A DNA stretch of 64,000 bases from an uncultured Dysosmobacter sp. (GTDB lineage Bacteria; Bacillota; Clostridia; Oscillospirales; Oscillospiraceae): NCBI RefSeq assembly GCF_947631165.1, contig NZ_CANRKH010000003.1:1-64000 (forward strand), read 5' to 3'. Of the stretch, positions 1 to 64,000 are shown piece by piece. The translations under genes were made by a program, and so were the position numbers. Each line of letters opens with the position of its first letter. The stretch's first letter is position 1. The notes below the pieces were generated by a model. That model had not been told where the DNA came from. It saw only the letters and a program-made list of their open reading frames with translations, and ran no database searches.

Positions 1-43
1 GACGTGCAGGGGGTCACAGGTTCGAGTCCTGTATCGTCCACCA
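1..43 (+). tRNA. tRNA-Val(GAC), 3' half only (5' part outside the window)
   Basis: The T arm reads ACAGG-TTCGAGT-CCTGT, followed by the acceptor strand ATCGTCC, discriminator A and an encoded CCA. Upstream, GCAGG fits the 3' strand of the anticodon stem and GACGT the 3' part of the anticodon loop, giving anticodon GAC (valine). The first base of the window would then be position 34. The identity rests on only half the molecule. The gene sits beside an integrase remnant, as expected for a tRNA integration site. Confidence 0.85.
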
Positions 44-50
44 GAAAATT

Positions 51-87
51 CCCTTAGAGCCGCAAGGCTTTGAGGGATTTTCTTTTG
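51..87 (+). terminator. Intrinsic terminator after tRNA-Val
   Basis: CCCTTAGAGCC and GGCTTTGAGGG form an 11-bp stem with two G-U pairs around a GCAA loop, followed by a T-rich run. Confidence 0.7.
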
Positions 88-177
88 TCTGTGTGGTTTC
101 CATAATTTAGAAAACACGACAAAAATACGACATCTTTCCAATTTTTAAGGTTAATTTTGAGGTTAGTTCTCCCCCTC

Positions 178-213
178 ACAAAAAAGAAACCGCCTCGATT
201 ATGGAGCGGTTTC
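178..213 (-). terminator. Terminator at the end of the integrase remnant
   Basis: On the minus strand GAAACCGC pairs with GCGGTTTC across a 12-nt loop and is followed by six T. The hairpin overlaps the last codons of the integrase fragment. Confidence 0.6.
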
Positions 214-621
214 CTTGCCCTTGCTCTTCCTTGCTTTTGCGGAGAGCAGGGATTTTCGCAGTGTCTCTATGCTGGTATGGTCATAAATTTTCGTCAGCAT
301 CTTCAAATCGCTGTGTCCGAGCAAACGAGCTACCATATACGGGTCCATCCCCTGAGCGATCCACAGTGTAGCTCTGGTGTGTCTCAATTCATGCGGAGAT
401 AGCTCAGGAACTTCCGGGTGCAGCTTATGAAGCTCTTTTATAAAGGGCTTGAATACCCGGTTTGCCCAGTTGTTGGGCTGATAAGCAGCACCTTCCGGGC
501 TATGGAAGATATGCTCAGTCATGGCACTCGCTTTCCCACTGTTAGAAGCCGTATTCACAAGAGTACATCCGCCGATTATTTGTCGAGTAGACAAAATGGC
601 ATTTCTGCCTTCGCCCCTCAC
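199..621 (-). pseudogene. Tyrosine recombinase/integrase, C-terminal remnant
   Basis: The last ~100 residues are the catalytic end of a phage or ICE-type tyrosine recombinase. The sequence shows HELRHTRAT (the H-x-x-R box), then LLGH and the nucleophile context KIYDH. A complete integrase is about 350-400 residues, and neither the N-terminal arm-binding domain nor the first catalytic Arg region is present upstream in any frame. The fragment reads away from its lost 5' end toward tRNA-Val and stops about 160 bp from the tRNA CCA end, the usual geometry of an integrase at attL. I infer an old integrated element that has been deleted. The first ~35 codons may not be native. Confidence 0.75.
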
Positions 622-1019
622 AGAACTACGTGCCCTATTAAGCCATACGGCGCTTTAAATAGTCTTTGGTCCCCATAAATTAACACATATCTTGGGTGGA
701 GCAACGCAGCTCGCCATGTTCAGCTGAACTTTTCCCATGTGAGTTTGCTCTTTTGGCTGCATTGCTTGAACATTTGGCATGTTGTCGTAATCAGATGTTG
801 TCGTAATCAGATATAGATGGAGGGTTCTAATACCTTTCGTGTTTCCGCTTGCACCGCAATAGTTGCAGTGTCCTCTCATCACCGCTGCAAGTGTCCGGAG
901 TACTTTTGCCTGTGGGCGGTTGCTATGGAAGTGACTGCGCGTCCGTTGTCTGAAAAGCCAGGGACAGGTCCGAAATTCCCCGCATTAAAAATATTTGTAT
1001 AATGAATCGGAAACTGCGA
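622..1019. other. No intact gene; degenerate DNA after the integrase remnant
   Basis: Short open frames exist on both strands but none resembles a family I recognise or has a ribosome binding site. The stretch holds the 16-bp tandem duplication at 781-812. It is best read as scar DNA left by loss of the element that carried the integrase. Confidence 0.5.
781..812. repeat. Perfect tandem duplication of a 16-mer
   Basis: GTTGTCGTAATCAGAT occurs twice in direct succession (781-796 and 797-812). Confidence 0.9.
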
Positions 1020-1727
1020 CTATACCGACCAACGGTAACGGACCTGGTGAAGTGCTTCGTATTGCTGCCTGTCAATATAGAGTTTTCGATTGGAAATAGA
1101 GACTAATCCGTCATCCGTCAGCTTTTTCAGCAGACGATAGACACTCCTTATGTCAATGCCGAGAAAATCAGCAATGTTCTGCCTGCTCTCCAATATTTCA
1201 ATAGGTCCCGAATAAGATTTTGGATACGATTTGGCGTAAAATATGTAGTTGTACTCTAAATATGTGATGATGGCAAGATGGGACGGACTGTTGGTACACA
1301 CGGAAAGCAGGTTGACAAGAGCGTGGAGTCGTTCAATGACACAGCGGGAGATATTGGCAGAAAATGCAGGGTAAGTGCCAAAGCATTGTGTCACAAGAGA
1401 GTTTGGAAGAATCGCCGCCTCCAGAGTTGTTTTTGCATAGATTGCGGCGTCAAAATCCGCTTTATTTGGATAGATTCCGAAAAAACCGACCACATCACCG
1501 GCAGTTGCCTTGCGGAGCGTGAATTGATCTCCTGTTTCGGAAGTCTGGTGCGTATAGCAAATGCCATCCAAAATAATGAATGTGTAATGATTGTTGCAGC
1601 AATCTTTAATCATTGTATCATTTGGCTTAAAGCGGCGCACCTTGACTTGGGAGATCATTTCATCGGGCAATTCACGAAGGATCTCGTGGAGCCATGGATA
1701 TTTGATCATTGCATCCTGAATCGTCAT
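1020..1727 (-). CDS. Crp/Fnr family transcriptional regulator
   Basis: A 235-residue protein with an N-terminal cyclic-nucleotide-binding-type beta domain (about 20-140) and a C-terminal winged helix (about 165-225; ESRQNIADFLGIDIRSVYR is the HTH). The start at 1727 has a GAGGAGG site six bases upstream; the longer open frame to 1808 lacks one. There is no N-terminal Fnr-type cysteine cluster. Two Cys lie side by side near residue 43 (DCCNN), so the ligand is not obvious. The gene is divergent from the tctC operon across a 214-bp gap and probably controls it. The specific signal cannot be read from the sequence. Confidence 0.85.
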   Translation of the reverse strand: MTIQDAMIKYPWLHEILRELPDEMISQVKVRRFKPNDTMIKDCCNNHYTFIILDGICYTHQTSETGDQFTLRKATAGDVVGFFGIYPNKADFDAAIYAKTTLEAAILPNSLVTQCFGTYPAFSANISRCVIERLHALVNLLSVCTNSPSHLAIITYLEYNYIFYAKSYPKSYSGPIEILESRQNIADFLGIDIRSVYRLLKKLTDDGLVSISNRKLYIDRQQYEALHQVRYRWSV

Positions 1728-1941
1728 AGGAGGCCTCCTCTGCAAACTGTACCGCGGAAAATTGCAATTATCACAATTTACAGCATCATTTTTCGGCAAA
1801 AGGTACAATTTTGCAATTTTTCATAGGAATCGGACATTTGTCACGATAACTCAAATTTTTTTGTGATATGTTTACTATAACATAAATAGATAGGAAAAAG
1901 AAGAAAAATGTGAATGATGTAAAAAGCAAGGAGGAAAACAC
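1728..1941. promoter_or_regulatory. Shared divergent promoter region of crp/fnr-like gene and tctC
   Basis: AT-rich stretch between two divergent starts. TGTCAC (1839-1844) and GTGATA (1863-1868) form an imperfect inverted repeat with Crp/Fnr-like half-sites, followed by TATAAC (1876-1881), which could be a -10 for tctC. The tctC ribosome binding site is AAGGAGG just before 1942. The assignment of the operator is inference. Confidence 0.35.
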
Positions 1942-2955
1942 ATGAAAAAAATTCTCTCGGTGCTGCTCGCAATGAGCATGATTTTCACTCTGACTGCCTG
2001 CGGTTCTAAAGAAGCGGAAACGTCCCCTGGTGAGAGTGATACAACTACGGCACAGGACGAAAAGCTGGATTATCCCGAAAGCGGCGAGCTCCGCATCATG
2101 GTTCCTTTCAAGACCGGCGGTGCCCTGGACGTTCAGGTCCGAACGACTGCCAAGTATCTGGCCGATGTGCTGGGCGTCAACGTAGTGGTGGAGAACACCG
2201 CCGGCGCTGGCGGACAGCTGGGTACGACGGAATACCTGAGTGAGGAGGCCAATACTTCCACTATCCTGCTGACAGACGGTTGGCTGATGACCGTGACCCC
2301 GTTGGTCTCTCAGGTACAGTATTCTGTGGATGAGTATGTTCCCATCATCGACCACAATATTACAAATTTCTGCTTATTTGCTAATCCCAAAAAGACAGGA
2401 ATTGAGACTTTTGAGGATCTGCAGGAATATGGCAAGAGCAGCCGCGTTGTGTTCGGCAGCGGCGGCGCCGGTACTTCCCTGTACATTTTGCAGAAGAGCC
2501 TGCTGGATCAAATGGATATTGCATCCGATACAATAACCCAGAACAATACCTCTGAGGGTCTGGCCAACCTGATGGCTGGAACGGTGGATGTCAGTGTCTC
2601 GTCATTCAAAGACGCAGCAGACTATGTGAAAAATGGTGATATCGTGCCTATCCTCTGGTTTGGCGACGATACTTACACGGATGATGATGCTTTTTCCGCC
2701 GGCGTTCCCTGCGCCAAGGATAAGGGTATCGACATTACTTACACTGGTTTCTATTACTACTCTATCCGCAAGGGCACCGATGCCGCCATCGTAGAAAAAC
2801 TGCACGATGCCATCAATGAAGTCTATGCCAATCCTGATTTCATTGCTGAAAGTGAGCAGATCGGCTTCCAGCCCACCGGCATAACCTCTGATGAGATCAC
2901 TGCTTATCTGGATGAATTCACCACTATGGCAAAGACGACTTTCACGTTGGATTAA
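1942..2955 (+). CDS. tctC: Tripartite tricarboxylate transporter binding protein (TctC/Bug family)
   Basis: A 337-residue lipoprotein: signal peptide with lipobox LTAC (Cys20), an acidic Ser/Thr linker, then the Bug-family fold. Family features include FKTGGALDVQVRT near the N-terminus and the ENTAGAGG loop, typical of solute binding in TctC proteins. It is the extracytoplasmic receptor for the TctA/TctB membrane proteins encoded next. Bug proteins bind small carboxylates (citrate, dicarboxylates, aromatic acids and others); the ligand here is unknown. The two sulfatases downstream suggest a sulfated or carboxylated organic compound. A strong hairpin follows the gene, as in the second tct operon of this window. 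Confidence 0.9.
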   Translation: MKKILSVLLAMSMIFTLTACGSKEAETSPGESDTTTAQDEKLDYPESGELRIMVPFKTGGALDVQVRTTAKYLADVLGVNVVVENTAGAGGQLGTTEYLSEEANTSTILLTDGWLMTVTPLVSQVQYSVDEYVPIIDHNITNFCLFANPKKTGIETFEDLQEYGKSSRVVFGSGGAGTSLYILQKSLLDQMDIASDTITQNNTSEGLANLMAGTVDVSVSSFKDAADYVKNGDIVPILWFGDDTYTDDDAFSAGVPCAKDKGIDITYTGFYYYSIRKGTDAAIVEKLHDAINEVYANPDFIAESEQIGFQPTGITSDEITAYLDEFTTMAKTTFTLD

Positions 2956-3028
2956 AACCTCGTATTCTCAGAGTCCAGATCGGACAGTTGCAATCTGTTC
3001 GGGAAACGGTCTAAAACACCTGTAAGAC

Positions 3029-3073
3029 AGGGCCAGAAGTCCCGGAGATCCTTCGCGGCTTCTGGCCCTTTTA
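3029..3073 (+). terminator. Hairpin between tctC and tctB (partial terminator or mRNA end stabiliser)
   Basis: AGGGCCAGAAG (3029-3039) pairs perfectly with CTTCTGGCCCT (3059-3069), followed by TTTTA. It lies inside the operon after the binding protein gene, the usual place for an element that makes the receptor more abundant than the membrane subunits. Confidence 0.75.
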
Positions 3074-3124
3074 TACCCTCTGTCCATTGAGGGTATGCAG
3101 AATGAAAGGAACCGTCGATTAGAA

Positions 3125-3568
3125 ATGAAAAAAACGATCAATACGACGGCTGTCTCGGCTGTCCTGTTCCTGCTCCTTTCCATCGTTCTATGGTTTGCCA
3201 TTCCCTACTGCATTGAAGATGCGGCTTCCGCCACCGATATCGGTCCCCGGGCGTTTCCGCGGCTCATGTGCGGCGCCATGGCAGTGCTCTGCGTTCTTCA
3301 GCTGATCCTGCTGGCCATCGGTGTGCAGAAAGGGAAAACAATCACCATACAGTTTTCGGATTATGCGCAGGTCATTCTGGCTATGGTGCTGGCGGTGGCC
3401 GCTGTACTCTGCGCTAAATTCATCAATATCGTGGCGGCGGCTGTTATTTGTGCGTTGTTGTTCCTGGCGGTGCTGCGGTCGAAAGACTGGCGCTATTATG
3501 CCGCAGTCATTATCACGGGCATATTGCTGTTCACGCTGATGCGGTTTGTTATGAAAATCCGCTTTTAA
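3125..3568 (+). CDS. tctB: Tripartite tricarboxylate transporter small membrane subunit TctB
   Basis: A ~147-residue membrane protein with four predicted transmembrane helices (about 5-25, 40-65, 75-105 and 120-145), matching TctB in size and topology. It carries the typical periplasmic DIGPRAFPR segment after the first helix. The start at 3125 (MKKTIN) has AAAGGA 14 bases upstream and leaves a positively charged N-terminus; the open frame also allows 3095. It works with TctA as the membrane part of a proton- or sodium-driven importer. Confidence 0.85.
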   Translation: MKKTINTTAVSAVLFLLLSIVLWFAIPYCIEDAASATDIGPRAFPRLMCGAMAVLCVLQLILLAIGVQKGKTITIQFSDYAQVILAMVLAVAAVLCAKFINIVAAAVICALLFLAVLRSKDWRYYAAVIITGILLFTLMRFVMKIRF

Positions 3569-3580
3569 GGAGGATGCTGC

Positions 3581-5065
3581 ATGGAACAGATTTTGGAAGT
3601 CCTTCCCTTAGTTTTTAATGTGCAGACCATCATCGGTATGTTCTTTGGAAATATCGTTGGTTTGCTGTTTGGCGCTATTCCTGGGTTCACTGGCGTCATG
3701 GCGATCGCGATCCTCCTCCCCTTCACCTTTGCCCTTGATCCAGCCACCGGCATCGTGACATTGTTCAGCTGCTTTGCGGGCGGTTGTTTCGGAGGCTCCA
3801 TCAGTGCGATCCTGATTGGTACTCCTGGCGCGCCAGAGGCGGCCGCTACCGTGCGGGACGGATACCCGCTGGCATTAAAAGGAGAGAGCTATAAGGCTCT
3901 TTCTATGGCAGTTTTTGCTTCCTGTGTAGGCGGCACCGTCAGTGCAGTCCTGCTGATGTTTTTAGCCCCGGTGATTGCAGACTGGACGCTGAATTTTGCC
4001 CCACCAGAATACTTTGTGCTGGGCATTTTCGGCATCTCTGTCATTGCGGGCCTGAACAGCGGCAACTTGATCATGGGTATTGTAGCAGGGCTTTTGGGCA
4101 TTTTCCTGTCCATGGTGGGGATGGATGCGCAGAGCGGTGTTCAGCGCTTCACCTTTGGCAGTCTGCGTCTATACTCCGGCTTCAATTTGACACCCATCAT
4201 TTTGAGTTTCTTTGCTCTGAATCGTATTTTTATAGGATTTGAACACAAACATCCCGAGAACTCCAAAGAAAAGGGGCAGGCCGTTGTACTCAGCAAGGAA
4301 AAGCTGAGTCTGAAGGATTACAAGGATTGCAGCGGCGCGATCTGCCGCGGCACGATCGTGGGTTCTATTATCGGCGCTATTCCGGCTGCGGGAGCTGCCA
4401 TTGCGGCCTTTATCAGCTACAACATTGAGAAAACCTTTTCCAAAAAGCGGGATCTGCTGGGAACCGGTATTCTGGAAGGCGTTGTGGCTCCGGAGGCGGC
4501 CAATAACGCTGTGACCGGAACTTCTTTGATTCCTCTCCTGACCTTGGGCATTCCTGGCAGCGGCGGGGCATCTGCCATGTTGGGGGCGTTCATGATGCAC
4601 GGACTGGCTCCGGGTCCCTTCCTGTTCCGGGATAATGGGGCAACGATGTACGCCATTATGATCGGCTTTATCGTGACCAATATCATCCTGCTTCTTGTGG
4701 TTAGATTTTTGTCTAAGGGGTTTATTCACATAACTAGGGTGCCGGAGGCCGCACTGATCACCGTTCTGTTTGTGATCTGTCTGGTCGGCGCATACAGCAA
4801 CAGCACTTCCTGGTTTGACGTAATGGTAACAGTGATCGTAGGTATCGCGGCTTATTTCCTGTCTAAGCTGAATGTTCCGACGGTTCCCTTTATTCTGGGC
4901 TTTATTCTGGGGCCCACGATTGAAAGCAATTTCCGGAAAGCATTGATCATGTCTAACAACGATTTGTCTATCTTTGTAACCCGGCCTATCTGTATTGTGC
5001 TGATTATCCTCACCATTGTGATGCTGGTAGGTGCAAAGTTCATGAATCGTGCGGGTGCAAAATAA
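3581..5065 (+). CDS. tctA: Tripartite tricarboxylate transporter large membrane subunit TctA
   Basis: A 494-residue protein with about 11-12 hydrophobic segments and the conserved TctA glycine-rich signatures: IPGFTG near 45, GSISAILIGTPGAPEAAATVRDG near 70-90, and a second copy with IPAAGAAIAA and LGIPGSGGASAML in the C-terminal half. It is the translocation subunit. AAGGAGG lies seven bases before the start, 12 bp after tctB. The end overlaps the extended reading frame of the next gene but not its likely GTG start. Confidence 0.93.
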   Translation: MEQILEVLPLVFNVQTIIGMFFGNIVGLLFGAIPGFTGVMAIAILLPFTFALDPATGIVTLFSCFAGGCFGGSISAILIGTPGAPEAAATVRDGYPLALKGESYKALSMAVFASCVGGTVSAVLLMFLAPVIADWTLNFAPPEYFVLGIFGISVIAGLNSGNLIMGIVAGLLGIFLSMVGMDAQSGVQRFTFGSLRLYSGFNLTPIILSFFALNRIFIGFEHKHPENSKEKGQAVVLSKEKLSLKDYKDCSGAICRGTIVGSIIGAIPAAGAAIAAFISYNIEKTFSKKRDLLGTGILEGVVAPEAANNAVTGTSLIPLLTLGIPGSGGASAMLGAFMMHGLAPGPFLFRDNGATMYAIMIGFIVTNIILLLVVRFLSKGFIHITRVPEAALITVLFVICLVGAYSNSTSWFDVMVTVIVGIAAYFLSKLNVPTVPFILGFILGPTIESNFRKALIMSNNDLSIFVTRPICIVLIILTIVMLVGAKFMNRAGAK

Positions 5066-5090
5066 ATCCTGCGAAGGAGGATCAGGCGCC

Positions 5091-6506
5091 GTGAAATATA
5101 ATCTTTTATTCCTGATGGCAGACCAGTTTGCGTATGACGCTTTTGGTTATATGAGTTCTTTTATGCAGACGCCGAATCTCGACCGTCTGGCCAGCGGAGC
5201 CATATGCTTTTCTAACTGCTATACCAACTCGCCTCTCTGCATGCCCGCCCGTGCTTCTCTTGCCACCGGACTTTATCCGGAAGAGTTGAAGACAATGGAT
5301 AATTATGCCGCGGGACTGACCCCGGCATCACAGACTTGGATGCAGCGCATCCGGGATGCCGGATATGAAACTGCTGTGTTCGGAAAAGTGCATCTCCACA
5401 AATTCTCACCGGATCTGCGTGATTTGGCATGGCAGGTACAGAGTTACGGCTATCAGATTGTAGATGAGCTGCCTGGTCCCCGGACTTATGCCACGAAGAG
5501 ATCCAGCTATTATGACTACCTAAAGGAGCGGGGGCTTCTGGAATGTTACCGGGAAGATATGCACCGCAGGTATCAGGAAGGCCATGTCTATGACAGTCAT
5601 CCTACTCCACTGCCCACCAAGGACTATGCGGATGTGTATATCGCTGACCGGGCGCTGGAATATCTTGAAAAGGTCCCCTGTGATAAGCCCTGGTTTTCTA
5701 CTGTCAGCTTCGGCGGCCCTCATGACCCTTGGGACACTCCTGCTGAGTATGTAGAGCGCTACCGGGATCTGAAGCCTCCGGCGCCCTTGGAGGCGCCGCA
5801 TACGGTAGCTGCCGAACGACCCAGAGGTGTATATGACGAACTGCTCAACGGGAAATATGATCCTGGCCTGACAGAGGACCTGCACAATATGACGGATACG
5901 GATATTCAGGCTTTGCGGAGAAGCTATTATGGCCATGTGACGCTGATCGATGAGCAGATCGGGCGGATATTTGACTGCCTGGAGCGCCGGAATATGCTGG
6001 ACAACACTATTATTGTCTTTACTGCCGACCATGGTGAGGAAAACGGTGACTACGGATTGCTGTTCAAGCAGACGTTTTTTGAGACCTCTGTCCGTGTACC
6101 GATGCTCATCTCTCTTCCTGGAAAAACCGCACAGGCTGTGGACACGCCGGTGGAACTGATGGATCTTGGCCCGACACTGTGTGAACTGCTGGGAACACCA
6201 GTGGAATATGGTCATGCCCGCTCTTTGATTCCCCTGATGAAAGGCAGCAATTCCGCAAAGAGATATATTGTCTCCCAGATCTTTGGAGAAACAATGCTTC
6301 TCAGCCGGGGATATAAGGCGGTATTCAATCAGCGGGAAGAGATATATCTGCTGTTCGATATGCTGCACGACCCGCAGGAGACAGAAAATCTGGCCGGAAG
6401 TGAGAGCACTGCGGATATGGAAAAAATGCTCCAGGAAGACCTGAGAGCATGGCGGCTGGAATTGAACGCGAATGGAGGAGATTGCCTTGCATCCAAGACG
6501 TGCTGA
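5091..6506 (+). CDS. Sulfatase (formylglycine-dependent, Cys type)
   Basis: A 471-residue alkaline-phosphatase-superfamily sulfatase. The N-terminal metal site is in NLLFLMADQ; the active-site signature C-x-P-x-R appears as CMPAR at Cys50, which must be oxidised to formylglycine. TADHGEENGDYGL supplies the second metal-binding cluster, and GKVHLH and GGPHDPWD match substrate and sulfate contacts. I chose GTG at 5091 because GAAGGAGG lies ten bases upstream; the in-frame ATG at 5049 overlaps tctA. There is no signal peptide, so it probably acts in the cytoplasm on an imported sulfate ester. It is co-transcribed with tctCBA and the next sulfatase. Confidence 0.88.
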   Translation: MKYNLLFLMADQFAYDAFGYMSSFMQTPNLDRLASGAICFSNCYTNSPLCMPARASLATGLYPEELKTMDNYAAGLTPASQTWMQRIRDAGYETAVFGKVHLHKFSPDLRDLAWQVQSYGYQIVDELPGPRTYATKRSSYYDYLKERGLLECYREDMHRRYQEGHVYDSHPTPLPTKDYADVYIADRALEYLEKVPCDKPWFSTVSFGGPHDPWDTPAEYVERYRDLKPPAPLEAPHTVAAERPRGVYDELLNGKYDPGLTEDLHNMTDTDIQALRRSYYGHVTLIDEQIGRIFDCLERRNMLDNTIIVFTADHGEENGDYGLLFKQTFFETSVRVPMLISLPGKTAQAVDTPVELMDLGPTLCELLGTPVEYGHARSLIPLMKGSNSAKRYIVSQIFGETMLLSRGYKAVFNQREEIYLLFDMLHDPQETENLAGSESTADMEKMLQEDLRAWRLELNANGGDCLASKTC

Positions 6507-8115
6507 TGCCCCCAATATTCTGCTGATCACGGCGGATCAGCTTCGATGGGACTATGTACATGCCTATGCGCCGGATGGATTCATGAAAACACCCGCTCTG
6601 GATGCGCTGGCTGCCGACGGCTGTCTATGTGAGCGGGCCTATTCTCCCAATCCCGTCTGCATTCCAGCTCGGTACAATCTGATCACTGGACTGCCTGCCC
6701 GATATCACGGGTTTGATGACAACTATTTCGGCCCTGACGCAAAGGCTTGCCCCTGGGATCTGCCTACCTTCGCACAAATCCTTTCAGACTGCGGCTATGC
6801 CACTGCTGCCATCGGTAAAATGCACTTCCAGCCCGAGCGTCGAGCCACTGGTTTTGACCTGTTTGAAAACTGCGACGAGGTCGTCTATGACATTGCAGAG
6901 GACGAATACGCGCAATTTCTGCGGGATCAGGGTTATGAGCAGCTTGGCAGTATCCACGGAGTTCGCAATGTGCTGTATATGCAGCCTCAGCAGTCTCTCT
7001 TGCCGGAGGAACTGCACAGCTCCTCCTGGGTCGCCGACCGCTCCATTCGCTATCTGAAAAGCCGTGCTACACGCACGAAACCGTTCCTGCTCTGGGCCGG
7101 CTTTATTCATCCACATCCCCCTTTTGACGTTCCGGAAAATTGGGCACACCTTTACGATGGATGCATTCCACCGCACACATCGTCCAAAACGCCGCTTTCC
7201 AAGCTGGCCACAGAGAACCAGTGTATCGCGGATTTGCCAGATGAGACCAATATCAATCGGATGCGGGAACTCTACGCCTGCGCGGTATCCTTCATGGATT
7301 ACAATGTGGGCCGGATCTTGAAAACGCTGGATGAGGAAGGCTTGCGGGAAAACACACTGGTGGTATTTGTATCTGACCATGGCGAAATGCTGGGAGACCT
7401 GGACACTTATCAGAAGTTCCTGCCTTATGACGCATCCTGCCGCATCCCGATGATCCTTCGATGGCCCAGGCATATTGCCGCTGGTTCGAAAATGGAAGGC
7501 TTTGCGGATCTGAACGATATTCTTCCGACATTCCTGGATGCTGCGGGAACGGCCTACCCTGGCCCCATCACGCTGCCGGGCGAGTCTCTGCTGGCAAAAA
7601 AACCGAGGAAGGATCGGAGCGTCCAATATGTGGAGCATCAGCGCGGCAGCAAGCGCTGGTGCTGTCTGATCGGCCAACGATATAAGTTTGTGCACGCTTA
7701 TGGTGACCATGACCAGCTCTTTGACCTTGCGTCAGACTCGGAGGAACAGACGAATCTGCTGTGGGATCATCCATCCGAAGAGATTCTCCGCGTCAAGCGG
7801 CAGATGGAAAAACAGCTCTTGGAGTACGAAAACCGTTGGGGCCTGGCGGAGTGCGTAACGGATGGGAAATTCACACAATTCCCGCCTTATGAGATCCACA
7901 ACTATCGGGAATGCTGCTTCCCTTCCTTTATGGTACAGGAGCCGGGCGCACCCGCACATACACCGCTTGAGGATGAAATTTTGCAGGCAATTGCCAAGGA
8001 ACCAACGGTACATTTGGCAGACCTGCATATTCGAGAATCTCTGACGGCATTTGGGAATATGTCAGATCAGGACGTGGACGATCTGTTGGGGCGTGCCCGG
8101 CAGCAGGGGAATTAA
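6487..8115 (+). CDS. Second sulfatase (formylglycine-dependent, Cys type)
   Basis: A ~542-residue sulfatase with LLITADQ at the first metal site, CIPAR at Cys58 (maturation Cys) and VSDHGEMLGD at the second metal site. TTG at 6487 is preceded by GGAGGAG with a six-base gap; an in-frame ATG at 6472 overlaps that site and has none of its own. It overlaps the first sulfatase by 20 bp, implying translational coupling. A C-terminal extension of about 60 residues after the catalytic domain (rich in helix formers, ending near DDLLGRARQQ) is not shared with the first. No secretion signal is seen. The two enzymes are diverged and probably remove different sulfate groups. Confidence 0.88.
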   Translation: MHPRRADAPNILLITADQLRWDYVHAYAPDGFMKTPALDALAADGCLCERAYSPNPVCIPARYNLITGLPARYHGFDDNYFGPDAKACPWDLPTFAQILSDCGYATAAIGKMHFQPERRATGFDLFENCDEVVYDIAEDEYAQFLRDQGYEQLGSIHGVRNVLYMQPQQSLLPEELHSSSWVADRSIRYLKSRATRTKPFLLWAGFIHPHPPFDVPENWAHLYDGCIPPHTSSKTPLSKLATENQCIADLPDETNINRMRELYACAVSFMDYNVGRILKTLDEEGLRENTLVVFVSDHGEMLGDLDTYQKFLPYDASCRIPMILRWPRHIAAGSKMEGFADLNDILPTFLDAAGTAYPGPITLPGESLLAKKPRKDRSVQYVEHQRGSKRWCCLIGQRYKFVHAYGDHDQLFDLASDSEEQTNLLWDHPSEEILRVKRQMEKQLLEYENRWGLAECVTDGKFTQFPPYEIHNYRECCFPSFMVQEPGAPAHTPLEDEILQAIAKEPTVHLADLHIRESLTAFGNMSDQDVDDLLGRARQQGN

Positions 8116-8136
8116 CTGTTTCTCATAAAACATTGT

Positions 8137-8182
8137 AAAACGGCGGATAGGTCTTGAGAAACAGCCTGCCCGTCGTTTTTTC
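8137..8182 (+). terminator. Intrinsic terminator after the sulfatase operon
   Basis: AACGGCGG...AGGTCT and AGCCT...CCGTCGTT form an imperfect stem followed by a T run (8175-8181). Confidence 0.65.
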
Positions 8183-8214
8183 TTTCACAACATTGCTAAA
8201 TGAGGAGTATGATT

Positions 8215-9045
8215 ATGAATCCTATCGAATTGCGAATCCGGGATGCTGCAGATTATATCCGCAGAAAGACAGATCTGGTGCCTGAACTTGGCCTGGTATT
8301 GGGCAGCGGCCTGGGAGATTTCTGTGTTGGATTGGACCATGCTGTCTCCATCCCCTTTTCTGAGGTCCCTGGTTTTCCCGTACCCACTGTGGAAGGCCAC
8401 AGCGGAATGGTGGTGATTGGCCGGTATAACGGTGTGCCTGTCATGGCGCTGCGGGGCCGTGTCCACTACTACGAGGGCGGTACGCAGCAGGAAATCACCA
8501 TCCCCATCCGGGTTATGAAGCTTCTGGGTGTCAAGACTGTTCTGCTGACCAATGCCAGCGGCGGCATCAACACCAGTTTCAGAGAGGGCACGTTGATGCT
8601 GATTTCTGATCACATCAATTTTTCTGGCGCCAATCCTCTGATTGGGCCCAATCTGGATGTGTTTGGGCCCCGTTTTCCGGATATGGGTGATGTTTACACC
8701 AGGGAACTGCGGAAAAAGATCCGTGCTCAGGCTGCTGAAATGGGCATTGATCTGCGGGAAGGCATCTACGCCATGACCAGCGGTCCCAGTTATGAAACGC
8801 CGGCAGAAGTTCGGATGTTTCGTGCTCTAGGTGCCGATGCTGTTGGCATGTCCACGGTTCCAGAGGCCATTGTGGCCCGTCACACCGGAATGCAGGTAGT
8901 GGGCGTTTCCTGTATTACTAACATGGCGGCGGGCCTTCTGGACCGTCCACTCGATCACGCGGAAGTGGTGGAGACAGCTAACCAAGTGAAACAGGAATTT
9001 CTCCGTCTGGTGGAAGCTGTTATCGCCATCTGTGCAGAAAATTGA
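8215..9045 (+). CDS. punA: Purine nucleoside phosphorylase (trimeric type)
   Basis: A 276-residue phosphorylase that splits purine nucleosides with phosphate to base plus ribose-1-phosphate. Conserved features: LGLVLGSGLGDF (phosphate loop), PGFPVPTVEGHSG, RGRVHYYEGG, LTNASGGIN, SGPSYETPAEVRM and VGMSTVPE, then ITNMAAG (base-binding Asn). Start 8215 lies seven bases after GAGGAG; an ATG at 8200 would overlap that site. It sits just before adenosine deaminase, which makes inosine, a typical substrate of this enzyme family. A terminator separates it from the sulfatases. Confidence 0.92.
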   Translation: MNPIELRIRDAADYIRRKTDLVPELGLVLGSGLGDFCVGLDHAVSIPFSEVPGFPVPTVEGHSGMVVIGRYNGVPVMALRGRVHYYEGGTQQEITIPIRVMKLLGVKTVLLTNASGGINTSFREGTLMLISDHINFSGANPLIGPNLDVFGPRFPDMGDVYTRELRKKIRAQAAEMGIDLREGIYAMTSGPSYETPAEVRMFRALGADAVGMSTVPEAIVARHTGMQVVGVSCITNMAAGLLDRPLDHAEVVETANQVKQEFLRLVEAVIAICAEN

Positions 9046-9093
9046 TTTTTTAGATATCAGTGCTGAAATTGCCCCGAAGAAAAGGCTTCCACT

Positions 9094-9351
9094 ATGAATC
9101 AGATCGCGCTCATCAAACCAACATCCAGTCTCTGCGATATGTGCTGCTGGTACTGTTTCTATGAAGATGCAGCCGCAATGCGCACAAGGCCCAATTTGGC
9201 ATGCAGTACAGAAATGTTGGATGAGCTGGCAGAGAAGGAGAGGCATTATGTACCAAGGAATGATCGATCTTCACCTGCACCTAGATGGATCTTTGTCTAT
9301 TCCGTTTGTCCAGACGTATTTAAAAAGATGCGGTCAGTCTATTCCTGCTGA
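9094..9351 (+). pseudogene. Truncated anaerobic sulfatase-maturating enzyme (radical SAM), N-terminal fragment
   Basis: The first ~48 residues match the start of anSME enzymes: ALIKPTSSLCDMCCWYCFY contains the radical SAM C-x3-C-x2-C triad (Cys14, Cys18, Cys21) and the family-typical FY after it, then STEMLDELAEK. Real anSMEs are about 370-400 residues and have further cysteine clusters; here homology stops near 9240, where the adenosine deaminase ribosome binding site begins, and the rest of the frame is out-of-frame adenosine deaminase sequence. The gene is therefore a 5' remnant. It lies just downstream of two Cys-type sulfatases, which fits an original sulfatase-maturase cassette. Confidence 0.7.
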
Positions 9352-10222
9352 CCTGCACGCAGCCCTTTCTGTATCCCCTTCATGCAAAAGCTTGACTGAC
9401 TATTTAGAACGGTTCTCTTTGCCCAAGCGGATCCTGCAATATGCTGATGCTCTGGAACTATCTGCATATGATTTAGTCAAACGATTGGCTTTGGAAGGAT
9501 TGATTTATGCAGAAATACGTTTTGCACCAGCTTTTCATTGTGAGCTTGGACTGACACAAAGTAATGTGGTAGAGAGCGTTATCCGGGGAGTCCATCATGC
9601 AATGAAAGAATTTCCATCCATCAAGATTGGCCTCTTGTTGTGTATGATTGTGGGAGATGAACACAATCAAGAAACCCTGCAAACCGCTCTGCACTATCAC
9701 GGAAATGGTGTGGCAGGTTTGGATCTCGCCGGGCCAGAAGGTGCGGTCCCCCTGGAAGCATACAAAGCTCTTTTCGGGAAAGCCAAAGAAGCGGGTTTGC
9801 CATTTACAATCCATGCCGGAGAGTGCGGTAGTGTAGATAACATTTTGAAAGCTGTGGAGTTTGGAGCCCAGCGTATTGGGCATGGCGTAGCGGCGGTTCA
9901 GGATCCAACTTGCATGGAGCTTCTGGCAGAGCGAGGAACGATTTTGGAATGCTGCTTTACCAGTAATTTGCAAACGAGAGCTGTATCAATGCCAGCGGCA
10001 CATCCAATACTATCGTTCTACCGGCACGGATTGGCAGTCACGGTCAATACAGACAATCTTACGGTATCTTCTACCAGCCTTGCCAAAGAACATCAGGCTC
10101 TTATGCGGTTTTTTCCGCTGACGGATGAAGATTTCCTGCAGATGGACTACAATGCTATTCGAGGAGCTTTCCTATCAAATGCTGATAAAGCACAACTAGT
10201 AAAACACTTAAAGGAACATTGA
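9248..10222 (+). CDS. add: Adenosine deaminase
   Basis: A 324-residue amidohydrolase-superfamily enzyme converting adenosine (or a related adenine nucleoside) to inosine. Zinc ligands and catalytic residues are visible: DLHLHLDGS (H9, H11), FTIHAGECG (His and Glu), RIGHG and NTDN near 280. ATG 9248 has AAGGAG seven bases upstream; the longer frame from 9161 has none. It follows the phosphorylase and probably forms a purine nucleoside salvage unit with it. Adenine deaminase-type activity is less likely given the length and HAGE motif. Confidence 0.88.
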   Translation: MYQGMIDLHLHLDGSLSIPFVQTYLKRCGQSIPADLHAALSVSPSCKSLTDYLERFSLPKRILQYADALELSAYDLVKRLALEGLIYAEIRFAPAFHCELGLTQSNVVESVIRGVHHAMKEFPSIKIGLLLCMIVGDEHNQETLQTALHYHGNGVAGLDLAGPEGAVPLEAYKALFGKAKEAGLPFTIHAGECGSVDNILKAVEFGAQRIGHGVAAVQDPTCMELLAERGTILECCFTSNLQTRAVSMPAAHPILSFYRHGLAVTVNTDNLTVSSTSLAKEHQALMRFFPLTDEDFLQMDYNAIRGAFLSNADKAQLVKHLKEH

Positions 10223-10457
10223 GCAATCTAATCCTACAATTCAAATCACAAAATTTTTGAAAATACAGGGATCTGGACTTGAGAAAAGGACTTGCCAAAA
10301 AACAAGCCGCCGGAGGGCATCATAAGCAGCAGGCCAGTTTTGCTGTCCTTGTTTTGCACGATCCGCAATCTTTCGCTAATCCGCTTTTTAGGCTTGACTT
10401 CTAATAGCACATTTTATTGAAGGCCTTCCTGCTTATTTGTAAGAATGGCCAAGAATC
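10223..10457. other. Gene-free stretch with a possible short coding remnant on the minus strand
   Basis: On the minus strand between about 10290 and 10415 one frame stays open for about 40 codons with a protein-like composition (LEVKPKKRISERLRIV, then GLLLMMPSGGLFFG). It has no start or ribosome binding site. I cannot name a family; it may be the tail of a lost gene. Confidence 0.3.
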
Positions 10458-10506
10458 AAAAACTCCCCCTAATCCGGGTATTCTGACCCAGACAGGGAGA
10501 GTTTTT
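10458..10506. terminator. Bidirectional terminator between add and the minus-strand transporter operon
   Basis: AAAAACTCCCCCT (10458-10470) pairs with AGGGAGAGTTTTT (10494-10506); A and T runs flank the stem so it can work in both directions. Confidence 0.7.
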
Positions 10507-10508
10507 AC

Positions 10509-11213
10509 TTAAATGCGGTGAAATTGCTGATATAGAAAAAGCCCAAAAAGTACGCAGAGGACCACATTGGTCAACAGCAGCAAAGAGCCAGGGATCACCA
10601 ACACGCCGAATTTCAGAAGCAGCAATGCAGTGATCACACCAAAGCCTATCAGGTCTGGCCGTTTACCAATAGTGCCTGCAAACATAGTCGCGTACATTGC
10701 TGCAGGAACATATTGAAAGGAAGCTGTGATTGTCTCTGGCAGATTGCCGAGTAAAAACGATCCGCAGACTGCTCCCAACGATACAAATACCACCGACGTC
10801 ACTACAGACCCGGCAATACCAAGCGTCGCCATGATTTCCCCGCGCTGACTGCCAGGCTCCGAGTCGGTAACACTCTGCGCCGCAATGGCGCAGGGGATGC
10901 GAGTGTTCATGCTGCCGACCAAGAAGGACATATATGTCCCTGCAGTACCCAGCACTGTGAAATAAGAGATCGGTTCTACGATCCACCAGGCAATGGATGC
11001 CGAAATGATTGCAGCAGCAACAGACACGATCTGCGAAAACGAAGGAATGGTGTCATAAACAGCCCAGAGCGTAACTGCTGGCAGAAAAGACAAAACAAAT
11101 GCCACCAGATAAAACACCGTGCCGATACGTATTGACGGCTTATGGTATTCGTTGACATAGACCTCAGGGGGCAGAGGGTTATTGAGGATTTTTGAGGATT
11201 GTTTGTTTTCCAT
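10509..11213 (-). CDS. Integral membrane protein, partner of the DUF5058 protein
   Basis: A 234-residue protein with about six hydrophobic helices, mainly after residue 28. GGAG lies seven bases before the ATG. It follows the DUF5058 gene by 10 bp, and the pair lies downstream of an M20 amidohydrolase and an MFS gene, so the two membrane proteins probably form one transporter or channel. I do not recognise a named family. A short cytoplasmic N-terminus contains NNPLPPEVYVNEYHKPS, a Pro-rich stretch before the first helix. Confidence 0.7.
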   Translation of the reverse strand: MENKQSSKILNNPLPPEVYVNEYHKPSIRIGTVFYLVAFVLSFLPAVTLWAVYDTIPSFSQIVSVAAAIISASIAWWIVEPISYFTVLGTAGTYMSFLVGSMNTRIPCAIAAQSVTDSEPGSQRGEIMATLGIAGSVVTSVVFVSLGAVCGSFLLGNLPETITASFQYVPAAMYATMFAGTIGKRPDLIGFGVITALLLLKFGVLVIPGSLLLLTNVVLCVLFGLFLYQQFHRI

Positions 11214-11223
11214 TGCGGTTCTC

Positions 11224-11925
11224 CTATCCGAACATCTGGGAAGTGACCGAGCCGGCTATCATTCCCAAAAGCATCGCAATTCCCAAATGGTATTCCTTTA
11301 ACCACGGCAATTTGGAGGATGTTTTGCCCAAAAGCAGCATACTTGCTGCCGCAGCGGCAGCAGCTACCGCCATATCCCAGCCGGCAGTTACATTCTGCAT
11401 AGTCAAATAGGACATAATACCTGTCATGCTGGATATGCTGACCAGTGCCAGGAGATGGCTGTCTTTTTGAGCAAATTTGTTTTGGATCTGTGTTGCCTTA
11501 GGTGCAAAGATCAAAACGATGAGCCAACTGATGCTCATGATGCTCATGCCCCAAACAGACGCTGCGTAACCGTTGATATCATAATTTTTACTGCCGATTG
11601 TCTGACCGATCGCATCTGCGCCAAGGCCGGCATGGAGCAGCTCCGCATTGGCATTACCAATAACGGAAAGACGCATCCATGACATGGGTGCGCCAACAGC
11701 GGTCATCAGTCCCAGCATCACGACAAACGCCGCCACGGAAGGCCCAATCGCCGAAATGATCCCTGTGCGGAATGCTTTTCTGCAATCCTCCCGGCTGATG
11801 CCTGCTTTCTCCGCGATCTGCATCGTCTTTTTGTAGAAAACCATGACGATAGCAAGGACAAGCACCACAATAGGGGCGCATACAAGCCACATCGATGGAG
11901 AATTCGCAATTTCCAAATAGTCCAA
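11224..11925 (-). CDS. DUF5058 family membrane protein
   Basis: A 233-residue membrane protein starting LEIANSPSMWLVCAPIV, typical of the DUF5058 family found next to M20 peptidases in Firmicutes. Six hydrophobic segments are visible; a charged loop (KKTMQIAEKAGISREDCRKAF) separates helix 1 from helix 2. The start is TTG with AAGGTG seven bases upstream. Function is unknown; context suggests transport of the amidohydrolase substrate or product. An Ala-rich segment near residue 190 lies in a membrane helix. Confidence 0.75.
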   Translation of the reverse strand: MDYLEIANSPSMWLVCAPIVVLVLAIVMVFYKKTMQIAEKAGISREDCRKAFRTGIISAIGPSVAAFVVMLGLMTAVGAPMSWMRLSVIGNANAELLHAGLGADAIGQTIGSKNYDINGYAASVWGMSIMSISWLIVLIFAPKATQIQNKFAQKDSHLLALVSISSMTGIMSYLTMQNVTAGWDMAVAAAAAAASMLLLGKTSSKLPWLKEYHLGIAMLLGMIAGSVTSQMFG

Positions 11926-12068
11926 ATTCCATTCACCTTCTATCTATCTTTAGTCATAGATAGTCCCAATGGGACGGGTGTCCGGAAAGAGCCAAAAAGC
12001 TCGCCTTTCTGCCCGTCCCAAGGACTTGCGGCGCTGCTATTCCCACAAAGACGCCGCCCGCAATTTAT

Positions 12069-13424
12069 TTATTTGGGTACCCGATCCAGAGGCAGCAGAG
12101 TATGGTAGGGTTTCCCTCCGCCTGCTGCTTGAAAATCTTTGCGCACCTTCGCCAGCAGTTCTGGATTTTGGTACAGATCCAACAGTGTCCCCGCAAGTGC
12201 CTTTGCCGAAACATGCATACCACGCTTTGCAATTGAGGATTTACCCACTGCGGTTGTTGTCCAGCCATGGTTAATTGCCCCGATGGGAGCGCAGCAGGAA
12301 TACAGCTGTGCCAGAGGAATGACATGGCTGACATCCGAGCAGTCACTCGAGCCTGTTCCGGGATTTTGCCGTTCATCGTAAAAATTAAAGTCAATAGGTG
12401 TCGGAGCGTCAGGCATAGTGCCATATTTCTGGAATTCCCGTGCATAAGCCAGCTCTTCTTCAGTATAAGAGAGAGGAAGCAATGCGGTAATGTTATCGAC
12501 TAGCAATTGCTCAAGCGTCTCATTCCCGATTTTGTTTTTCAACGCAATCATAATATCCGGGTCATCTAATTGACAGTCCGTCATCATCGCTGCGCCCTGT
12601 GCAATCCGAAGTACCCGCTGATATAATTCCTCTACATAGTCCACATCTGACGCACGCACACAGTAGCGCCCTTTTGCCGTATGCTGGACCACATTCGGTG
12701 CAGTACCGCCGGCGTCTAAAATAGCATAGTGGATCCGGCTGTCAGTCGTGATATGTTCCCGCAGAAATTGAATACCCACATTGGTCAGTTCCAGTGCATC
12801 TAACGCACTCCGGCCATTCCAGGGGGAGCCGGAAGCATGAGACGCCGTGCCGTGGAAGGTCAAATCAAACTGAATCAATGCAAGATGGTTTCGCGTCACT
12901 GAAAATTTAGCAAAAGGATGCCAAGAAACGCAGGCATCGACATCCTGGAAGGTCCCGGCCGCACACATAATGACCTTGCCGCCGCCGCCTTCCTCCGCTG
13001 GGCAGGCATAATAGCGCAGCGTGCCAGGAATATGGTTCAGTTCCATATAGCGCTTCAGAGCGCAGACACCTTCGATCGCGCCTGTGCCGTGGAGATTATG
13101 GCCGCAGGCATGGCCCGCCCCGCCTTCTACTAAAGCCTTTTGCTGCGGAAGGTCTGCTACCTGACTTTGATTGGCCAGCGCATCATTTTCACCCAGCATG
13201 GCTAAAACCGGCTTTCCAGAGCCAAATTCCGCCATGAATGCCGTTTTCATCCCGGCAATGGGTGTTGTAATGCGAAAGCCCTGCTTTTCCATATATTCCA
13301 TCTGTAATTTTGAGGATTTTACTTCTTCAAAGCAAAGCTCCGCATATTCCCAAACGGCATCGCTGATCTCTTCAAAATCTTTTTTATTTTCTTCAATAAT
13401 CTGATACAGCTGTTCTTTACTCAT
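12069..13424 (-). CDS. M20 family amidohydrolase (AbgB-like)
   Basis: A 451-residue dimetal hydrolase of the M20D/AbgB group, which cleaves amides such as N-acyl amino acids or p-aminobenzoyl-glutamate. GGAGHACGHNLHGTG holds metal-binding His, CPAEEGGGG the catalytic Glu, and SWHPFAKFS a further ligand; a dimerisation lid domain lies about 190-310. It sits between the MFS gene upstream and DUF5058 downstream on the same strand. An AAGGA site lies about 12 bases before the ATG. AbgA and AbgT are absent; DUF5058 or the MFS protein may replace AbgT. Confidence 0.85.
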   Translation of the reverse strand: MSKEQLYQIIEENKKDFEEISDAVWEYAELCFEEVKSSKLQMEYMEKQGFRITTPIAGMKTAFMAEFGSGKPVLAMLGENDALANQSQVADLPQQKALVEGGAGHACGHNLHGTGAIEGVCALKRYMELNHIPGTLRYYACPAEEGGGGKVIMCAAGTFQDVDACVSWHPFAKFSVTRNHLALIQFDLTFHGTASHASGSPWNGRSALDALELTNVGIQFLREHITTDSRIHYAILDAGGTAPNVVQHTAKGRYCVRASDVDYVEELYQRVLRIAQGAAMMTDCQLDDPDIMIALKNKIGNETLEQLLVDNITALLPLSYTEEELAYAREFQKYGTMPDAPTPIDFNFYDERQNPGTGSSDCSDVSHVIPLAQLYSCCAPIGAINHGWTTTAVGKSSIAKRGMHVSAKALAGTLLDLYQNPELLAKVRKDFQAAGGGKPYHTLLPLDRVPK

Positions 13425-13475
13425 CTTTATTATGCGTCCTTTCCTTTCATTTGCAAACAGGTCCCCTGGCTGCTA

Positions 13476-14741
13476 TCACATTATCTGGACTGCTTTCTTT
13501 CCGCGCTTCTTTTTGTCTAGCATCGCAATGACAACCAGCACGACAAGGGCCGCGACCCCAATGATGCCAGTGTTGATCCACGCCTGCCGGTATCCAAACT
13601 GGTCAATCATTGCTCCGCACAGTGTCGAACAAATAATGGAAAACAAATCCATGACCAGCAAAACCGTTCCCTGTGCTGCCCCCTGCTCGTGCATGGAAAC
13701 GCTTTTCATAGCCACAATGCGAACAGGAATTTCGTAAAACTTTGTACAGAAGAACACCAGAAGCGCCAGGCTATAAGCGGACTGTGTCGTTGCGCTGCCA
13801 ATCATAAAGGGGGCGATGGCTTGTCCGAGGAAGGAGATCAGCAGAGGAATATAGGGATTCATGAAGTCACATAAGAAGCCAACTATGATTCCGACCACGC
13901 CGGTGATGGAACCGCCGATGGACGCTGCCACCGTGTAATCTAAGCCAATAACATTGGCATACGCAGGACCGTAGCCGGAATCCATCTGATAGGAGACCAT
14001 TTGCAGGCCGTTTGCAATGGAGATTGGCAGGGCTACAAGGCAAATCCCCATAATTGTATTCCGCCTCGCGATTGCCTTTTGATCCACCGATTTCTCTAGT
14101 GTGGGCGCCTGTTCTTCCGCAGAAAAGCCCTGCGCCAGTTTTTCACCGTCCATAAACAGCACACACAAAACAGCAAGGAGCTGGATGCCGGCGGCAATCA
14201 AAGTTGGCGGCACAGCGCCCATCATACCAAAGAGTTTCGCTCCAAGCGGGCGTGCTGATGCCACTGCGACCATCTGTAATCCCATAAACATTGCATAGGC
14301 GCTTCCCATAGCCTTTTTATCCACGGACTTTGCCAGAACCGCAGGGGCGGCAACGGTAGTAAAGGACCATACAATCGCATCAAAGAAGAAGCAGATCCAC
14401 ATACCGATTTCGTTTTTAAGAATGATGTACAGCAGGCAGCTGAACGCTTTGAGAACGCCCACTATGATCAGGATCGTTTTCAGTTTATCCTGCCGTTTAT
14501 CGCATATGCTTCCTGACGGGGAACGTGTAAACATCCCCACAGCAAGAAACATAGAGATCATCAGTCCCAGTACCGTTGCAGGTAAACCGACATCTTCTAG
14601 GACAAGCAAACTTCTGAACCCGTTTTTAAAATAAGTGGAGTACTGATTTAGGATATAAAAAGCCATAATCAGCAGCGCATTCCGGCTAAGGATAGTTTTA
14701 AAGCCTCTGATGACATCCTGCCAGTCAAATTTAGAAGCCAT
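13476..14741 (-). CDS. MFS transporter
   Basis: A 421-residue protein with 12 predicted helices and a central charged loop near 200-220. ATG 14741 follows AAAGGAGG by nine bases; the longer open frame to 14900 has no site. It is the first gene of the minus-strand operon MFS, amidohydrolase, DUF5058, membrane protein, and is divergent from a LysR gene. MFS is clear but the substrate is not; an amidated amino acid or peptide-like compound is inferred from the amidohydrolase. Confidence 0.85.
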   Translation of the reverse strand: MASKFDWQDVIRGFKTILSRNALLIMAFYILNQYSTYFKNGFRSLLVLEDVGLPATVLGLMISMFLAVGMFTRSPSGSICDKRQDKLKTILIIVGVLKAFSCLLYIILKNEIGMWICFFFDAIVWSFTTVAAPAVLAKSVDKKAMGSAYAMFMGLQMVAVASARPLGAKLFGMMGAVPPTLIAAGIQLLAVLCVLFMDGEKLAQGFSAEEQAPTLEKSVDQKAIARRNTIMGICLVALPISIANGLQMVSYQMDSGYGPAYANVIGLDYTVAASIGGSITGVVGIIVGFLCDFMNPYIPLLISFLGQAIAPFMIGSATTQSAYSLALLVFFCTKFYEIPVRIVAMKSVSMHEQGAAQGTVLLVMDLFSIICSTLCGAMIDQFGYRQAWINTGIIGVAALVVLVVIAMLDKKKRGKKAVQIM

Positions 14742-14932
14742 GATCTGATCCTCCTTTTGTTTTTTATAATGATGAGATCCAATGCAGTGCCGACATAACG
14801 CGGGCCGCATTCTGCTGCCGGCCTTCTTCTTTTCCCTATCCTCCTTCCTTGATATGAATCCCCTGCGGCGGAACTGTTTGGAAACTACAGGCCGCGTCAT
14901 TCTGCACAGAAAAGGGGAATAAGTTGGTCAGT

Positions 14933-14952
14933 CCATACGGTACGCCGTATGG
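14933..14952. promoter_or_regulatory. Palindromic operator candidate
   Basis: CCATACGG and CCGTATGG form a perfect 8-bp inverted repeat around TACG. A third half-like copy (TACGCCGTCA) follows at 14961. The ATAC-N8-GTAT core has LysR-type dimensions. Confidence 0.6.
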
Positions 14953-14971
14953 TGGGAGAATACGCCGTCAT

Positions 14972-14985
14972 GCAAAATATTTTGC
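14972..14985. promoter_or_regulatory. Perfect 14-bp palindrome
   Basis: GCAAAATATTTTGC is fully self-complementary and lies 19 bp from the previous palindrome in the same divergent region. Confidence 0.5.
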
Positions 14986-15074
14986 TTATAAATATTTTTT
15001 AGTTTAGCATGGGACCCATCTGCTTGCTAGTCGTCAAAAAACGAAAGCAGAGTTGCTATTTTGTTCAAATCCTT

Positions 15075-15104
15075 TTGACATGGGCTGTATAGATGGTATA
15101 TATT
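15075..15104 (+). promoter_or_regulatory. Candidate promoter of the LysR gene
   Basis: TTGACA (15075-15080) and TATATT (15099-15104) with an 18-base spacer. Transcription would start after 15106, which argues against the upstream in-frame ATG there and for the start at 15160. Confidence 0.55.
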
Positions 15105-15159
15105 TATGTCAAAAAATTGTTGTTGTACTGTTTCATCACTTGCAGAAAGGGTTTTATTT

Positions 15160-16095
15160 ATGACTTTATTACAAATTCAATATGTCATTGCGTGTGCGCA
15201 AACCAAATCCATTTCTAAAGCAGCACACGCCATGTTTACCTCCACTTCCAATTTGAGCCGAACAATCAAATCGCTGGAAGATGAATTGGGCTTTGAGGTA
15301 TTTGCCCGTTCGGCCAACGGGAGCAAGTTAACGGAGCAGGGAGAGCAGTTTTTGAAATGTGCCAATATGATTCAGGAGCAGTGTAACAACATTGAAAAAA
15401 TTAAAAGAAGTAACCTCCAACATACATTTACCTGTGTAAGCATGCATATGAATTACTGTTACATGGCCTTCCAAAAACTTTGCCAGCTTTATGAAAAGGA
15501 CAAGAGTATCTCTTTTTTGATGAATACGGGGCTTTTGTCGGACTGCATCACTTCGGTCGCGATGCATCAAAGTGAAATCGGAATCATTTCCATTCCCGAT
15601 ACCATCGACGCTGTGGAACGGGACTGCATTGCAAAAGCGGGACTTGAGCAGGAGTTTTTGACCGAACAGACGCTCAACGTCAAGATCCGTAAGGAGCATC
15701 CGGCCTTGGAGGGATACAGGGCCGGGGAGCCGTTCGATTTCACCAAACTGCAGGACTACCCCTATATCAGCCGCTATAATCAGGATAATAATGTGATCCA
15801 TCCTATTGATCTGAGTCACCCCAGCTATTTCCCGATCAGCGCCATCAATCCGCGGAAACGCATTTATGTAGACAACTCCGATTGGAAATTTCGCTTGATC
15901 AGCAGCACCAACGCGTTTGGGATCGGTACTTCAGAATCGGATGATTTGCTTTCCCCTTACCATCTGGTTTATATTCCAATTCCCGGATATGTTTCAAGAA
16001 TGTATTTGATCTATCCAAAAGGGAACACTTTGAGCTGTGAGGCCGTCCAGTTTGTAGAGTTTCTCAAAGAAATCTTACAAAGCCATCCCGTCTGA
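15160..16095 (+). CDS. LysR family transcriptional regulator
   Basis: A 311-residue regulator with an N-terminal winged HTH (residues 1-60; ISKAAHAMFTSTSNLSRTIKSLEDELGFEVFAR) and a C-terminal effector domain. ATG 15160 has AGAAAGG upstream. It is divergent from the MFS/amidohydrolase operon and is the obvious candidate regulator of it. The recognition helix has STSNLSRTI in place of the more usual SQPALSRQI, which is unusual but compatible with function. Confidence 0.88.
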   Translation: MTLLQIQYVIACAQTKSISKAAHAMFTSTSNLSRTIKSLEDELGFEVFARSANGSKLTEQGEQFLKCANMIQEQCNNIEKIKRSNLQHTFTCVSMHMNYCYMAFQKLCQLYEKDKSISFLMNTGLLSDCITSVAMHQSEIGIISIPDTIDAVERDCIAKAGLEQEFLTEQTLNVKIRKEHPALEGYRAGEPFDFTKLQDYPYISRYNQDNNVIHPIDLSHPSYFPISAINPRKRIYVDNSDWKFRLISSTNAFGIGTSESDDLLSPYHLVYIPIPGYVSRMYLIYPKGNTLSCEAVQFVEFLKEILQSHPV

Positions 16096-16697
16096 GAGGC
16101 CAGCTTTGTATGGCAGAGATAGGAGCCGTTATTCTTGTTGGGCGGCAGGATGTTCCGGGATGTCCACGGACCTAGTCCACTTCTCCCGCAGTCTTCGGCA
16201 TCAGCGGCAGTAGACCGCCTGACGGGCAGTGTTTTTAACCGCCGAACACCGGTGCTTGCATCGCTTTTTCGCCGATATCTTCTTTATAAATGTCCTTCTG
16301 CCGCATGAGGGCTTTGAAGGACTTTCCCGTGAAAGTAGCTTCGCGTGTCCATGATACGCCCCACGGAGGCGGGAAATGCATCCATCGCAGAGAATACAAT
16401 CTGCAGGCAAAGAGGGCATCGATTTCTGACTGCGCCGCATCATTGCGCCAATGAGTTCTGATGAATGTCAGCTGCCACCGCAGGAAAGTTAATGTCCATA
16501 ATAGAAGAAATAAGGCATCCCCCAATCAGGGGGATGCCTTATTATAAAGAAGGGAAAAGTAGACTAAATTAAGAAGATCCAAGCGCTTATTGCTTCTGCG
16601 CCGCTCATGAATGCTTTTCTCCCAGGCGTATTTCAGCTGACTTCTAATAATAGCAACACAAACCCGAAGCAGGTCATCCGGTCATTTTCCCCGGCAC
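16096..16697. other. Gene-free stretch with decayed coding sequence on the minus strand
   Basis: About 600 bp without an intact gene. On the minus strand between about 16235 and 16490 protein-like sequence appears in two frames (IMDTRSYFHGK in one, then KALMRQKDIYKEDIGEKAMQ in another), which looks like a frameshifted relic. I cannot name the family. A long perfect hairpin lies at 16509-16543. Confidence 0.4.
16509..16543. terminator. 15-bp perfect hairpin
   Basis: AATAAGGCATCCCCC pairs fully with GGGGGATGCCTTATT around AATCA. Flanking A/T-rich sequence allows terminator action on either strand. Confidence 0.65.
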
Positions 16698-17507
16698 TTA
16701 ACGATCCTCAACATCCTGGAAGTAGGTATCTCTGTCAACCCATGGCAGCGTTTGACCGCCGTCAACATTGATGGCTTGTCCATTGATTTGGGCCGCTTCT
16801 TTTGATGCCAGGAAAATTGCAAGATACGCATGATCTTCCGGTGTGGCCAAGCGGGCAGTGGGGATCTGGCCTTTGCGCCACGCAAGCTGCTCGGGAGATG
16901 TTATCATTGCCTGCAGCATCGGCGTCAGCGTGCTTCCTGGACAAATCGCATTCACGGTAATGCCAAACTCGCCGCCTTCCATCGCTAAATGCCGTACCAA
17001 TCCAATCTCCCCTGTTTTAGAGGCTGTATAGGAAGGAACACGTCCGGCAGCCATACGCTGATGAATTGCGGAAGCAATATAAATGATCCTCCCGAACCGC
17101 TGCTTGCGCATAATGGGAAATACTGCCGCAGCGCAAAGATATGCGCCTATCAGATTGACCTCGACCACTTTCCGAAAGCCGCTGACAGACTCCGCCGGCA
17201 CCTTTTTTGTATCACCCTGCATCATGATGCCTGCGCTGTGGACCAGCACATCGATCCTTCCGTTATATGTATCAAGGGTCTTCTGAACAGCAGCATTCAC
17301 CTGCTCCTCATCACTGATATCGCAGGAAAACGCAGCACACTCGCCGCCTGCTGCCATGATCTCATCACAGACTCGCTTATTGTCTGCCTCATTTCGTGCC
17401 CAAACCACGACTTTGGCTCCGGCTTTTGCAAAGGTTTTTGCGATTCCTTCGCCAATTCCTTTATTTCCGCCAGTAACGATAACGACTTTCCCTGTTACAT
17501 CAAACAT
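16698..17507 (-). CDS. SDR family NAD(P)-dependent oxidoreductase
   Basis: A 269-residue classical short-chain dehydrogenase. TGGNKGIGEG binds the nucleotide, HSAGI replaces the NAAG structural motif, and the catalytic residues are the Ser near IYIASAIH and SYTASK (Tyr-x3-Lys). ARNEAD after beta-2 gives a basic residue consistent with NADPH, but this is weak. GAAGGAGG precedes the ATG. It ends the minus-strand run racemase, gate-domain transporter, SDR, so it may reduce or oxidise a hydroxy or keto product of that pathway. Confidence 0.87.
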   Translation of the reverse strand: MFDVTGKVVIVTGGNKGIGEGIAKTFAKAGAKVVVWARNEADNKRVCDEIMAAGGECAAFSCDISDEEQVNAAVQKTLDTYNGRIDVLVHSAGIMMQGDTKKVPAESVSGFRKVVEVNLIGAYLCAAAVFPIMRKQRFGRIIYIASAIHQRMAAGRVPSYTASKTGEIGLVRHLAMEGGEFGITVNAICPGSTLTPMLQAMITSPEQLAWRKGQIPTARLATPEDHAYLAIFLASKEAAQINGQAINVDGGQTLPWVDRDTYFQDVEDR

Positions 17508-17650
17508 ATTGATGCCCTCCTTCAGATCATTCCAAGGTCAAAATATCTTGACTTCCTTAATCCGCTGATTGGAGCGCGTACAGGCGGCAATGCCCCCAGC
17601 AGCGCAGGGCGAATTCCGGAGTGCAGTTCGCCTACCTGTTATCTTACTTT

Positions 17651-18838
17651 TCAGGCGAAAAACTGTACCAACACGAACAACCAGTGTGCCGCGATGCCGG
17701 CGCACAGACCACCGATGGTATGACTGATAATGGCTTTGCCGATCAGTTCTTTGCAATGCAGGCTGTCCATCATGGAGGCATGGGTGCTAAGGTAGCCGCT
17801 AAAGCACATGCACATAGCTGTGAACACTGCAATATCGCCTCCACTCACCAGTCCCTGGCCTGCCAGCGTGGCGACCAGGCCCAGGGATGCGCCTGCAGCG
17901 CCCAGGGCAGTAACCGGAACGGCGATTGCCTCAGGTGAAGAAAATCCGAACAGCGGGTTCAAAATAAAATCCAGCTTCTCGGCGATCATCGGGATGAGCC
18001 GAATGCCTTCATAGGCGCTGCCGGTGTATGTACCGTCCACAGACGGGCCATTGATCAGCATCATGACGACTGTGCAGATGATCAGTACACCAGGAATGAT
18101 GCTCATACCCATTTTCACGCCGCTATGTCCGCCCTCCAGGAGGGCATCCATAAACCGGCCCGCGGCACTGCCCTGCCGGACAGGCCGCATATCTGGTGGG
18201 ATCGACATCCCCTCTGCCGCATTAGACAGCGCCGGAGCGTCCGGCCCAAAGATCTTTTTCGTATGACGCATCATCAAGCGCGTACTGACAATGCTGCCGA
18301 TCACCGCCCCCGCAAGGCCCACAATGACGGCCAGACCCAGAGATTCCCCCATCGTGGAGGAAAGACTCAGCATATAGGTGCATACGATCAGTCCCATGCC
18401 AAAAGCGGTTCCCATATTGCATAGCGCGGGAAACTGATAGCGCTTGAACCGGTCGCGGAAGTACTGGTCCTCCGCAAGAGCGAGGATTGCGGGATTGTCT
18501 GAGAGAAAGGTCGTAACGATTCCCAGAGCTGCCGCTCCCGGCAGTCCATAAATTGGCCTCATAAGCGGCTGCAGGAGCTTATTGACGAGAGACACGAATC
18601 CGAACTCAGAAAGGAGAGCGGAGATCGCGCCCATCAGTACGCAGATTGCGGTCAGATAGAGGACTGTATCCATCAGCAGCTGATACGCTGTGTTCATCAT
18701 CGTATTGATCGTATTTGCAAGGCCCATTTGCCCCGCTAGCATTGCGAAAAAGGCCACGAACAGCAATGGGAAAATAAATGTCTCGGCACTCAGTTCTTTT
18801 TTCAGCTGGATGGCCTGGCTTCCAGAAGTCGGATCCAT
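17651..18838 (-). CDS. Gate-domain (nucleoside recognition) membrane transporter, YjiH-like
   Basis: A 395-residue membrane protein with about ten helices and two regions typical of the nucleoside-recognition 'gate' domain (TTFLSDNPAILALAEDQYF and SGGDIAVFTAMCMCFSGYLSTHAS). ATG 18838 has GGAGGTG upstream; an upstream in-frame Met at 18868 lacks a site. Family members are often carriers of unknown substrate despite the domain name. It lies between the racemase-family gene and the SDR on the same strand and is probably the importer or exporter for that pathway. Confidence 0.75.
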   Translation of the reverse strand: MDPTSGSQAIQLKKELSAETFIFPLLFVAFFAMLAGQMGLANTINTMMNTAYQLLMDTVLYLTAICVLMGAISALLSEFGFVSLVNKLLQPLMRPIYGLPGAAALGIVTTFLSDNPAILALAEDQYFRDRFKRYQFPALCNMGTAFGMGLIVCTYMLSLSSTMGESLGLAVIVGLAGAVIGSIVSTRLMMRHTKKIFGPDAPALSNAAEGMSIPPDMRPVRQGSAAGRFMDALLEGGHSGVKMGMSIIPGVLIICTVVMMLINGPSVDGTYTGSAYEGIRLIPMIAEKLDFILNPLFGFSSPEAIAVPVTALGAAGASLGLVATLAGQGLVSGGDIAVFTAMCMCFSGYLSTHASMMDSLHCKELIGKAIISHTIGGLCAGIAAHWLFVLVQFFA

Positions 18839-19007
18839 GAAAACACCTCCAATGTTTGTATGCAGCAATTATTTTAAGTATCTGAAAAGAACGCAAAGAA
18901 CATTTGGGAGCAACACTGCACCCCTGTTATGACCAGTCTCCGTCCACTGAGGGTGTGCACTGTTGAGAATTTTCTTCCCAGGCGGTTCAGTTCCTTTTTT
19001 GTCAGAC

Positions 19008-20012
19008 TCAAAGAACAAAGCCGGCCTTAAAAGGATCCTGTTCGTCAAGAAAAAGTGTGTTGAATCCTGTGACATAAGCGCTTCCTGTGATCTCTGGAAT
19101 GATGGCGTCAAACTCATTGACCTTCACATTGCGCAGCGCTCGGGCCCGGAATTTGGTGCCGAGGATACTTTCATGAACAAACTCCTTCCCCAGTTCCAGT
19201 TTTCCCTCTTTCACAAGGGCCGCGATCTTTGCGCATGTGCCTGTTCCGCAGGGAGAACGGTCGACCTCTCCATGTCCAAACACGACCACATTTTGAACAT
19301 CTGCGTCCGACGCCTTGGGCGGTCCGTATATTTCAACGAGATCGACGCCTTCGATCGGAACTTCCGGATGACGCACTACCATCTGTTCATTGACGCATTT
19401 ACGCAGCTCCAGTGCTCTGGGCACAATTACCGAGAGACGATCGGCAGAGATCTCCTCGATCCCCAGCTCTTCCTTGTGCACCAGCGCAAAGAAGCTTCCT
19501 CCAAACGAGATATCGACCGTCACGCGGCCCAGCTGCGGCACCGTGACGACAGCCTTCTCTCGATACAGAAATGCCGGTACATTGCGGAAGGAAACCTCCA
19601 CAGCACGGCCATTTTCCACCTTGACTGTGACATCCACGGGCCCTGCGGGGGCTTCCAGTCTAATGTTCGTAATGGGCTCCATAACAGGGACCATGCCCAG
19701 CTCCACCAGCGCCGTGGACACGCCGATGGTCCCATGCCCGCACATGTTCAGACAGCCCTCAGCGTCCATAAACAGCATGCCGTAATCGCAGGTGGGGTCG
19801 CAGGGCTCTGTGATCAGCGCCCCAAACATGTTTTCATGCCCTCGGGGTTCCAGCATACAGGCACTCCGCAGATGATCATAATGGCTCAAAAAGTAATTCT
19901 TTTTTTCCATCATTGTCGTCCCCTTTAATGCCGGAACGCCGCTGATGATAACGCGGGTCGACATCCCGGCTGTATGCGTATCGACCGCCTGAATAGCATT
20001 CTTTATGTTCAT
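19008..20012 (-). CDS. Proline racemase / hydroxyproline epimerase family enzyme
   Basis: A 334-residue member of the proline racemase family. Both catalytic thiols are present: MCGHGTIG (Cys91) and DRSPCGTGT (Cys255). Trans-3-hydroxyproline dehydratases replace one with Thr or Ser, so racemase or epimerase action is favoured here. The substrate (proline, 4-hydroxyproline or another cyclic or acyclic amino acid) cannot be settled by reading. GAGGAGG lies before ATG 20012. Two copies of TTGACATGTCA(A/T) lie in its promoter, next to the convergent-order gntR gene, so it is probably GntR controlled. Confidence 0.87.
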   Translation of the reverse strand: MNIKNAIQAVDTHTAGMSTRVIISGVPALKGTTMMEKKNYFLSHYDHLRSACMLEPRGHENMFGALITEPCDPTCDYGMLFMDAEGCLNMCGHGTIGVSTALVELGMVPVMEPITNIRLEAPAGPVDVTVKVENGRAVEVSFRNVPAFLYREKAVVTVPQLGRVTVDISFGGSFFALVHKEELGIEEISADRLSVIVPRALELRKCVNEQMVVRHPEVPIEGVDLVEIYGPPKASDADVQNVVVFGHGEVDRSPCGTGTCAKIAALVKEGKLELGKEFVHESILGTKFRARALRNVKVNEFDAIIPEITGSAYVTGFNTLFLDEQDPFKAGFVL

Positions 20013-20113
20013 CGCGTTTGCCTCCTCTGGCTGTATCATGTTGTCCAACCCTGCCGCTTCGTCAAACAGCCAATTTACGGGTTTCCAATAAAGCCGTCCG
20101 CAAATTAGACATG

Positions 20114-20125
20114 TTGACATGTCAT
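20114..20125. promoter_or_regulatory. GntR-type operator candidate, copy 1
   Basis: TTGACATGTCAT, one mismatch from the 12-bp palindrome TTGACATGTCAA found at 20151 and 23020. It lies about 100 bp upstream of the racemase-family start. Confidence 0.7.
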
Positions 20126-20150
20126 TTATTATGAAAATATCACATGCAGG

Positions 20151-20162
20151 TTGACATGTCAA
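20151..20162. promoter_or_regulatory. GntR-type operator candidate, copy 2, on the racemase promoter
   Basis: Perfect palindrome TTGACATGTCAA. On the minus strand its TTGACA could be a -35 with TATTTT 17 bases later, so a bound regulator would block the racemase promoter. Confidence 0.75.
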
Positions 20163-20212
20163 CTGGGATCTTGAAATTTTTCTAAATTTGGCATTCCAAC
20201 TAGATATCAATA

Positions 20213-20240
20213 AACCGCCGCAGGTCTCCTGCGGCGGCTC
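20213..20240 (-). terminator. Terminator of the gntR gene
   Basis: CCGCCGCAGG and CCTGCGGCGG form a perfect 10-bp stem with a three-base loop; on the minus strand TTTATTG follows. Confidence 0.75.
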
Positions 20241-20285
20241 ATTACCAAACAAACTCTAAGCTATTACATATGCGTTTGCAGTGTC

Positions 20286-20993
20286 TCACTTTGCACAAAC
20301 TTCATTTGTGCTGCCTGCTGTGAAAACGACTTCGTATGCCATAGGCATATCCTGGTCGTCACGCAGATCAAGGCCAAACCTCAAAATAGGGGCTCCGACT
20401 GGGATATTCATGAGTTCGGCCCTTTTTTCATCACAAAGTACCGCGGATGAAGTCGCATAGCATGGACCGACAATCCGCCCACAGATCTTTGCGATTTCAG
20501 AAAGCCCTGCGTTTTCCATATGGTTGTCCAAGACAAAGGAAAACGCATCATGCGAAAGGAACATCTCCTCCAATGCATATGGCTTCTGGTCAACATATTT
20601 CATGCGCTCGATGACGATCACGATCTGGTTGTTTTGAAGGCCTAATTTCTGCATCACTTCTTCAGAAGGCTGCTCTATACGGCAGCCAATGCACTTATGC
20701 TCACCGGGGATCGACAGGGCATCTATGGATACAGCCAACTGCGTCAATTCAGAGCTTTTATACAGTTGACGTGCGGTGGTTTGTTTGGAAACAAAGGTGC
20801 CTTTCCCTTGCACGCGATAGATGATCCCATCCTGCACCAGCTCCCGCAATGCGGTCGTTACGGTGATACGGCTGCATCCAAACTGCTTGCTGAATTCAGC
20901 GTCTGTTGGGATCCGCATATCCTCGGCCCATTCACCGGAGGCAATTTTTGATTTGATAAACTGTTGAATCCTCACATATACTGGGATGCTCAT
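20286..20993 (-). CDS. GntR/HutC family transcriptional regulator (UTRA domain)
   Basis: A 235-residue regulator: N-terminal GntR winged helix (residues 5-70; IPTDAEFSKQFGCSRITVTTALRELVQDGIIYRVQGKGTFV) and a C-terminal UTRA ligand domain (about 90-230) of the chorismate-lyase fold. GAAGAGG precedes the ATG. It lies in the middle of a region carrying several copies of TTGACATGTCAA, a plausible HutC-type operator, and is the only GntR gene in the window. The UTRA ligand is usually a small metabolite related to the pathway; identity unknown. Confidence 0.9.
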   Translation of the reverse strand: MSIPVYVRIQQFIKSKIASGEWAEDMRIPTDAEFSKQFGCSRITVTTALRELVQDGIIYRVQGKGTFVSKQTTARQLYKSSELTQLAVSIDALSIPGEHKCIGCRIEQPSEEVMQKLGLQNNQIVIVIERMKYVDQKPYALEEMFLSHDAFSFVLDNHMENAGLSEIAKICGRIVGPCYATSSAVLCDEKRAELMNIPVGAPILRFGLDLRDDQDMPMAYEVVFTAGSTNEVCAK

Positions 20994-21198
20994 GTACTAC
21001 CTCTTCGTTCTCTGATTGTTTTGAACTTGTCCCATCACATGCCTTCTTTTGTGTTACGTGACGGCCTCTCATAACAATACACATTGCCTTAACATATTTC
21101 TTTATATCATATCAAAGAACCATAGGTAAAGTCAAGGCAGATATGTCGTAAACGGTGCCAACTTCTGGCAGGACATTTCCATTCCTCGTCCTGAATTC

Positions 21199-22437
21199 TC
21201 AGCTGTTTCCCGCACTTTTATTTCCGCTTATGGAAGTTGGCCAGATCAGGAAGCTCAGCACCTGGGCCAACAGAAATCCCAGTACGATCCCGAAGCAGCT
21301 CAGCAACAGGGCGAGTCCCTTTTCGCAGGCAAAGGAGAAATCCCCGATCACAACGCCGTACATAGCGTAGTACAGTGCGGTGCCCGGGATGATCGGGAAA
21401 ACAGAGATCGTTTGAAAAACCGTCGCAGGCGCCTTGTGGGCCCGTGCCATGATCTGTGAAAAAAGAGCGCAGACCACCGATCCGGTCAGAGTTGCCCAAA
21501 AGTTATTGGAGACGTAGTAAAAGCACAGCAAATATGCGGACCATGTTAAAAAGGCTCCCAAAGTGCACCAAAGGATATGCCGGCTTTTGACGCGAAACCA
21601 CAGGGAGAATCCTAAGCATCCTATCGTGCAGGAGAGCAGTCCGACTTCTATGCGGGGATTTAAGATCATGATTTCGTTGACGCCCTGATCCAAAAACAGG
21701 CGCAGAGGCAGGACGATCCCCAGCGCGATGCCGATAGCGCCTGTGATTGACAAGCTGATGTTTAATACGCCGGAAAGGGTGTCCAAACTGACCAGATCCC
21801 GTACGCCGTTGGTGGTGCCCAATGCGCTGATCAACAGCATCACGACGCCTGCTGCCACATAGCCTACATGGTGTCCAAGGCCATATCGCACGGAAAAGAT
21901 GATAAAGACTTCCGCAAGGAACGAGATCGCAAAATTTGCGACCAAAGGATTATCCTCTTTCCGGCTGATGCTCCGGCTCAGGAAGGTGACTAAGAGCGAC
22001 GTGCAGACCGCTGCGGCGGCATCAGCCAAATCGCAGTTGAAAAAAACGCCAAACCCGCCGCCTGCCAACGCTCCCGCCAAGTAATTTATCCATGCATGTT
22101 GAGGGGGACTGCTGATTGCCGCAAGCTGGGCAGCAAAGGGGCCCGGAGCCGGTCTCTCCGCACAGACGCGGCGTGAGAGCGCGTTGAGATCATCCAGGCG
22201 CCCGAAGTCTATACCGCTCCGTCGGATATGGCGAATCTGTGTTATGCAGCTGCCGTCCGGCACTATTGCAGTCGCCTGAATATTGCTGGGAATGACCCAT
22301 ACATTACATCCGGCGAAACCATAACTCTCGCACATGCGGTATAAGCTGTCCTCAACCCGGTGTGTTTCCGCCCCGCTTTGGATCATAGCGGTGCCCACGT
22401 CGAGAATCAGCTGCAAAATGCGTTCATAATCACTCAT
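21199..22437 (-). CDS. ThrE-type threonine/serine exporter family membrane protein (fused form)
   Basis: A 412-residue protein with the ThrE architecture: an N-terminal soluble DUF1212 domain (QSGAETHRVEDSLYRMCESYG near 20-40, ending about 115), then about ten membrane helices, joining both halves (DUF1212 and DUF3815 types) in one chain. CGGAG lies before the ATG. ThrE proteins export threonine and serine in actinobacteria; related forms carry other solutes. It is divergent from ridA with a candidate GntR operator between them, which suggests that it handles an amino-acid-like compound of this locus. Confidence 0.85.
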   Translation of the reverse strand: MSDYERILQLILDVGTAMIQSGAETHRVEDSLYRMCESYGFAGCNVWVIPSNIQATAIVPDGSCITQIRHIRRSGIDFGRLDDLNALSRRVCAERPAPGPFAAQLAAISSPPQHAWINYLAGALAGGGFGVFFNCDLADAAAAVCTSLLVTFLSRSISRKEDNPLVANFAISFLAEVFIIFSVRYGLGHHVGYVAAGVVMLLISALGTTNGVRDLVSLDTLSGVLNISLSITGAIGIALGIVLPLRLFLDQGVNEIMILNPRIEVGLLSCTIGCLGFSLWFRVKSRHILWCTLGAFLTWSAYLLCFYYVSNNFWATLTGSVVCALFSQIMARAHKAPATVFQTISVFPIIPGTALYYAMYGVVIGDFSFACEKGLALLLSCFGIVLGFLLAQVLSFLIWPTSISGNKSAGNS

Positions 22438-22506
22438 AGCATGCTCCGTTTATGATTGATAAGTCCTGAGGGCTTGGTTATTTTATCTAAGTATATCGCT
22501 TAAAAT

Positions 22507-22518
22507 TTGATATGTCAA
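22507..22518. promoter_or_regulatory. GntR-type operator candidate, copy 3, between ThrE-type gene and ridA
   Basis: TTGATATGTCAA, one mismatch from TTGACATGTCAA. A second overlapping near-copy (TCAACATGTCGA) follows at 22515. It could serve both divergent genes. Confidence 0.6.
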
Positions 22519-22532
22519 CATGTCGAATTTTC

Positions 22533-22561
22533 TTGACAAACGTATCATACGAGATTAAAAT
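22533..22561 (+). promoter_or_regulatory. Promoter of ridA
   Basis: TTGACA (22533-22538), 17-base spacer, TAAAAT (22556-22561). The operator candidate lies just upstream of the -35. Confidence 0.65.
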
Positions 22562-22614
22562 GAACACCAGAAGACACTAATAAAAGAACATGTACTGGGA
22601 AGGAGGGAATGTCA

Positions 22615-22974
22615 ATGAATATCGATCGTTACAACAGCAACGGCAGATTCCATGAGGCTGTAGTCTACAACGGCACGCTGTATCTGTCCGGTCAGGTGGC
22701 CAGCGGAGGCGGTACGGTAGCGGAACAGGCGAAGGAGTGCTTAGACAATCTGGGAAAAACACTTGAAAAATACGGCTCAGATAAAAGTTTGATCCTGTCG
22801 GCGACCGTATACCTTGCAGACATGAACGGATTTGCGGAATTTAACTCCGTCTGGGACGCATGGTTTGAAAACGGGACGCAGCCGGTACGGACCTGTGTGG
22901 GCGCGCAGCTGGCAGCACCCAAGTATGCCCTCGAGATCACGCTCATTGCCGCTTTGAAAAACAAAGTCCATTAA
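22615..22974 (+). CDS. ridA: RidA family protein (enamine/imine deaminase)
   Basis: A 119-residue RidA (YjgF/YER057c/UK114) protein. The fold-specific core is intact: YLSGQVA, AEQAKECLDNLGKTLE, and QPVRTCVGAQL with the catalytic Arg that binds the carboxylate of 2-aminoacrylate. It hydrolyses reactive enamines or imines made by PLP enzymes or amino acid oxidation. ATG 22615 is eight bases after AAGGAGG; the in-frame ATG at 22609 is too close. It has its own promoter and terminator, with a GntR-type operator upstream. In this setting it may clear an imine produced by the locus. Confidence 0.9.
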   Translation: MNIDRYNSNGRFHEAVVYNGTLYLSGQVASGGGTVAEQAKECLDNLGKTLEKYGSDKSLILSATVYLADMNGFAEFNSVWDAWFENGTQPVRTCVGAQLAAPKYALEITLIAALKNKVH

Positions 22975-22984
22975 GCGGTGTGGC

Positions 22985-23008
22985 ATCGCACAGTGTGTGC
23001 GATTTTTT
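22985..23008 (+). terminator. Intrinsic terminator of ridA
   Basis: ATCGCACA and TGTGCGAT form an 8-bp stem around GTG, followed by TTTTTT. Confidence 0.8.
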
Positions 23009-23019
23009 CTATCCCTATA

Positions 23020-23031
23020 TTGACATGTCAA
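23020..23031. promoter_or_regulatory. GntR-type operator candidate, copy 4, before the radical SAM operon
   Basis: Perfect TTGACATGTCAA, identical to the copy at 20151. It lies 198 bp before the first radical SAM start and just after the ridA terminator, so it belongs to a separate promoter. Confidence 0.75.
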
Positions 23032-23228
23032 CATATCAATATGGAATGGCTCCTTCCTTTACCGGACACGCAGCTGCCGGACAGCAACTCCTATAAAACC
23101 GGCATACCAGCACCACGGGGCAGGAAATCCGTTTACTATACAGGAAGGGGAAAGGAAGCGTTACGCAGTGTGAGAACAAGCGCGTGTTGAAACGGTGATC
23201 TCAAAAAACAATTAGTGGAGGTACAAAT

Positions 23229-23915
23229 ATGGATTTTTTCGTGTACAAGCAGTATGAACATGTTAAGGTTGATCCTGATGGCCGCAAGGTCCTCTCCGTG
23301 AATATCAACCCCGAAAAGGCCTGCATCTTCAATTGCAAGATCTGCAACGCAGGTCAGACCAAGTATCAGGGCGAGTGGCACGATTTCGGTGACCCCAGCG
23401 AATCCCTGAAGGGCCTGGCTAAGAGGATCGAGGAGGAAAAGCCCGATATCGTGGAAGTTACCGGCGGCAAGGGCGATCCCCTGACCAACCCGATCCTGCA
23501 GGGCATCCTGGACTGCGCCCACGGCCATGGTGTGGCTGCCCGCCTGATCACCAACTGCTATCTGCTGGGCATCGACGGCCATGTCGAGCTGGCGACCCAG
23601 TTTGAAGAGGTCGTCGCGGGCTTCTGCTTTACCGACGAGGCCACCTTCAATGAGATCCACCGGCCCGTTCCGGAGCTGGAGTTCTCTGCTGCCAAGCAGA
23701 CTGAGAGCATGATCCGCTTCAGCCACCAGTATAACGGCAAGTTTACCCTCCGCGCTCTGTTGGTCAAGGGCTACAATGATTCCGATGAGCAGGTCGCAGA
23801 GCTGAAGAAGGTCATCGACCAGATCAAGTATACGACCCTCTGGGTGGGCACCTGGCCCAAGTACCAGGTCAGCGAGGAGCGTGTGGAGGAGATCTCCAAG
23901 ATCCTGCACGCCTGA
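23229..23915 (+). CDS. Small radical SAM protein A (COG0731-like), tandem paralogue 1
   Basis: A 228-residue radical SAM protein. The [4Fe-4S] triad is C-x3-C-x2-C at Cys32, Cys36 and Cys39 (ACIFNCKICN). Downstream, TGGKGDP may be the SAM amino-group strand, LITNCYLL matches the family's LTNGSLL strand, and TFNEIHRPVPELEF, then LRALLVKGYNDSDE, follow the pattern of COG0731 wyosine-like proteins. There is no extra iron-sulfur domain and the usual N-terminal GPVPSRRLG is replaced by VDPDGRKVLSVNI. GTGGAGG precedes the start. It is 31 bp from paralogue B and followed by a sodium symporter. The reaction is unknown. Confidence 0.88.
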   Translation: MDFFVYKQYEHVKVDPDGRKVLSVNINPEKACIFNCKICNAGQTKYQGEWHDFGDPSESLKGLAKRIEEEKPDIVEVTGGKGDPLTNPILQGILDCAHGHGVAARLITNCYLLGIDGHVELATQFEEVVAGFCFTDEATFNEIHRPVPELEFSAAKQTESMIRFSHQYNGKFTLRALLVKGYNDSDEQVAELKKVIDQIKYTTLWVGTWPKYQVSEERVEEISKILHA

Positions 23916-23946
23916 TTCGGCAGCTTCACAAAAAGGAGTTTGAAAC

Positions 23947-24630
23947 ATGAATTATCTGAAGTATAAAATGGATGATTACATCAAAGTAGGCGATGATGGG
24001 CGCAAGGTGCTTGGTGTGGACATCCAGCCTGAAAAGGCCTGTATTTTCGACTGCATCGTATGCAATCGCGGCCGGACCAAGTACCAAGGCGAATGGCACG
24101 ACTTCGGACCTATCGAAGACTCTTTGGAGGACCTGAAGAAGAAAATCGCGGAGGACAAGCCGGATCTGGTGGAGATCTATGGCCAGGGGGATATTTTGAC
24201 CAACGTACATCTGGAGGATATCATCAACTGTGTCCATGCGCTGGGCCTGCCGGTCCGTCTGGTCACGAACTGCTACCTGCTTGGCATTGGCGAGCATATG
24301 CGTGTTGCCAACCTGGCAGAGGAAGTCGTCGGGGCGTTCGGGATCGTGGAAGACGAGGCATTCAAAAAGTATCACCGTCCGCTTCCCGAATTGGAGTTTA
24401 CCCCCGCCAAGCAGACGGAAAGCATTATCAGATTCAGCCAGCAGTATCAAGGCAAATTCAAGCTCCGAGTCTTTCTCAGCCAGAACTTCAACGATTCGGA
24501 CGAAAGCGTTGCGGTACTGAAAGCCATTGTTGACCGCGTCAAATTTGACTCTCTGTGGGTCGCAAGCACCAATAAGCTCGCAGTGCCCGACGAAAGAGTC
24601 GCGGAAATCACTAAAATCCTGAACGCCTAA
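23947..24630 (+). CDS. Small radical SAM protein B (COG0731-like), tandem paralogue 2
   Basis: A 227-residue paralogue of protein A, identical at roughly half of the residues by eye and colinear throughout. Its triad is at the same positions (Cys32, Cys36, Cys39; ACIFDCIVCN), and GRTKYQGEWHDFG and ELEFTPAKQTES match A. Clear differences sit around the active site: IYGQGD in place of VTGGKGD, and VGAFGIVEDEAF in place of VAGFCFTDEATF. Such paired conservation with local divergence suggests a heterodimer or two successive steps. AAGGAG precedes the start. Function unknown. Confidence 0.87.
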   Translation: MNYLKYKMDDYIKVGDDGRKVLGVDIQPEKACIFDCIVCNRGRTKYQGEWHDFGPIEDSLEDLKKKIAEDKPDLVEIYGQGDILTNVHLEDIINCVHALGLPVRLVTNCYLLGIGEHMRVANLAEEVVGAFGIVEDEAFKKYHRPLPELEFTPAKQTESIIRFSQQYQGKFKLRVFLSQNFNDSDESVAVLKAIVDRVKFDSLWVASTNKLAVPDERVAEITKILNA

Positions 24631-24664
24631 AATAACTTTAAGAGAAAAAGAGAGGAGTTTCCAC

Positions 24665-26083
24665 ATGACTTTTGCGCAAATGGTTCCTCAGCCTAAAATG
24701 CTGATCATGATCGCGGCATATTTTGTCGTGGTGTTTATCTTTGCATATCTGGCCAAGAAAAAAGAAAACAGAAAGAGCATCAAAGACTTTGCTCTTGCCG
24801 GAAAGGGCCTCAGTTCTTTCGTTTTGATGGCTACTTTTATGGCGTCCTGGATGGGCGGCGGCGCGGTTGCCGGCAGCATCAATTCCATTGCGTATACCGC
24901 AGGCCTCTTCCCCTCCATTTGCTATGCGTCCGGCAGCATTCTGGCCATTGTCATTCTCTACGCGATCGGACCTCTGGTGCGCAAGAGAGGTAAGATGACG
25001 ACCGCCGCGCTGATCGAGGACAGCTACGGGACCAATGCCCGCGTGCTGTCCGCCGCAGTGATCGCGCTGGCCAGCTTTTCCATTGTTTCCTATCAACTGC
25101 GCGCCATGGGTATCGTGCTGAACGCTACGACAGGATTCGACATTGAACTGATGACATTGATTGCCTGTGTTGTGGTCATCATTGCGACGGTTTCCGGCGG
25201 ACTGAGCTCTGTGGTGAAGATCGACGCCTTCTCTGTCTGCGTCATGCTGGCCGGCCTCGTTTGCGCCTTTATCTACATCTTCAGCCATATCGGCGGCTGG
25301 GGATGGGTCCTGGACCGTACAGCCGAGCTGGCTCCTCAGGGCCTGACCTTTACCGCCGGATGGACCGCAAAAGATTATCTGGCAAACTATGCTCCCGGCT
25401 TCCTGCTGGCTCTGGGCGATCAGAACCTGTATCAGAGAATGGCTGCGGCCAAGGGCGACAGAAACGTACAGATCGGCATGATCGGCTGGGCCTTGGGCAC
25501 CATCATTGTGCTGCCCTCCGTCTCCGTGCTGTCTTACATTGGACGTCTGTATTTTGGCAGCAATATCATTGCTTCTCAGTCCTTCATTGCTCTTTCCACC
25601 GTGTGTCCGTGGGTGATCGGCGGCTTGATGATGGCGTCCTGCACGGGCTTCATTCTCACCACCGCCAATTCCTATCTGCTCTCTGGCTCCACCAATGTAG
25701 GTACTGATATCTTCACGCATTTCAAAAAGGATGCTTCGGACGCTCAGATTGTCAAAGTGACCAAAATCAGTATTGTGGTCTTTGGCGTAGCGTCCTTGAT
25801 CCTGCTGAACTTCTTCCCCAGCATCCTGGCCATTCAGTATTGGGCGAGCACGATCGTCGGCGCGGGGATCACCCCCTCTCTGCTGGCCAGTGTTGTGTGC
25901 CCCAATAAAGTGACCAAGTGGGGCGGTATCGCATCCATGGTAGGCGGTACGATCCTGACCATCGGCTGGGAGATGGCCGGCCAGCCCTTTGGCCTTGCGA
26001 CAGTGCTTGTCGCCTTCCCGTTCTCTGTGCTTCTGCTTGTCGTTGTCTCCGCACTGACCCGGAATAAGGCACTGCAGGCCTGA
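24665..26083 (+). CDS. Sodium:solute symporter (SSS family)
   Basis: A 472-residue protein with about 13 hydrophobic helices and SSS-family features: KSIKDFALAGKGLSS after helix 1, ATFMASWMGGGAVAGS in helix 2, and GDQNLYQRMAAAKGDRN in the loop after helix 6. It is the third gene of the radical SAM operon (34 bp after B; RBS GAGGAG). It is probably the importer for the compound used in this pathway. SSS members carry sugars, amino acids, panthothenate-like and other organic acids, so the substrate is open. Confidence 0.88.
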   Translation: MTFAQMVPQPKMLIMIAAYFVVVFIFAYLAKKKENRKSIKDFALAGKGLSSFVLMATFMASWMGGGAVAGSINSIAYTAGLFPSICYASGSILAIVILYAIGPLVRKRGKMTTAALIEDSYGTNARVLSAAVIALASFSIVSYQLRAMGIVLNATTGFDIELMTLIACVVVIIATVSGGLSSVVKIDAFSVCVMLAGLVCAFIYIFSHIGGWGWVLDRTAELAPQGLTFTAGWTAKDYLANYAPGFLLALGDQNLYQRMAAAKGDRNVQIGMIGWALGTIIVLPSVSVLSYIGRLYFGSNIIASQSFIALSTVCPWVIGGLMMASCTGFILTTANSYLLSGSTNVGTDIFTHFKKDASDAQIVKVTKISIVVFGVASLILLNFFPSILAIQYWASTIVGAGITPSLLASVVCPNKVTKWGGIASMVGGTILTIGWEMAGQPFGLATVLVAFPFSVLLLVVVSALTRNKALQA

Positions 26084-26110
26084 GCAAGCGGATTCTTCCC
26101 AATATCATAG

Positions 26111-26144
26111 AAAGGACGCTGCCAAAACGGCAACGTCCTTTTTT
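26111..26144 (+). terminator. Intrinsic terminator of the radical SAM/symporter operon
   Basis: AAGGACGCTGCC pairs with GGCAACGTCCTT (one mismatch) around AAAAC, followed by TTTTTT. Confidence 0.75.
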
Positions 26145-26323
26145 AGGGCATGACCTCAACGAACAATCTTTGGACTCAAGCATTTGGGGGGAAATTGAAT
26201 TTTCTTTACTGAAAAGGTTTCTGAAAGAATCAAAAAGCCGTGCTGCCTTTTTCAATTGACGGGAGACATTTTGACCACAGGCACAGCCGCTATACTGGCC
26301 GGGGCATTCGGAAGCACTGTGTT

Positions 26324-27424
26324 TCAAGATGAGCCTTTCAGGATACGTGCACATTTTCCGCTGCTTTTTCGAACGATCAGCTTTGGAGCGTACTCGATAC
26401 GGGTTATCCGGACCGGGCCCTCAAAGCTGCTCGTATTGCGGCTCTGGGCTTCGATCTTTTGCGCCAGGAGCGTTACGGCCTCCTGCCCCTTTGCTTCCGT
26501 AAAGAGTTCTACTGACGTTAAAGAGATCTTCTGATACTCAGAATCCGGCAGATTGTCACAGCCGCAGAGTGAATAGTCCTGCGGGATTTTCTTGCCGTGC
26601 GCATAGACCGCGTCCATAATGCCGTATGCGACCATATCATTGATGGCGGCAAATGCGGTGACCTGTTCATTGTGATCCAGTAAATAGCTGCCCAGAAGAT
26701 ATCCGGTCTCATAGCCCTCCAAATTTCCGCATGTTTCAACAGGCAGCGTTTCCACCGTACATATTTTCAAGCATTCCTCCGGAGGCAGCGACATCTCCTG
26801 CATATAGCTTTTAATGCCGTCGATCCGGCGTTGTCTGGATGGCTGCGTCTTTGTTATGGGGAAGGACACATACGCAATATGCTCGTGTCCCAGGCCAATG
26901 AGATGCTTTGCGATCATCCGCCCAATTTTGAAGTTATCCATCTGAATAATGCTGACATCTGAACTTCCGGCGCAATCATAGAGCTGGACAATTTGATTTT
27001 CCATATTCAACTGCCGAAATGCCGAAGCATTATCCGGCTGATACAGCAGGATGACTCCGGCCACCTGCAATTCCCGGCACACGCGAACCAAAACCGCCTC
27101 TTTATCCTTACTGCGGTTCGTGCAGAAAATAACGGTTTCATATCCCAATTCCTGGGAGCGCTGCTGAATTCCATTGATCTCCTTTATATAGTGGGGATTT
27201 GCAAAAGAGGGACAGACAATCAACAAGATCCTTCCGGAAGCAAAACTCAGCCGCCGATTCCCGATGGTTTGATATCCCAGCTTTTCACAGGTATCCAGCA
27301 CCTTAACGCGGGTCTCTTCCGTAAAACTGACATGTGAGTAATTGTTTAAGATCATGGAAACTGTTGCGGGGGAAACGCCTGCCGCCTTCGCGACATCTCT
27401 CGCCGTAACTTTCGATTTTTTCAT
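26324..27424 (-). CDS. LacI family transcriptional regulator
   Basis: A 366-residue LacI protein: N-terminal HTH (KVTARDVAKAAGVSPATVSMILN), hinge near 50-60, and a periplasmic-binding-like effector domain (about 62-345). The C-terminal 20 residues are basic. It lies just downstream of the second tct operon, on the same strand but after a terminator, and is the natural candidate regulator of it. Inverted repeats of GTTTA(A/T)TAAAC in the tctC promoter (31687-31803) could be its targets, though they lack the central CG typical of LacI sites. Confidence 0.88.
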   Translation of the reverse strand: MKKSKVTARDVAKAAGVSPATVSMILNNYSHVSFTEETRVKVLDTCEKLGYQTIGNRRLSFASGRILLIVCPSFANPHYIKEINGIQQRSQELGYETVIFCTNRSKDKEAVLVRVCRELQVAGVILLYQPDNASAFRQLNMENQIVQLYDCAGSSDVSIIQMDNFKIGRMIAKHLIGLGHEHIAYVSFPITKTQPSRQRRIDGIKSYMQEMSLPPEECLKICTVETLPVETCGNLEGYETGYLLGSYLLDHNEQVTAFAAINDMVAYGIMDAVYAHGKKIPQDYSLCGCDNLPDSEYQKISLTSVELFTEAKGQEAVTLLAQKIEAQSRNTSSFEGPVRITRIEYAPKLIVRKSSGKCARILKGSS

Positions 27425-27558
27425 GACGTCATCCCCCTGAATCTATATTGTACATATCCTGTCCCTTGTCCCCTGAGAACACTAAAAGTATAACAATTTT
27501 TGGGTCGGAATTCCACCTTTTCTTCTATATATTTTTGTTTGGGCTGTTGATCCCGCAT

Positions 27559-27602
27559 AAAAAGCCGGCTGAAACACTCCAACGCGGTTCAGCCGGCTTT
27601 TT
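27559..27602 (-). terminator. Terminator of the second tct operon
   Basis: AAAAAGCCGGCTGAA (27559-27573) pairs perfectly with TTCAGCCGGCTTTTT (27588-27602). The T run lies on both sides, so it can act for either strand. Confidence 0.8.
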
Positions 27603-27628
27603 CAGTTTTGCAGTCGGGTCGAAACGAA

Positions 27629-28399
27629 CTAGCTTTGTTTCAGCAGGTCATCCAGAAACGCACGGTCATCCACATAGGTCTTCATATCCGTATAAGCCAA
27701 ATACTCCAGTACGCCGATGGCCTCCGGCGTATATTTTTTGTAATTCTCGGCAAAGGCCTTCCAATCCATGATACCGCTGCGCAGCCGCTCGTGCTGGTCG
27801 GATAAACCATTGTTATTATGGAGATGGTACGCACAGATGCGGCTTCCCAGCTGGCGCTGGACCTCTGCAATGTCCAGCTTTGTCACCAGAGCGTGACCAA
27901 TGTCAATGACACAGCTGAGGTCTGGAATCTCTTTGAAGATCTGTAGGAACTGTTCCTGATCGAAAAGCGGAGGGGCGCCTGTGCAGAGGTTTTCCGCGCC
28001 AAGCCGAACGCCGTTCTGTTTGCAGATCTCGTGAAATTTCGCAAGCCGGTCCAAAGACCGTTTGCGGCAGTCATCCTGTTCCTGCGCGCTGCCGGGAACA
28101 CGTCCATATGGATGCAGCACATAAAATTCGCCATGATACCGGTGATACAGGTCGAACGGACGCCTGAGCGTGTCAAAGAGCTTCTCTTCGTCGCAGTCTG
28201 CTGCGATATCCACAAACGCAAAGGGAGCGTGGATGCTGAATCCATGAAATCCGTGGGCGCTCAATTCACACAAGAACCGGTTCCAAAGATCATCGCTTCC
28301 GAACTCGGTGAAGATCTCAACGCCGAAATCTTCCGGGATCTCCAGCAGCTTCCGAAGCAGAGACTTATAAAAGCTGCATGCACTGATGCTGTATCTCAT
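27629..28399 (-). CDS. Sugar phosphate isomerase/epimerase-like TIM-barrel protein
   Basis: A 256-residue member of the xylose-isomerase-like/AP-endonuclease-2 barrel family. Candidate metal ligands are Glu in LGAENLCTG, Asp/His in VIDIGHAL and HLHNNNG, and Glu in VLEYLAY near the C-terminus. Such proteins isomerise or epimerise sugars, sugar acids or inositol derivatives. It overlaps tctA by four bases (ATGA) as the last gene of tctCBA, so the transported compound is probably its substrate. A second, diverged copy lies at 31928. Confidence 0.82.
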   Translation of the reverse strand: MRYSISACSFYKSLLRKLLEIPEDFGVEIFTEFGSDDLWNRFLCELSAHGFHGFSIHAPFAFVDIAADCDEEKLFDTLRRPFDLYHRYHGEFYVLHPYGRVPGSAQEQDDCRKRSLDRLAKFHEICKQNGVRLGAENLCTGAPPLFDQEQFLQIFKEIPDLSCVIDIGHALVTKLDIAEVQRQLGSRICAYHLHNNNGLSDQHERLRSGIMDWKAFAENYKKYTPEAIGVLEYLAYTDMKTYVDDRAFLDDLLKQS

Positions 28400-29904
28400 T
28401 TTGGCGTATTCTCCTTTGCGCGTTTTTCACGGAGCATCCGAATGCCCTTTTCAATAAACGGATAGAACAGGAGCGCAATGGAAACCAGCAGGACCACGCA
28501 GCTGATAGGGCGCTTGAAGAAAACGAAGGGATCGCCATGAGAGACCGTCAGAGAGCGGCGAAGATTGGTTTCACAGAGGCTGCCCAGCACCAATGCGATC
28601 ACGAAGGGAATGGAGGGAATGTCAAATTTCTTCATCAGGTATCCGGCCAGCGCGAAGCAGACCAGCACAATGTTCTGGAAGAGATTGTTGTTGATGGCGA
28701 ACGCGCCCATCATGCAGAGGGTCACGATGCAGGGCAGGAGGATATTTTCCGGGATCCTGGAGACGTGGACAAACAGCTTAATGAACAGGGAACCCTGCAG
28801 CAGCATGAAAAGATTGATCAGGATCAAGCCGCCCATAATGGCGTAGACCCAAATGCTGCCGGCCTTAAAGAGGCTCGCTCCGGGCGTGATCCCCTGCATG
28901 GTGAGTGCACCCAGCATAATGGCCATGATGGCATCGCCTGGAATGCCAAGCACCAGCATCGGGATCATAGTGGCGCCAGTGACCGCGTTGTTGCCGGTCT
29001 CCGGCGCTAAAACGCCCTCCAGGCTGCCCTTGCCGAATTCCTCCGGGTGTTTGGAGCTTCTGCGGGCCTCGTTGTAGGAGAACATGGCGGAGACAGTGCC
29101 GCCGGTGCCCGGGATGGCGCCAATGATAATGCCGAAAATGGAGGACTTGAGAATGGTTTTCCAGTATTTCAGCATGTCCAGGAGCTTGAGTGTGGATTTG
29201 GTCAGCTTGATCCCGCAGGTGCCGGCATGGTCGCCTGCCTTTCTGGCCGCATTACACTCAAAGAGGACCTGACTGAGCGCGAACAAGCCCAGCATGCAGG
29301 TCACGCTGTTGAATCCAGCCACAAGGCTGCGGCTCCCAAAAATCATACGGGTCGTGGCGAAAGCGGGGTCAAGCCCCACGCAGCAGAACAGCAAGCCCAG
29401 CATGGCGGAGATCAGGCCCTTGATGATATTGTCCTTGGAAAGGCTGATCGTTGCCGCCAATCCGAAGAGGCAGATGGCGAAGTACTCCGGGGACGCGACG
29501 ACCTCCACGATCTTTGCCAGCTGCGGAGCCAGGAATATCAACGCAGCGGCGCTGAGCAGTCCGCCAATGGTGGAGCCATACAGGGCGGCTTTCAGCGCGT
29601 CGCCCGCCCGGCCCTGCTTGGCCAGCGGATAGCCGTCCAGGACGGTCGCCGCGGCATTCGGCGTGCCGGGAGTATTGATCAAAATAGCCGTGATGGAGCC
29701 GCCATAGGTGCCGCCCACATAAGCGCCCAGCAGCAGATACATGCCAGGGATCGATTCCAGGCCCACACTCAGCGTAAGGAGCACCGTGACGGCAAAGGTC
29801 ACAGAAAGTCCCGGCATCGCACCGATGATGATCCCCGCAAAAATGCCGACGTTCATCATCAGCAGATTCTGCGCATTGATGATCTCTGATAGAATGGAAA
29901 GCAT
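28396..29904 (-). CDS. tctA: Tripartite tricarboxylate transporter large membrane subunit TctA (second system)
   Basis: A 502-residue TctA with paired signatures MPGLSVTFAV and GSITAILINTPGTPNAAATVLDG in the first half and IPGTGGTVSAMFSYNEA and LGIPGDAIMAIMLGAL in the second. AAGGAGG precedes ATG 29904. It is the membrane translocation subunit with TctB upstream. Sequence differs throughout from the first TctA in the window, so the two systems are unlikely to be recent duplicates and probably carry different acids. Confidence 0.92.
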   Translation of the reverse strand: MLSILSEIINAQNLLMMNVGIFAGIIIGAMPGLSVTFAVTVLLTLSVGLESIPGMYLLLGAYVGGTYGGSITAILINTPGTPNAAATVLDGYPLAKQGRAGDALKAALYGSTIGGLLSAAALIFLAPQLAKIVEVVASPEYFAICLFGLAATISLSKDNIIKGLISAMLGLLFCCVGLDPAFATTRMIFGSRSLVAGFNSVTCMLGLFALSQVLFECNAARKAGDHAGTCGIKLTKSTLKLLDMLKYWKTILKSSIFGIIIGAIPGTGGTVSAMFSYNEARRSSKHPEEFGKGSLEGVLAPETGNNAVTGATMIPMLVLGIPGDAIMAIMLGALTMQGITPGASLFKAGSIWVYAIMGGLILINLFMLLQGSLFIKLFVHVSRIPENILLPCIVTLCMMGAFAINNNLFQNIVLVCFALAGYLMKKFDIPSIPFVIALVLGSLCETNLRRSLTVSHGDPFVFFKRPISCVVLLVSIALLFYPFIEKGIRMLREKRAKENTPK

Positions 29905-29915
29905 ACGATACCTCC

Positions 29916-30404
29916 TTACTTAATGGGGACGCCCAGCACCGCTGTAAACAGGAGGTACATGATCGCAAAGAAAACGTAATAAATCGCATACATATACCAC
30001 TTTCTGCATCGCAGGCACCACAGCATGACCGGCGGAACGACCACAGAGGCGATAACGATCCCAAAATACCGGAACAGCAGATAGTAACTAAAGATCAAGA
30101 CAAAGATGAAATAGGGGAACAGCAGGTCGGTCCACTCCTCCTTCGTTCTTTTCGCTTTTGCCGCCTGTTTTTCAGGCGCGCGCAGCTTGATGCAGGCGGC
30201 CAAGCTCTGCAAAAAGCCGACGGTGGAAAATAGCAGCAGACCGCCGGATGCGAGATAGGGAACAGACCGCGGGCTGAAGGTCTCCGCCTCCATGATGGAT
30301 GTGATCTTGATCTGATTCGGAATGATGTAAAAAATGAGTGCAATCGCCAGCAGCATGAAAAACAGCATCAAAAACAGATCTTGTCTGGGATTTTTGGTTT
30401 TCAA
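29916..30404 (-). CDS. tctB: Tripartite tricarboxylate transporter small membrane subunit TctB (second system)
   Basis: A 162-residue four-helix protein. It starts at TTG 30404 with GAGGTG six bases upstream. The external segment after helix 1 reads ETFSPRSVPYLASGG, equivalent to the DIGPRAFPR region of other TctBs. A basic cytoplasmic linker (KLRAPEKQAAKAKRTKEEW) joins helices 2 and 3. It lies 11 bp before tctA and after a strong hairpin behind tctC. Confidence 0.82.
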   Translation of the reverse strand: MKTKNPRQDLFLMLFFMLLAIALIFYIIPNQIKITSIMEAETFSPRSVPYLASGGLLLFSTVGFLQSLAACIKLRAPEKQAAKAKRTKEEWTDLLFPYFIFVLIFSYYLLFRYFGIVIASVVVPPVMLWCLRCRKWYMYAIYYVFFAIMYLLFTAVLGVPIK

Positions 30405-30441
30405 TCGTTACACCTCGCATTTCCATTTGACCGATATGACC

Positions 30442-30476
30442 GAAAATCAGGCCGCGTTAAGCGCGGCCTGATTTTC
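30442..30476 (-). terminator. Hairpin between tctC and tctB of the second system
   Basis: GAAAATCAGGCCGCG and CGCGGCCTGATTTTC form a perfect 15-bp stem around TTAAG. As in the first tct operon it follows the binding-protein gene. Confidence 0.75.
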
Positions 30477-30494
30477 ACCGGCGTGAAGGGGGCC

Positions 30495-31553
30495 TTACAT
30501 TAAGCCGGCGTCCTTCAGCAGCTGCGTATAGAGGACAACGGTGTCTTCCATCAGCTTGGTCAGGTCGTCGCCTGCCAGGACTTCGTTGAACTCGCCAAAG
30601 CCCATCTCCTGCATAGCCTGATTGTACTCATCCGTCTCCAGCGCGGCGATGATCCTTTCGGACAGATAGTCCACCACAGCGTCAGGGGTGTCGGCGTCAA
30701 CAGCGATGAACTTCCAGCCGCCCAGGACATCCAGGTCCTCCAGGCCGTACTCGCTCAGTGCGGGAACATCGGGCAGGTAATAAGAGCGGGAGGAATAGAT
30801 CGTGCCCAGGACCTTGCACTCGCCCTCATTGAAGTGGGAATAAACGGCGTTGTCGTCCAGGATCGCGAAATCCGTTTCGCCATTGATCAGAGCCTGATAG
30901 GCGCCGGCGCCGCCGTCATAACCCACCAGGGTCCCCTGGGGAGCGTCCAGCTGCTGCAGGACGTTGATCAGGCCCAGCTGACCGTAGCCGCCGGCGCCGG
31001 AGATGGCGTAAGTAAAGTCCTCCTTGCTCTGCACGAAGGCGACCCAGTCCTCCCAGGTCTGGATGGGGGAGCTGTTGGAGACGCAGATCGTAGCCGTGCA
31101 CTCAGGAGTCAGCATCGCGATCATCTTGAAGTCATCCAGGGTGTAGCCCAGGTCCGGGTTCATAATGGGCTGCGTGATCAGGCCGGAGTTTGCCATGGAG
31201 ATGATGGTATAGCCGTCCGGGTCACGGGACAGCGCATCGATGCATCCCACCGTCTGGGAGCCGCCCGCAATATTCTCGACAGACACATTCGCGCCCAGAT
31301 CGACGATATCGACCAGTTTACGGACCGCCAGATCCGTGCCGGCGCCGGCGTTCATGCAAACGACCCAGGAAATGTTGTGATCGGGATAACCACCCAAATC
31401 GTTTTCCGGAGCAGCCGGTTCCTGCACATCCGCGGGCTGGTCCTGTGTAGAAGGCTCGGCCGGTGCGTCAGGCGTCGCAGTCTTTCCGCCGCAGCCGGCG
31501 AGCACGGTGACCATCATCGCGATGGACAGCATCATTGCAAATAACTTCTTCAT
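30495..31553 (-). CDS. tctC: Tripartite tricarboxylate transporter binding protein (TctC/Bug family, second system)
   Basis: A 352-residue lipoprotein with lipobox LAGC (Cys21), a Pro/Ala/Asp-rich linker and a Bug-type domain. The motif for the ligand pocket is WVVCMNAGAGTDLAVRKLVD, and ENIAGGSQTVGC replaces the usual ENxPGAGG loop. First gene of the operon tctC, tctB, tctA, isomerase. The neighbouring TIM-barrel genes suggest a sugar-acid ligand, but this is inference. Confidence 0.88.
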   Translation of the reverse strand: MKKLFAMMLSIAMMVTVLAGCGGKTATPDAPAEPSTQDQPADVQEPAAPENDLGGYPDHNISWVVCMNAGAGTDLAVRKLVDIVDLGANVSVENIAGGSQTVGCIDALSRDPDGYTIISMANSGLITQPIMNPDLGYTLDDFKMIAMLTPECTATICVSNSSPIQTWEDWVAFVQSKEDFTYAISGAGGYGQLGLINVLQQLDAPQGTLVGYDGGAGAYQALINGETDFAILDDNAVYSHFNEGECKVLGTIYSSRSYYLPDVPALSEYGLEDLDVLGGWKFIAVDADTPDAVVDYLSERIIAALETDEYNQAMQEMGFGEFNEVLAGDDLTKLMEDTVVLYTQLLKDAGLM

Positions 31554-31866
31554 CTCATGTTCTCCTCACTCGCTTAATTTCTCCAATAAAATTGAAGTAA
31601 TTTTTATATAACACACACATTTTTGAAAGTCAACCGGCACCTTTTGATGTAAAAATCGACGAATCTGAATATTTTTCGGTTTTTGGATTAAACAGTTTAA
31701 TAAACAGTTCAATTCGATTTGCCAGGGCTTGCTGTTTGCAGGAATCTATAAAATTCAACGTGATGTCCCAGCGGCTCGAGGAATTAAACAGTTTATTAAA
31801 CATTTCTAGAAAATTTTAATTGCAGCTGAGCTTTTCGAGCTTGACACAGCCCTCTTTAGACAAATC
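31554..31866. promoter_or_regulatory. Promoter region of the second tct operon with repeated operator-like motifs
   Basis: TTAAACAGTTTAATAAAC (31688-31705) and TTAAACAGTTTATTAAAC (31784-31801) are near-identical 18-mers about 96 bp apart. Each contains a palindrome (GTTTAATAAAC and its exact reverse complement GTTTATTAAAC). The spacing of roughly nine helical turns suits looping by a LacI-type tetramer or cooperative binding. Confidence 0.55.
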
Positions 31867-31898
31867 AAAAGCGGAAGCTTATAAAAATAAGCTTCCGC
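31867..31898 (-). terminator. Terminator of the isomerase/epimerase gene
   Basis: GCGGAAGCTTAT and ATAAGCTTCCGC form a perfect 12-bp stem around AAAA; TTTTG follows on the minus strand. Confidence 0.75.
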
Positions 31899-31927
31899 CT
31901 TCATCCTGCGCATGCATGCCGCGCCAT

Positions 31928-32770
31928 TTATGGATTTTTTTCGATCTTTTCGATCAAAGAGCGTCCGACCTTCGCCGCGAAAGCCAGCGCATGCTCCAAA
32001 AGCATTGGATCAAACTGATCCAAAAAGCGATAGATCTCCAGCGTAAAGTCACCGGCATACTGTATATCCGCCAGCGCTTTCGTGATCGCGTCCCAATCCA
32101 ATGTGCCAATGTACGGCAGCATATGCTCATCTGTTTTTCCATGATTATCATGGACATGCAGGCCCTGCACCATTCCAGAAAGCACGCCCCGAAGGTAGTC
32201 TTGGGGAGCTGTACCGGCGATGGGCGCATGGCCCAGGTCAATGCACGCGATGTAAACCGGGGAGTCCAGCATGGTCAGCATTCGGTTCAGATACTGCGGC
32301 TCCGGAAAAACGCTGGTGATCAGATTTTCCACGCCGATCTGGATGCCGAATTTGCGGCAGCAGGGCTCAAAGCTTTTATAGTATTGATAGTTATAGGCGA
32401 GAGACGCTTCCGACCTTGCCCCCTCGGGAACTTTTATTCCGTGAATGACGATCTGCTTCGCCCCCAGCAGAGCCGAAGATTCTATGGAACGGAGGATCCC
32501 CAGGTAGTGCGGATTAGAACGGTCCATCGCTTCGCCATAGTGAAAATCAAAGGGCGCATGGGTCTGATGGCACTGAAGCCCGTTCTCCCGCAGAAGCTGT
32601 TTGAGGGTCTCGGCGCGCCGCAAATAATCGCCGCCCAAAAGATCATTCTCCGGTGAAGCCCAATAGAAGGATAGATCGATCCCATCAAACCCGGCATTCC
32701 GAATGATCTTCATGGCCGCCGCATCATCATAATATTTTCGGGGGACATACGTTTCAACTGCCAAATTCAT
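31928..32770 (-). CDS. Sugar phosphate isomerase/epimerase-like TIM-barrel protein (second copy)
   Basis: A 280-residue barrel protein. Candidate metal ligands: Glu in QIGVENLITS, Asp/His in CIDLGHAPI, HVHDNHGKTDEH, and Glu in TLEIYRF near the C-terminus. The HVHDN-G-DEH cluster is more canonical than in the copy at 27629. It is divergent from an RpiR gene followed by an MFS carrier and probably belongs with them. The two barrel genes flank the second tct operon, which suggests related substrates. Confidence 0.83.
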   Translation of the reverse strand: MNLAVETYVPRKYYDDAAAMKIIRNAGFDGIDLSFYWASPENDLLGGDYLRRAETLKQLLRENGLQCHQTHAPFDFHYGEAMDRSNPHYLGILRSIESSALLGAKQIVIHGIKVPEGARSEASLAYNYQYYKSFEPCCRKFGIQIGVENLITSVFPEPQYLNRMLTMLDSPVYIACIDLGHAPIAGTAPQDYLRGVLSGMVQGLHVHDNHGKTDEHMLPYIGTLDWDAITKALADIQYAGDFTLEIYRFLDQFDPMLLEHALAFAAKVGRSLIEKIEKNP

Positions 32771-32848
32771 GCTTCCGCCTCCAAACGGTATTGACTTTCC
32801 TGTGGAGCATTGTTATTATAATTTTGTTCCATTAGATAAATCAATCTT

Positions 32849-32863
32849 AGAATTTAATTCTAT
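32849..32863. promoter_or_regulatory. RpiR operator candidate
   Basis: TAGAATTTAATTCTA is a palindrome (6-bp arms, TTA centre allowing near-full symmetry) midway between the divergent isomerase and RpiR genes. Confidence 0.55.
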
Positions 32864-32909
32864 TATAGCTTGAGATAATGACTTGTCAATCTCAAATTGG
32901 GAGGCTGCC

Positions 32910-33776
32910 ATGGATTTTCATTCTTGCTTATTTGAGATCCAGACCCGGTACGACGCGCTGACACCCGTTGAAAAGCGCATTGCGGACTATATTGCCCTGT
33001 ACGGTGAAGAGGTCATCCATATGACGGTACGGCAATTGGCAAAATGCACCGGCACGGCCAGTTCCGCTGTGCTGCGCTGCTGCAAATCCCTGGGCTTTTC
33101 CGGATTTCCCGCGCTGAAAATATCGCTTTCCGCAGATATCTCCAAAAACATGCAGCTCAATTATTCACCTTATATCAGTGCTCAGGACGCTCCTAGCTCC
33201 ATTTTGGATAAGGTGTTTTCCGCAAATGTAAAAACCCTGCATGACACCGCGGAACGAATCGACCGTGCGGCTGTGACAAGGGCCGTGGAAGCGATCCACC
33301 ACGCCCGCCATGTATATATTTATGCTGTCGGCACATCCGCCGCCCTGGCAATGGATTTTCAATACCGTCTCATGCAGATCGGACAGCATGCTTTTTGCCT
33401 CACGGATGTCCCCACCATGAAGGTTTCCACTCTAAATATCGAGCCAGGAGACGCGGCAATTGGAATCTCTCACTCAGGCCGTACGATCCCCACCATCGAA
33501 TCTCTGCAGCTGGCAAAAGCGAAGGGCGCCGTGACCGCCTGCGTGACCAGCTATCCCAACAGTCCCATCGTTTCGCATTGCGACATTCCCATCGCCGTCT
33601 ATTCCGACGAGATCCAATATCCTATGGAAGCGGTCTCAGCGCGGATCGCGCATATCAGCGTTATGGATTCGATCGTGATCGCACTCTCAGCCAAAGATTA
33701 TGATGAGGCTGTCCAACGGTCAAAGCTGACTCACGAATATGTGGATACGATCCGCTACGGAAAGGCGTCACAATGA
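32910..33776 (+). CDS. RpiR/MurR family transcriptional regulator
   Basis: A 288-residue regulator with an N-terminal HTH6 domain (about 1-75; MTVRQLAKCTGTASSAVLRCCKSLGFSGFPALKISL) and a C-terminal SIS sugar-phosphate domain (about 125-260; VYIYAVGTSAALAMDF and ISHSGRT are the SIS loops). ATG 32910 has GGGAGG upstream. SIS regulators usually sense phosphosugars, consistent with the neighbouring isomerase gene. It overlaps the MFS gene by four bases. Confidence 0.88.
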   Translation: MDFHSCLFEIQTRYDALTPVEKRIADYIALYGEEVIHMTVRQLAKCTGTASSAVLRCCKSLGFSGFPALKISLSADISKNMQLNYSPYISAQDAPSSILDKVFSANVKTLHDTAERIDRAAVTRAVEAIHHARHVYIYAVGTSAALAMDFQYRLMQIGQHAFCLTDVPTMKVSTLNIEPGDAAIGISHSGRTIPTIESLQLAKAKGAVTACVTSYPNSPIVSHCDIPIAVYSDEIQYPMEAVSARIAHISVMDSIVIALSAKDYDEAVQRSKLTHEYVDTIRYGKASQ

Positions 33777-34948
33777 AAAAAAGGCGGAAAATTCTGTTTG
33801 CGCTCTGTTATCTCTCCTATACTGCCATCTATATCGCCCGCTTGAATCTCTCAATAGCCTCTCCTGCCTTGAAAAGCGCGGAGATCCTGTCTGCCCAGCA
33901 GTATGGGATACTGGGCGGCGCCTTTTCCGTCGTTTACGCGGCTGGCCGCCTATTGAACGGCATCCTCAGCGACCGGCGGCAGCCGTGGTCCATGATCTCA
34001 GCCGGACTTCTGGCCGCTGGGATCAGCAACGTCTTTTTCAGCTTTTTTCCGCCGTTTGCCGGGCTTTTTCTGCTGTGGTGCGCAAACGCCTTCGCACAGT
34101 CGATGCTTTGGAGTTCTGTCCTCTGCACCATTTCAGTACTGTACGATCCGCAGGAAGCGCGGGAAAAGAACTCCGTCATGGTCACATCTGTCGCCACCGG
34201 AAATATTTTGGGGATCCTGATCAATCTGTACCTGATCGAGCATTGCGGCCTGCGGTGGGCCTTTATCCTTCCCGGCGCGCTGACCCTGCTGCTGGGTGCA
34301 ATCTCTCTATGCTCCCTGCGGCCGGTCCAAGTGCCTTTTTCGGAAAATGCAGACATGCATGAAAGCATTTTCCAGCTCCTTCGGAGCCGGGAAACGCGGA
34401 CTATTTTGCTTCCAGCAGTCTCGCATGGCATTATAAAGGATAATGTCACCTTGTGGATGGCGGTTTTCTTCGTGGATTCCTTCGCCATTGACCTAGAACA
34501 GTCCTCCTATTTTATTCTGTTGATCCCGATCATCGGCTTTCTCGGCCGCGCGTCATATCCGTTATTCTTCCGGCACTGCGGACAGCATGAGCACCGTGTG
34601 TCGCTGGGAGCCTTCGCCGTCTGCGCTGTGTGCGCGTCTGTCCTCTGCCTGCGGGGGATCACGCCTATGATCGCAATGTTCTGTCTGAGCCTCATTTATG
34701 CGGCCGTTTCTCTTGCCAATACGTCGTTCCTCTCTGTTTATCCGACCCGATATGCCCAGAGCGGAAACATGGCGTCCGTCAGCGGCTTGATGGATTTTTC
34801 AGCATATCTGGGAGCCGGCGCGGCTTCCTTTTTGTATGGTCAAGTCGTTGATCGGTTCGGATATTCGCCGATGTTCGCATCATGGACAGTTCTTTCCGTG
34901 ATTTCAGGCGGGATCCTTTTTCAGCTGCTTAAAAAAACCGATCCCTGA
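33773..34948 (+). CDS. MFS transporter
   Basis: A 391-residue, 12-helix major facilitator. The first loop shows GRLLNGILSDRRQP, the family motif between helices 2 and 3. The ATG overlaps the RpiR stop (ATGA), so translation is coupled. It shares regulation with the RpiR gene and the divergent isomerase. Substrate unknown; a sugar phosphate or sugar acid is plausible. Confidence 0.83.
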   Translation: MKKRRKILFALCYLSYTAIYIARLNLSIASPALKSAEILSAQQYGILGGAFSVVYAAGRLLNGILSDRRQPWSMISAGLLAAGISNVFFSFFPPFAGLFLLWCANAFAQSMLWSSVLCTISVLYDPQEAREKNSVMVTSVATGNILGILINLYLIEHCGLRWAFILPGALTLLLGAISLCSLRPVQVPFSENADMHESIFQLLRSRETRTILLPAVSHGIIKDNVTLWMAVFFVDSFAIDLEQSSYFILLIPIIGFLGRASYPLFFRHCGQHEHRVSLGAFAVCAVCASVLCLRGITPMIAMFCLSLIYAAVSLANTSFLSVYPTRYAQSGNMASVSGLMDFSAYLGAGAASFLYGQVVDRFGYSPMFASWTVLSVISGGILFQLLKKTDP

Positions 34949-35015
34949 GAACCATAAAAGGAGGCGAGGCCGTTCGTCAGCAGCGCTGTGGGGAAAAGGA
35001 GCCTTTGGATCCTTT

Positions 35016-35927
35016 TCAACTGTGCCGGCTATAGAACCGCAGGCCATCCTCCAGGAGCTGTCTTGTATGCGCTTCATAGAACTGAAGGAACTCGGTCATC
35101 TCCGGCGTAAAGAATTTGTCCTTGTGAAAACACACATTCACATAGCGGCAGCCGTCCAGGCCGGGAATGTTCAGGATCGCAAGCTCTGGGTCCCGGTTTG
35201 CCAAAACATGGTCCAGCGAGAGAAAGGCAACGCCGATCCCCTCCCGGGCCGCGTTCAGCAGGGTCTGCACTGAAAAGCTCTCCCACATAGGACTTACATT
35301 CAGATTGTGATTCTTAAAAAATACATCCACTGCATACCGGGTCGATGACCCCTTTTCCCGGAGAAGCAGATTTTCCCGGGCCAGTTCTTCCGCGGTCACA
35401 GCAGCTTGGCCCGCCAGCGGATTGCTCCTATGGCAAACGCCAACTATCGGATATTGCTGGATCATGCGGTGGGACAGGCCCACGATCTCATCCACGGTTT
35501 CCGCGATCACCAGATCCAACTCGTTCTCCATGGCCATACGGTAGAGACGCGGCGATTCACTGACACAGATCTTCATTTGGATCTCCGGATGCATGTCGGA
35601 AAAGCTTTTGACGACGGATGGCATCAGCAACTTGCCAATAGCCGTGCCAGTACCTACCCGGATCACCTTGCTGGACTGATGGACGTTGATCATATCGTCA
35701 TAGAGATTCAACAGGCGAAGGGCCTGGTCATAGATCGTGCGGCCGAAGGGCGTGATGTACAGCCGGTTGGAGAAACGATCGAAAAGCCTGTGTCCATAGT
35801 GGGCCTCGATCTCCTGGATGGCTACGCTGACAGTGGGCTGGGAGATATGAAGGCGGTTGGCAGCCCGCGTAATGGAGCAGTCCTCCAGGCAGACGGCAAC
35901 AAAAATCTCAATGTGGCGCAGCGTCAT
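35016..35927 (-). CDS. LysR family transcriptional regulator
   Basis: A 303-residue LysR protein: winged HTH at 1-60 (SITRAANRLHISQPTVSVAIQEIEAHYGHRLFDR) and effector domain about 88-295. Of the CysB/Cbl-like general type, but too diverged for subgroup assignment by eye. It is divergent from the ABC importer/sulfatase operon and is the likely regulator. CysB relatives often control sulfur-source genes, which fits the sulfatase, but that link is inference. Confidence 0.88.
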   Translation of the reverse strand: MTLRHIEIFVAVCLEDCSITRAANRLHISQPTVSVAIQEIEAHYGHRLFDRFSNRLYITPFGRTIYDQALRLLNLYDDMINVHQSSKVIRVGTGTAIGKLLMPSVVKSFSDMHPEIQMKICVSESPRLYRMAMENELDLVIAETVDEIVGLSHRMIQQYPIVGVCHRSNPLAGQAAVTAEELARENLLLREKGSSTRYAVDVFFKNHNLNVSPMWESFSVQTLLNAAREGIGVAFLSLDHVLANRDPELAILNIPGLDGCRYVNVCFHKDKFFTPEMTEFLQFYEAHTRQLLEDGLRFYSRHS

Positions 35928-36220
35928 AAATGCTTCCTCCTTGCAGGGAAACTTTTTCTATCGTCAAACCATATATATTTACCTATGATTAATATTATAT
36001 AATAGTATTTTACAAAGGGCAAGCACTGATGATAAACTTAAAAAAACACATAGAAAAGGAAGGCCCCTTTTACGAATTCTTGTGGAAAAGCAATAAGCGC
36101 CGTGCGGAAAAACAGGCTTGAACGCCTCGCGTTTTTGGCATAAGCGCGCAAAACAATTTCCCGTGTATTAATCCAACGGATGGTTGGTTTAATAAATATC
36201 AAAAGAAAGTAGGGAAAACA
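35928..36220. promoter_or_regulatory. Divergent promoter region of the LysR gene and the ABC importer operon
   Basis: Very AT-rich part at 35965-36015 (ATATATATTTACC...ATTATATAATAG), then CCAAC-N5-GTTGG at 36173-36187 just before the binding-protein ribosome binding site. No coding sequence seen. Confidence 0.45.
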
Positions 36221-37279
36221 ATGAAAAGGACAATCGCTCTCTTGTTGACTCTGGCCATGGCAATCAGCTTGATGACCGGCTGCGGCGCAAAGGAGAAGGA
36301 GCCGGAAGCTTCCCCCGCTCCAGCTGCTGACGGCGCTCCGGCCGCTAAGTCCTCTGAACCCCTGACAGTCGCCGTGCAGTCCTTCTACTGCAGCTCCATG
36401 GTGGAATACATCCAGGCCAACGAACTGGACAAGGCTGCCGGCCTTGATATCGACTGGCTGGTATTCAATGGCGGTGCTCCCATCAATGAGGCCATGGGCG
36501 AGTGGGACATCGCCGTTACCGGCGGCGCTTTCGTCTACGCGCTGGCCAACTATGGCTGCAAGCTGGTAGCCCATCAGGTGGACGGCACTGACGGCAACTA
36601 TGTTGTGGCCCGCAAAGGCGATCCCCTCACAGAAGCCAAAACTCCCGAGGAGATGGCGGAGTGCGTGCGCGGCAAAACGCTGCTCACCTGCATCGGCACC
36701 ACCGGCCACTATACCCTGAATCTTTGGCTGGAATCCATTGGCGTCAGCCCTGATGAATGTGAGATCATGAACCTGGAGATCGCCAACGTATATTCCTCCT
36801 GGGTCGCCGGCGAGGGCGATTACGCCGTGCTTACCGAGCCCTATTGCTACTATGATATGGATGAGATGAACACCGAGATCATCGCCACACTGGGCTCCAT
36901 CGGCGGCGAACTTTTCGAGTCCACCGTCTGTACCGCCGACGCCTATGAAAACCGCTATGACGATGTCGTGAAGTTCGTCACTCTGCTCTATCAGGCGTGC
37001 GACGCGCTGGCCGCTGATGAGGATCTGGCGGTGGAAACCGTTGTGAACTGGTATACCAACTGCGGCAAAACCCTCACTCCTGACGAGGCCCGTACATCTA
37101 TCCAGGGCAAGCCCTTCCTGACGTCTGAAGTGGCCTCCGGCATCACTCTGGGTGAGTTTGCAACCTCTTACGCCTCCTGGTTTGAGTCCCGCGATCTGAT
37201 TGACTCCACCGGCCTTGAGAACGTGAAGGCCAATATTGCCGCCGATGTTTTTGATGACGCACTGGCCGCTTTGAAATAA
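36221..37279 (+). CDS. ABC transporter substrate-binding lipoprotein (NitT/TauT type)
   Basis: A 352-residue lipoprotein (lipobox MTGC, Cys21) with an Ala/Pro linker and a NMT1/SsuA-like binding domain: LTVAVQSFYCSSMVEY, then FNGGAPINEAMGEWDIAVTGG, the conserved segment of nitrate/sulfonate/taurine receptors. First gene of the operon with two permeases and two ATPases. Ligand probably an organosulfonate, sulfate ester or another small acid; the downstream sulfatase favours a sulfur compound. Confidence 0.85.
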   Translation: MKRTIALLLTLAMAISLMTGCGAKEKEPEASPAPAADGAPAAKSSEPLTVAVQSFYCSSMVEYIQANELDKAAGLDIDWLVFNGGAPINEAMGEWDIAVTGGAFVYALANYGCKLVAHQVDGTDGNYVVARKGDPLTEAKTPEEMAECVRGKTLLTCIGTTGHYTLNLWLESIGVSPDECEIMNLEIANVYSSWVAGEGDYAVLTEPYCYYDMDEMNTEIIATLGSIGGELFESTVCTADAYENRYDDVVKFVTLLYQACDALAADEDLAVETVVNWYTNCGKTLTPDEARTSIQGKPFLTSEVASGITLGEFATSYASWFESRDLIDSTGLENVKANIAADVFDDALAALK

Positions 37280-37301
37280 GCCCGGTATTTTGGCGCATTT
37301 T

Positions 37302-37336
37302 CAGGGACGGACATTCCAGAAGAATGTCCGTCCCTG
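37302..37336 (+). other. 15-bp perfect hairpin after the binding-protein gene
   Basis: CAGGGACGGACATTC and GAATGTCCGTCCCTG pair around CAGAA. No T run follows, so it more likely protects the 3' end of the binding-protein message than ends transcription. Confidence 0.7.
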
Positions 37337-37356
37337 GCAGAAAGGCTATGTTGTCT

Positions 37357-38163
37357 ATGAATACTGAAAAGCTCAACACCGCCAAAAAGCAGAAAAGAAA
37401 GTATCAGGTCATCTCCCTGCTGTCTGTGTGCGTATTTCTGCTGGTTTGGTATCTTGCCACCGCGGTTTTTGAACTGGTCCCCGCCTATTCTCTGCCCAGC
37501 CCTGTGAAGGTGCTGGAGACCTTTATCACAAAATTCCATTCGAAAGCTCCCGACGGGGCCACGCTGCCCAAGCACTTCATTTCCAGCTTGCAGGTGGCCA
37601 TGTCCGGTTATGTTTTGGGTGCGGTGATCGGTGTGCCTCTGGGCATTGCCATGGGCTGGTTCAAGGTCGTCGATAAAATCATCCGCCCTGTGTTCGACCT
37701 GCTCAAGCCCATCCCTCCCATTGCTCTGATCCCCGTGATGATCGTGGTCTTTGGCATCTCCCTGCAGGCTAAGGCCGTGCTCATCTTTTTCTCCACTGTT
37801 ATTCCCTGCATCCTGAACTCCTACTCCGGCATCCGCCAGACCAAACAGATCCATCTTTGGGTCTCTCAGACCTTTGGCGCATCCAATATGCAAATGCTCT
37901 TCACAGTCGCTATCCCATCGGCCCTGCCTATGATCTTTGCGGGGCTGCGGGTCGCCATGGGCTCCTCCTGGATGGCCCTGGTGGCGGCGGAACTGCTGGC
38001 TTCCACCAGCGGCCTTGGTTATCTGATCTCCATCGGCCGGTCCCTGCTGCGCTCTGACCTGATCCTGGTGGGCATTTTCAGCCTGGGCATGATCAACATA
38101 GTCATTACCGCCATCTTCAACGTCGTTGAAAAACGCTTTGTACGGGGAGGGAAAGCCGAATGA
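37357..38163 (+). CDS. ABC transporter permease 1 (NitT/TauT type)
   Basis: A ~268-residue permease with a cytoplasmic N-terminal tail of 20 basic residues, six helices and the BPD coupling loop ESG equivalent in FGASNMQMLFTVAIPSALPMIFAGLRVAMGSSWMALVAAE. ATG 37357 has AAAGG about 11 bases upstream; in-frame starts at 37348 and 37324 are possible. It overlaps permease 2 by four bases. The two permeases differ and probably form a heterodimer. Confidence 0.87.
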   Translation: MNTEKLNTAKKQKRKYQVISLLSVCVFLLVWYLATAVFELVPAYSLPSPVKVLETFITKFHSKAPDGATLPKHFISSLQVAMSGYVLGAVIGVPLGIAMGWFKVVDKIIRPVFDLLKPIPPIALIPVMIVVFGISLQAKAVLIFFSTVIPCILNSYSGIRQTKQIHLWVSQTFGASNMQMLFTVAIPSALPMIFAGLRVAMGSSWMALVAAELLASTSGLGYLISIGRSLLRSDLILVGIFSLGMINIVITAIFNVVEKRFVRGGKAE

Positions 38164-38948
38164 AGATCAAGCTCAAGGAAATGGGAAACTCCCTCTTTTT
38201 CTCCCTGATCGGTATTGCGGCCATACTGATCCTGTGGACGCTGGGCGTAAAGTTCACATCCGTGGGCCTGCTATTGCCCACGCCTCTCGAGGTGCTGCAG
38301 CGCATGGCCTATACCTTTTCCAATGCCATTGGCCGTGAGCTGACGCTTCCCATGCACCTGGCGGTGAGCCTTCGCCGCGTGGTGATCGGCTTCAGCCTGG
38401 CCTCCGTGTGCGGTGTGGTCCTGGGGATTGCTATGGGACGTTTCCGCATGGTGGAGGCTGTCTGCAAGCCGCTGTTTGAGCTGGTTCGCCCCATTCCCAG
38501 CGTGGCGTGGATCCCCCTGGCCATTGTGTGGTTCGGCATCGGCGAGACTGCTAAGACTTTCATCATCTTTATGGCCGGCTTTGTCAATATCGTGGTCAAT
38601 ACATACGCCGGCGCCAAGCAGGTGGATGAAAATATGCTGGGCGTGGCTTACATGCTGGGCGCTAATGAGATCCAAGCATTTTTCCACGTAGTCATCCCCT
38701 CTTGCGTTCCCTACATCTTCGCAGGTATGCAGGTCGGCCTTTCCACCTGCTGGATGGCTGTGCTGGCCGCCGAGATGGTCAGTTCTACGGAGGGCATCGG
38801 CTGGACGATCACCGCCGGCCAGGAAAATGGCGACATGACGCAGATCTTTGTGGGCATCATTGCTATCGCAGTGGTGGGACTTCTCCTGGCAGTGCTGATG
38901 CGCTGGGCGGAACGCGTACTTTGCAGATGGAGGGTTCGGGGAAAATGA
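38160..38948 (+). CDS. ABC transporter permease 2 (NitT/TauT type)
   Basis: A 262-residue permease with six helices and the coupling loop LGANEIQAFFHVVIPSCVPYIFAGMQVGLSTCWMAVLAAEM. Starts inside the end of permease 1 (ATGA) and overlaps ATPase 1 in the same manner, so the three are translationally coupled. It is clearly distinct from permease 1 outside the coupling loop. Confidence 0.87.
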   Translation: MKIKLKEMGNSLFFSLIGIAAILILWTLGVKFTSVGLLLPTPLEVLQRMAYTFSNAIGRELTLPMHLAVSLRRVVIGFSLASVCGVVLGIAMGRFRMVEAVCKPLFELVRPIPSVAWIPLAIVWFGIGETAKTFIIFMAGFVNIVVNTYAGAKQVDENMLGVAYMLGANEIQAFFHVVIPSCVPYIFAGMQVGLSTCWMAVLAAEMVSSTEGIGWTITAGQENGDMTQIFVGIIAIAVVGLLLAVLMRWAERVLCRWRVRGK

Positions 38949-39709
38949 GTGAAACGCGGAAAACAGTTATTGAGTGCAAACATGTCAGCAAGACATTCTA
39001 TTCCATGGCCGGCGACAATCTTGTGGTCAGCGACCTGAATTTCAATGTCTACGAAAACGAGTTCGTGGTTCTTTTCGGCCCTGGTCAATGCGGTAAATCC
39101 ACGATCCTGAACCTGATCAGCGGGTTGGAAAGTCCCACCGGCGGCGAAATCGTCGTCTCCGGTGAGAAGGTCTCCGGTCCCTCCCCCAAGCGCGGTATGG
39201 TCTATCAGACCACAAACCTGTTTATGTGGTATACCGTGATGCAAAACGTGGAATTCGGTCCTAAGATGCAGGGAGTTCCCAAGAAGATCCGCCGGGAGCG
39301 GGCGCAGAAATACATCGACCTGGTCGGCCTGAACGGCTTTGAAAACCAGTTCCCTGTAAAGCTCTCCGGCGGTATGCAGCAGCGCGTGGGGATCGCCCGG
39401 GCCTATGCCAACGAGCCGGAGCTGATCTGCATGGACGAGCCCTTCGGCCATCTGGACGCCCAGACCCGCTACCTCATGGAGGAGGAAGTGGAACGCATCA
39501 GCAACACGGCGAGGCGCACCGTGGTCTTTGTCACCAACAACGCGGAAGAGGCCATTTATCTGGCTGACCGCATCATCCTGCTTCACAACTGTCCCACCTC
39601 CGTCCATAAGGAGTACACGGTGGACCTGCCCCGGCCCCGGGACTATACGTCGCCGGAATTTCTGGCCCTGCGCGAGCAGATCACCGCCGATATGGACAAC
39701 ACGCTTTAA
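38945..39709 (+). CDS. ABC transporter ATPase 1, H-loop His replaced by Asn
   Basis: A 254-residue nucleotide-binding subunit. Walker A GPGQCGKST (45-53), Q-loop Gln88, signature LSGGMQQR (140-147), Walker B ICMDEP (Glu165), D-loop GHLD. The switch histidine is missing: the H-loop reads VFVTNNAEEA with Asn198 in place of His. The next gene has the complementary defect, so ATPase 1 probably pairs with ATPase 2 in one importer. Start overlaps permease 2 by four bases. Confidence 0.88.
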   Translation: MSETRKTVIECKHVSKTFYSMAGDNLVVSDLNFNVYENEFVVLFGPGQCGKSTILNLISGLESPTGGEIVVSGEKVSGPSPKRGMVYQTTNLFMWYTVMQNVEFGPKMQGVPKKIRRERAQKYIDLVGLNGFENQFPVKLSGGMQQRVGIARAYANEPELICMDEPFGHLDAQTRYLMEEEVERISNTARRTVVFVTNNAEEAIYLADRIILLHNCPTSVHKEYTVDLPRPRDYTSPEFLALREQITADMDNTL

Positions 39710-39726
39710 AAAAGGGGAGAACTGCA

Positions 39727-40470
39727 ATGTCTGAAGAAGTCATGGTCAGCGTCAAAAACCTGACAAAAAGTTTCGGAGACCTGCTGGTTCTTGATGACAT
39801 CTCCTTTGACGTCAAGAAGCATGAGTTCTTGTGCATCGTCGGCCCCACGGGCTGCGGCAAGACTACATTCCTCAACAGTCTTACAAAGCTCTATGATATC
39901 GACCGGGGCGCTATAACCCTGGGCGGCCAGCCCATCGACCCCAAGAAGCAGAATATTGCGTACATTTTCCAGGAGTACTCCACTATGGAGTGGCTCACTG
40001 TGGAAGAAAATATCAGCTACGGCCTTCGCATCAAGCATGTGGATAAGCAGACCGCCCGACAGCGCGTGGACCATGTCATGAACATCGTGGGGCTAAGCAA
40101 ATACGCCAATTACTACCCCCGCCAGCTTTCTGCCAGTATGCTCCAGCGGGTCGTCATTGCCCGCGCCTTTGCCGTGGAGCCGGAGCTGCTGCTGATGGAT
40201 GAGCCCTACGGCCAGCTGGACCTGCAGCTGAAGTATCATCTGGAGGACGAGCTGATCAACCTGTGGCAGACGACCGGCACGACGGTCATCTTCATAACCC
40301 ACAACATTGAAGAGGCGGTCTATCTTTCTGACCGCATCCTCGTTCTTACCAATAAACCGACAAAAATCAAGCAGTCACTGACCAATGATCTGCCCCGGCC
40401 CAGAAAAGTCTCCGCCCCTGACTTTATCAAGCTGCGCAACGAGGTCACAGATCTCATCAAGTGGTGGTAA
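39727..40470 (+). CDS. ABC transporter ATPase 2, degenerate signature motif
   Basis: A 247-residue nucleotide-binding subunit. Walker A GPTGCGKTT (39-47), Q-loop Gln82, Walker B LLMDEP (Glu159), D-loop GQLD and switch His192 (ITHN) are intact, but the signature is LSASMLQR (134-141) in place of LSGGM. In a heterodimer with ATPase 1 the altered signature faces the site with the missing His, leaving one normal and one degenerate ATP site. AAAGGGGAG precedes the ATG. Confidence 0.88.
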   Translation: MSEEVMVSVKNLTKSFGDLLVLDDISFDVKKHEFLCIVGPTGCGKTTFLNSLTKLYDIDRGAITLGGQPIDPKKQNIAYIFQEYSTMEWLTVEENISYGLRIKHVDKQTARQRVDHVMNIVGLSKYANYYPRQLSASMLQRVVIARAFAVEPELLLMDEPYGQLDLQLKYHLEDELINLWQTTGTTVIFITHNIEEAVYLSDRILVLTNKPTKIKQSLTNDLPRPRKVSAPDFIKLRNEVTDLIKWW

Positions 40471-41486
40471 AGGCTCTGCAGCCCGAAATTTTCGGAAGAA
40501 GGTGTGTTCTCCTGGAATATTTTATTGCGATTGACGGCGGAGGGACAAAGACAGAGACTCTTCTATTTGATGAGGCCGGACATATCCTATGCCGGGACGT
40601 CACCACAGGCTGCAATGCTCTGGACATTGGCAGTGAGGCAGCCAAGGATCTGCTGCTGCAGGCCATCGGCCGGGTCCGCCGCTGTGTGCCGGGCAAAGTT
40701 TCGGCTGTATTCGGCGGCATCGCAGGCAACTGCCACTGCGGCCATGCGCTTTACAAAGCGCTGCGCACCCAACTGGATGTGGAAAAGCTGGAAATATGGG
40801 ACGATACATACAGTGTGATCTCTAGCGTTCTGGGACACCAGGACGGCTGCGGACTGGTGGCCGGAACAGGGTCATCCTTGTTCGTTCGGGCTGAAGGAAA
40901 ACCCTGCATCCATATTGGGGGCTGGGGATATCTGATCGACACTGGCGGCAGCGGCTTTGATCTGGGCTGTGAGGCCGTGTATATGGCTCTGCGGGCCATA
41001 GACGGCCGAGGAGAAAAGACCGTACTAAACGAGCTTCTGCATAGGACCCTCCACAAGCCGGTGGAGGAATCCATCGTGGAAATCTATGCCGGAGGGCGTC
41101 CATTCATCGCATCTCTTGCTTATACAGTCTTTGAGGGACGGCGCATGGGAGACGCCGTATGTGAGAAAATATTCGCCCATGGCATCAACCATCTTGCGGA
41201 AATGGTGTCCACAGCGGCCAAATATTATGAGGATCAATTCACTGTGGTCCTCGGCGGTGGGCTCTTTTCCGCCAATCCAGAATATGTGGAGGCGCTGCGT
41301 GCAGTAGCTCCTCCCCAGGCTAAGTTGCTGACCACCGATATGCCGGTGGTATACGGAGCGGCCATCGAAGCGCTGCGGATGGCTGGCCGCACGGCTGCGC
41401 TTTCGTTCAAACAAACATTTTTTGAAGACTATATGATCTGCAGGCAGTGCCCAGACAAGCCCGCAGGGAAAGGAACGTCACATTGA
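40461..41486 (+). CDS. BadF/BadG/BcrA/BcrD-type ATPase, N-acetylglucosamine-kinase-like
   Basis: A ~341-residue actin-fold kinase/ATPase. AIDGGGTKTETLLFD is the phosphate-1 motif, GLVAGTGSSLFV the adenosine/phosphate-2 region, and GGWGYLIDTGGSGFDLG the family signature of GlcNAc kinase-like proteins. The start is uncertain: GTG at 40461 overlaps ATPase 2 by ten bases without a clear site. As the kinase of the ABC/sulfatase operon it probably phosphorylates the imported sugar or polyol after or before desulfation. Confidence 0.82.
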   Translation: MVVKALQPEIFGRRCVLLEYFIAIDGGGTKTETLLFDEAGHILCRDVTTGCNALDIGSEAAKDLLLQAIGRVRRCVPGKVSAVFGGIAGNCHCGHALYKALRTQLDVEKLEIWDDTYSVISSVLGHQDGCGLVAGTGSSLFVRAEGKPCIHIGGWGYLIDTGGSGFDLGCEAVYMALRAIDGRGEKTVLNELLHRTLHKPVEESIVEIYAGGRPFIASLAYTVFEGRRMGDAVCEKIFAHGINHLAEMVSTAAKYYEDQFTVVLGGGLFSANPEYVEALRAVAPPQAKLLTTDMPVVYGAAIEALRMAGRTAALSFKQTFFEDYMICRQCPDKPAGKGTSH

Positions 41487-42967
41487 AAAGGCCTAATGTT
41501 ATATTTCTGCTGACAGACGATCAGCGCTGCGGCACCATTCATGCCCTTGGAAACGAGGAGATCCAGACACCCAATATGGACCGCCTTGTACATATGGGGA
41601 CTTCGTTTACCCGTGCGCACATTCCCGGCGGTACGGCTTCAGCGGTATGTATGCCCAGCCGGGCTATGATAAACTCCGGCAGGACCCTGTTCCATCTGGA
41701 GGAGAGCGGACGCAATATTCCTCCCTGCGACGTCACCATGGGACAGTGTTTTCTGCAAAACGGATATCATGCCATGGAGATCGGCAAGTGGCACAACGGC
41801 GTCGAGAGCTTCACGCGGAGCTTTGACAACGGAGCGAACATCTTCTTCGGCGGTATGTGGGACCACTGGAATGTGCCGGTGAACGACTTTAAGCCTGACG
41901 GGGATTACAGCCGGGAGATTCACTTTACCCCTGATTTTTCCGCCAACAGCACGCCGGTAAAGGTGCGGGCGGAGAAGATCAACGCCGGGATCCACTCCAC
42001 GGATCTGTTTTCCGGCGCCGCTGTCGACTACATCAACGCTTACGACAGTGACCAGCCGTTCTTCCTGTATCTCTCCTTCCTTGCGCCTCACGACCCGCGC
42101 ACCATGCCGGAACAGTTCAAGCATATGTATGACCCCGAAAAAATCACTCTGCCGCCCAACTATATGGCGATGCCGGTGGTGAACTGCGGCTGGTCCAACA
42201 AGGGCCGGGATGAAAACACGGAAGCATATCCCCGCCGCCCGGAGGCGATCCGGCAGCACATCGCGGATTACTATGCCATGATCAGCCATATTGACTGGTG
42301 TATTGGTCATATTCTGGAAGCTCTGGAAGCAAAAGGCCTGCTGGATAACACCATTATCGTCCTTGCCGGCGACAACGGCCTGGCGGTCGGCCAGCACGGC
42401 CTGATGGGCAAGCAGAATATCTACGAGCACAGTGTCGGCGTTCCACTGGTCCTGTGCGGTCCGGGAATCCCGAAGGATCAGATCGACAAACGCTATGTCT
42501 ATCTGCTGGATCTGTTCCCAACGCTCTGCGACCTGTGCGGTATGGAGATCCCTTCATCAGTAGACGGCATCAGCTTTGCGCCCATGTTCCAGGATAAGGA
42601 CTACGTGACCCGGCCGGAGCTGTATCTGGCCTTCCAGTCCCGCATCCGCGGCGTTATGGATAGCCGCTATAAGCTGGTGGAGTACCGCACGGAGGATCTG
42701 AAGCTGACCCAGCTGTTTGACCTGGAAACAGACCCGTGGGAGATCCATAATTTTTATGATATTGCGGGTTATGAAGAGATCACCGCAAGGCTGCGCAGGC
42801 GATTGTTTGAACTGCGGGATGCCTGGGATGATGAAGCAACGATCTTCGGGCAGCAATACTGGCAGCAGTGGCGGCAGTATGAGGCGGCTGAGGTCCATGG
42901 CGTCGGCAGGCCGAAGGGCAGCAACATGGTCAATCAGGTCAAGGATTGGGGCACTGAGAAAACATAA
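41483..42967 (+). CDS. Sulfatase (formylglycine-dependent, Cys type), third copy
   Basis: A ~494-residue sulfatase. VIFLLTDDQ holds the first metal-binding Asp pair, CMPSR (Cys56) the C-x-P-S-R maturation motif, GKWHNG and SFLAPHDPR the substrate side, and LAGDNGLAVGQHGLMGKQ the second metal cluster. The start is TTG 41483, which overlaps the kinase stop (TTGA) and has AAAGGA eight bases upstream. No signal peptide, so it acts in the cytoplasm on a sulfate ester brought in by the ABC importer. Needs an anSME encoded outside this window. Confidence 0.88.
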   Translation: MKRPNVIFLLTDDQRCGTIHALGNEEIQTPNMDRLVHMGTSFTRAHIPGGTASAVCMPSRAMINSGRTLFHLEESGRNIPPCDVTMGQCFLQNGYHAMEIGKWHNGVESFTRSFDNGANIFFGGMWDHWNVPVNDFKPDGDYSREIHFTPDFSANSTPVKVRAEKINAGIHSTDLFSGAAVDYINAYDSDQPFFLYLSFLAPHDPRTMPEQFKHMYDPEKITLPPNYMAMPVVNCGWSNKGRDENTEAYPRRPEAIRQHIADYYAMISHIDWCIGHILEALEAKGLLDNTIIVLAGDNGLAVGQHGLMGKQNIYEHSVGVPLVLCGPGIPKDQIDKRYVYLLDLFPTLCDLCGMEIPSSVDGISFAPMFQDKDYVTRPELYLAFQSRIRGVMDSRYKLVEYRTEDLKLTQLFDLETDPWEIHNFYDIAGYEEITARLRRRLFELRDAWDDEATIFGQQYWQQWRQYEAAEVHGVGRPKGSNMVNQVKDWGTEKT

Positions 42968-42991
42968 ATCGCTGGATAGAGGGCTGTTCTT

Positions 42992-44341
42992 ATGGAGTTA
43001 TACGAAACGCCCCATGCGTTGGGGGATTATCTGGATACACACTTCACCTGCTCCTGCGGGAAAGAGCACTACGCGCCGCTGAAAGCAGTCTGCATCGGCA
43101 AAGGCGCGCTGGTGGAGCTGCCAAAGCTCGCAAAGCAGATGGGCTTTCACAGCTTGTTTCTGATCTGTGACAGCATCACTTACGATATTGCCGGAAAAGC
43201 GTGTATGGAGCTGCTGTCCGCGGCAAATATCAAGGCAGCCATCCAAAAGCTGGCCCATACCGGATTTGATGAGGCCACCGTGGGCGAGCTGCTGATCTAT
43301 ATGCCAGAGGACTGCGATTTGGTCGTGGCCGTCGGCACCGGCGCCATCAACGACATGACACGCTTTTTCAGCCACCGCACAAAGCGTCCTTTCTTCACAG
43401 TCGCCACCGCGGCGCCCATGGATGGCTTCGCCTCGTCCATCGCCGCCCTCAACGTCAATAATCTGAAAACGACCTTTGACGCCCAAACGCCGACAGCGAT
43501 CATCGGAGATACGGACATTCTCAAGAACGCCCCCTATCGTATGATCGCGGCGGGCCTGGGGGATCTTCTGGGCAAGTTCACCTGCCTGTGCGACTGGAAG
43601 CTGGCACGGCTCATCACCGGCGAGCACTATTGTGAACGGATCGTGGAGTTGGTCGAACGCTGTGTTCAGGATGTGCTGAAGGATGCGGGGAAAGCCAAGG
43701 ACCGCGATCCGGCGGTGCTGGGCAAGATCATGGAGGGGCTGGTCCTGACCGGCGTCGCCATGAGCCTCTATGGAAATTCTCGTCCTGCCTCCGGCTGTGA
43801 GCACCATATGTCCCATTACTGGGAGATGATGTTTGAGCAGGCCGGACAGAAGCCGGTCCCCCATGGGACCCAGGTAGGCGTCGGCACGGTGTTGGTACTG
43901 AAGCTGGTGGAAGCGCTGAAAGCCGCCGATGTAGATTTTGACGCGGCCCGCGCCGCCGCCCGCACCTATGACACCCAGGCCTGGGAGGCCCATATCCGCG
44001 CCGCCTATGGCCCGGCGGCTGACGGCGTTATCGCCATGGAAGCAAAGGCGCAGAAAAACGAAACGCAGGCCCGGCTGATCCGTATTGACGCCATGGAGGC
44101 CCACTGGGATGAGATCCGAGAGCTGCTGGACGCCCTGCCCGCCTCATCTGAGGTCATGGAACTGCTGCGGTCGCTGGACTCTCCCTGTCTCCCCGGGCAG
44201 ATCGGCGTGGATCAGGCAATGCTGAAAAACACTCTGCTGTACGGCAAGGAGGTACGCGCCCGGTATACCATCCTTCAAATGCTCTGGGATCTCGATATTC
44301 TGGAACTTCTCTCCGATCAGATCATCAGCGATCTGTTTTGA
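42992..44341 (+). CDS. sn-Glycerol-1-phosphate dehydrogenase-like enzyme (AraM/EgsA family)
   Basis: A 449-residue iron-containing-alcohol-dehydrogenase-fold protein of the AraM group: VAVGTGAINDMTRF (nucleotide loop), APMDGFAS (metal Asp), SGCEHHMSHYWE and VPHGTQVG (metal His). AraM of Bacillus reduces dihydroxyacetone phosphate to glycerol-1-phosphate. In this operon it may oxidise or reduce a phosphorylated polyol made by the BadF-type kinase. The C-terminal ~90 residues carry a helical extension common in AraM. AGAGGG precedes the start. Confidence 0.87.
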   Translation: MELYETPHALGDYLDTHFTCSCGKEHYAPLKAVCIGKGALVELPKLAKQMGFHSLFLICDSITYDIAGKACMELLSAANIKAAIQKLAHTGFDEATVGELLIYMPEDCDLVVAVGTGAINDMTRFFSHRTKRPFFTVATAAPMDGFASSIAALNVNNLKTTFDAQTPTAIIGDTDILKNAPYRMIAAGLGDLLGKFTCLCDWKLARLITGEHYCERIVELVERCVQDVLKDAGKAKDRDPAVLGKIMEGLVLTGVAMSLYGNSRPASGCEHHMSHYWEMMFEQAGQKPVPHGTQVGVGTVLVLKLVEALKAADVDFDAARAAARTYDTQAWEAHIRAAYGPAADGVIAMEAKAQKNETQARLIRIDAMEAHWDEIRELLDALPASSEVMELLRSLDSPCLPGQIGVDQAMLKNTLLYGKEVRARYTILQMLWDLDILELLSDQIISDLF

Positions 44342-44369
44342 GACACGCGGCTGTGCCGTCTCCCATATG

Positions 44370-44406
44370 AAAAACATCCGCTCTGGTCAAGAGCGGATGT
44401 TTTTTG
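44370..44406 (+). terminator. Terminator of the ABC importer/sulfatase operon
   Basis: AAAAACATCCGCTC and GAGCGGATGTTTTT form a 14-bp stem around TGGTCAA, followed by TTT. Confidence 0.85.
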
Positions 44407-44560
44407 CTGGTTTCTTTGTCCTGCGGCGTAATTTTCAGGGCAGTCTTACATATGCAAAAGACAGCTCGGGTTCATCTATGAACGCTTTCTACCATCAACT
44501 GCCTGACAACCAGCCCGGGAGAAAATCTCCGTCCGTTCATTTACCTGCCGGCCGTCTCAT

Positions 44561-45553
44561 TCACTTCAGCGCTGCGGCGACTTTGCGCAGCAGCTCCTCG
44601 GTGGGTGCCTTGCGGTCAATGGCAGAAACGTCCGCGATCAGGCGCAGCAGGGATACCTGCTCCTCCTCCGCCACCTTTTTGAACATGGGCAGCGTATTGG
44701 AGTGGCAGCCTGCCAGGCCCAGCATCAGATCGGTGGGATTCACCGCCACATGATAGTTATAGGCCTCCATAGCGGGGATCAGCTCATTGTCCAGATAGGC
44801 CAGCAGCTGATAGAGGTCCACTTCCGGCAGGTAGCCTTCTCTTTTCAGCGTAGCCGCGGCAAGTTCCGTGGAGCAATTACCGGCACTGCGCGCCATACCC
44901 AGCAAACCACAGTCGATCTCGTCGGCGCCGGCCGCCACCGCGGCCAGGGCGTTGGCCTGGGACAGGCCCAGGTTGCTGTGGCCGTGGAAGCCCACAGGGA
45001 TGGAAACGGCGTTTTTCAGTGCGGTGACATAGGCGGTGGTATCCGCAGGGAACATGGTTCCGGCGGAGTCCATGATGGTGATCTTATCCACACCGGCGTC
45101 CTCCAGCATTTTTGCCTCGGAGGCCAGTTCTTCAGGCGTGGGGACATATGCCTTCATGAGAGAATACCGGCAGACCAGGCCGGCCTTCTTCACCATTTTG
45201 ATCGTCTCTACTGCGCCTGCGCCATCACCGGCGTTGGAACCGACGCGCAGGAAATTCAGGCCCTGATCGGCGGCCATTTTGATGTTATCCTCCCTGGCGC
45301 ATTTGGCCAGCTGGAACATGCCGATGCGGCCCTGGGGCAGGTATGGCTGCAAAAGCCGGAGATACTCCTCGTCGCTGCAGGCATTGGTTGCCCCCAGTTG
45401 GTCATAAGCGCCCAGGCCCTTGCAGTTGCCCAGCTCAATATCCTGGATGCCCGCAGCCAGCAGGCCCTTGACGATGCTGACCGTCAGCTCAGCATTGAAT
45501 CCGTGGCCGACCACATTGCCGCCGTCGCGGAGCGTATTATCAAACAGATTCAT
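44561..45553 (-). CDS. HMGL-family aldolase, 4-hydroxy-2-oxovalerate-aldolase-like
   Basis: A 330-residue DRE-TIM barrel protein. DNTLRDGG carries the catalytic Arg and metal Asp, and VGFHGHSNLG the two metal His. The chain is the length of DmpG/MhpE aldolases and has a C-terminal helical part. These cleave 4-hydroxy-2-keto acids to pyruvate and an aldehyde. No acylating aldehyde dehydrogenase (DmpF) lies beside it, which is unusual for a true DmpG. It is the last gene of the minus-strand run from YfcC. Confidence 0.85.
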   Translation of the reverse strand: MNLFDNTLRDGGNVVGHGFNAELTVSIVKGLLAAGIQDIELGNCKGLGAYDQLGATNACSDEEYLRLLQPYLPQGRIGMFQLAKCAREDNIKMAADQGLNFLRVGSNAGDGAGAVETIKMVKKAGLVCRYSLMKAYVPTPEELASEAKMLEDAGVDKITIMDSAGTMFPADTTAYVTALKNAVSIPVGFHGHSNLGLSQANALAAVAAGADEIDCGLLGMARSAGNCSTELAAATLKREGYLPEVDLYQLLAYLDNELIPAMEAYNYHVAVNPTDLMLGLAGCHSNTLPMFKKVAEEEQVSLLRLIADVSAIDRKAPTEELLRKVAAALK

Positions 45554-45576
45554 GCATGTCCCTCTTCACTTAAAAA

Positions 45577-46833
45577 TTATTCTTTCAATAGGTCCCAGAT
45601 GTTTCCATCATAACTTTTGAACCCAGTAATTGGCCCCTGGTGAGAAAGGAACGCCAACGAATATCCCACATGGGCTGCTATGCCTGTTTTGAACTGAGCT
45701 TCATCCACATCGAACTTTGCTGTGTGATGTCCTGATCCACTTCCTAAGGCAGGGTTCTTTATTCCCAGATTCAAATACATTCCCGGCCAAAAATTCATCA
45801 CATAAGAAAAGGTTTCCGATCCGAATTTCAACGGCCCAGAGACAACATTCTCAGCACCGAACAGGTCTGTCAATACATTTTGGGCAATGTGAAAACAGTC
45901 ACTATTATTGATCAGCGGCACAGCAATGCACTCAAACTGATTGTATGTCACCTGACAGTCAAATGCGGCGGCAATATTGTCGATCATGCGGCGCATCATA
46001 GAAGAGAAGGGCCGATAGGCGTTTTCCAGATCAAAGTACCGGACCGTCCCGCCAAAGGTCAACGTATCCCCAATTATATTAGATCGTTGAGCGGTGGATA
46101 TTTTACAAGTGGAAAAGGTGATCGCGAGGTTAGGGTCTACTGCCCGCATCCGAATCGTGTTCAGCGCAGATTGTATGGTATTGAAACAATCAATCGGATT
46201 ATTTGCCCAATCAGGGCGAGACCCATGCCCCCCCTTTCCAATCAGTGTAATATCATACATCAAGCCGCCAGCCATCAGGATACCATCTCGAATGGCAAAT
46301 TTTCCAGTTGGAATATCGCTATTGAGATGCATGCCCCATACACCGTCAATTTCCCACCGATTCTTTTGCAGGTAATCAATCAAATAACGGAGATTTCTAC
46401 CGCCTTCCTCGCCCCGCTCAAACATCAGTATCACTCGTCCTGAAAAATCCCGGTTTGTAGCCAATATTTTTCCCGCACAGACCAGCATGGCCGCGTGACA
46501 ATCGTGACCGCAAACATGGCCTACACCATCTATTTTGCTGACGCAAACCTTTTCCCTCAACAGATTACATGTATCCTCCTGCACCGGCAGAGCATCCACG
46601 TCCGCGCGGAGCAATACGGTTTTTCCTGGCGCTTTGCCCTGAATGACTGCCAGGACACCACCGTCTTCCACCTCAATAGGTTCTATGCCAACGCTTCGCA
46701 GTTCTTGACAAATGCGGGATATTGTCCGGTCCTCCTGCCCAGACAGCTCTGGATACTCGTGAAATTCTCGACGCAGCGCGATGCACTCTGCCTCCATAGC
46801 CTGTGCCGCCGCTAAAATCTCTTCTCTTGTCAT
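45577..46833 (-). CDS. M20 family amidohydrolase (second)
   Basis: A ~418-residue M20D metallohydrolase: ADVDALP, GHVCGHDCHAAML and RGEEGG hold the dimetal site and catalytic Glu, and a lid domain spans about 180-295. ATG 46833 has AAGGAG 12 bases upstream; TTG 46860 in frame overlaps the YfcC stop. These hydrolases act on N-acyl amino acids, IAA-amino acid-type conjugates or acetylated precursors. YfcC-type carriers upstream are linked with amino-acid or amide uptake, so the pair may import and deacylate one compound. Confidence 0.85.
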   Translation of the reverse strand: MTREEILAAAQAMEAECIALRREFHEYPELSGQEDRTISRICQELRSVGIEPIEVEDGGVLAVIQGKAPGKTVLLRADVDALPVQEDTCNLLREKVCVSKIDGVGHVCGHDCHAAMLVCAGKILATNRDFSGRVILMFERGEEGGRNLRYLIDYLQKNRWEIDGVWGMHLNSDIPTGKFAIRDGILMAGGLMYDITLIGKGGHGSRPDWANNPIDCFNTIQSALNTIRMRAVDPNLAITFSTCKISTAQRSNIIGDTLTFGGTVRYFDLENAYRPFSSMMRRMIDNIAAAFDCQVTYNQFECIAVPLINNSDCFHIAQNVLTDLFGAENVVSGPLKFGSETFSYVMNFWPGMYLNLGIKNPALGSGSGHHTAKFDVDEAQFKTGIAAHVGYSLAFLSHQGPITGFKSYDGNIWDLLKE

Positions 46834-46860
46834 AATAGGCACATTCTCCTTCAGGCTCAA

Positions 46861-48264
46861 TTAAAATGGGCCGTAATTTATGGCCTGCGCGATAAACAGC
46901 AATACCATCGCAATCAGATTCCAAATTATGAACAGTCTCCAAAAATACTTAAACCACTTTCCATAAGAAATGTTGGTAGCGCCAATAAATCCCATCAATG
47001 GTGCAGAATGCGGCAAAATCCAGTTGGAAAATCCATCGCCAAAATTAAATGCCAGTACTGCGGTCTGGCGTGTCAAACCAACCAGATCCGCCACAGGGAT
47101 AAAGACAGGCATAACAGCTGCCGCCTGACCACTGCCAGAGACAATAAATATATTTACAATGGTATTAGCAATCAGCAATGCAGGTCCCCGAAGCAAGGAG
47201 GGAAGGCTGTTGAGCATTAAAGCACATCCATAGATGACCGTGTCCAGCACATGCGCCTCATCTAGGATCATTCCTATGGCCCGGGAGAGGCCCAGCACAA
47301 GAACAGCAGCCAGCATACCCTTAGCGCCCTTAATAAAAACACGCACTGTCTCATTAGGATTCAGTCCACCCACGATAGCCAAAATGACTGTCAGATACAG
47401 ATAGACCTGCATATGGACCCGGTTCCCCCAGCCCAACTCCAAACTGCCGTAAATAATCAAACATAAGCCCAAAATAAAAATGATCAGAATGCTGATTTGA
47501 CGGGGACTAATTTTATCACTGTAATTGTTCTGGACCTCCGCATTTTTTTCCTCCTGCTCCAGCTCATAAACCAGACTCTTGGAAGGGTCTTCCCGTATCT
47601 TTCTAGCATATCTTACAATAAACAGTGCCGTAATGATCCACAGCACTAACAGGCAAATTACTCTATACCCTAGGCCGGAGTACAACGGAAGCTCTGCGAT
47701 CTCTTGAGCCACACCGGTAGTAAAAGGTGTGATAGGCCCAGCGGCACAACCAACAGCGCCTCCCAGCAACACTAAAGACACGCCTACTAGAGCATCGTAT
47801 CCCATGGCCCGGGCAATCATCACAAAGATAGGTGCAAAACCAATGAATGACACCACTCCACCAGCAGGTGCGGCAATAATTGCAAATACCAGTGTGAAGA
47901 TCAGGACAAACGCCATATCTCGAACTTTCCACTTAGTCATTCTTGAAATAATCGCTTGGAGAACACCTGTGTGCATAACAATTTCATAGCAACCACCAAT
48001 AGTCAGCAAAAAGAAAATCATTTCAGCCTGGGCGATCGTTGCATTTACGATAAATCTAGGAATGCTAAGCAGACTGATTTTAGAGCTTTCAATAAATTTG
48101 AAAGAGTCCGGGTCCACAATTTGGCGACCAGTTGCACTTTCGATTCGGGCATATTCACCGGCCGGAATAAACCAAGTAATAATCACACAGAGAACAATCA
48201 CCCCAAGTACAATCAGCATGCCATCTGGAAATTGCATTTTTTTAGTAAGATTTGACCGTTTCAT
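46861..48264 (-). CDS. YfcC family membrane transporter
   Basis: A 467-residue protein with about 12 helices, an N-terminal FPDGMLIVLGVIVLCVIITWFIPAGEYAR typical of YfcC and related DcuC/AbgT-like carriers, and SGSGQAAAVMPVFIPVADLVGLTRQ in the second half. A charged central loop (SLVYELEQEEKNAEVQNNYSDK) separates the two bundles. GGGAG lies eight bases before the ATG. Substrate unknown. Confidence 0.85.
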   Translation of the reverse strand: MKRSNLTKKMQFPDGMLIVLGVIVLCVIITWFIPAGEYARIESATGRQIVDPDSFKFIESSKISLLSIPRFIVNATIAQAEMIFFLLTIGGCYEIVMHTGVLQAIISRMTKWKVRDMAFVLIFTLVFAIIAAPAGGVVSFIGFAPIFVMIARAMGYDALVGVSLVLLGGAVGCAAGPITPFTTGVAQEIAELPLYSGLGYRVICLLVLWIITALFIVRYARKIREDPSKSLVYELEQEEKNAEVQNNYSDKISPRQISILIIFILGLCLIIYGSLELGWGNRVHMQVYLYLTVILAIVGGLNPNETVRVFIKGAKGMLAAVLVLGLSRAIGMILDEAHVLDTVIYGCALMLNSLPSLLRGPALLIANTIVNIFIVSGSGQAAAVMPVFIPVADLVGLTRQTAVLAFNFGDGFSNWILPHSAPLMGFIGATNISYGKWFKYFWRLFIIWNLIAMVLLFIAQAINYGPF

Positions 48265-48361
48265 TTCGTTTTCTCCCTTTCCTTTCTTTTCCCGTATTTT
48301 TAATTTATGTCCAAAATGAGGCTCTATATTTTGAGGCGCTCATTATTATATGCCTTCTTTT

Positions 48362-49285
48362 TCAAAATGCGGGGTGGACCGGTTTTTTCCCAGCCAAAAC
48401 GTTCAACGTCTCCTCCACTACCTCAGCGCCGGCTTTCCGGAGGGCCTCCTCCGTATTGCCGCCAAGGTGGGGCGTGGCGATAAAATTCTTCAGGGACAGC
48501 AGCTTGTTTTCTGCCGTGGGCGGCTCATGGATAAACGTGTCGCAGGCGGCGGCCTTCAGCTTGCCGGACACCAGTGCGTCATACAGATCATCCTCGTTGA
48601 TGACCGCCCCACGAGCCGCGTTGACAAACACCGCTCCTGGCTTAAAGTGGTCGAACAGCTCTCCGGAAATCATATTCTCCGTAGACTTCACCAGGGGCAC
48701 ATTGATGTTTACCATATCGGACTGCTCCAGCAGTGCCTCCAGGGTCTCCACCTTTTCAAAGCCCCGCTTGGCCGCTTCCTCGGCGGAGATGAAGGGGTCA
48801 TAGCCCAGGACTCTGACGCCAAAACCGGCGCTCATGATGTGGGCGATGCGCTGGGCGATGTTGCCCATGCCGATCTGACCGAAGGTCTTTCCCATGATCT
48901 CTGTGCCCAGGAAATTTCTGGGCGCGATGGTAGTAAACTCGCTGTTCCGGCACATAACGTCAGCCTCACAGATGCGGCGCTGCATCGCCAGGAACAGGCC
49001 TGCCGTCATTTCCGCCACGGAATCCGCATTTGCGGTGGGCGTATAGATCACCTGGATGCCCCGTTCCTTCGCAGCCTTGATATCAATGGTATTGCAGCCG
49101 ACGCCGTGCTTTGCAATGACCTTGAGCTTCTTGGCTTTGTCCATCATCTCAGCTGTGACAGGGATATTCCGCAGTATGATGGCGTCAATTTCCTCAATGT
49201 GATCAAAGCTGTCTACTACATTCGCGTGTTTCCGCAGTTTTTTTTCTGCTTCAGGATAAATATACTCGCTGAGATATACTGTCAT
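48362..49285 (-). CDS. D-isomer-specific 2-hydroxyacid dehydrogenase, phosphoglycerate-dehydrogenase-like
   Basis: A 307-residue dehydrogenase: IGMGNIAQRIA (Rossmann), the catalytic Arg in NAARGAVI, Glu in FIHEPP and His in TPHLGG. No ACT domain, so it is not the regulated SerA. ATG 49285 has GGAAGG upstream; the longer frame to 49531 crosses a terminator and operator. Together with the aldolase, M20 enzyme and carrier it may reduce or oxidise a 2-keto/2-hydroxy acid. Expression probably is controlled by the RpiR gene next to it. Confidence 0.87.
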   Translation of the reverse strand: MTVYLSEYIYPEAEKKLRKHANVVDSFDHIEEIDAIILRNIPVTAEMMDKAKKLKVIAKHGVGCNTIDIKAAKERGIQVIYTPTANADSVAEMTAGLFLAMQRRICEADVMCRNSEFTTIAPRNFLGTEIMGKTFGQIGMGNIAQRIAHIMSAGFGVRVLGYDPFISAEEAAKRGFEKVETLEALLEQSDMVNINVPLVKSTENMISGELFDHFKPGAVFVNAARGAVINEDDLYDALVSGKLKAAACDTFIHEPPTAENKLLSLKNFIATPHLGGNTEEALRKAGAEVVEETLNVLAGKKPVHPAF

Positions 49286-49403
49286 GGCTGTTCCTTCCCT
49301 CGTTCTCACGGAATGCGGACAGCGGCCAACTGTTCGAAGCGTATACTTCATGATCCGCCCGCATGTCGTAAGCTTTACAAAAATAATACTACGTCGTAAA
49401 TAC

Positions 49404-49419
49404 ACTGTCAATTGACAGT
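49404..49419. promoter_or_regulatory. 16-bp perfect palindrome in the dehydrogenase promoter
   Basis: ACTGTCAATTGACAGT is fully self-complementary. It is flanked by an inverted pair related to AATAAT..GTCGTA (about 49382-49399 and 49427-49443), giving a nested operator-like arrangement upstream of the dehydrogenase. Confidence 0.6.
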
Positions 49420-49447
49420 TTGAAATAAATACGACATTATTTTTGGT

Positions 49448-49496
49448 AATATTGCAAAAAGAGACAGGCCTTTTGCCTGTCTCTTTTTGCAATATT
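49448..49496 (-). terminator. 22-bp perfect hairpin, terminator of the RpiR gene
   Basis: The arms 49448-49469 and 49475-49496 are exact reverse complements around a 5-nt loop and include runs of A and T beside the GC part. Confidence 0.85.
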
Positions 49497-49506
49497 GTTA
49501 ATCCTC

Positions 49507-50364
49507 TCACAATCGGAGATCCTCTGTCCACTTATCCCGCTCGCTGGCCTTTTCATGATATTCATCACTTCTTATCTGAGACAATTTCGTAATCAGATAC
49601 TCCGAGATCAGATTTAGGGCAGCGGTAGAATTGAAAAAGCTCATGTGTTTTGTCTCCGCAAGCAGCATGACATCCGCTAAATCCGCTATAGGAGACAATA
49701 CACTGTTTGTAATGAGGCAGATCTTGGCGCCCCGTTTCCGCGCCAACCGTATCAGCCGCAAGTCGCTTTTATAATAGCGGCTGAGAGAGAAAAGCAGCAT
49801 ACAATCCTCAGGGCCGATATCCTGCAGCGTCCCGATACCGCCGGGGCCTTCATCGGAAATGGAGATCACATGCTCCAGCAAAAACCGCATCAGCCATGCG
49901 CACTGGCTGGCAACGCCCAGGCAGCCGCGAAAACCGACAACATAGCGGTGCTTTGCCTCCAGCAGCATAGAAACCGCATGATCAAATCGCTCGTCACTGT
50001 TTTGTTGGAAGGTACGCTCCAGATTGAACCGTAGGAGCCGCAAATAATCGGCTTTTGAACTGCTGCTGGCAAACTGTGCTCTGTTTGCATCGAACCGCTC
50101 TGTCAGTGAAAGTGTGCCGATCCCTCCAGTCGCCTGCATTGCTAGGCTATTATAGATGTCGTTCTTTAGATCCGTAAAGCCATCATATCCGATCGCCCTT
50201 GCAAATCGTGTAATAGATGCGTCGCTGACCCCTATTTCCTTTGCGACCTCCATGGAAGAACTGATACCTACTTTCTCCGGATAACGGGCGAAGTAGTCCG
50301 CAATTTTCAGCTGTGCTTTTGTCAGCGCTGCGTGTTTCACGCGCTCCGCAATTACATTTTCCAT
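49507..50364 (-). CDS. RpiR/MurR family transcriptional regulator (second)
   Basis: A 285-residue regulator: N-terminal HTH6 (ISSSMEVAKEIGVSDASITRFARAIGYDGFTDLK) and C-terminal SIS domain (about 120-255; YVVGFRGCLGVASQ and LLFSLSRYYKSD in place of the common SxSGxT). The altered SIS loop, with Arg-Tyr-Tyr after the Ser, suggests a ligand other than a simple phosphosugar. GGAGG precedes the ATG. It is upstream of the dehydrogenase on the same strand and probably represses or activates the 44.5-49.3 kb genes. Confidence 0.88.
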   Translation of the reverse strand: MENVIAERVKHAALTKAQLKIADYFARYPEKVGISSSMEVAKEIGVSDASITRFARAIGYDGFTDLKNDIYNSLAMQATGGIGTLSLTERFDANRAQFASSSSKADYLRLLRFNLERTFQQNSDERFDHAVSMLLEAKHRYVVGFRGCLGVASQCAWLMRFLLEHVISISDEGPGGIGTLQDIGPEDCMLLFSLSRYYKSDLRLIRLARKRGAKICLITNSVLSPIADLADVMLLAETKHMSFFNSTAALNLISEYLITKLSQIRSDEYHEKASERDKWTEDLRL

Positions 50365-50463
50365 GAGGGACCTCCGCTTTTTGTGATGTCTTTATTGTAG
50401 CACACAGCATGTCGCGCGTCTATAGCCGGCACAGTTGAAAAGACACTAAAAGAATCTTTTCCA

Positions 50464-50571
50464 TGCAATGCTGCAATGGCAGCATTGCATGGCCGCATAT
50501 GCGGTCCTCTGTGCCTGACTTCATGGGAAACGCATATGCGCTTTGCGCATCGACGGACCAGCGGTCCGTCG
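50464..50571. repeat. Cluster of three hairpin-forming palindromes
   Basis: ATGCAATGCTGC/GCAGCATTGCAT (50464-50491), CCGCATATGCGG (50493-50504) and CGACGGACC/GGTCCGTCG (50551-50571) follow each other in a gene-free stretch upstream of the RpiR gene and downstream of the NapH-like gene. Confidence 0.7.
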
Positions 50572-50647
50572 GTTGAAAAGGAGTACTTTCTTCTTTTCAC
50601 CCGCGTTGACTGTATCATTTTATTGTCGTACGCACTTCAATTTGCCG

Positions 50648-51547
50648 TCATTCTTCATGTTCGCAGACCTTCGCGCCTTGGTTCTTTTGAGCGCTCTTTT
50701 GAAAACATCCGGAGGTGATTGCTCCGGTCGGGCATACTTTCTTGCACTGACCGCAACGGATACACTCGGGATGGTTCGCGTTTTGGACCGGGTCCACCTG
50801 CATCTTGCACGTCCGGGCGCAGGCTCCGCAGCGGGTGCATTTGCTCTCGTCGGCCCGGTAGCGAAATACAGAAATGGGATTGAATACGGAATAGATAGCC
50901 CCCAGGGGACAGATGTATTTGCAGAAGGGACGGTAGATAATGACGGACAGAAGGATCGTGACAATGAGCAGCACGTTCTTCCAGGCATACAGCCAGCCCA
51001 GGGCGCTGTGCATGGATCTGTTCAGCAGGACCAGCGGGATACCGCCTTCCAGCGCGCCCACCGGACACAGCAGCTTGCAGAAATAGGGCGCCCCCTGCCC
51101 CATGACGTCCACCAGGAACATGGGGAGCAGGATCACAAAGAGCAGAAGGATAAAGTATTTCAATTTCCTCAGCAGCTTGTCTCCGCGGAAGGTCTTCATC
51201 TTCTTTGGAAAGGGGATCTTGTGCAGGAGGTCCTGGATCAGGCCGAAGGGACACAGCCAGCCGCAGACGAACCGGCCCATCAGCGCCCCGACAAAGACCA
51301 GGAATCCGGCCACATAGAAGGCGAATTTGAAATTCCAGCTCCCGATGACCGCCTGAAGGGAGCCGATGGGACAGGAGCCAAGCGCACCGGGACAGGAGTA
51401 ACAGTTCATCCCTGGTACACAGAGATTTTTCAATTTGCCCCTGTAAATCTTTCCCCGTGGAAAGCCGGCCAGATAGCTGTTGGTCAGCAGCGCCCAGAGA
51501 GCCTGAATCCCATGACGGGGCCATTCACTTGTTTTCCTCCTAGCCAA
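50648..51547 (-). CDS. NapH-like 4Fe-4S membrane ferredoxin protein
   Basis: A 299-residue membrane protein with four or five helices. Cys motifs lie in [29 protein letters not shown] and KYICPLG, and two bacterial ferredoxin clusters end the chain ([11 protein letters not shown] and [12 protein letters not shown]). It probably carries electrons across or along the membrane. The best start is TTG 51547 with GGAG ten bases upstream, inside the end of the CD1871A-type gene. Third gene of the TlpA/CXXC/ferredoxin operon, a set seen in many Clostridia. Confidence 0.83.
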
Positions 51548-51689
51548 TTCCGATACACTCCAAGCAAATATTGACGGCTTTCATGAAAACCACTGCCAGT
51601 TCCCCGCGCCAGACGCCATAGGCCATCATCGCCAGACCCAGAGCGGCAGCCGCCGCTCCAGTCCAGCGGGAAGAGAGCAGCCGCCTCAT
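51540..51689 (-). CDS. CD1871A family CXXC small membrane protein
   Basis: A 49-residue gene: one helix (about 10-30), the family motif AYGVWRGE, and the C-terminal CLECIG (CXXC), matching the short CD1871A proteins. The ATG overlaps the tlpA-like stop (ATGA) and the end overlaps the NapH-like start, so three genes are translationally coupled. Probably a membrane thiol carrier between TlpA and the ferredoxin. Confidence 0.8.
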
Positions 51690-52321
51690 GACGCGTCACC
51701 GTTCAGCGCGGCCAGCTCCTGTTCCACGATCCCCAACCAGTCCTCCAGATCGCTGCTGCCGACATAGGTCCCGCCTACCACATTGCCGTCCCTGTCCACA
51801 AAGAAGGTCTCCGGGATCGCCTCGATCCCGGTCAGACGGCCGTTCAGGTAGGTGTCGTCCGGTAGCAGGACAGGGTAGGTGACGCCGGTCTGTTCCACAA
51901 GCTCCTGCGCCCGTTCCAGATCCTCCTGGACGATCTCGCCCTTCTCATTGCGCACATCCAAAACAAAGCCTGCCACATTCACTCCCTGTTCCTTCATCTG
52001 CTGGTACAGCTTCTCCAACTCCGGCATCTCGGCGACACAGGGCGTGCACCAGGTGGCGAAGAGATTGACCAGCGTCAGGTCATAATCCTTGAACATGTCT
52101 TGGGTATACGCATTCCCATTGACATCCTGGGTCGTGAACTCTCCCAGAGAAGGCCCCACGAACTCGCTTTGCAGGTCTCTGACGGTTTCATCCGGAAGCT
52201 GCTGGTCCGTGTTGGTTTCATCGGAGGCCGGGGTCTCCGGCTGCGTGGAGGAACACGCAGTCAGGATGGCGGCGCACATTACGGCCGCCAGCAGGGCTGC
52301 AAGCCATTTTTTGTAGTTCAT
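51686..52321 (-). CDS. TlpA/ResA-type thioredoxin lipoprotein
   Basis: A 211-residue lipoprotein (lipobox LTAC, Cys23) with an acidic Gln/Thr linker, then a thioredoxin domain with redox motif WCTPC near 98-102 and the cis-Pro in AIPETFF. It acts outside the membrane as a thiol:disulfide oxidoreductase. ATG 52321 has AAAGGAG upstream. First gene of an operon with CD1871A and NapH-like proteins. Confidence 0.9.
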
Positions 52322-52423
52322 GATAAATGCTCCTTTGCGATTTGATGCGGACAGCTTATCTGGGTTAAAATCCCTGCCAAGAGGATCTATCTTTTTTGTT
52401 AACAGAGATTTTATCATGATCAT

Positions 52424-52775
52424 GATAGATTGGCAATGGCAGATAATAGGGGAAAGCGGCAGGCCAGACGCGTTTACTGGTAGTCGAGGACAAGGCGGGC
52501 TGCTGAGCCCCGGGATAGCGGAAAGTCACATGGTCGAATTCCACCTGAGTGCTTTGGGGCTTTCGGGGTTTAGCCCCGGGACCAGGAGCCAAAAGCCGCC
52601 GTTGATGCAGATGAAGAAGCCGGCGTTTTGCCGCCCATCATGGACATCATGCAAACCAGCGTCAGTCAAAACAAAGAGCAGGGCAGCGCTTCGCCGTCAG
52701 CAGCCGCCCCCACAGGGGCATACAGAGGGTCTTCTGAACGGTATTTTCCCGTATCTCGGACATCATTCTTCCCCC
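52424..52775 (-). pseudogene. Decayed ABC exporter (membrane-ATPase fusion) fragments
   Basis: On the minus strand VEFDHVTFRYPGAQQPALS (about 52490-52545) is the start of an exporter-type ATPase domain, but it ends at once without Walker A and no membrane domain is intact upstream. Another frame (52680-52760) has SEIRENTVQKTLCMPL-type sequence. The region holds no intact gene. Confidence 0.5.
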
Positions 52776-53657
52776 CTACCACGTTTTGACAAACGCCAGC
52801 GTCTTTTCCAGGGAATCCATCCTGGCTTTTCGGCCCGGTTCCCGGTTCTTTCCCCGATCGCCCCGGAAAAACTTCGCTGCCCGCAGCTCCATGGGGACGA
52901 ACAGATGGCTGCCGCAGTCGTAGCACAGATGCTGATAGGGGTAGGCAAAACCATGCGCCTGCAGCCGCTCCATGATCTTCTCCGCCGCAGGTCCCGAGGG
53001 CCACATGGTATCCTGCTTGGAAGAGATCAGCAAAATAGGACCAGTGATGTTTTCCACTTTGATCGCTGCCTCCGGGGCGGGATGCTCCACCACGGGGAGA
53101 TACAGGTCGAACATGGTCACCTCCCGGGCCTTGAGGCTCTTCCAGATGATTCGGCCATAGGGGGTCTTTTCGAGTCCAAAGGGCGTATAGGGCAGCTCCC
53201 GGCCATGGAAGCTCCACGAGCTTCCCGTCAGAAGAACGACGCCCTTTTTCATCTCAAAGCCCTGGCACACGGTGCTCATGGGAGCCACCGCCGTCACGGC
53301 GTTGACCAGTCCCGGCAGGAGGCTTCCAGCGGTGAGGGCCAGCTCCGCCCCCTTGGAGATGCCCCACAATCCCACCTTCTCACAGCCCATCTCATGGAGC
53401 CGCTTCGCCGCCGCTTCCAGGGTATCGACAGGGACATGGAAAAACCGGTCCGGCAATCCCTCCTCCATCACATAGGCCAGAGCCAGCGTGGTCAGCCCGC
53501 AGGTCTGGAAGATCCGGGCCAGCTGTTTCGCCAGCCCAAAATTCCCGTCGCTGCCTCCGAAGCAGATCAGCACTTTTCCCGGATAGTTGTCCTGCGCAGG
53601 GCGAAACAATTCCCCATGAAAGCCGTCGGTTTTCACGCGGAAGGCATCGTTTTCCAT
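52776..53657 (-). CDS. Alpha/beta hydrolase with BAAT/acyl-CoA-thioesterase C-terminal-type domain
   Basis: A 293-residue hydrolase. The nucleophile elbow reads GISKGAEL (Gly-x-Ser-x-Gly); the catalytic Asp is likely in SSKQDTMWPS and His in YDCGSHLFVP. The C-terminal Arg/Lys-rich tail is family-typical. ATG 53657 is preceded by a G-rich stretch; the open frame also begins at TTG 53681. Probably hydrolyses an acyl thioester or ester. No neighbours define its substrate. Confidence 0.8.
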   Translation of the reverse strand: MENDAFRVKTDGFHGELFRPAQDNYPGKVLICFGGSDGNFGLAKQLARIFQTCGLTTLALAYVMEEGLPDRFFHVPVDTLEAAAKRLHEMGCEKVGLWGISKGAELALTAGSLLPGLVNAVTAVAPMSTVCQGFEMKKGVVLLTGSSWSFHGRELPYTPFGLEKTPYGRIIWKSLKAREVTMFDLYLPVVEHPAPEAAIKVENITGPILLISSKQDTMWPSGPAAEKIMERLQAHGFAYPYQHLCYDCGSHLFVPMELRAAKFFRGDRGKNREPGRKARMDSLEKTLAFVKTW

Positions 53658-53768
53658 ATGAATTTTCCCCCCCTGTTTCAAATGCAGGCTCCCAGGTATT
53701 TCCTCTGATGCAGTCGCCCGCCCCAGCCCGGAACGCCGCTCACATCAGCCGGGGCATGACGCCCCGCT

Positions 53769-54032
53769 TCATTTTGCCTGCCTTCCAAATCCAAGCAGCC
53801 CCTTTTTCTCAGAAAGCCCGCTCCTCACGTCCAGCACATGGTAGCCCGTGGCGTCGATGGCAGCCCGGAGGGCCGCTTCATCAATGGCCGCCTCGCTGAT
53901 GATGACGGTCTCCCCCTTCTTATGGGAAGAGGTCACTTTTTTCACTGGAAACGCTCGCCGCACCGCATCGTTGACGTGGCTTTCGCACATCCCGCAGGCC
54001 ATGCCTTCAATTTTCATCGTGATCTGAATCAT
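53769..54032 (-). CDS. Heavy-metal-associated (HMA/CopZ-like) domain protein
   Basis: An 87-residue protein with GMACGMCESHV (metal-binding CxxC) near residue 13 and the beta-alpha-beta fold of HMA chaperones, then a Lys/Arg tail (SEKKGLLGFGRQAK). ATG 54032 is eight bases after AAAGGAG. No P-type ATPase lies beside it, so this is a stand-alone chaperone or sensor. Confidence 0.85.
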   Translation of the reverse strand: MIQITMKIEGMACGMCESHVNDAVRRAFPVKKVTSSHKKGETVIISEAAIDEAALRAAIDATGYHVLDVRSGLSEKKGLLGFGRQAK

Positions 54033-54055
54033 GCTTTCCACTCCTTTCGCCAGAG

Positions 54056-54071
54056 GTTAGCTAATACTAAC
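54056..54071. promoter_or_regulatory. DtxR/MntR-like operator candidate before the HMA gene
   Basis: GTTAG-CTAATA-CTAAC is an imperfect palindrome (TTAG-N6-CTAA) similar to DtxR-family sites, directly upstream of the HMA gene ribosome binding site. Confidence 0.4.
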
Positions 54072-54197
54072 TATATAATAGTCTATCACGTTTCCGGATT
54101 TTGTCAATGGCATTTTGCTGCTATCTCACAATGTATGTCATTTGTCCCTGCCGGAGCGCGGCAGACCGCGCCGCATCCGCGGCGGCTTCATCCCTGC

Positions 54198-54863
54198 TTA
54201 CAGATGCAGCCTTCGAAGCAGCTCACCTTTCAGGGCGGGACCTTCAAACAGGATCAATACCGCCAGAAATATCACGCTGACAGCGGCACAGATCACCGCG
54301 GGGTACACGGTCCGCAGGAGGCCGCACAGCAGCAGGACCAGCGGGATCAGCCCCAGCAGGATATTCAATAACAGATACAGCAGGTAGTCCGAAGGACGGA
54401 GGTGCAAAAGCCGGGCGATCACAGCCATGGCCAGCATCGTGCAGGTATATAAAACCGGCAGAACATAATTCAGCGACCAGCCCCGCCACCCCATCCCATG
54501 ATCCCAGGCCAGTACAAGGATGGAAAGCACACAGACCTGCCAGAATACTGCTTTCAGCGGCCTGCCCCGTTTTTTGAAAGCGATCCCCACTGTGAGCCAG
54601 CCGCTGGCCAGTCCGGCGATCCCGGAGAGAGCCGCCACGCGGTGCTCTGGCAGACAGAGAAAGGCTGCAGTACACAGGACCATGGCGATCACCGTCCCCA
54701 GGGCAAGCAGGCGGAACAGCAGCTGATGGGGCCTCCCGGCAAATGGGATATCCGGATATACGTTCCCATTCCCGTCTGCCTCGCCGGTCAACGGACCTTG
54801 GCAAAGGGGACAGCAGGGCGGCGACCCGATCACATGGACCCCGCATTTTTCACAATAGCGCAC
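54198..54863 (-). CDS. DUF6320 family zinc-ribbon membrane protein
   Basis: A 221-residue protein with an N-terminal zinc ribbon (CEKCGVHV...CCPLC) and about six helices. GTG 54863 has GGAGG seven bases upstream. It follows the acyltransferase-like gene by 12 bp and is the last member of the set alpha/beta hydrolase, condensation-type acyltransferase, DUF6320, an arrangement repeated in Firmicutes. Function unknown; probably a membrane partner of the acyltransferase. Confidence 0.75.
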   Translation of the reverse strand: MRYCEKCGVHVIGSPPCCPLCQGPLTGEADGNGNVYPDIPFAGRPHQLLFRLLALGTVIAMVLCTAAFLCLPEHRVAALSGIAGLASGWLTVGIAFKKRGRPLKAVFWQVCVLSILVLAWDHGMGWRGWSLNYVLPVLYTCTMLAMAVIARLLHLRPSDYLLYLLLNILLGLIPLVLLLCGLLRTVYPAVICAAVSVIFLAVLILFEGPALKGELLRRLHL

Positions 54864-54875
54864 GCTGCCGCCTCC

Positions 54876-56147
54876 CTATTCCACATAAGGCAAATTCGCC
54901 GCGACCTCCACATCGATCCCCATCTGGACCAAGCTCCGGAAAAAGGCCCGCTCCACATCGTGGCTGCAGAACGGCCCGGCAAAGCTGACCACATAGCGGT
55001 TCTGGAAGGAGCAGACGCTGGCCTGCATCTTGTCAGGGGAGGTAAACGCGCCGAACAAATGGATATACCGCTCCATCTCCGCCGGCATGGTGACTTTGCC
55101 GACGTTGGAAAATGCAGCGGTGGCCTGCCGGTCAGCCAGCCGGGCCGCCGTGCGCAATATCCAGTCCTTCAGCAGCAGCGGGACCAGCCGCAATGGAATG
55201 TTGTGCTCCAAAAAGCACAGCGCGTTGATCCGTTCGTGAAGCCGCTTTTCCGTCAGATTTTCACGGAAGCACCGGTGGACATGGGCCGTGACAGCGTCCA
55301 GGTCGTCCGGCCGGCGGCTGAAATCGTACCCGACATTGATGGTCGTGAAGAAATTGCGGGCCGATTCTGACGGAAAATAATTGCGCAGATTGACCGGCAC
55401 CGTAATCACCACAGGCCGGGCCTTGTCCCGCAGGCGCATCTGCGCATGAATGGCGCAGATCAACACGGCTGTCAAAAATTCCGTCACCGTCACACCTCTG
55501 GCGCGGGAACAAGTCAGCAGCGCATCCACCGGCATATGCCCCTCCACAATGGACAGGCGGTTCTCCGGCAGCCGTTCGCCCCGCAGGCGGTACGCGCTTC
55601 TCGTCAGAGCAGGCTTCGGCAGGGGCGGCTTCTCATAATATTTCTGAAAGCTGTCGTCCCAGAGCTGGGAGTGGGACGCGGTATAGGTCAGCTTAGGCGG
55701 AGAATCGGAGAAATCTTTGGGGTTCTTTTCCAACAAATAGCGGTGGACCAGTGTACACAAAAACTGCGCCGCCCCGGTGCCGTCGGTCAGCACATGGTAA
55801 ATTTCCAGATTGATCCGCCTGCCGAAGTAAAAAACGCGGAACAGCAAGCCCTTGCGGTCAGGGGAATAGAGGGACAGGCAGGGCGGTGTGTTTTCCAGGC
55901 TGACCGTAGGGCGCAGGCTGCTGTCCTCCAGATAGTTCCAGAAAAGTCCCCGCTTCATTACCGAGCAGTAAAAGGGAAACTGCCGGACCGTCTCATCCAG
56001 GGCGGATTGCAGAATTTGAGGGTCCACCGGCTCCCGCAGCTCGCAGAAAAAGCGAAACACCTTGGAGTCCTTAGCGCTGCTGTTGGATGGAAAAATTTTG
56101 GCCGCGTTATCCAGGCGGCTCCACCTGGGAAAGCCTGCGTATTTCAT
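54876..56147 (-). CDS. Condensation-domain-type acyltransferase (alcohol O-acetyltransferase-like)
   Basis: A 423-residue CoA-dependent acyltransferase-fold protein. The catalytic motif H-x3-DG is IYHVLTDGTG, and a second-half signature VVITVPVNLRNYFPSESARNF is typical of the PapA5/WES/condensation superfamily. ATG 56147 has GAAGGA ten bases upstream and follows the hydrolase gene stop by six bases. It probably links an acyl chain to an alcohol or amine; with an esterase and a membrane protein beside it, a lipid or wall ester is plausible. Confidence 0.82.
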   Translation of the reverse strand: MKYAGFPRWSRLDNAAKIFPSNSSAKDSKVFRFFCELREPVDPQILQSALDETVRQFPFYCSVMKRGLFWNYLEDSSLRPTVSLENTPPCLSLYSPDRKGLLFRVFYFGRRINLEIYHVLTDGTGAAQFLCTLVHRYLLEKNPKDFSDSPPKLTYTASHSQLWDDSFQKYYEKPPLPKPALTRSAYRLRGERLPENRLSIVEGHMPVDALLTCSRARGVTVTEFLTAVLICAIHAQMRLRDKARPVVITVPVNLRNYFPSESARNFFTTINVGYDFSRRPDDLDAVTAHVHRCFRENLTEKRLHERINALCFLEHNIPLRLVPLLLKDWILRTAARLADRQATAAFSNVGKVTMPAEMERYIHLFGAFTSPDKMQASVCSFQNRYVVSFAGPFCSHDVERAFFRSLVQMGIDVEVAANLPYVE

Positions 56148-56153
56148 AAACAA

Positions 56154-57077
56154 TCAGTCCTTCAAAAAACGGTTGATGATCTCGTAAGTCTGCTTCACCA
56201 GCTTGAAGCTGGCGGGCAGGGAAAAGTAGCCATGCAGCGCGTCAGGCATCCTGACGATCTCAGCCCGGTTCCCTGCTGCCCTCAGCAGCTCACCGTAGAA
56301 CTCCGCCTCATCCCGCAGAGGGCAGTACTCCGCTGTGATGATCAGCGTGTCTGGCTGGCGGGAGAAATCCCTGACGGTCAGAGGCGCGAAATATGGATTT
56401 TCCAGATCCGCTTCTGAAGAACGGTAAAGCTCCATATAGTCCCGAATGCGCTTGGCAGTCAGCAGATATCCGCTCCCGTTTTCCCGCATAGAGGGAAACG
56501 GCGAGCCGTCTGAATAGTCGTTCCCCACAGCGGGATAGAGCAGGATCTGGCGGGCGGGAAGGAACTCACCCCGGTCACGGGCCATCAGAGAAACTGCCGC
56601 CGCCAGATTGCCGCCGGCGCTGTCCCCGATCAGAACGATCTCCTCCGGCCTGGTGCCCAGCAGGCTGTCGTGCAGAAAGATCTCCCGCGCAACCGCGTAA
56701 CAGTCCTCCAGGCCCGCGGGAAAGGGATGCTCCGGCGCAAGCTGATAGTCCACTGAAATCACCATCCGGCCTGTCAGCGCCGCCATGTCGGCACAGACGC
56801 CGTCATAGCTGTCGATATCCCCCGTCGCCCAGCCGCCGCCATGGAAGAACAGAAGCACGAGGTGCCGTGTGTCCTCAGATGGTGTGAAGATACGAACGGG
56901 GACCTTGTGATCCCCACACGGCACCTCGTGCTCCCAAATGTGGTATAAATGCGGCTTTTTGATTCTCCACGAGGCAATTCTTTTCAGTTCTCGTTCCAAG
57001 GGATAGGTCTTTTTTACGTCGATGTCCGGATAAGACAGAGCGCTGAGCGCCGCCCGCAGCGCTTTGTTAACTGCCAT
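56154..57077 (-). CDS. Alpha/beta hydrolase, HSL/esterase family
   Basis: A 307-residue hormone-sensitive-lipase-type esterase: HGGG oxyanion motif (FFHGGGWA), nucleophile GDSAGG, and a catalytic Asp near CPLRDEAEFY and His in ALHGYF. No good site precedes the ATG at 57077, but a 28-codon reading frame with a strong ribosome binding site overlaps it, so re-initiation may be used. First gene of the hydrolase/acyltransferase/DUF6320 operon. Confidence 0.82.
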   Translation of the reverse strand: MAVNKALRAALSALSYPDIDVKKTYPLERELKRIASWRIKKPHLYHIWEHEVPCGDHKVPVRIFTPSEDTRHLVLLFFHGGGWATGDIDSYDGVCADMAALTGRMVISVDYQLAPEHPFPAGLEDCYAVAREIFLHDSLLGTRPEEIVLIGDSAGGNLAAAVSLMARDRGEFLPARQILLYPAVGNDYSDGSPFPSMRENGSGYLLTAKRIRDYMELYRSSEADLENPYFAPLTVRDFSRQPDTLIITAEYCPLRDEAEFYGELLRAAGNRAEIVRMPDALHGYFSLPASFKLVKQTYEIINRFLKD

Positions 57078-57153
57078 GGCGGCTATCGGTATCTGTGACC
57101 TTGGGGAGGTCAGCCAGCCAGCTCATCCATCCGCTATTTGTTTTCTCTTTCAT
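57067..57153 (-). CDS. 28-codon leader ORF overlapping the esterase start
   Basis: MKEKTNSGWMSWLADLPKV... is a small reading frame with GGAAGGAG eight bases before the ATG at 57153. It ends inside the esterase coding start (TAA at 57067-57069), in another frame. It is either a coupled leader peptide or the N-terminus of an esterase carrying a frameshift. Confidence 0.45.
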   Translation of the reverse strand: MKEKTNSGWMSWLADLPKVTDTDSRHGS

Positions 57154-57203
57154 ATAAGCTCCTTCCCTGAGTGCGCAGCAATAACATATAATATCTTTCA
57201 CTG

Positions 57204-57225
57204 TAATATATAATTTTTTATATTA
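57204..57225. promoter_or_regulatory. AT-rich inverted repeat upstream of the esterase operon
   Basis: TAATATA and TATATTA pair around an AT spacer, upstream of the leader ORF. It may be an operator or simply promoter DNA. Confidence 0.35.
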
Positions 57226-57358
57226 TATCACAGGATAATCAGGGAAAGATATGGTAGGACATAATTTTAATATATTTTATGGCATGCAGCGCACAACGCA
57301 AGTTCCTTACAACCGCTGTCCACCCTGCACCAATCGGTCCTGAGATGAAACATAACAA

Positions 57359-57397
57359 GGGAGTCCGTTTTTTTGAAAACTCAAAAAACGGACTCCC
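57359..57397. terminator. Long hairpin after the VOC gene
   Basis: GGGAGTCCGTTTTTT and AAAAAACGGACTCCC pair around TGAAAACTC; the stem itself contains T and A runs, so it can act on both strands. Confidence 0.75.
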
Positions 57398-57402
57398 TTC
57401 TA

Positions 57403-57726
57403 TCATGCTTCCTGATACAGCTCCAGGATCGCACCGTCCTTCCAGACGAAAGCCAGCCGGTCTCCCTTATCATTGGCGGCCATAGGGCCGCAGATCACGC
57501 TGTCAGCGTCGGCGATGTACTTCTCCAGATCATCCACCTTGTAGGCCACATGGGGGTTTCGGTGGATCTCCTCGGGGAAAGGCGTGCCCTCCTCAAATTT
57601 CAGATACTCGATCTTGTAGTCATAGTCGTCCACATTGCTGACCCAGAATTTGGCCCCCTCGTTGTAGACCATGCCGGGCTTGCGGTTGGTGATGGGAATA
57701 CCGATATGCATATATGCAGCGGACAT
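57403..57726 (-). CDS. VOC/glyoxalase-like domain protein
   Basis: A 107-residue single-domain VOC protein: MHIGIPITNRKPGMVYNEGAKFWVSNV, then YKIEYLKFEEGTP and HVAYKVDDLEKYIADAD, and a C-terminal LELYQEA strand carrying a Glu ligand. GAGGAGG precedes the ATG. It ends the operon with DUF1097, an LsrF-like aldolase, DhaK and DhaL. Likely a metal-dependent isomerase/lyase or a binding module for the sugar intermediate. Confidence 0.8.
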   Translation of the reverse strand: MSAAYMHIGIPITNRKPGMVYNEGAKFWVSNVDDYDYKIEYLKFEEGTPFPEEIHRNPHVAYKVDDLEKYIADADSVICGPMAANDKGDRLAFVWKDGAILELYQEA

Positions 57727-57769
57727 TGTGGATCATCCTCCTCTTTATTTGCAGGCTGTGCCTGCTGTA

Positions 57770-58288
57770 TTACTTATTGACGTATTTTCCCTCATACCAG
57801 CCTCGGAAGATGATCGTCAGCCAGCCAAAGGCCAGGCCGATCAGACAGTAGATCCCCTCACTGATAAAAGTATTGGTAAAGGTAGCGCCAGGGATATAAC
57901 TCATAATGCCGAAGAACACGCCTGCGCCCACGAAGACAGCGGGGACCATGTTGATCATCTCGGGGGCAATATCCAGATACAGAACGATGGGCACCAGGAT
58001 CAGCAGTACTAAGGGCATGGCCCAAAAGCCCAAACTGCCCAACTGGCCGCCGCAGAAGATGATGGCGATAGAGGCAATCATACCCAGGACATAGCCAATG
58101 AGGGCCCGCAGGCCATTCTTTGGCGTGCAGCCAGCCAGGAAGTACATAGCCCAAGCTTGAAAAGAAATCCAGCCACCTCCGGCAGCCAAGGGGACGATAA
58201 ATGTACAAATACCCTGGTCGATGGCCTGGAGAACAGCGGCCTGGAGGCCAATAAACAGAGCGATAGGAAAATATTTTTTTGCATTCAT
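57770..58288 (-). CDS. DUF1097 family membrane protein
   Basis: A 172-residue protein with about five or six helices; AGGGWISFQAWAMYFLAG is the family core. ATG 58288 has AAGGAG six bases upstream; the open frame upstream to 58603 runs through the aldolase terminal hairpin and is not real. Function unknown; in this operon it is the only membrane protein and so may be the carrier, though no binding protein or ABC genes are present. Confidence 0.75.
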   Translation of the reverse strand: MNAKKYFPIALFIGLQAAVLQAIDQGICTFIVPLAAGGGWISFQAWAMYFLAGCTPKNGLRALIGYVLGMIASIAIIFCGGQLGSLGFWAMPLVLLILVPIVLYLDIAPEMINMVPAVFVGAGVFFGIMSYIPGATFTNTFISEGIYCLIGLAFGWLTIIFRGWYEGKYVNK

Positions 58289-58427
58289 AAGAGACTCCTT
58301 CTTTCTTTTAAATAGAGCCTCCGCATTGCAATTTTTATAAACGCGGTGTATAATCAAACTGCTGTGCGAAGGCCGCGTCTCCATCCTTGCCCGATGGAGC
58401 GCGTATAAGCGTTTGCCGCAGTTCCCG

Positions 58428-58455
58428 GGAGGGGCCTTCTTCGGAAGGCCCCTCC
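58428..58455 (-). other. 12-bp hairpin between aldolase and DUF1097 genes
   Basis: GGAGGGGCCTTC pairs with GAAGGCCCCTCC around TTCG (CGAA on the message strand). No T run follows, so it is more likely an RNA-processing or stability element. Confidence 0.7.
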
Positions 58456-58457
58456 TT

Positions 58458-59342
58458 CTATGTCTGGTTTTGAGCTTCCTGATAGAACTGATAAGCCTCT
58501 TTGTCGGTAAACCCCTCGTGGACGATCTTGGCCACCGCCCGGCACATGGCAGCGGGGTTCTCGCTCTGGAAGATGTTGCGGCCCATATCCACGCCCCTGG
58601 CACCGTCGGAAATGGCCCGGTAAGCCATGGTCAACGCCTCAGCCTCCGGCAGCTTTTTACCGCCGGCGATGACGATGGGCACGGGGCAGGCGGCAGCCAC
58701 CTTTTCAAAGTCATCACAGTAATAGGTCTTTACGAAGGATGCTCCCAGCTCCGCCAGAATGCGGGTCGCCAGCAGGAAATACTGGGTCGTGCGGGCCATC
58801 TCCTTGCCCACAGCGGTGACGCCCAGAACGGGGATGCCATAGCGTTCCCCGGCATCCACCGCCCGGCAGAGTGTCTCCAGCGATTGGGCCTCGCCCACGC
58901 CGCCGATAAAGCACTGCATGGCTACGGCGGAAGCGTTCATGCGGATAGCGGCTTCCATGTCGGCGCCGATCCCATTACCAGTACTCATATCATCAATGAG
59001 AACGCTGGCGTCGTGGGTTGCCCGGAGACAGACAGCATTGTGGACCGTGGGCGGGATGCAGGAGCGGATGGCGCCCCGGGTCCCCATCAACACATCGGCA
59101 TACTGGCACAGGGGCGCAATGGTCACGTCCATACGCTCCAAGCCCGCAGTGGAGCCCATGATATAGCCGTGGTCAAAGGCCAGCATGACCGTGTTGCCGC
59201 TTTTAGGATTGAACAGGCGGGAGAGGCGGTTTTTCGCGCCCCAATCCCCATGTCCCAGACCTTTTGCGAAGAATCCCTGCTCCGGAGCAGCCACATCAAA
59301 GTGATAATCCTTCGCGGCCTTATTTCCGATCGCGTCTGCCAT
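58458..59342 (-). CDS. LsrF-like aldolase/thiolase
   Basis: A 294-residue class I aldolase of the DhnA/LsrF group. It follows E. coli LsrF almost block by block: GDWGAKNRLSRLFNP, VMLAFDHGYIMGSTAGLERMD, YADVLMGTRGAIRS, then KTYYC (Schiff-base Lys) and PIVIAGGKKLPE, and GARGVDMGRNIFQ. LsrF breaks the AI-2 phosphate breakdown product to dihydroxyacetone phosphate and acetyl-CoA. The start overlaps the end of DhaK (gene gap 3 bp; AAGGAG site). An AI-2-type or other C5 phospho-sugar substrate is likely. Confidence 0.87.
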   Translation of the reverse strand: MADAIGNKAAKDYHFDVAAPEQGFFAKGLGHGDWGAKNRLSRLFNPKSGNTVMLAFDHGYIMGSTAGLERMDVTIAPLCQYADVLMGTRGAIRSCIPPTVHNAVCLRATHDASVLIDDMSTGNGIGADMEAAIRMNASAVAMQCFIGGVGEAQSLETLCRAVDAGERYGIPVLGVTAVGKEMARTTQYFLLATRILAELGASFVKTYYCDDFEKVAAACPVPIVIAGGKKLPEAEALTMAYRAISDGARGVDMGRNIFQSENPAAMCRAVAKIVHEGFTDKEAYQFYQEAQNQT

Positions 59343-59345
59343 GGC

Positions 59346-60338
59346 TCACTCCTTGCTGTACGCAGGAGTGTGGCAGGGGGTGTTCCACAGGCGGAGGAAT
59401 TCGTCATCCCACTTGGCAATGTTCATCTGGAAGCCGCCCGCCTCCTGTACGGTGAGAATCTCGCCCACCATACTGGCGGCGACCTCGACGTCCTTGGCCT
59501 TCAGGAATTCCACCGTATCTTTGAACAGCACCAGCATTTCCATCATGGTGGTGGCGCCGCAGCCGTTGATCATAACAAAGGTTTTGTCGCCCGCTTTCAG
59601 CTCCAGCTTACCGCTCAAAGCTTCGGCCACAGTAGCCACAGTGTCCTTCGCGGACATCATGGGGACCCGGATGCCGCCGCCTTCTCCATGCTGGCCAGCG
59701 CCGATCTCCATCAAATCCGTCTCGCCCAGATCGCCAAAGGACATGCCGTTTTGTGGATGGGTCGCGTCAGTGGACTTGACGGTGACGGAGGCCATGCTGT
59801 CAGCGTAACGCTGCGCGATCTCGGCGACCTCGTCCAGGGACTTCCCCTCCCGGGCAGCGGCTGCGGCAATATGATACAGGGCCACCGCGCCGGCCAATCC
59901 CCGCTTGTTGTCCTCGCCGTTGGGATCGTACTGGATCTCTTCGCCTGTGATGACCTGACGGACATTGAGACCGGCCTTTTTCGCCAGCTTCATAGCCTGC
60001 TTTCCAGCAAGCTGATCACCGGCGTAATTCAGCGTCAGCAGCAGCACGCCATGGCCCTTGTCGGCCAGCTTCATGGCGTCAAAGACCAGCTGTCCGTTGG
60101 GAGCGGCAAAAATGTCGCCCACAGCCTGAACGTCCAGCATCCCCTTTCCCACAAAACCGGCCTGGGCAGGCTCATGGCCGGAGCCGCCGTAGGTAACGAC
60201 AGTCACGCGGTTTGCATCCTTCAGGTCCTTGCTGATGACCAGATGGCCGTCCACATCCAGAATATCGGGATAGGCCAATCCCAAACCCACCAGCTCTTCA
60301 TCCGTGATCGTCTCCGGAGCGTTGATAAACTTTTTCAT
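59346..60338 (-). CDS. dhaK: Dihydroxyacetone kinase subunit DhaK-like
   Basis: A 330-residue DhaK: TYGGSGHEPAQAGFVG (substrate loop), catalytic His in GAGQHGEGGG that forms the covalent hemiaminal with a ketose carbonyl. ATG 60338 has GGAGGG upstream. It is paired with DhaL but no DhaM lies near, so the phosphate donor is ATP on DhaL or a remote DhaM. Beside an LsrF-like aldolase its substrate may be a longer ketose (erythrulose type, or an AI-2-like diketone), not necessarily dihydroxyacetone. Confidence 0.88.
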   Translation of the reverse strand: MKKFINAPETITDEELVGLGLAYPDILDVDGHLVISKDLKDANRVTVVTYGGSGHEPAQAGFVGKGMLDVQAVGDIFAAPNGQLVFDAMKLADKGHGVLLLTLNYAGDQLAGKQAMKLAKKAGLNVRQVITGEEIQYDPNGEDNKRGLAGAVALYHIAAAAAREGKSLDEVAEIAQRYADSMASVTVKSTDATHPQNGMSFGDLGETDLMEIGAGQHGEGGGIRVPMMSAKDTVATVAEALSGKLELKAGDKTFVMINGCGATTMMEMLVLFKDTVEFLKAKDVEVAASMVGEILTVQEAGGFQMNIAKWDDEFLRLWNTPCHTPAYSKE

Positions 60339-60408
60339 TTGAGGTCCCTCCAATTCAAATTTTTAGATATCTGTGCAAGCCCCGCTGCCAGGGCAGAGGA
60401 CACGATGC

Positions 60409-61017
60409 TCATGCCTGGGCCAGCCCCTGGAAGAAGCGGGCCATGGATACGGCTCCGGCGTCCGGGATCCCGATGGTCTGTGTGCCATAGCTCTTGGCCC
60501 GGCCAAACCTGGATACGAAGTTTTTGGAATTCTCCGCGCCCTCAGCGGCGGCCCTGGCGGCGGCGGCAAACAATTCATTCTCATCGCCGCCCTTGTAAGC
60601 CGCAATGGCCTCGCTGGCCGGGATCAGTGCGTCCATCATGGTCTTGTCGCCCACTTTGGCGCCGGACATCTCGTTCAATTCCTCCAGCGCCTTGGCAAAA
60701 ATTGCCTGGATGCCTGTCACATCCACTGCATCTCCCTCAGGTGCTGCCTCCTGCATCCCATCCAGCCAGGTGTTCCACAGGGGGACGGCGCTGCCTCCGT
60801 TCAAGGCCATAACCGCCATGGCCGCGTCATCCAGCATAGCCTGGATGCCCCCCTCCGCTCCGTCCACGGCAGCTGAAATGGCTCCGGCGATCTTAGCCAT
60901 GGTCAAACCATGATCGGCGTCGCCGAATTTAGAGTCGATCTCTGTCAATTCGCTTTCCGCCGCGAGGACTGACGCGCAGGCGCATTTGAGACGTACCGCA
61001 AACTCACTCTTTGTCAT
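60409..61017 (-). CDS. dhaL: Dihydroxyacetone kinase subunit DhaL-like
   Basis: A 202-residue DhaL: EIDSKFGDADHG gives the three Asp that bind ADP-Mg, ALNGGSAVPLWNT and GDKTMMDALIPAS follow, and GRAKSYGTQTIGIPDAGAVS near the end. It carries the nucleotide that phosphorylates the ketose bound to DhaK. ATG 61017 has GGGAGGAG ten bases upstream. First gene of the SorC-controlled operon. Confidence 0.88.
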   Translation of the reverse strand: MTKSEFAVRLKCACASVLAAESELTEIDSKFGDADHGLTMAKIAGAISAAVDGAEGGIQAMLDDAAMAVMALNGGSAVPLWNTWLDGMQEAAPEGDAVDVTGIQAIFAKALEELNEMSGAKVGDKTMMDALIPASEAIAAYKGGDENELFAAAARAAAEGAENSKNFVSRFGRAKSYGTQTIGIPDAGAVSMARFFQGLAQA

Positions 61018-61080
61018 ATGATGAATTCTCCTCCCGTCATTCAAATTGTTACTTTTGTGCTGTAATAATATCACTCAATG

Positions 61081-61092
61081 TTACATAAGTCA
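61081..61092. promoter_or_regulatory. SorC operator candidate near the dhaL promoter
   Basis: TTACATAAGTCA, related to TTACATATGTTA at 61195 and 62167, in an AT-rich promoter stretch 64 bp before dhaL. Confidence 0.45.
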
Positions 61093-61157
61093 ATCGCTGT
61101 ATTGATTTTCTCCGTATTTTATATATTATCTTATTTTAATTTGTAGGAAAAGTATAG

Positions 61158-61194
61158 AAAAATCCACTCGGGCGTGTATTTCACGTCCGAGTGG
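61158..61194 (-). terminator. Terminator of the SorC gene
   Basis: CCACTCGGGCGTG and CACGTCCGAGTGG pair over 13 bp (one G-U) around TATTT; on the minus strand ATTTTTC follows. Confidence 0.8.
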
Positions 61195-61206
61195 TTACAT
61201 ATGTTA
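61195..61206. promoter_or_regulatory. SorC operator candidate at the 3' end of the sorC-like gene
   Basis: TTACATATGTTA, identical to the copy at 62167 in front of the regulator gene. It overlaps the stop codon and lies about 180 bp upstream of dhaL. Confidence 0.55.
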
Positions 61207-62139
61207 ATTCTTTGCAAATAGTGATTGGACAAGAGCCGAGCGCGCTACAATGTGCGTAAAGAGCCCGGAATGAAGCGCTCCCCGCAGAGATCTTGCGCTG
61301 GTATTGGCAGAGCAGATGCCGATGATATGCGGGCACCTCCGCAGCGTATCCAGGGGAACCTGAATGGCGAAGTCCTGTTCCGACTGGATCACCGTTCCCT
61401 CCTCGTTAAAATAGTAAACCAGCAGCCGGCCGCACGCATGCTGCCGCTGAAGCAGGCTGCCATACCGGACCAGCGAGGCAAAATCCGGGCTGGAGGGGTA
61501 GTTTCCGATGTTGACCAGCGCAGTGTCTACCTGTTCCCACTCCTGATAGATCTGACGGTAGACCTCCGTGGAGCACAAAAGCTGTTTTTCCTCCAAACTA
61601 TCCGGCAGGGCCGGAAGATAGAGGAAATGGGGCGTCGCGCCTAACTGCTGGGCCATCAGCCGGACGTTTTCATTGGACTGGTAATTGCGGGCGGGAATAC
61701 TGGCGTTTCCCACCAGCGGGCAAATATCGGTAACTGTGCTGTTCAATTGGGAGTTTTCCTCCAGCCACGTCACCAGCTGCCCGATCAGATAGCCCCAGCC
61801 CACACCCAGCCGGCGGGTACCCAGCTGCCGCAACAGCTCAACAATCCCCTGAGAGAGCGTCTGATTCGTTGCGTCCTCGCCCTCGCCGTCCTCTACCAAA
61901 ACGCCGCCCTGGATCGAGCTGGACTGCCGCAGCCGCTCCAGCAGAGTCGCCGCTTTGGCCCCAGGCTCATGGACTGTGATCTCCACCACGCCAAGCTCAC
62001 GCGCCTCGGACAACATCCGGCTGATCAGGGGACGGGAGACCCCCAGCTCTCTGGCAATATCGCTCTGTTTCCAGTCCTCCAGATAATACCGGCGGGCCAC
62101 ATGGGCCAGCCGTTTTTGCTTTTCCTGACTGATTTTCAC
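61204..62139 (-). CDS. SorC/LsrR family transcriptional regulator
   Basis: A 311-residue regulator: N-terminal HTH (LEDWKQSDIARELGVSRPLISRMLSEARELGVVEI) and a C-terminal sugar-binding domain (about 65-305) with LGVGWGYLIGQ (a GWG sugar-phosphate loop) and FNEEGTVI near the C-terminus. Start is GTG 62139 with GAGG seven bases upstream. LsrR, which controls AI-2 uptake in E. coli, is a member. Located upstream of the DhaL-DhaK-LsrF operon, so it probably senses the phosphorylated sugar. Confidence 0.88.
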   Translation of the reverse strand: MKISQEKQKRLAHVARRYYLEDWKQSDIARELGVSRPLISRMLSEARELGVVEITVHEPGAKAATLLERLRQSSSIQGGVLVEDGEGEDATNQTLSQGIVELLRQLGTRRLGVGWGYLIGQLVTWLEENSQLNSTVTDICPLVGNASIPARNYQSNENVRLMAQQLGATPHFLYLPALPDSLEEKQLLCSTEVYRQIYQEWEQVDTALVNIGNYPSSPDFASLVRYGSLLQRQHACGRLLVYYFNEEGTVIQSEQDFAIQVPLDTLRRCPHIIGICSANTSARSLRGALHSGLFTHIVARSALVQSLFAKN

Positions 62140-62166
62140 ATTAGCGCCTCTTTCGTTAAAGAGTTA

Positions 62167-62178
62167 TTACATATGTTA
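62167..62178. promoter_or_regulatory. SorC operator candidate in its own promoter
   Basis: TTACATATGTTA, 28 bp upstream of the GTG start of the regulator; same 12-mer as at 61195. Confidence 0.6.
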
Positions 62179-62246
62179 CTTATAATATAAATGGGATTCC
62201 CGCACAATGTCAAGCCTGGAAAATGATTTGTGCTCCACAAGTCAAA

Positions 62247-63449
62247 TCATGCGGAGCCTTTCCTGCAATCAGGCTTCCGCGGACTTTCTGAAAAAAGGCC
62301 GTCATCATCGCACAGGCCCGGCCATGTCAGATCACAGCTTTCCGCCTGCTGGAATTCCTCCGGTGTATTACAGTTCAAAAGGAGTTCCTCCGGGCCGTAA
62401 TACTCGTAAACCGACCATTCCACCAGGTCCCGCAGCGCGCGGACCGGTGCGCTGCGCTCCGCGATCAGCGGTGCGATGACCTCTCCCACAGATTTATCGT
62501 ACACACCGATCAACGGCTCTTGTTTGCCGTGATGCCCCAAAACGGTGACGCCCATCTCGTGAGCACAGCACATTTTAGAGAGGACCCACGCCGGGAGCAG
62601 GGGCGTATCCACGGTCAAAACAATACACTGAGGATGCTCTGCCGTCTGCAGACACGCATGCAGCCCGCCCAGTGGGCCGCGCTCCTGCAGTATATCTGGT
62701 ATGATCTTGGTTCCCGGCAAGGCGGGACAGTTGGCGCCGGAGAGCAGAATATCCGTGATGCCCAGGGCACGCAGCTTATCGGCCTGCCACTCCAGCAGTG
62801 TTTTTCCATGCAGGAGCAGATTGGCCTTTTCGCGTCCCATACGGCTGGATTTTCCCCCTGCGAGAATCATGCCGCTGAACTGCCGTTTTTGCTTTTCTGC
62901 CCGTTCCTTCTGCAAGTTGGCCCGCGCTATCCGGATCTCCAGCTCCGATACCTCCAACCGCTTTGCCAGCCGCACCGCGGCCGCCTGCTTGACCTGTGTG
63001 TCCTTGGGGGTATACTCCAGCAGTGCGGCGATCAGGAGCGCTCCGCACCAGCTGGGACAGCCGGGCATATAGCCTTCAAAATCGATTCCAAGCACTGTGC
63101 CCTGTTCCGCGTCCCACAGAAAATTCCGCAGATTCCCCTCCGCAGGCAACTGTCCCAGGGAGCGGCTGCACCCGGAGATCCATGCCGCCAGCGCGTCCCA
63201 GGGCTCTGGGCAAAATCCGGCGCGCTCCTGCCGCTCCAGCTCCTCCAGCAGCGTCGGCTGCGGGCAACGCGCCAGTGTCAGCATACCAGGCCGCGCTTCC
63301 AGCAGTTCCGGATGCGGCATCCGCAGGACACGGTAAACATCATATTCCCGCTGCCAATCCTCTATTTGCGTGAAGTGCTTTTCCACCGCACAGCGGCCGT
63401 TCCAGGTGACAGGATAGACCTGGTTCCGCCGGCTGAAAAAGAGAGTCAT
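62247..63449 (-). CDS. Fused kinase-like (APH fold) domain and MobA-like nucleotidyltransferase
   Basis: A 400-residue protein. Residues 1-190 look like a shortened aminoglycoside-phosphotransferase-type kinase: AVEKHF (ATP Lys), GNLRNFLW (replacing the HGDxxxxN catalytic loop) and GIDFEG (metal Asp). Residues 190-400 are MobA-like: ILAGGKSSRMGREKANLLLHGKTLLE, then GPLGGLHACL and VDTPLLP. MobA joins GMP to molybdopterin. The fusion is not part of standard MobA. The catalytic Asp of the kinase loop seems absent (Asn). Starts in the upstream gene (ATGA overlap). Confidence 0.82.
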   Translation of the reverse strand: MTLFFSRRNQVYPVTWNGRCAVEKHFTQIEDWQREYDVYRVLRMPHPELLEARPGMLTLARCPQPTLLEELERQERAGFCPEPWDALAAWISGCSRSLGQLPAEGNLRNFLWDAEQGTVLGIDFEGYMPGCPSWCGALLIAALLEYTPKDTQVKQAAAVRLAKRLEVSELEIRIARANLQKERAEKQKRQFSGMILAGGKSSRMGREKANLLLHGKTLLEWQADKLRALGITDILLSGANCPALPGTKIIPDILQERGPLGGLHACLQTAEHPQCIVLTVDTPLLPAWVLSKMCCAHEMGVTVLGHHGKQEPLIGVYDKSVGEVIAPLIAERSAPVRALRDLVEWSVYEYYGPEELLLNCNTPEEFQQAESCDLTWPGLCDDDGLFSESPRKPDCRKGSA

Positions 63450-63895
63450 GATATTTCGATCCGTGCGACATGGGACACGTTGCGCTTGCTGTTGGCGTCG
63501 CCGAAAACAATCAGCCGTGCGCCCTCTTCCTCTTCCAGCAGGTAGACCTCCCGCTCCCCATGCAGCTCCGCGAACGTGAGCTCCGCGTAGTATTCATCGT
63601 CCGCGATCACAGAGACGGTCTCATAGGATGTCACGCCGGCAGAGGCGAGAAGTTCTTCCAGCGGGAATCCCATAGCGTCTATCTCGAACGTCTCGCCCTT
63701 TGCGTTGGAAATGCTCCCTTGCACGGGGTGCAGTTCCAGCTCCGTCAGGCTGACAGAGACCGTTTTTTCTTCATACATGATCTGTATCTGACCCTCTTCG
63801 GTGCTGGTCCTTGTAGCCAGGTGGACACATGCCACCACGCCCGTCAGCAGGATGACCCCCGCCGCCAGCAGTACGCGTATATGTTTCTTTTTCAT
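63446..63895 (-). CDS. Exported small protein with molybdopterin-oxidoreductase-like domain
   Basis: A 149-residue protein with one N-terminal helix (signal anchor, about 7-27) and a ~115-residue domain with TFEIDAMGFPLEELLASAGVTSYETVSVIADDEYYAELTFAEL, resembling the substrate-facing part of sulfite-oxidase-type Mo proteins. A single domain of this size cannot be a full enzyme. It overlaps the MobA fusion gene and an upstream gene, all by four bases, which suggests a molybdenum-related operon. Identification is moderate. Confidence 0.6.
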   Translation of the reverse strand: MKKKHIRVLLAAGVILLTGVVACVHLATRTSTEEGQIQIMYEEKTVSVSLTELELHPVQGSISNAKGETFEIDAMGFPLEELLASAGVTSYETVSVIADDEYYAELTFAELHGEREVYLLEEEEGARLIVFGDANSKRNVSHVARIEIS

Positions 63896-64000
63896 ACGGA
63901 AACACCATCCTTTATGGGTTTGATCTTAAAATCCTGCCTGATCTGCACACCGATCACAGGCGTCAGGCGCTGCGCGATCTTCGCGCCCAGCAGCCCGCAG
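63892..64000 (-). CDS. C-terminal end of an unknown gene, cut by the window edge
   Basis: The frame is open for 35 codons to the window edge and ends at TGA 63892-63894, overlapping the next ATG by four bases. The visible tail (LLGAKIAQRLTPVIGVQIR, then DFKIKPIKDGVSV) looks like real protein. I cannot name the family; it belongs to the molybdenum-related operon. Confidence 0.6.
   Translation of the reverse strand, partial: CGLLGAKIAQRLTPVIGVQIRQDFKIKPIKDGVSV

Follow-up and report, generated by a model that had tools for sequence, protein, structure and literature searches.

In a 64,000-nucleotide stretch of the genome of an uncultured Dysosmobacter sp. (hereafter the window), we identified a gene cluster that we read, tentatively and with somewhat less than even confidence, as a repressor-controlled module that imports and converts proline or a closely related imino or amino acid. 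The set that recurs in other genomes consists of a GntR-type regulator, an operator, one or both of two radical SAM paralogues (A and B) and an SSF-family symporter, to which Pyramidobacter adds a ThrE-type exporter, RidA and a Gate-domain carrier. The module is rare among bacteria and spans Bacillota and Synergistota. A description of such a module was not found in titles and abstracts of the open-licence literature, which is weak evidence of absence.

The genes and coordinates of a preliminary description of this DNA were borne out by the list of open reading frames and by Pfam and NCBIfam scans. Positions 19008-26083 hold a proline racemase-type enzyme, GntR/UTRA, ThrE, RidA, A, B and SSF; the Gate gene and the racemase both lie to the left of the interval 20012..26083 that had been named for the locus. 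The features are as follows.

16698 to 17507, minus strand: SDR-family dehydrogenase (Pfam adh_short_C2, 202 bits)
17651 to 18868, minus strand: Gate-domain carrier of the CD0519/CD1768 family (NF049989, 550.6 bits, cut-off 300)
19008 to 20012, minus strand: proline racemase-type enzyme (Pfam Pro_racemase, 394.9 bits)
20104 to 20162, no strand assigned: operator region upstream of the racemase, with one extended minus-strand site and one 12-base palindrome
20286 to 20993, minus strand: GntR/UTRA (HutC-like) regulator (Pfam GntR 53.7 and UTRA 55.9 bits, both above cut-off)
21199 to 22437, minus strand: ThrE-type exporter (Pfam ThrE and ThrE_2)
22508 to 22528, plus strand: operator between the divergent ThrE and RidA genes, mismatch-free core GATATGTCAACATGTC
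22609 to 22974, plus strand: RidA-family imine/enamine deaminase (Pfam Ribonuc_L-PSP, PF01042, 98.4 bits, cut-off 27.3)
23021 to 23041, plus strand: operator upstream of A, mismatch-free core GACATGTCAACATATC
23229 to 23915, plus strand: radical SAM protein A, 228 aa, C32-x3-C36-x2-C39
23947 to 24630, plus strand: radical SAM protein B, 227 aa, C32-x3-C36-x2-C39
24665 to 26083, plus strand: SSF-family symporter, cargo predicted (Pfam SSF, PF00474, 91.3 bits, cut-off 22.8)

The Gate carrier also matched Pfam Gate (39 bits). The SDR gene follows the Gate gene by 143 bases in the same direction, and relatives of it were absent from the contigs L004, L005, L006, L007 and L094 discussed below. In RidA, the sequence reads PVRTCVG, whose Arg we take to be the active-site residue.

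The preliminary description had noted one palindrome before several of these units. In the window, six copies with up to two mismatches were observed against 3.08 expected, and 7 of 100 shuffles gave as many, so that this count does not rise above chance. Across the 3.16 Mb host genome the palindrome is clustered here: both exact copies, and four of the six copies with up to one mismatch, lie within the same 3 kb at the locus. A degenerate 16-base core, GAYATRTCAACMTRTC, had three mismatch-free sites in the host genome, all in the cluster, and two sites with one mismatch elsewhere. Since the exact sites genome-wide are confined to the cluster, a chance palindrome was rejected. Upstream of the racemase the core occupies 20108-20123 (minus strand), and a further exact 12-base palindrome stands at 20151. 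Reversed-pattern controls for the core, at up to one mismatch, gave 0-1 site per strand. In a Eubacteriaceae MAG the operator precedes A, and in a Pyramidobacter MAG it precedes B; both mismatch-free cores of genome G454 lie between GntR and A, and both of those in G456 between ThrE and B. It was present in 1 of 184 other Synergistota. The third genome, G455, had no exact site; its contig does not reach into the region that precedes A. The best matches of the GntR protein in the three other A/B-bearing genomes were 64, 47 and 46% identical, and 397 other Bacillota genomes, with up to seven candidates scored in each, yielded none at E ≤ 1e-40.

Relatives of A and B were collected by one contig scan, which used two peptide patterns and may have passed over more divergent members; three of the four A/B-bearing genomes are MAGs whose A/B contigs measure 3.4-13.7 kb. 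In all five loci an SSF gene immediately follows A or B, and the copies on L004-L007 are 63-84% identical to the host SSF. Between the Pyramidobacter MAG and the host, RidA is 69%, Gate 70%, ThrE 57% and GntR 46% identical. Its contig L007 carries ThrE (57% identical) divergent from B, and a second Pyramidobacter contig, L094, has on one strand an SSF end, Gate, an MFS carrier, the GntR orthologue and, directly 3' of GntR, RidA. The two contigs are linked through the start of the Gate gene, having 137 of the first 1000 31-base words in common. On L094 no operator was found and no radical SAM gene was seen beside the SSF end; the SSF ends of the two contigs differ, so that L094 could represent a strain variant or else a third copy. 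Neither L004 nor L006, both short contigs, has RidA, ThrE or Gate. The Gate neighbours in Cetobacterium were uninformative. The Pyramidobacter operator between ThrE and B-SSF, together with the linked second contig, supports a single GntR-controlled unit.

The racemase, whose ATG start codon lies at 20010-20012, contains both NMCGHG and DRSPCGTG, the Cys residues of which are presumably the catalytic pair. Its nearest PDB chain was AsProR 7pb3 (aligned residues 4-332, E 2.8e-114). It scored 451.5 bits with the NCBIfam proline racemase equivalog, under the cut-off of 556; as the racemase of the L112 prd operon, at 537 bits, likewise falls below, the missed cut-off is weak evidence against such a function. 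No homologue was found in two of the three other A/B genomes, and the third has two (44-46% identical) on contigs other than those of A/B. The racemase was thus rejected as a member of the recurring core. In the host it would have been added to the regulon, where it probably interconverts L and D forms.

A and B are tandem paralogues of 228 and 227 aa, 56% identical, with C32, C36 and C39 aligned. With Pfam Radical_SAM (PF04055) they scored 23.4 and 18.6 bits, both under the curated cut-off of 29.5, and five of seven A/B members matched at E ≤ 0.1. The three Cys are invariant in all seven A/B proteins and in all eight aligned proteins of a wider family, and the seven contain no other invariant Cys. 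Fold models of A and B contained the Radical SAM partial-barrel fold, which supports the assignment; the top fold match was PFL-AE, with 13-14% identity in structural alignments. Both clades are conserved, with 14 fixed differences between them; A and B, radical SAM proteins of minimal size, have a clade-specific residue set in common and diverge near the last-strand ends. Judged from these alignments, A and B are separately conserved paralogues, and the reading of one as a decayed copy was rejected. A heterodimer of the two, whose modelling had been suggested, is not required: in Pyramidobacter each paralogue occupies a locus apart from the other and has an SSF beside it there, and L004 contains A without B.

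The wider family, 25-40% identical to A/B where measured, occurred at E ≤ 1e-25 in 17 of 184 other Synergistota genomes with mixed neighbouring genes. No A/B homologue of known function was found: a PDB sequence search with A gave only eight weak matches (best E 0.03, DesII) and one with the family profile gave none. Tblastn of A against phages gave no match, and a scan of viral contigs gave 31 pattern matches, none confirmed. Viperin (pVip) was rejected, A scoring 29.3 bits with the NCBIfam viperin model against a cut-off of 180 and B not being reported; the PADLOC pVip model, for which no cut-off is given, scored 25.6 bits for A and 12.7 for B.

The gene neighbours of SSF relatives provided a clue to the cargo that the preliminary description did not contain. 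The nearest relatives found outside the module comprise seven loci in five genomes at 35-41% identity (up to four candidates scored per genome, three of the loci coming from one genome), and all seven adjoin proline-related or M24/amidohydrolase peptidase-type genes within the 9.9-12 kb read. Two lie in clear D-proline reductase (prd) operons with models over cut-off (L112, 39%; L115, 35%), and L109 and L114 adjoin prd- or ProDH-like genes that score below cut-off. Next to each of the remaining three lies either an M24 peptidase or an amidohydrolase resembling Xaa-Pro dipeptidase (below cut-off), the latter being the sole such neighbour in L110. The M24 peptidases were mostly typed by Pfam only, the one in L115 scoring best in NCBIfam as Xaa-Pro dipeptidase, below cut-off; the B3/B4, MATE and ProRS neighbours were identified by eye. 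Haloarchaeal SSF proteins of 36-38% identity adjoin an annotated Xaa-Pro peptidase in three of four annotated loci (flanks of 4-6 kb). Control SSF proteins of 24-26% identity had no Xaa-Pro peptidase, prd or racemase annotation within 4-kb flanks in any of the five loci examined, out of eight among the matches listed. Among the control loci, L120 adjoins an amidohydrolase and L117 has an ornithine cyclodeaminase-family gene. Taken together, these neighbourhoods point to proline or something similar as the probable cargo, although at 35-41% identity the substrate can differ. The general reading of the locus as one concerned with amino or imino acids gains support from these SSF relatives; membership of the racemase and the need for a heterodimer were not upheld.

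In our preferred reading, the GntR protein would repress the genes until it binds the substrate, and the SSF Na+ symporter would bring in proline or a compound resembling it. A and B may then carry out a 5'-deoxyadenosyl-radical reaction on this compound or on two related forms of it, unless they serve as activases or maturases. The reaction would leave an imine or enamine for RidA to hydrolyse, and ThrE and the Gate carrier could export surplus amino acid or product. A reaction that uses up one SAM in every turnover would be an expensive form of catabolism, unless SAM is reused. A bolder version, which we consider unlikely, takes free proline itself as the direct substrate of A and B, either in its L and D forms or together with a derivative. 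Anaerobes without D-proline reductase would then have a selenium-free radical route to proline use, shared between Bacillota and Synergistota and equipped with an importer, a regulator, an imine deaminase (RidA) and exporters of its own. Proline is a main electron acceptor of amino-acid-fermenting anaerobes, and the described route needs a selenoprotein. If the reading is true, the module may handle proline or something like it in a way not yet described for anaerobes, and the circle of bacteria regarded as proline users would have to be redrawn to allow for a second route, one based on radicals. A small radical SAM family without a substrate class so far, as none was found, would also gain one, along with an operator and a regulator ready for use in testing it.

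A and B could instead be activating or maturing enzymes for a protein encoded elsewhere, for example a glycyl-radical enzyme using the imported compound, whose uptake and activation cassette the module would then be. PFL-AE acts on a protein, which fits such a role, but a shared fold shows no function. No glycyl-radical enzyme family was matched among the 30 window proteins (Pfam) or seen by eye in the open reading frames of L004-L007 and L094, and activation offers no obvious need for a pair of conserved paralogues beside a single type of symporter; we regard this explanation as doubtful. A detoxification role is improbable, in which the regulon would respond to a toxic analogue of an amino acid and dispose of it, ThrE, Gate, MFS and RidA protecting the cell and A/B altering the analogue. 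Two or three exporter-like carriers plus RidA in a single gene set, and control of the GntR type, would suit detoxification, yet the gene most tightly tied to A/B (5/5 loci) is an importer-type SSF, which is odd for that role.

A TYW1-like modification of RNA by A and B, with carriers that are merely co-regulated, is very improbable given the rarity of A/B (none close in the 59 other genomes nearest the host, and one weak partial match of 27%), their close tie to a single symporter and a single operator, and three motif Cys as the sole invariant ones. Finally, we find it hardly credible that unrelated amino-acid genes have come together here by chance. The racemase and SDR were not found with the module elsewhere, as a chance grouping would have it, but six of its gene families and the operator occur again, in another order, in a second phylum, and this recurrence, with that of GntR, contradicts it.

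Among known systems, TYW1 and other COG0731 radical SAM proteins differ from A and B, which are about 228 aa long, have the three motif Cys alone invariant and are symporter-linked. TYW1 itself is marked by a second 4Fe-4S cluster and a catalytic Lys. PFL-activating enzyme and other small radical SAM activases differ in the low structural-alignment identity given above and in the glycyl-radical enzyme, none of which was seen near A/B. In dguABC-type operons a RidA-family protein is paired with an amino-acid dehydrogenase. The module resembles them in its amino-acid-type carrier and in a RidA near PA5083, its fifth nearest PDB sequence, but no flavin dehydrogenase was found among the cluster genes (Pfam), so A/B would have to make the imine. 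The prd operons of Stickland fermenters also contain SSF relatives (those of L112 and L115) and a proline racemase. Unlike them, the module has radical SAM genes, RidA and GntR operators, and the host genome (94% complete) had no match to PF09338, the PrdA/glycine-reductase family model that we take to cover PrdA; feeding of a D-proline reductase in the host was therefore rejected. G454 and G456 have seven PF09338 matches in total, the four weaker of them in G454; the three strongest, which were typed, scored best as sarcosine-reductase type, below cut-off, and the PrdA model also matched, weakly. The farACEB (fluoroacetate reductase) operon of Cloacibacillus, a Synergistota fermenter, differs in its glycine-reductase-type protein B subunits and MFS carrier; as far as the gene descriptions in the source go, it resembles the module in joining a transporter and a radical SAM gene in one operon under inducible control (PMC10838667).

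The genome_contigs collection (84,980 species), scanned once for relatives of A and B, the two tandem radical SAM proteins, yielded four loci in three metagenome-assembled genomes (MAGs). These loci are listed below together with a further contig of the Pyramidobacter MAG, L094; GntR denotes the GntR/UTRA regulator, SSF the symporter gene and Gate the Gate-domain carrier.

L004, Eubacteriaceae MAG: GntR, two predicted operators, A, SSF
L006, Clostridiales MAG: A, B, SSF, GntR
L007, Pyramidobacter MAG: ThrE, two predicted operators, B, SSF
L005, same MAG as L007: A, SSF; upstream, a variant repeat; also a fragment of GntR (35% identity over 62 residues)
L094, Pyramidobacter MAG, all on one strand: end of SSF, Gate (70% identical to that of the window), MFS, GntR (46%), RidA (69%)

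Beyond its SSF, L007 reaches the beginning of the same Gate gene as on L094. Therefore, by the content of these two contigs, six gene families of the window (GntR, ThrE, RidA, radical SAM, SSF and Gate) are found together again in one MAG of another phylum, in a different order. The gene cluster recognised in the preliminary description was soundly observed, and its reading as one system survives. Close relatives of A and B were found in none of the 59 other genomes nearest the host (one weak match, 27% identity over part of its length) and in none of 397 other Bacillota genomes (weaker matches in 27, best E 2.0e-42). GntR at E<=1e-40 was likewise absent from the 397 among the candidates scored, and a GntR match of 46–64% is present in all three other A/B genomes. 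L007 and L094 share a common stretch up to the Gate start, yet their SSF 3' ends differ, which suggests that this MAG has a third SSF copy or is a mixture of strains.

The count of the 12-base palindrome within the window alone was not significant. Across the whole host genome it was: both exact copies, and four of the six copies at no more than one mismatch, lie within 3 kb at the cluster. A longer degenerate core, GAYATRTCAACMTRTC, emerged when sites were compared; it is found without mismatch at three host sites (upstream of the racemase, between ThrE and RidA, and upstream of A) and nowhere else in that genome. Mismatch-free sites number two in the Eubacteriaceae MAG, between GntR and A, and two in the Pyramidobacter MAG, between ThrE and B, with none elsewhere in either. 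The Clostridiales MAG has three sites at one mismatch and none without; the region upstream of its A gene lies off the contig. Some of these sites served to define the core, so its fit to them is built in; its absence elsewhere owes nothing to that choice. With the pattern reversed as a control, 0–1 matches per strand were obtained when up to one mismatch was allowed, and the core was present in one of 184 other Synergistota. No operator was found on L094. The second Pyramidobacter locus has upstream of it, at L005:382–401, a direct repeat of variant sequence, TGACTTATCAACTTATCAAT, beside the fragment of a diverged GntR, possibly marking a sibling regulon with its own operator.

A test for co-occurrence of A and B with the palindrome, RidA and the racemase had also been proposed. 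Co-occurrence was found for the palindrome core (Eubacteriaceae and Pyramidobacter MAGs) and for RidA (Pyramidobacter MAG), and not for the racemase: the Clostridiales and Pyramidobacter MAGs hold no homologue, and the two of the Eubacteriaceae MAG (44–46% identical) lie on contigs other than the A/B contig. In the system reading the racemase becomes an optional part. Since no gene of PF09338, the PrdA/glycine-reductase family, was found in the host genome, the host racemase probably does not feed a classical reductase. PF09338-family genes are present in the Eubacteriaceae and Pyramidobacter MAGs, the three strongest scoring best, below cut-off, as sarcosine-reductase type.

No other gene is linked as tightly to A and B as SSF, which lies directly downstream in all five loci, with 60–88% identity across them. 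Among the candidates scored in 398 Bacillota genomes (E<=1e-60), seven SSF relatives lie outside the host, at 35–41% identity; five genomes account for them, one contributing three. All seven adjoin proline-related or peptidase-type genes.

Neighbours of the seven SSF relatives (bit score and cut-off in brackets)
L112: racemase (537, cut-off 556), PrdB, PrdA (792, cut-off 700)
L115: racemase (576, cut-off 556), PrdD (363, cut-off 320), PrdB; M24 peptidase, best match Xaa-Pro dipeptidase (237, cut-off 630); class II synthetase with editing domain, which reads as ProRS
L109: PrdA/PrdB-like fusion (515, below cut-off), Xaa-Pro dipeptidase-like amidohydrolase (289, cut-off 500)
L114: M24 peptidase, amidohydrolases, proline dehydrogenase-like gene (275, cut-off 500)
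L111: M24 peptidase with Creatinase_N domain (Pfam only), ProRS-like gene
L113: M24 peptidase with Creatinase_N domain (Pfam only)
L110: amidohydrolase alone (282, cut-off 500), the weakest case here

An annotated Xaa-Pro peptidase adjoins haloarchaeal SSF relatives (36–38% identity) in three of four annotated loci, a count that leaves out a fifth record carrying no annotation, and an amidohydrolase adjoins a Skermanella SSF (34%) in L099, the one opened of two records. In none of the five control SSF loci opened (24–26% identity) is a Xaa-Pro peptidase, a prd gene or a racemase annotated; an amidohydrolase occurs in L120 and an ornithine cyclodeaminase-family gene in L117. Because of the neighbourhoods of its relatives, the cargo of SSF is likely proline or a prolyl compound; at 35–41% identity the exact substrate may differ. 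The substrate class of the module is narrowed by independent context. An Oceanisphaera plasmid (L119:5704–9242) carries a distant SSF in the vicinity of a RidA gene and FAD-dependent oxidoreductases, possibly a carrier and RidA combined with an oxidase as the imine-forming enzyme.

A-type (n = 4) and B-type (n = 3) sequences form two groups, with identities of 65–82% within A, 66–73% within B and 53–59% between them. Fourteen positions differ consistently between the groups, nine of them in, or no more than two residues from, the last three strands of the model (127–132, 171–178 and 203–208). Both groups have in common residues that follow the third cysteine and others near residue 156, and these are missing in eight members of the wider family. 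The comparison suggests that A and B may act on the same kind of substrate, handled two ways. Because the two are split between loci in Pyramidobacter and A stands alone on L004, a MAG contig from whose assembly B may be missing, an A/B heterodimer is not required; these arrangements would be compatible with its presence or absence. Relatives in the wider radical SAM family adjoin MATE-type exporters (L008, L069 and L074) and, in L008 and L069, also a protein that by eye looks like the B3/B4 domain of Phe-tRNA synthetase; these neighbourhoods may represent a further undescribed association.

Long open frames of 246–360 residues on the minus strand of the window (23136–23948, 23926–24666 and 24638–25720) lie antisense to A, B and SSF, and are probably a by-product of codon usage, not genes. 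At 1942–10222, TctC and TctA carrier genes adjoin two sulfatases, a phosphorylase-superfamily gene and an adenosine deaminase-family gene (Pfam); by its gene content this appears to be a separate uptake and degradation cluster.

In the proposed mechanism, substrate would enter through SSF and bind GntR, lifting repression; A and B would start a radical reaction on it, RidA would hydrolyse the imine or enamine product, and ThrE and Gate would move products or surplus out. By chemical reasoning, cyclic imines would follow from abstraction at C5 or the alpha carbon of proline, and ring opening could follow from abstraction at C3 or C4. The main rival is that A and B activate another protein, and their best fold match is an enzyme that does so. 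In the farACEB operon of Cloacibacillus (PMC10838667), where the role of the radical SAM gene is likewise unclear, that gene and a carrier belong to one inducible operon, a published parallel to the pairing in the present module.
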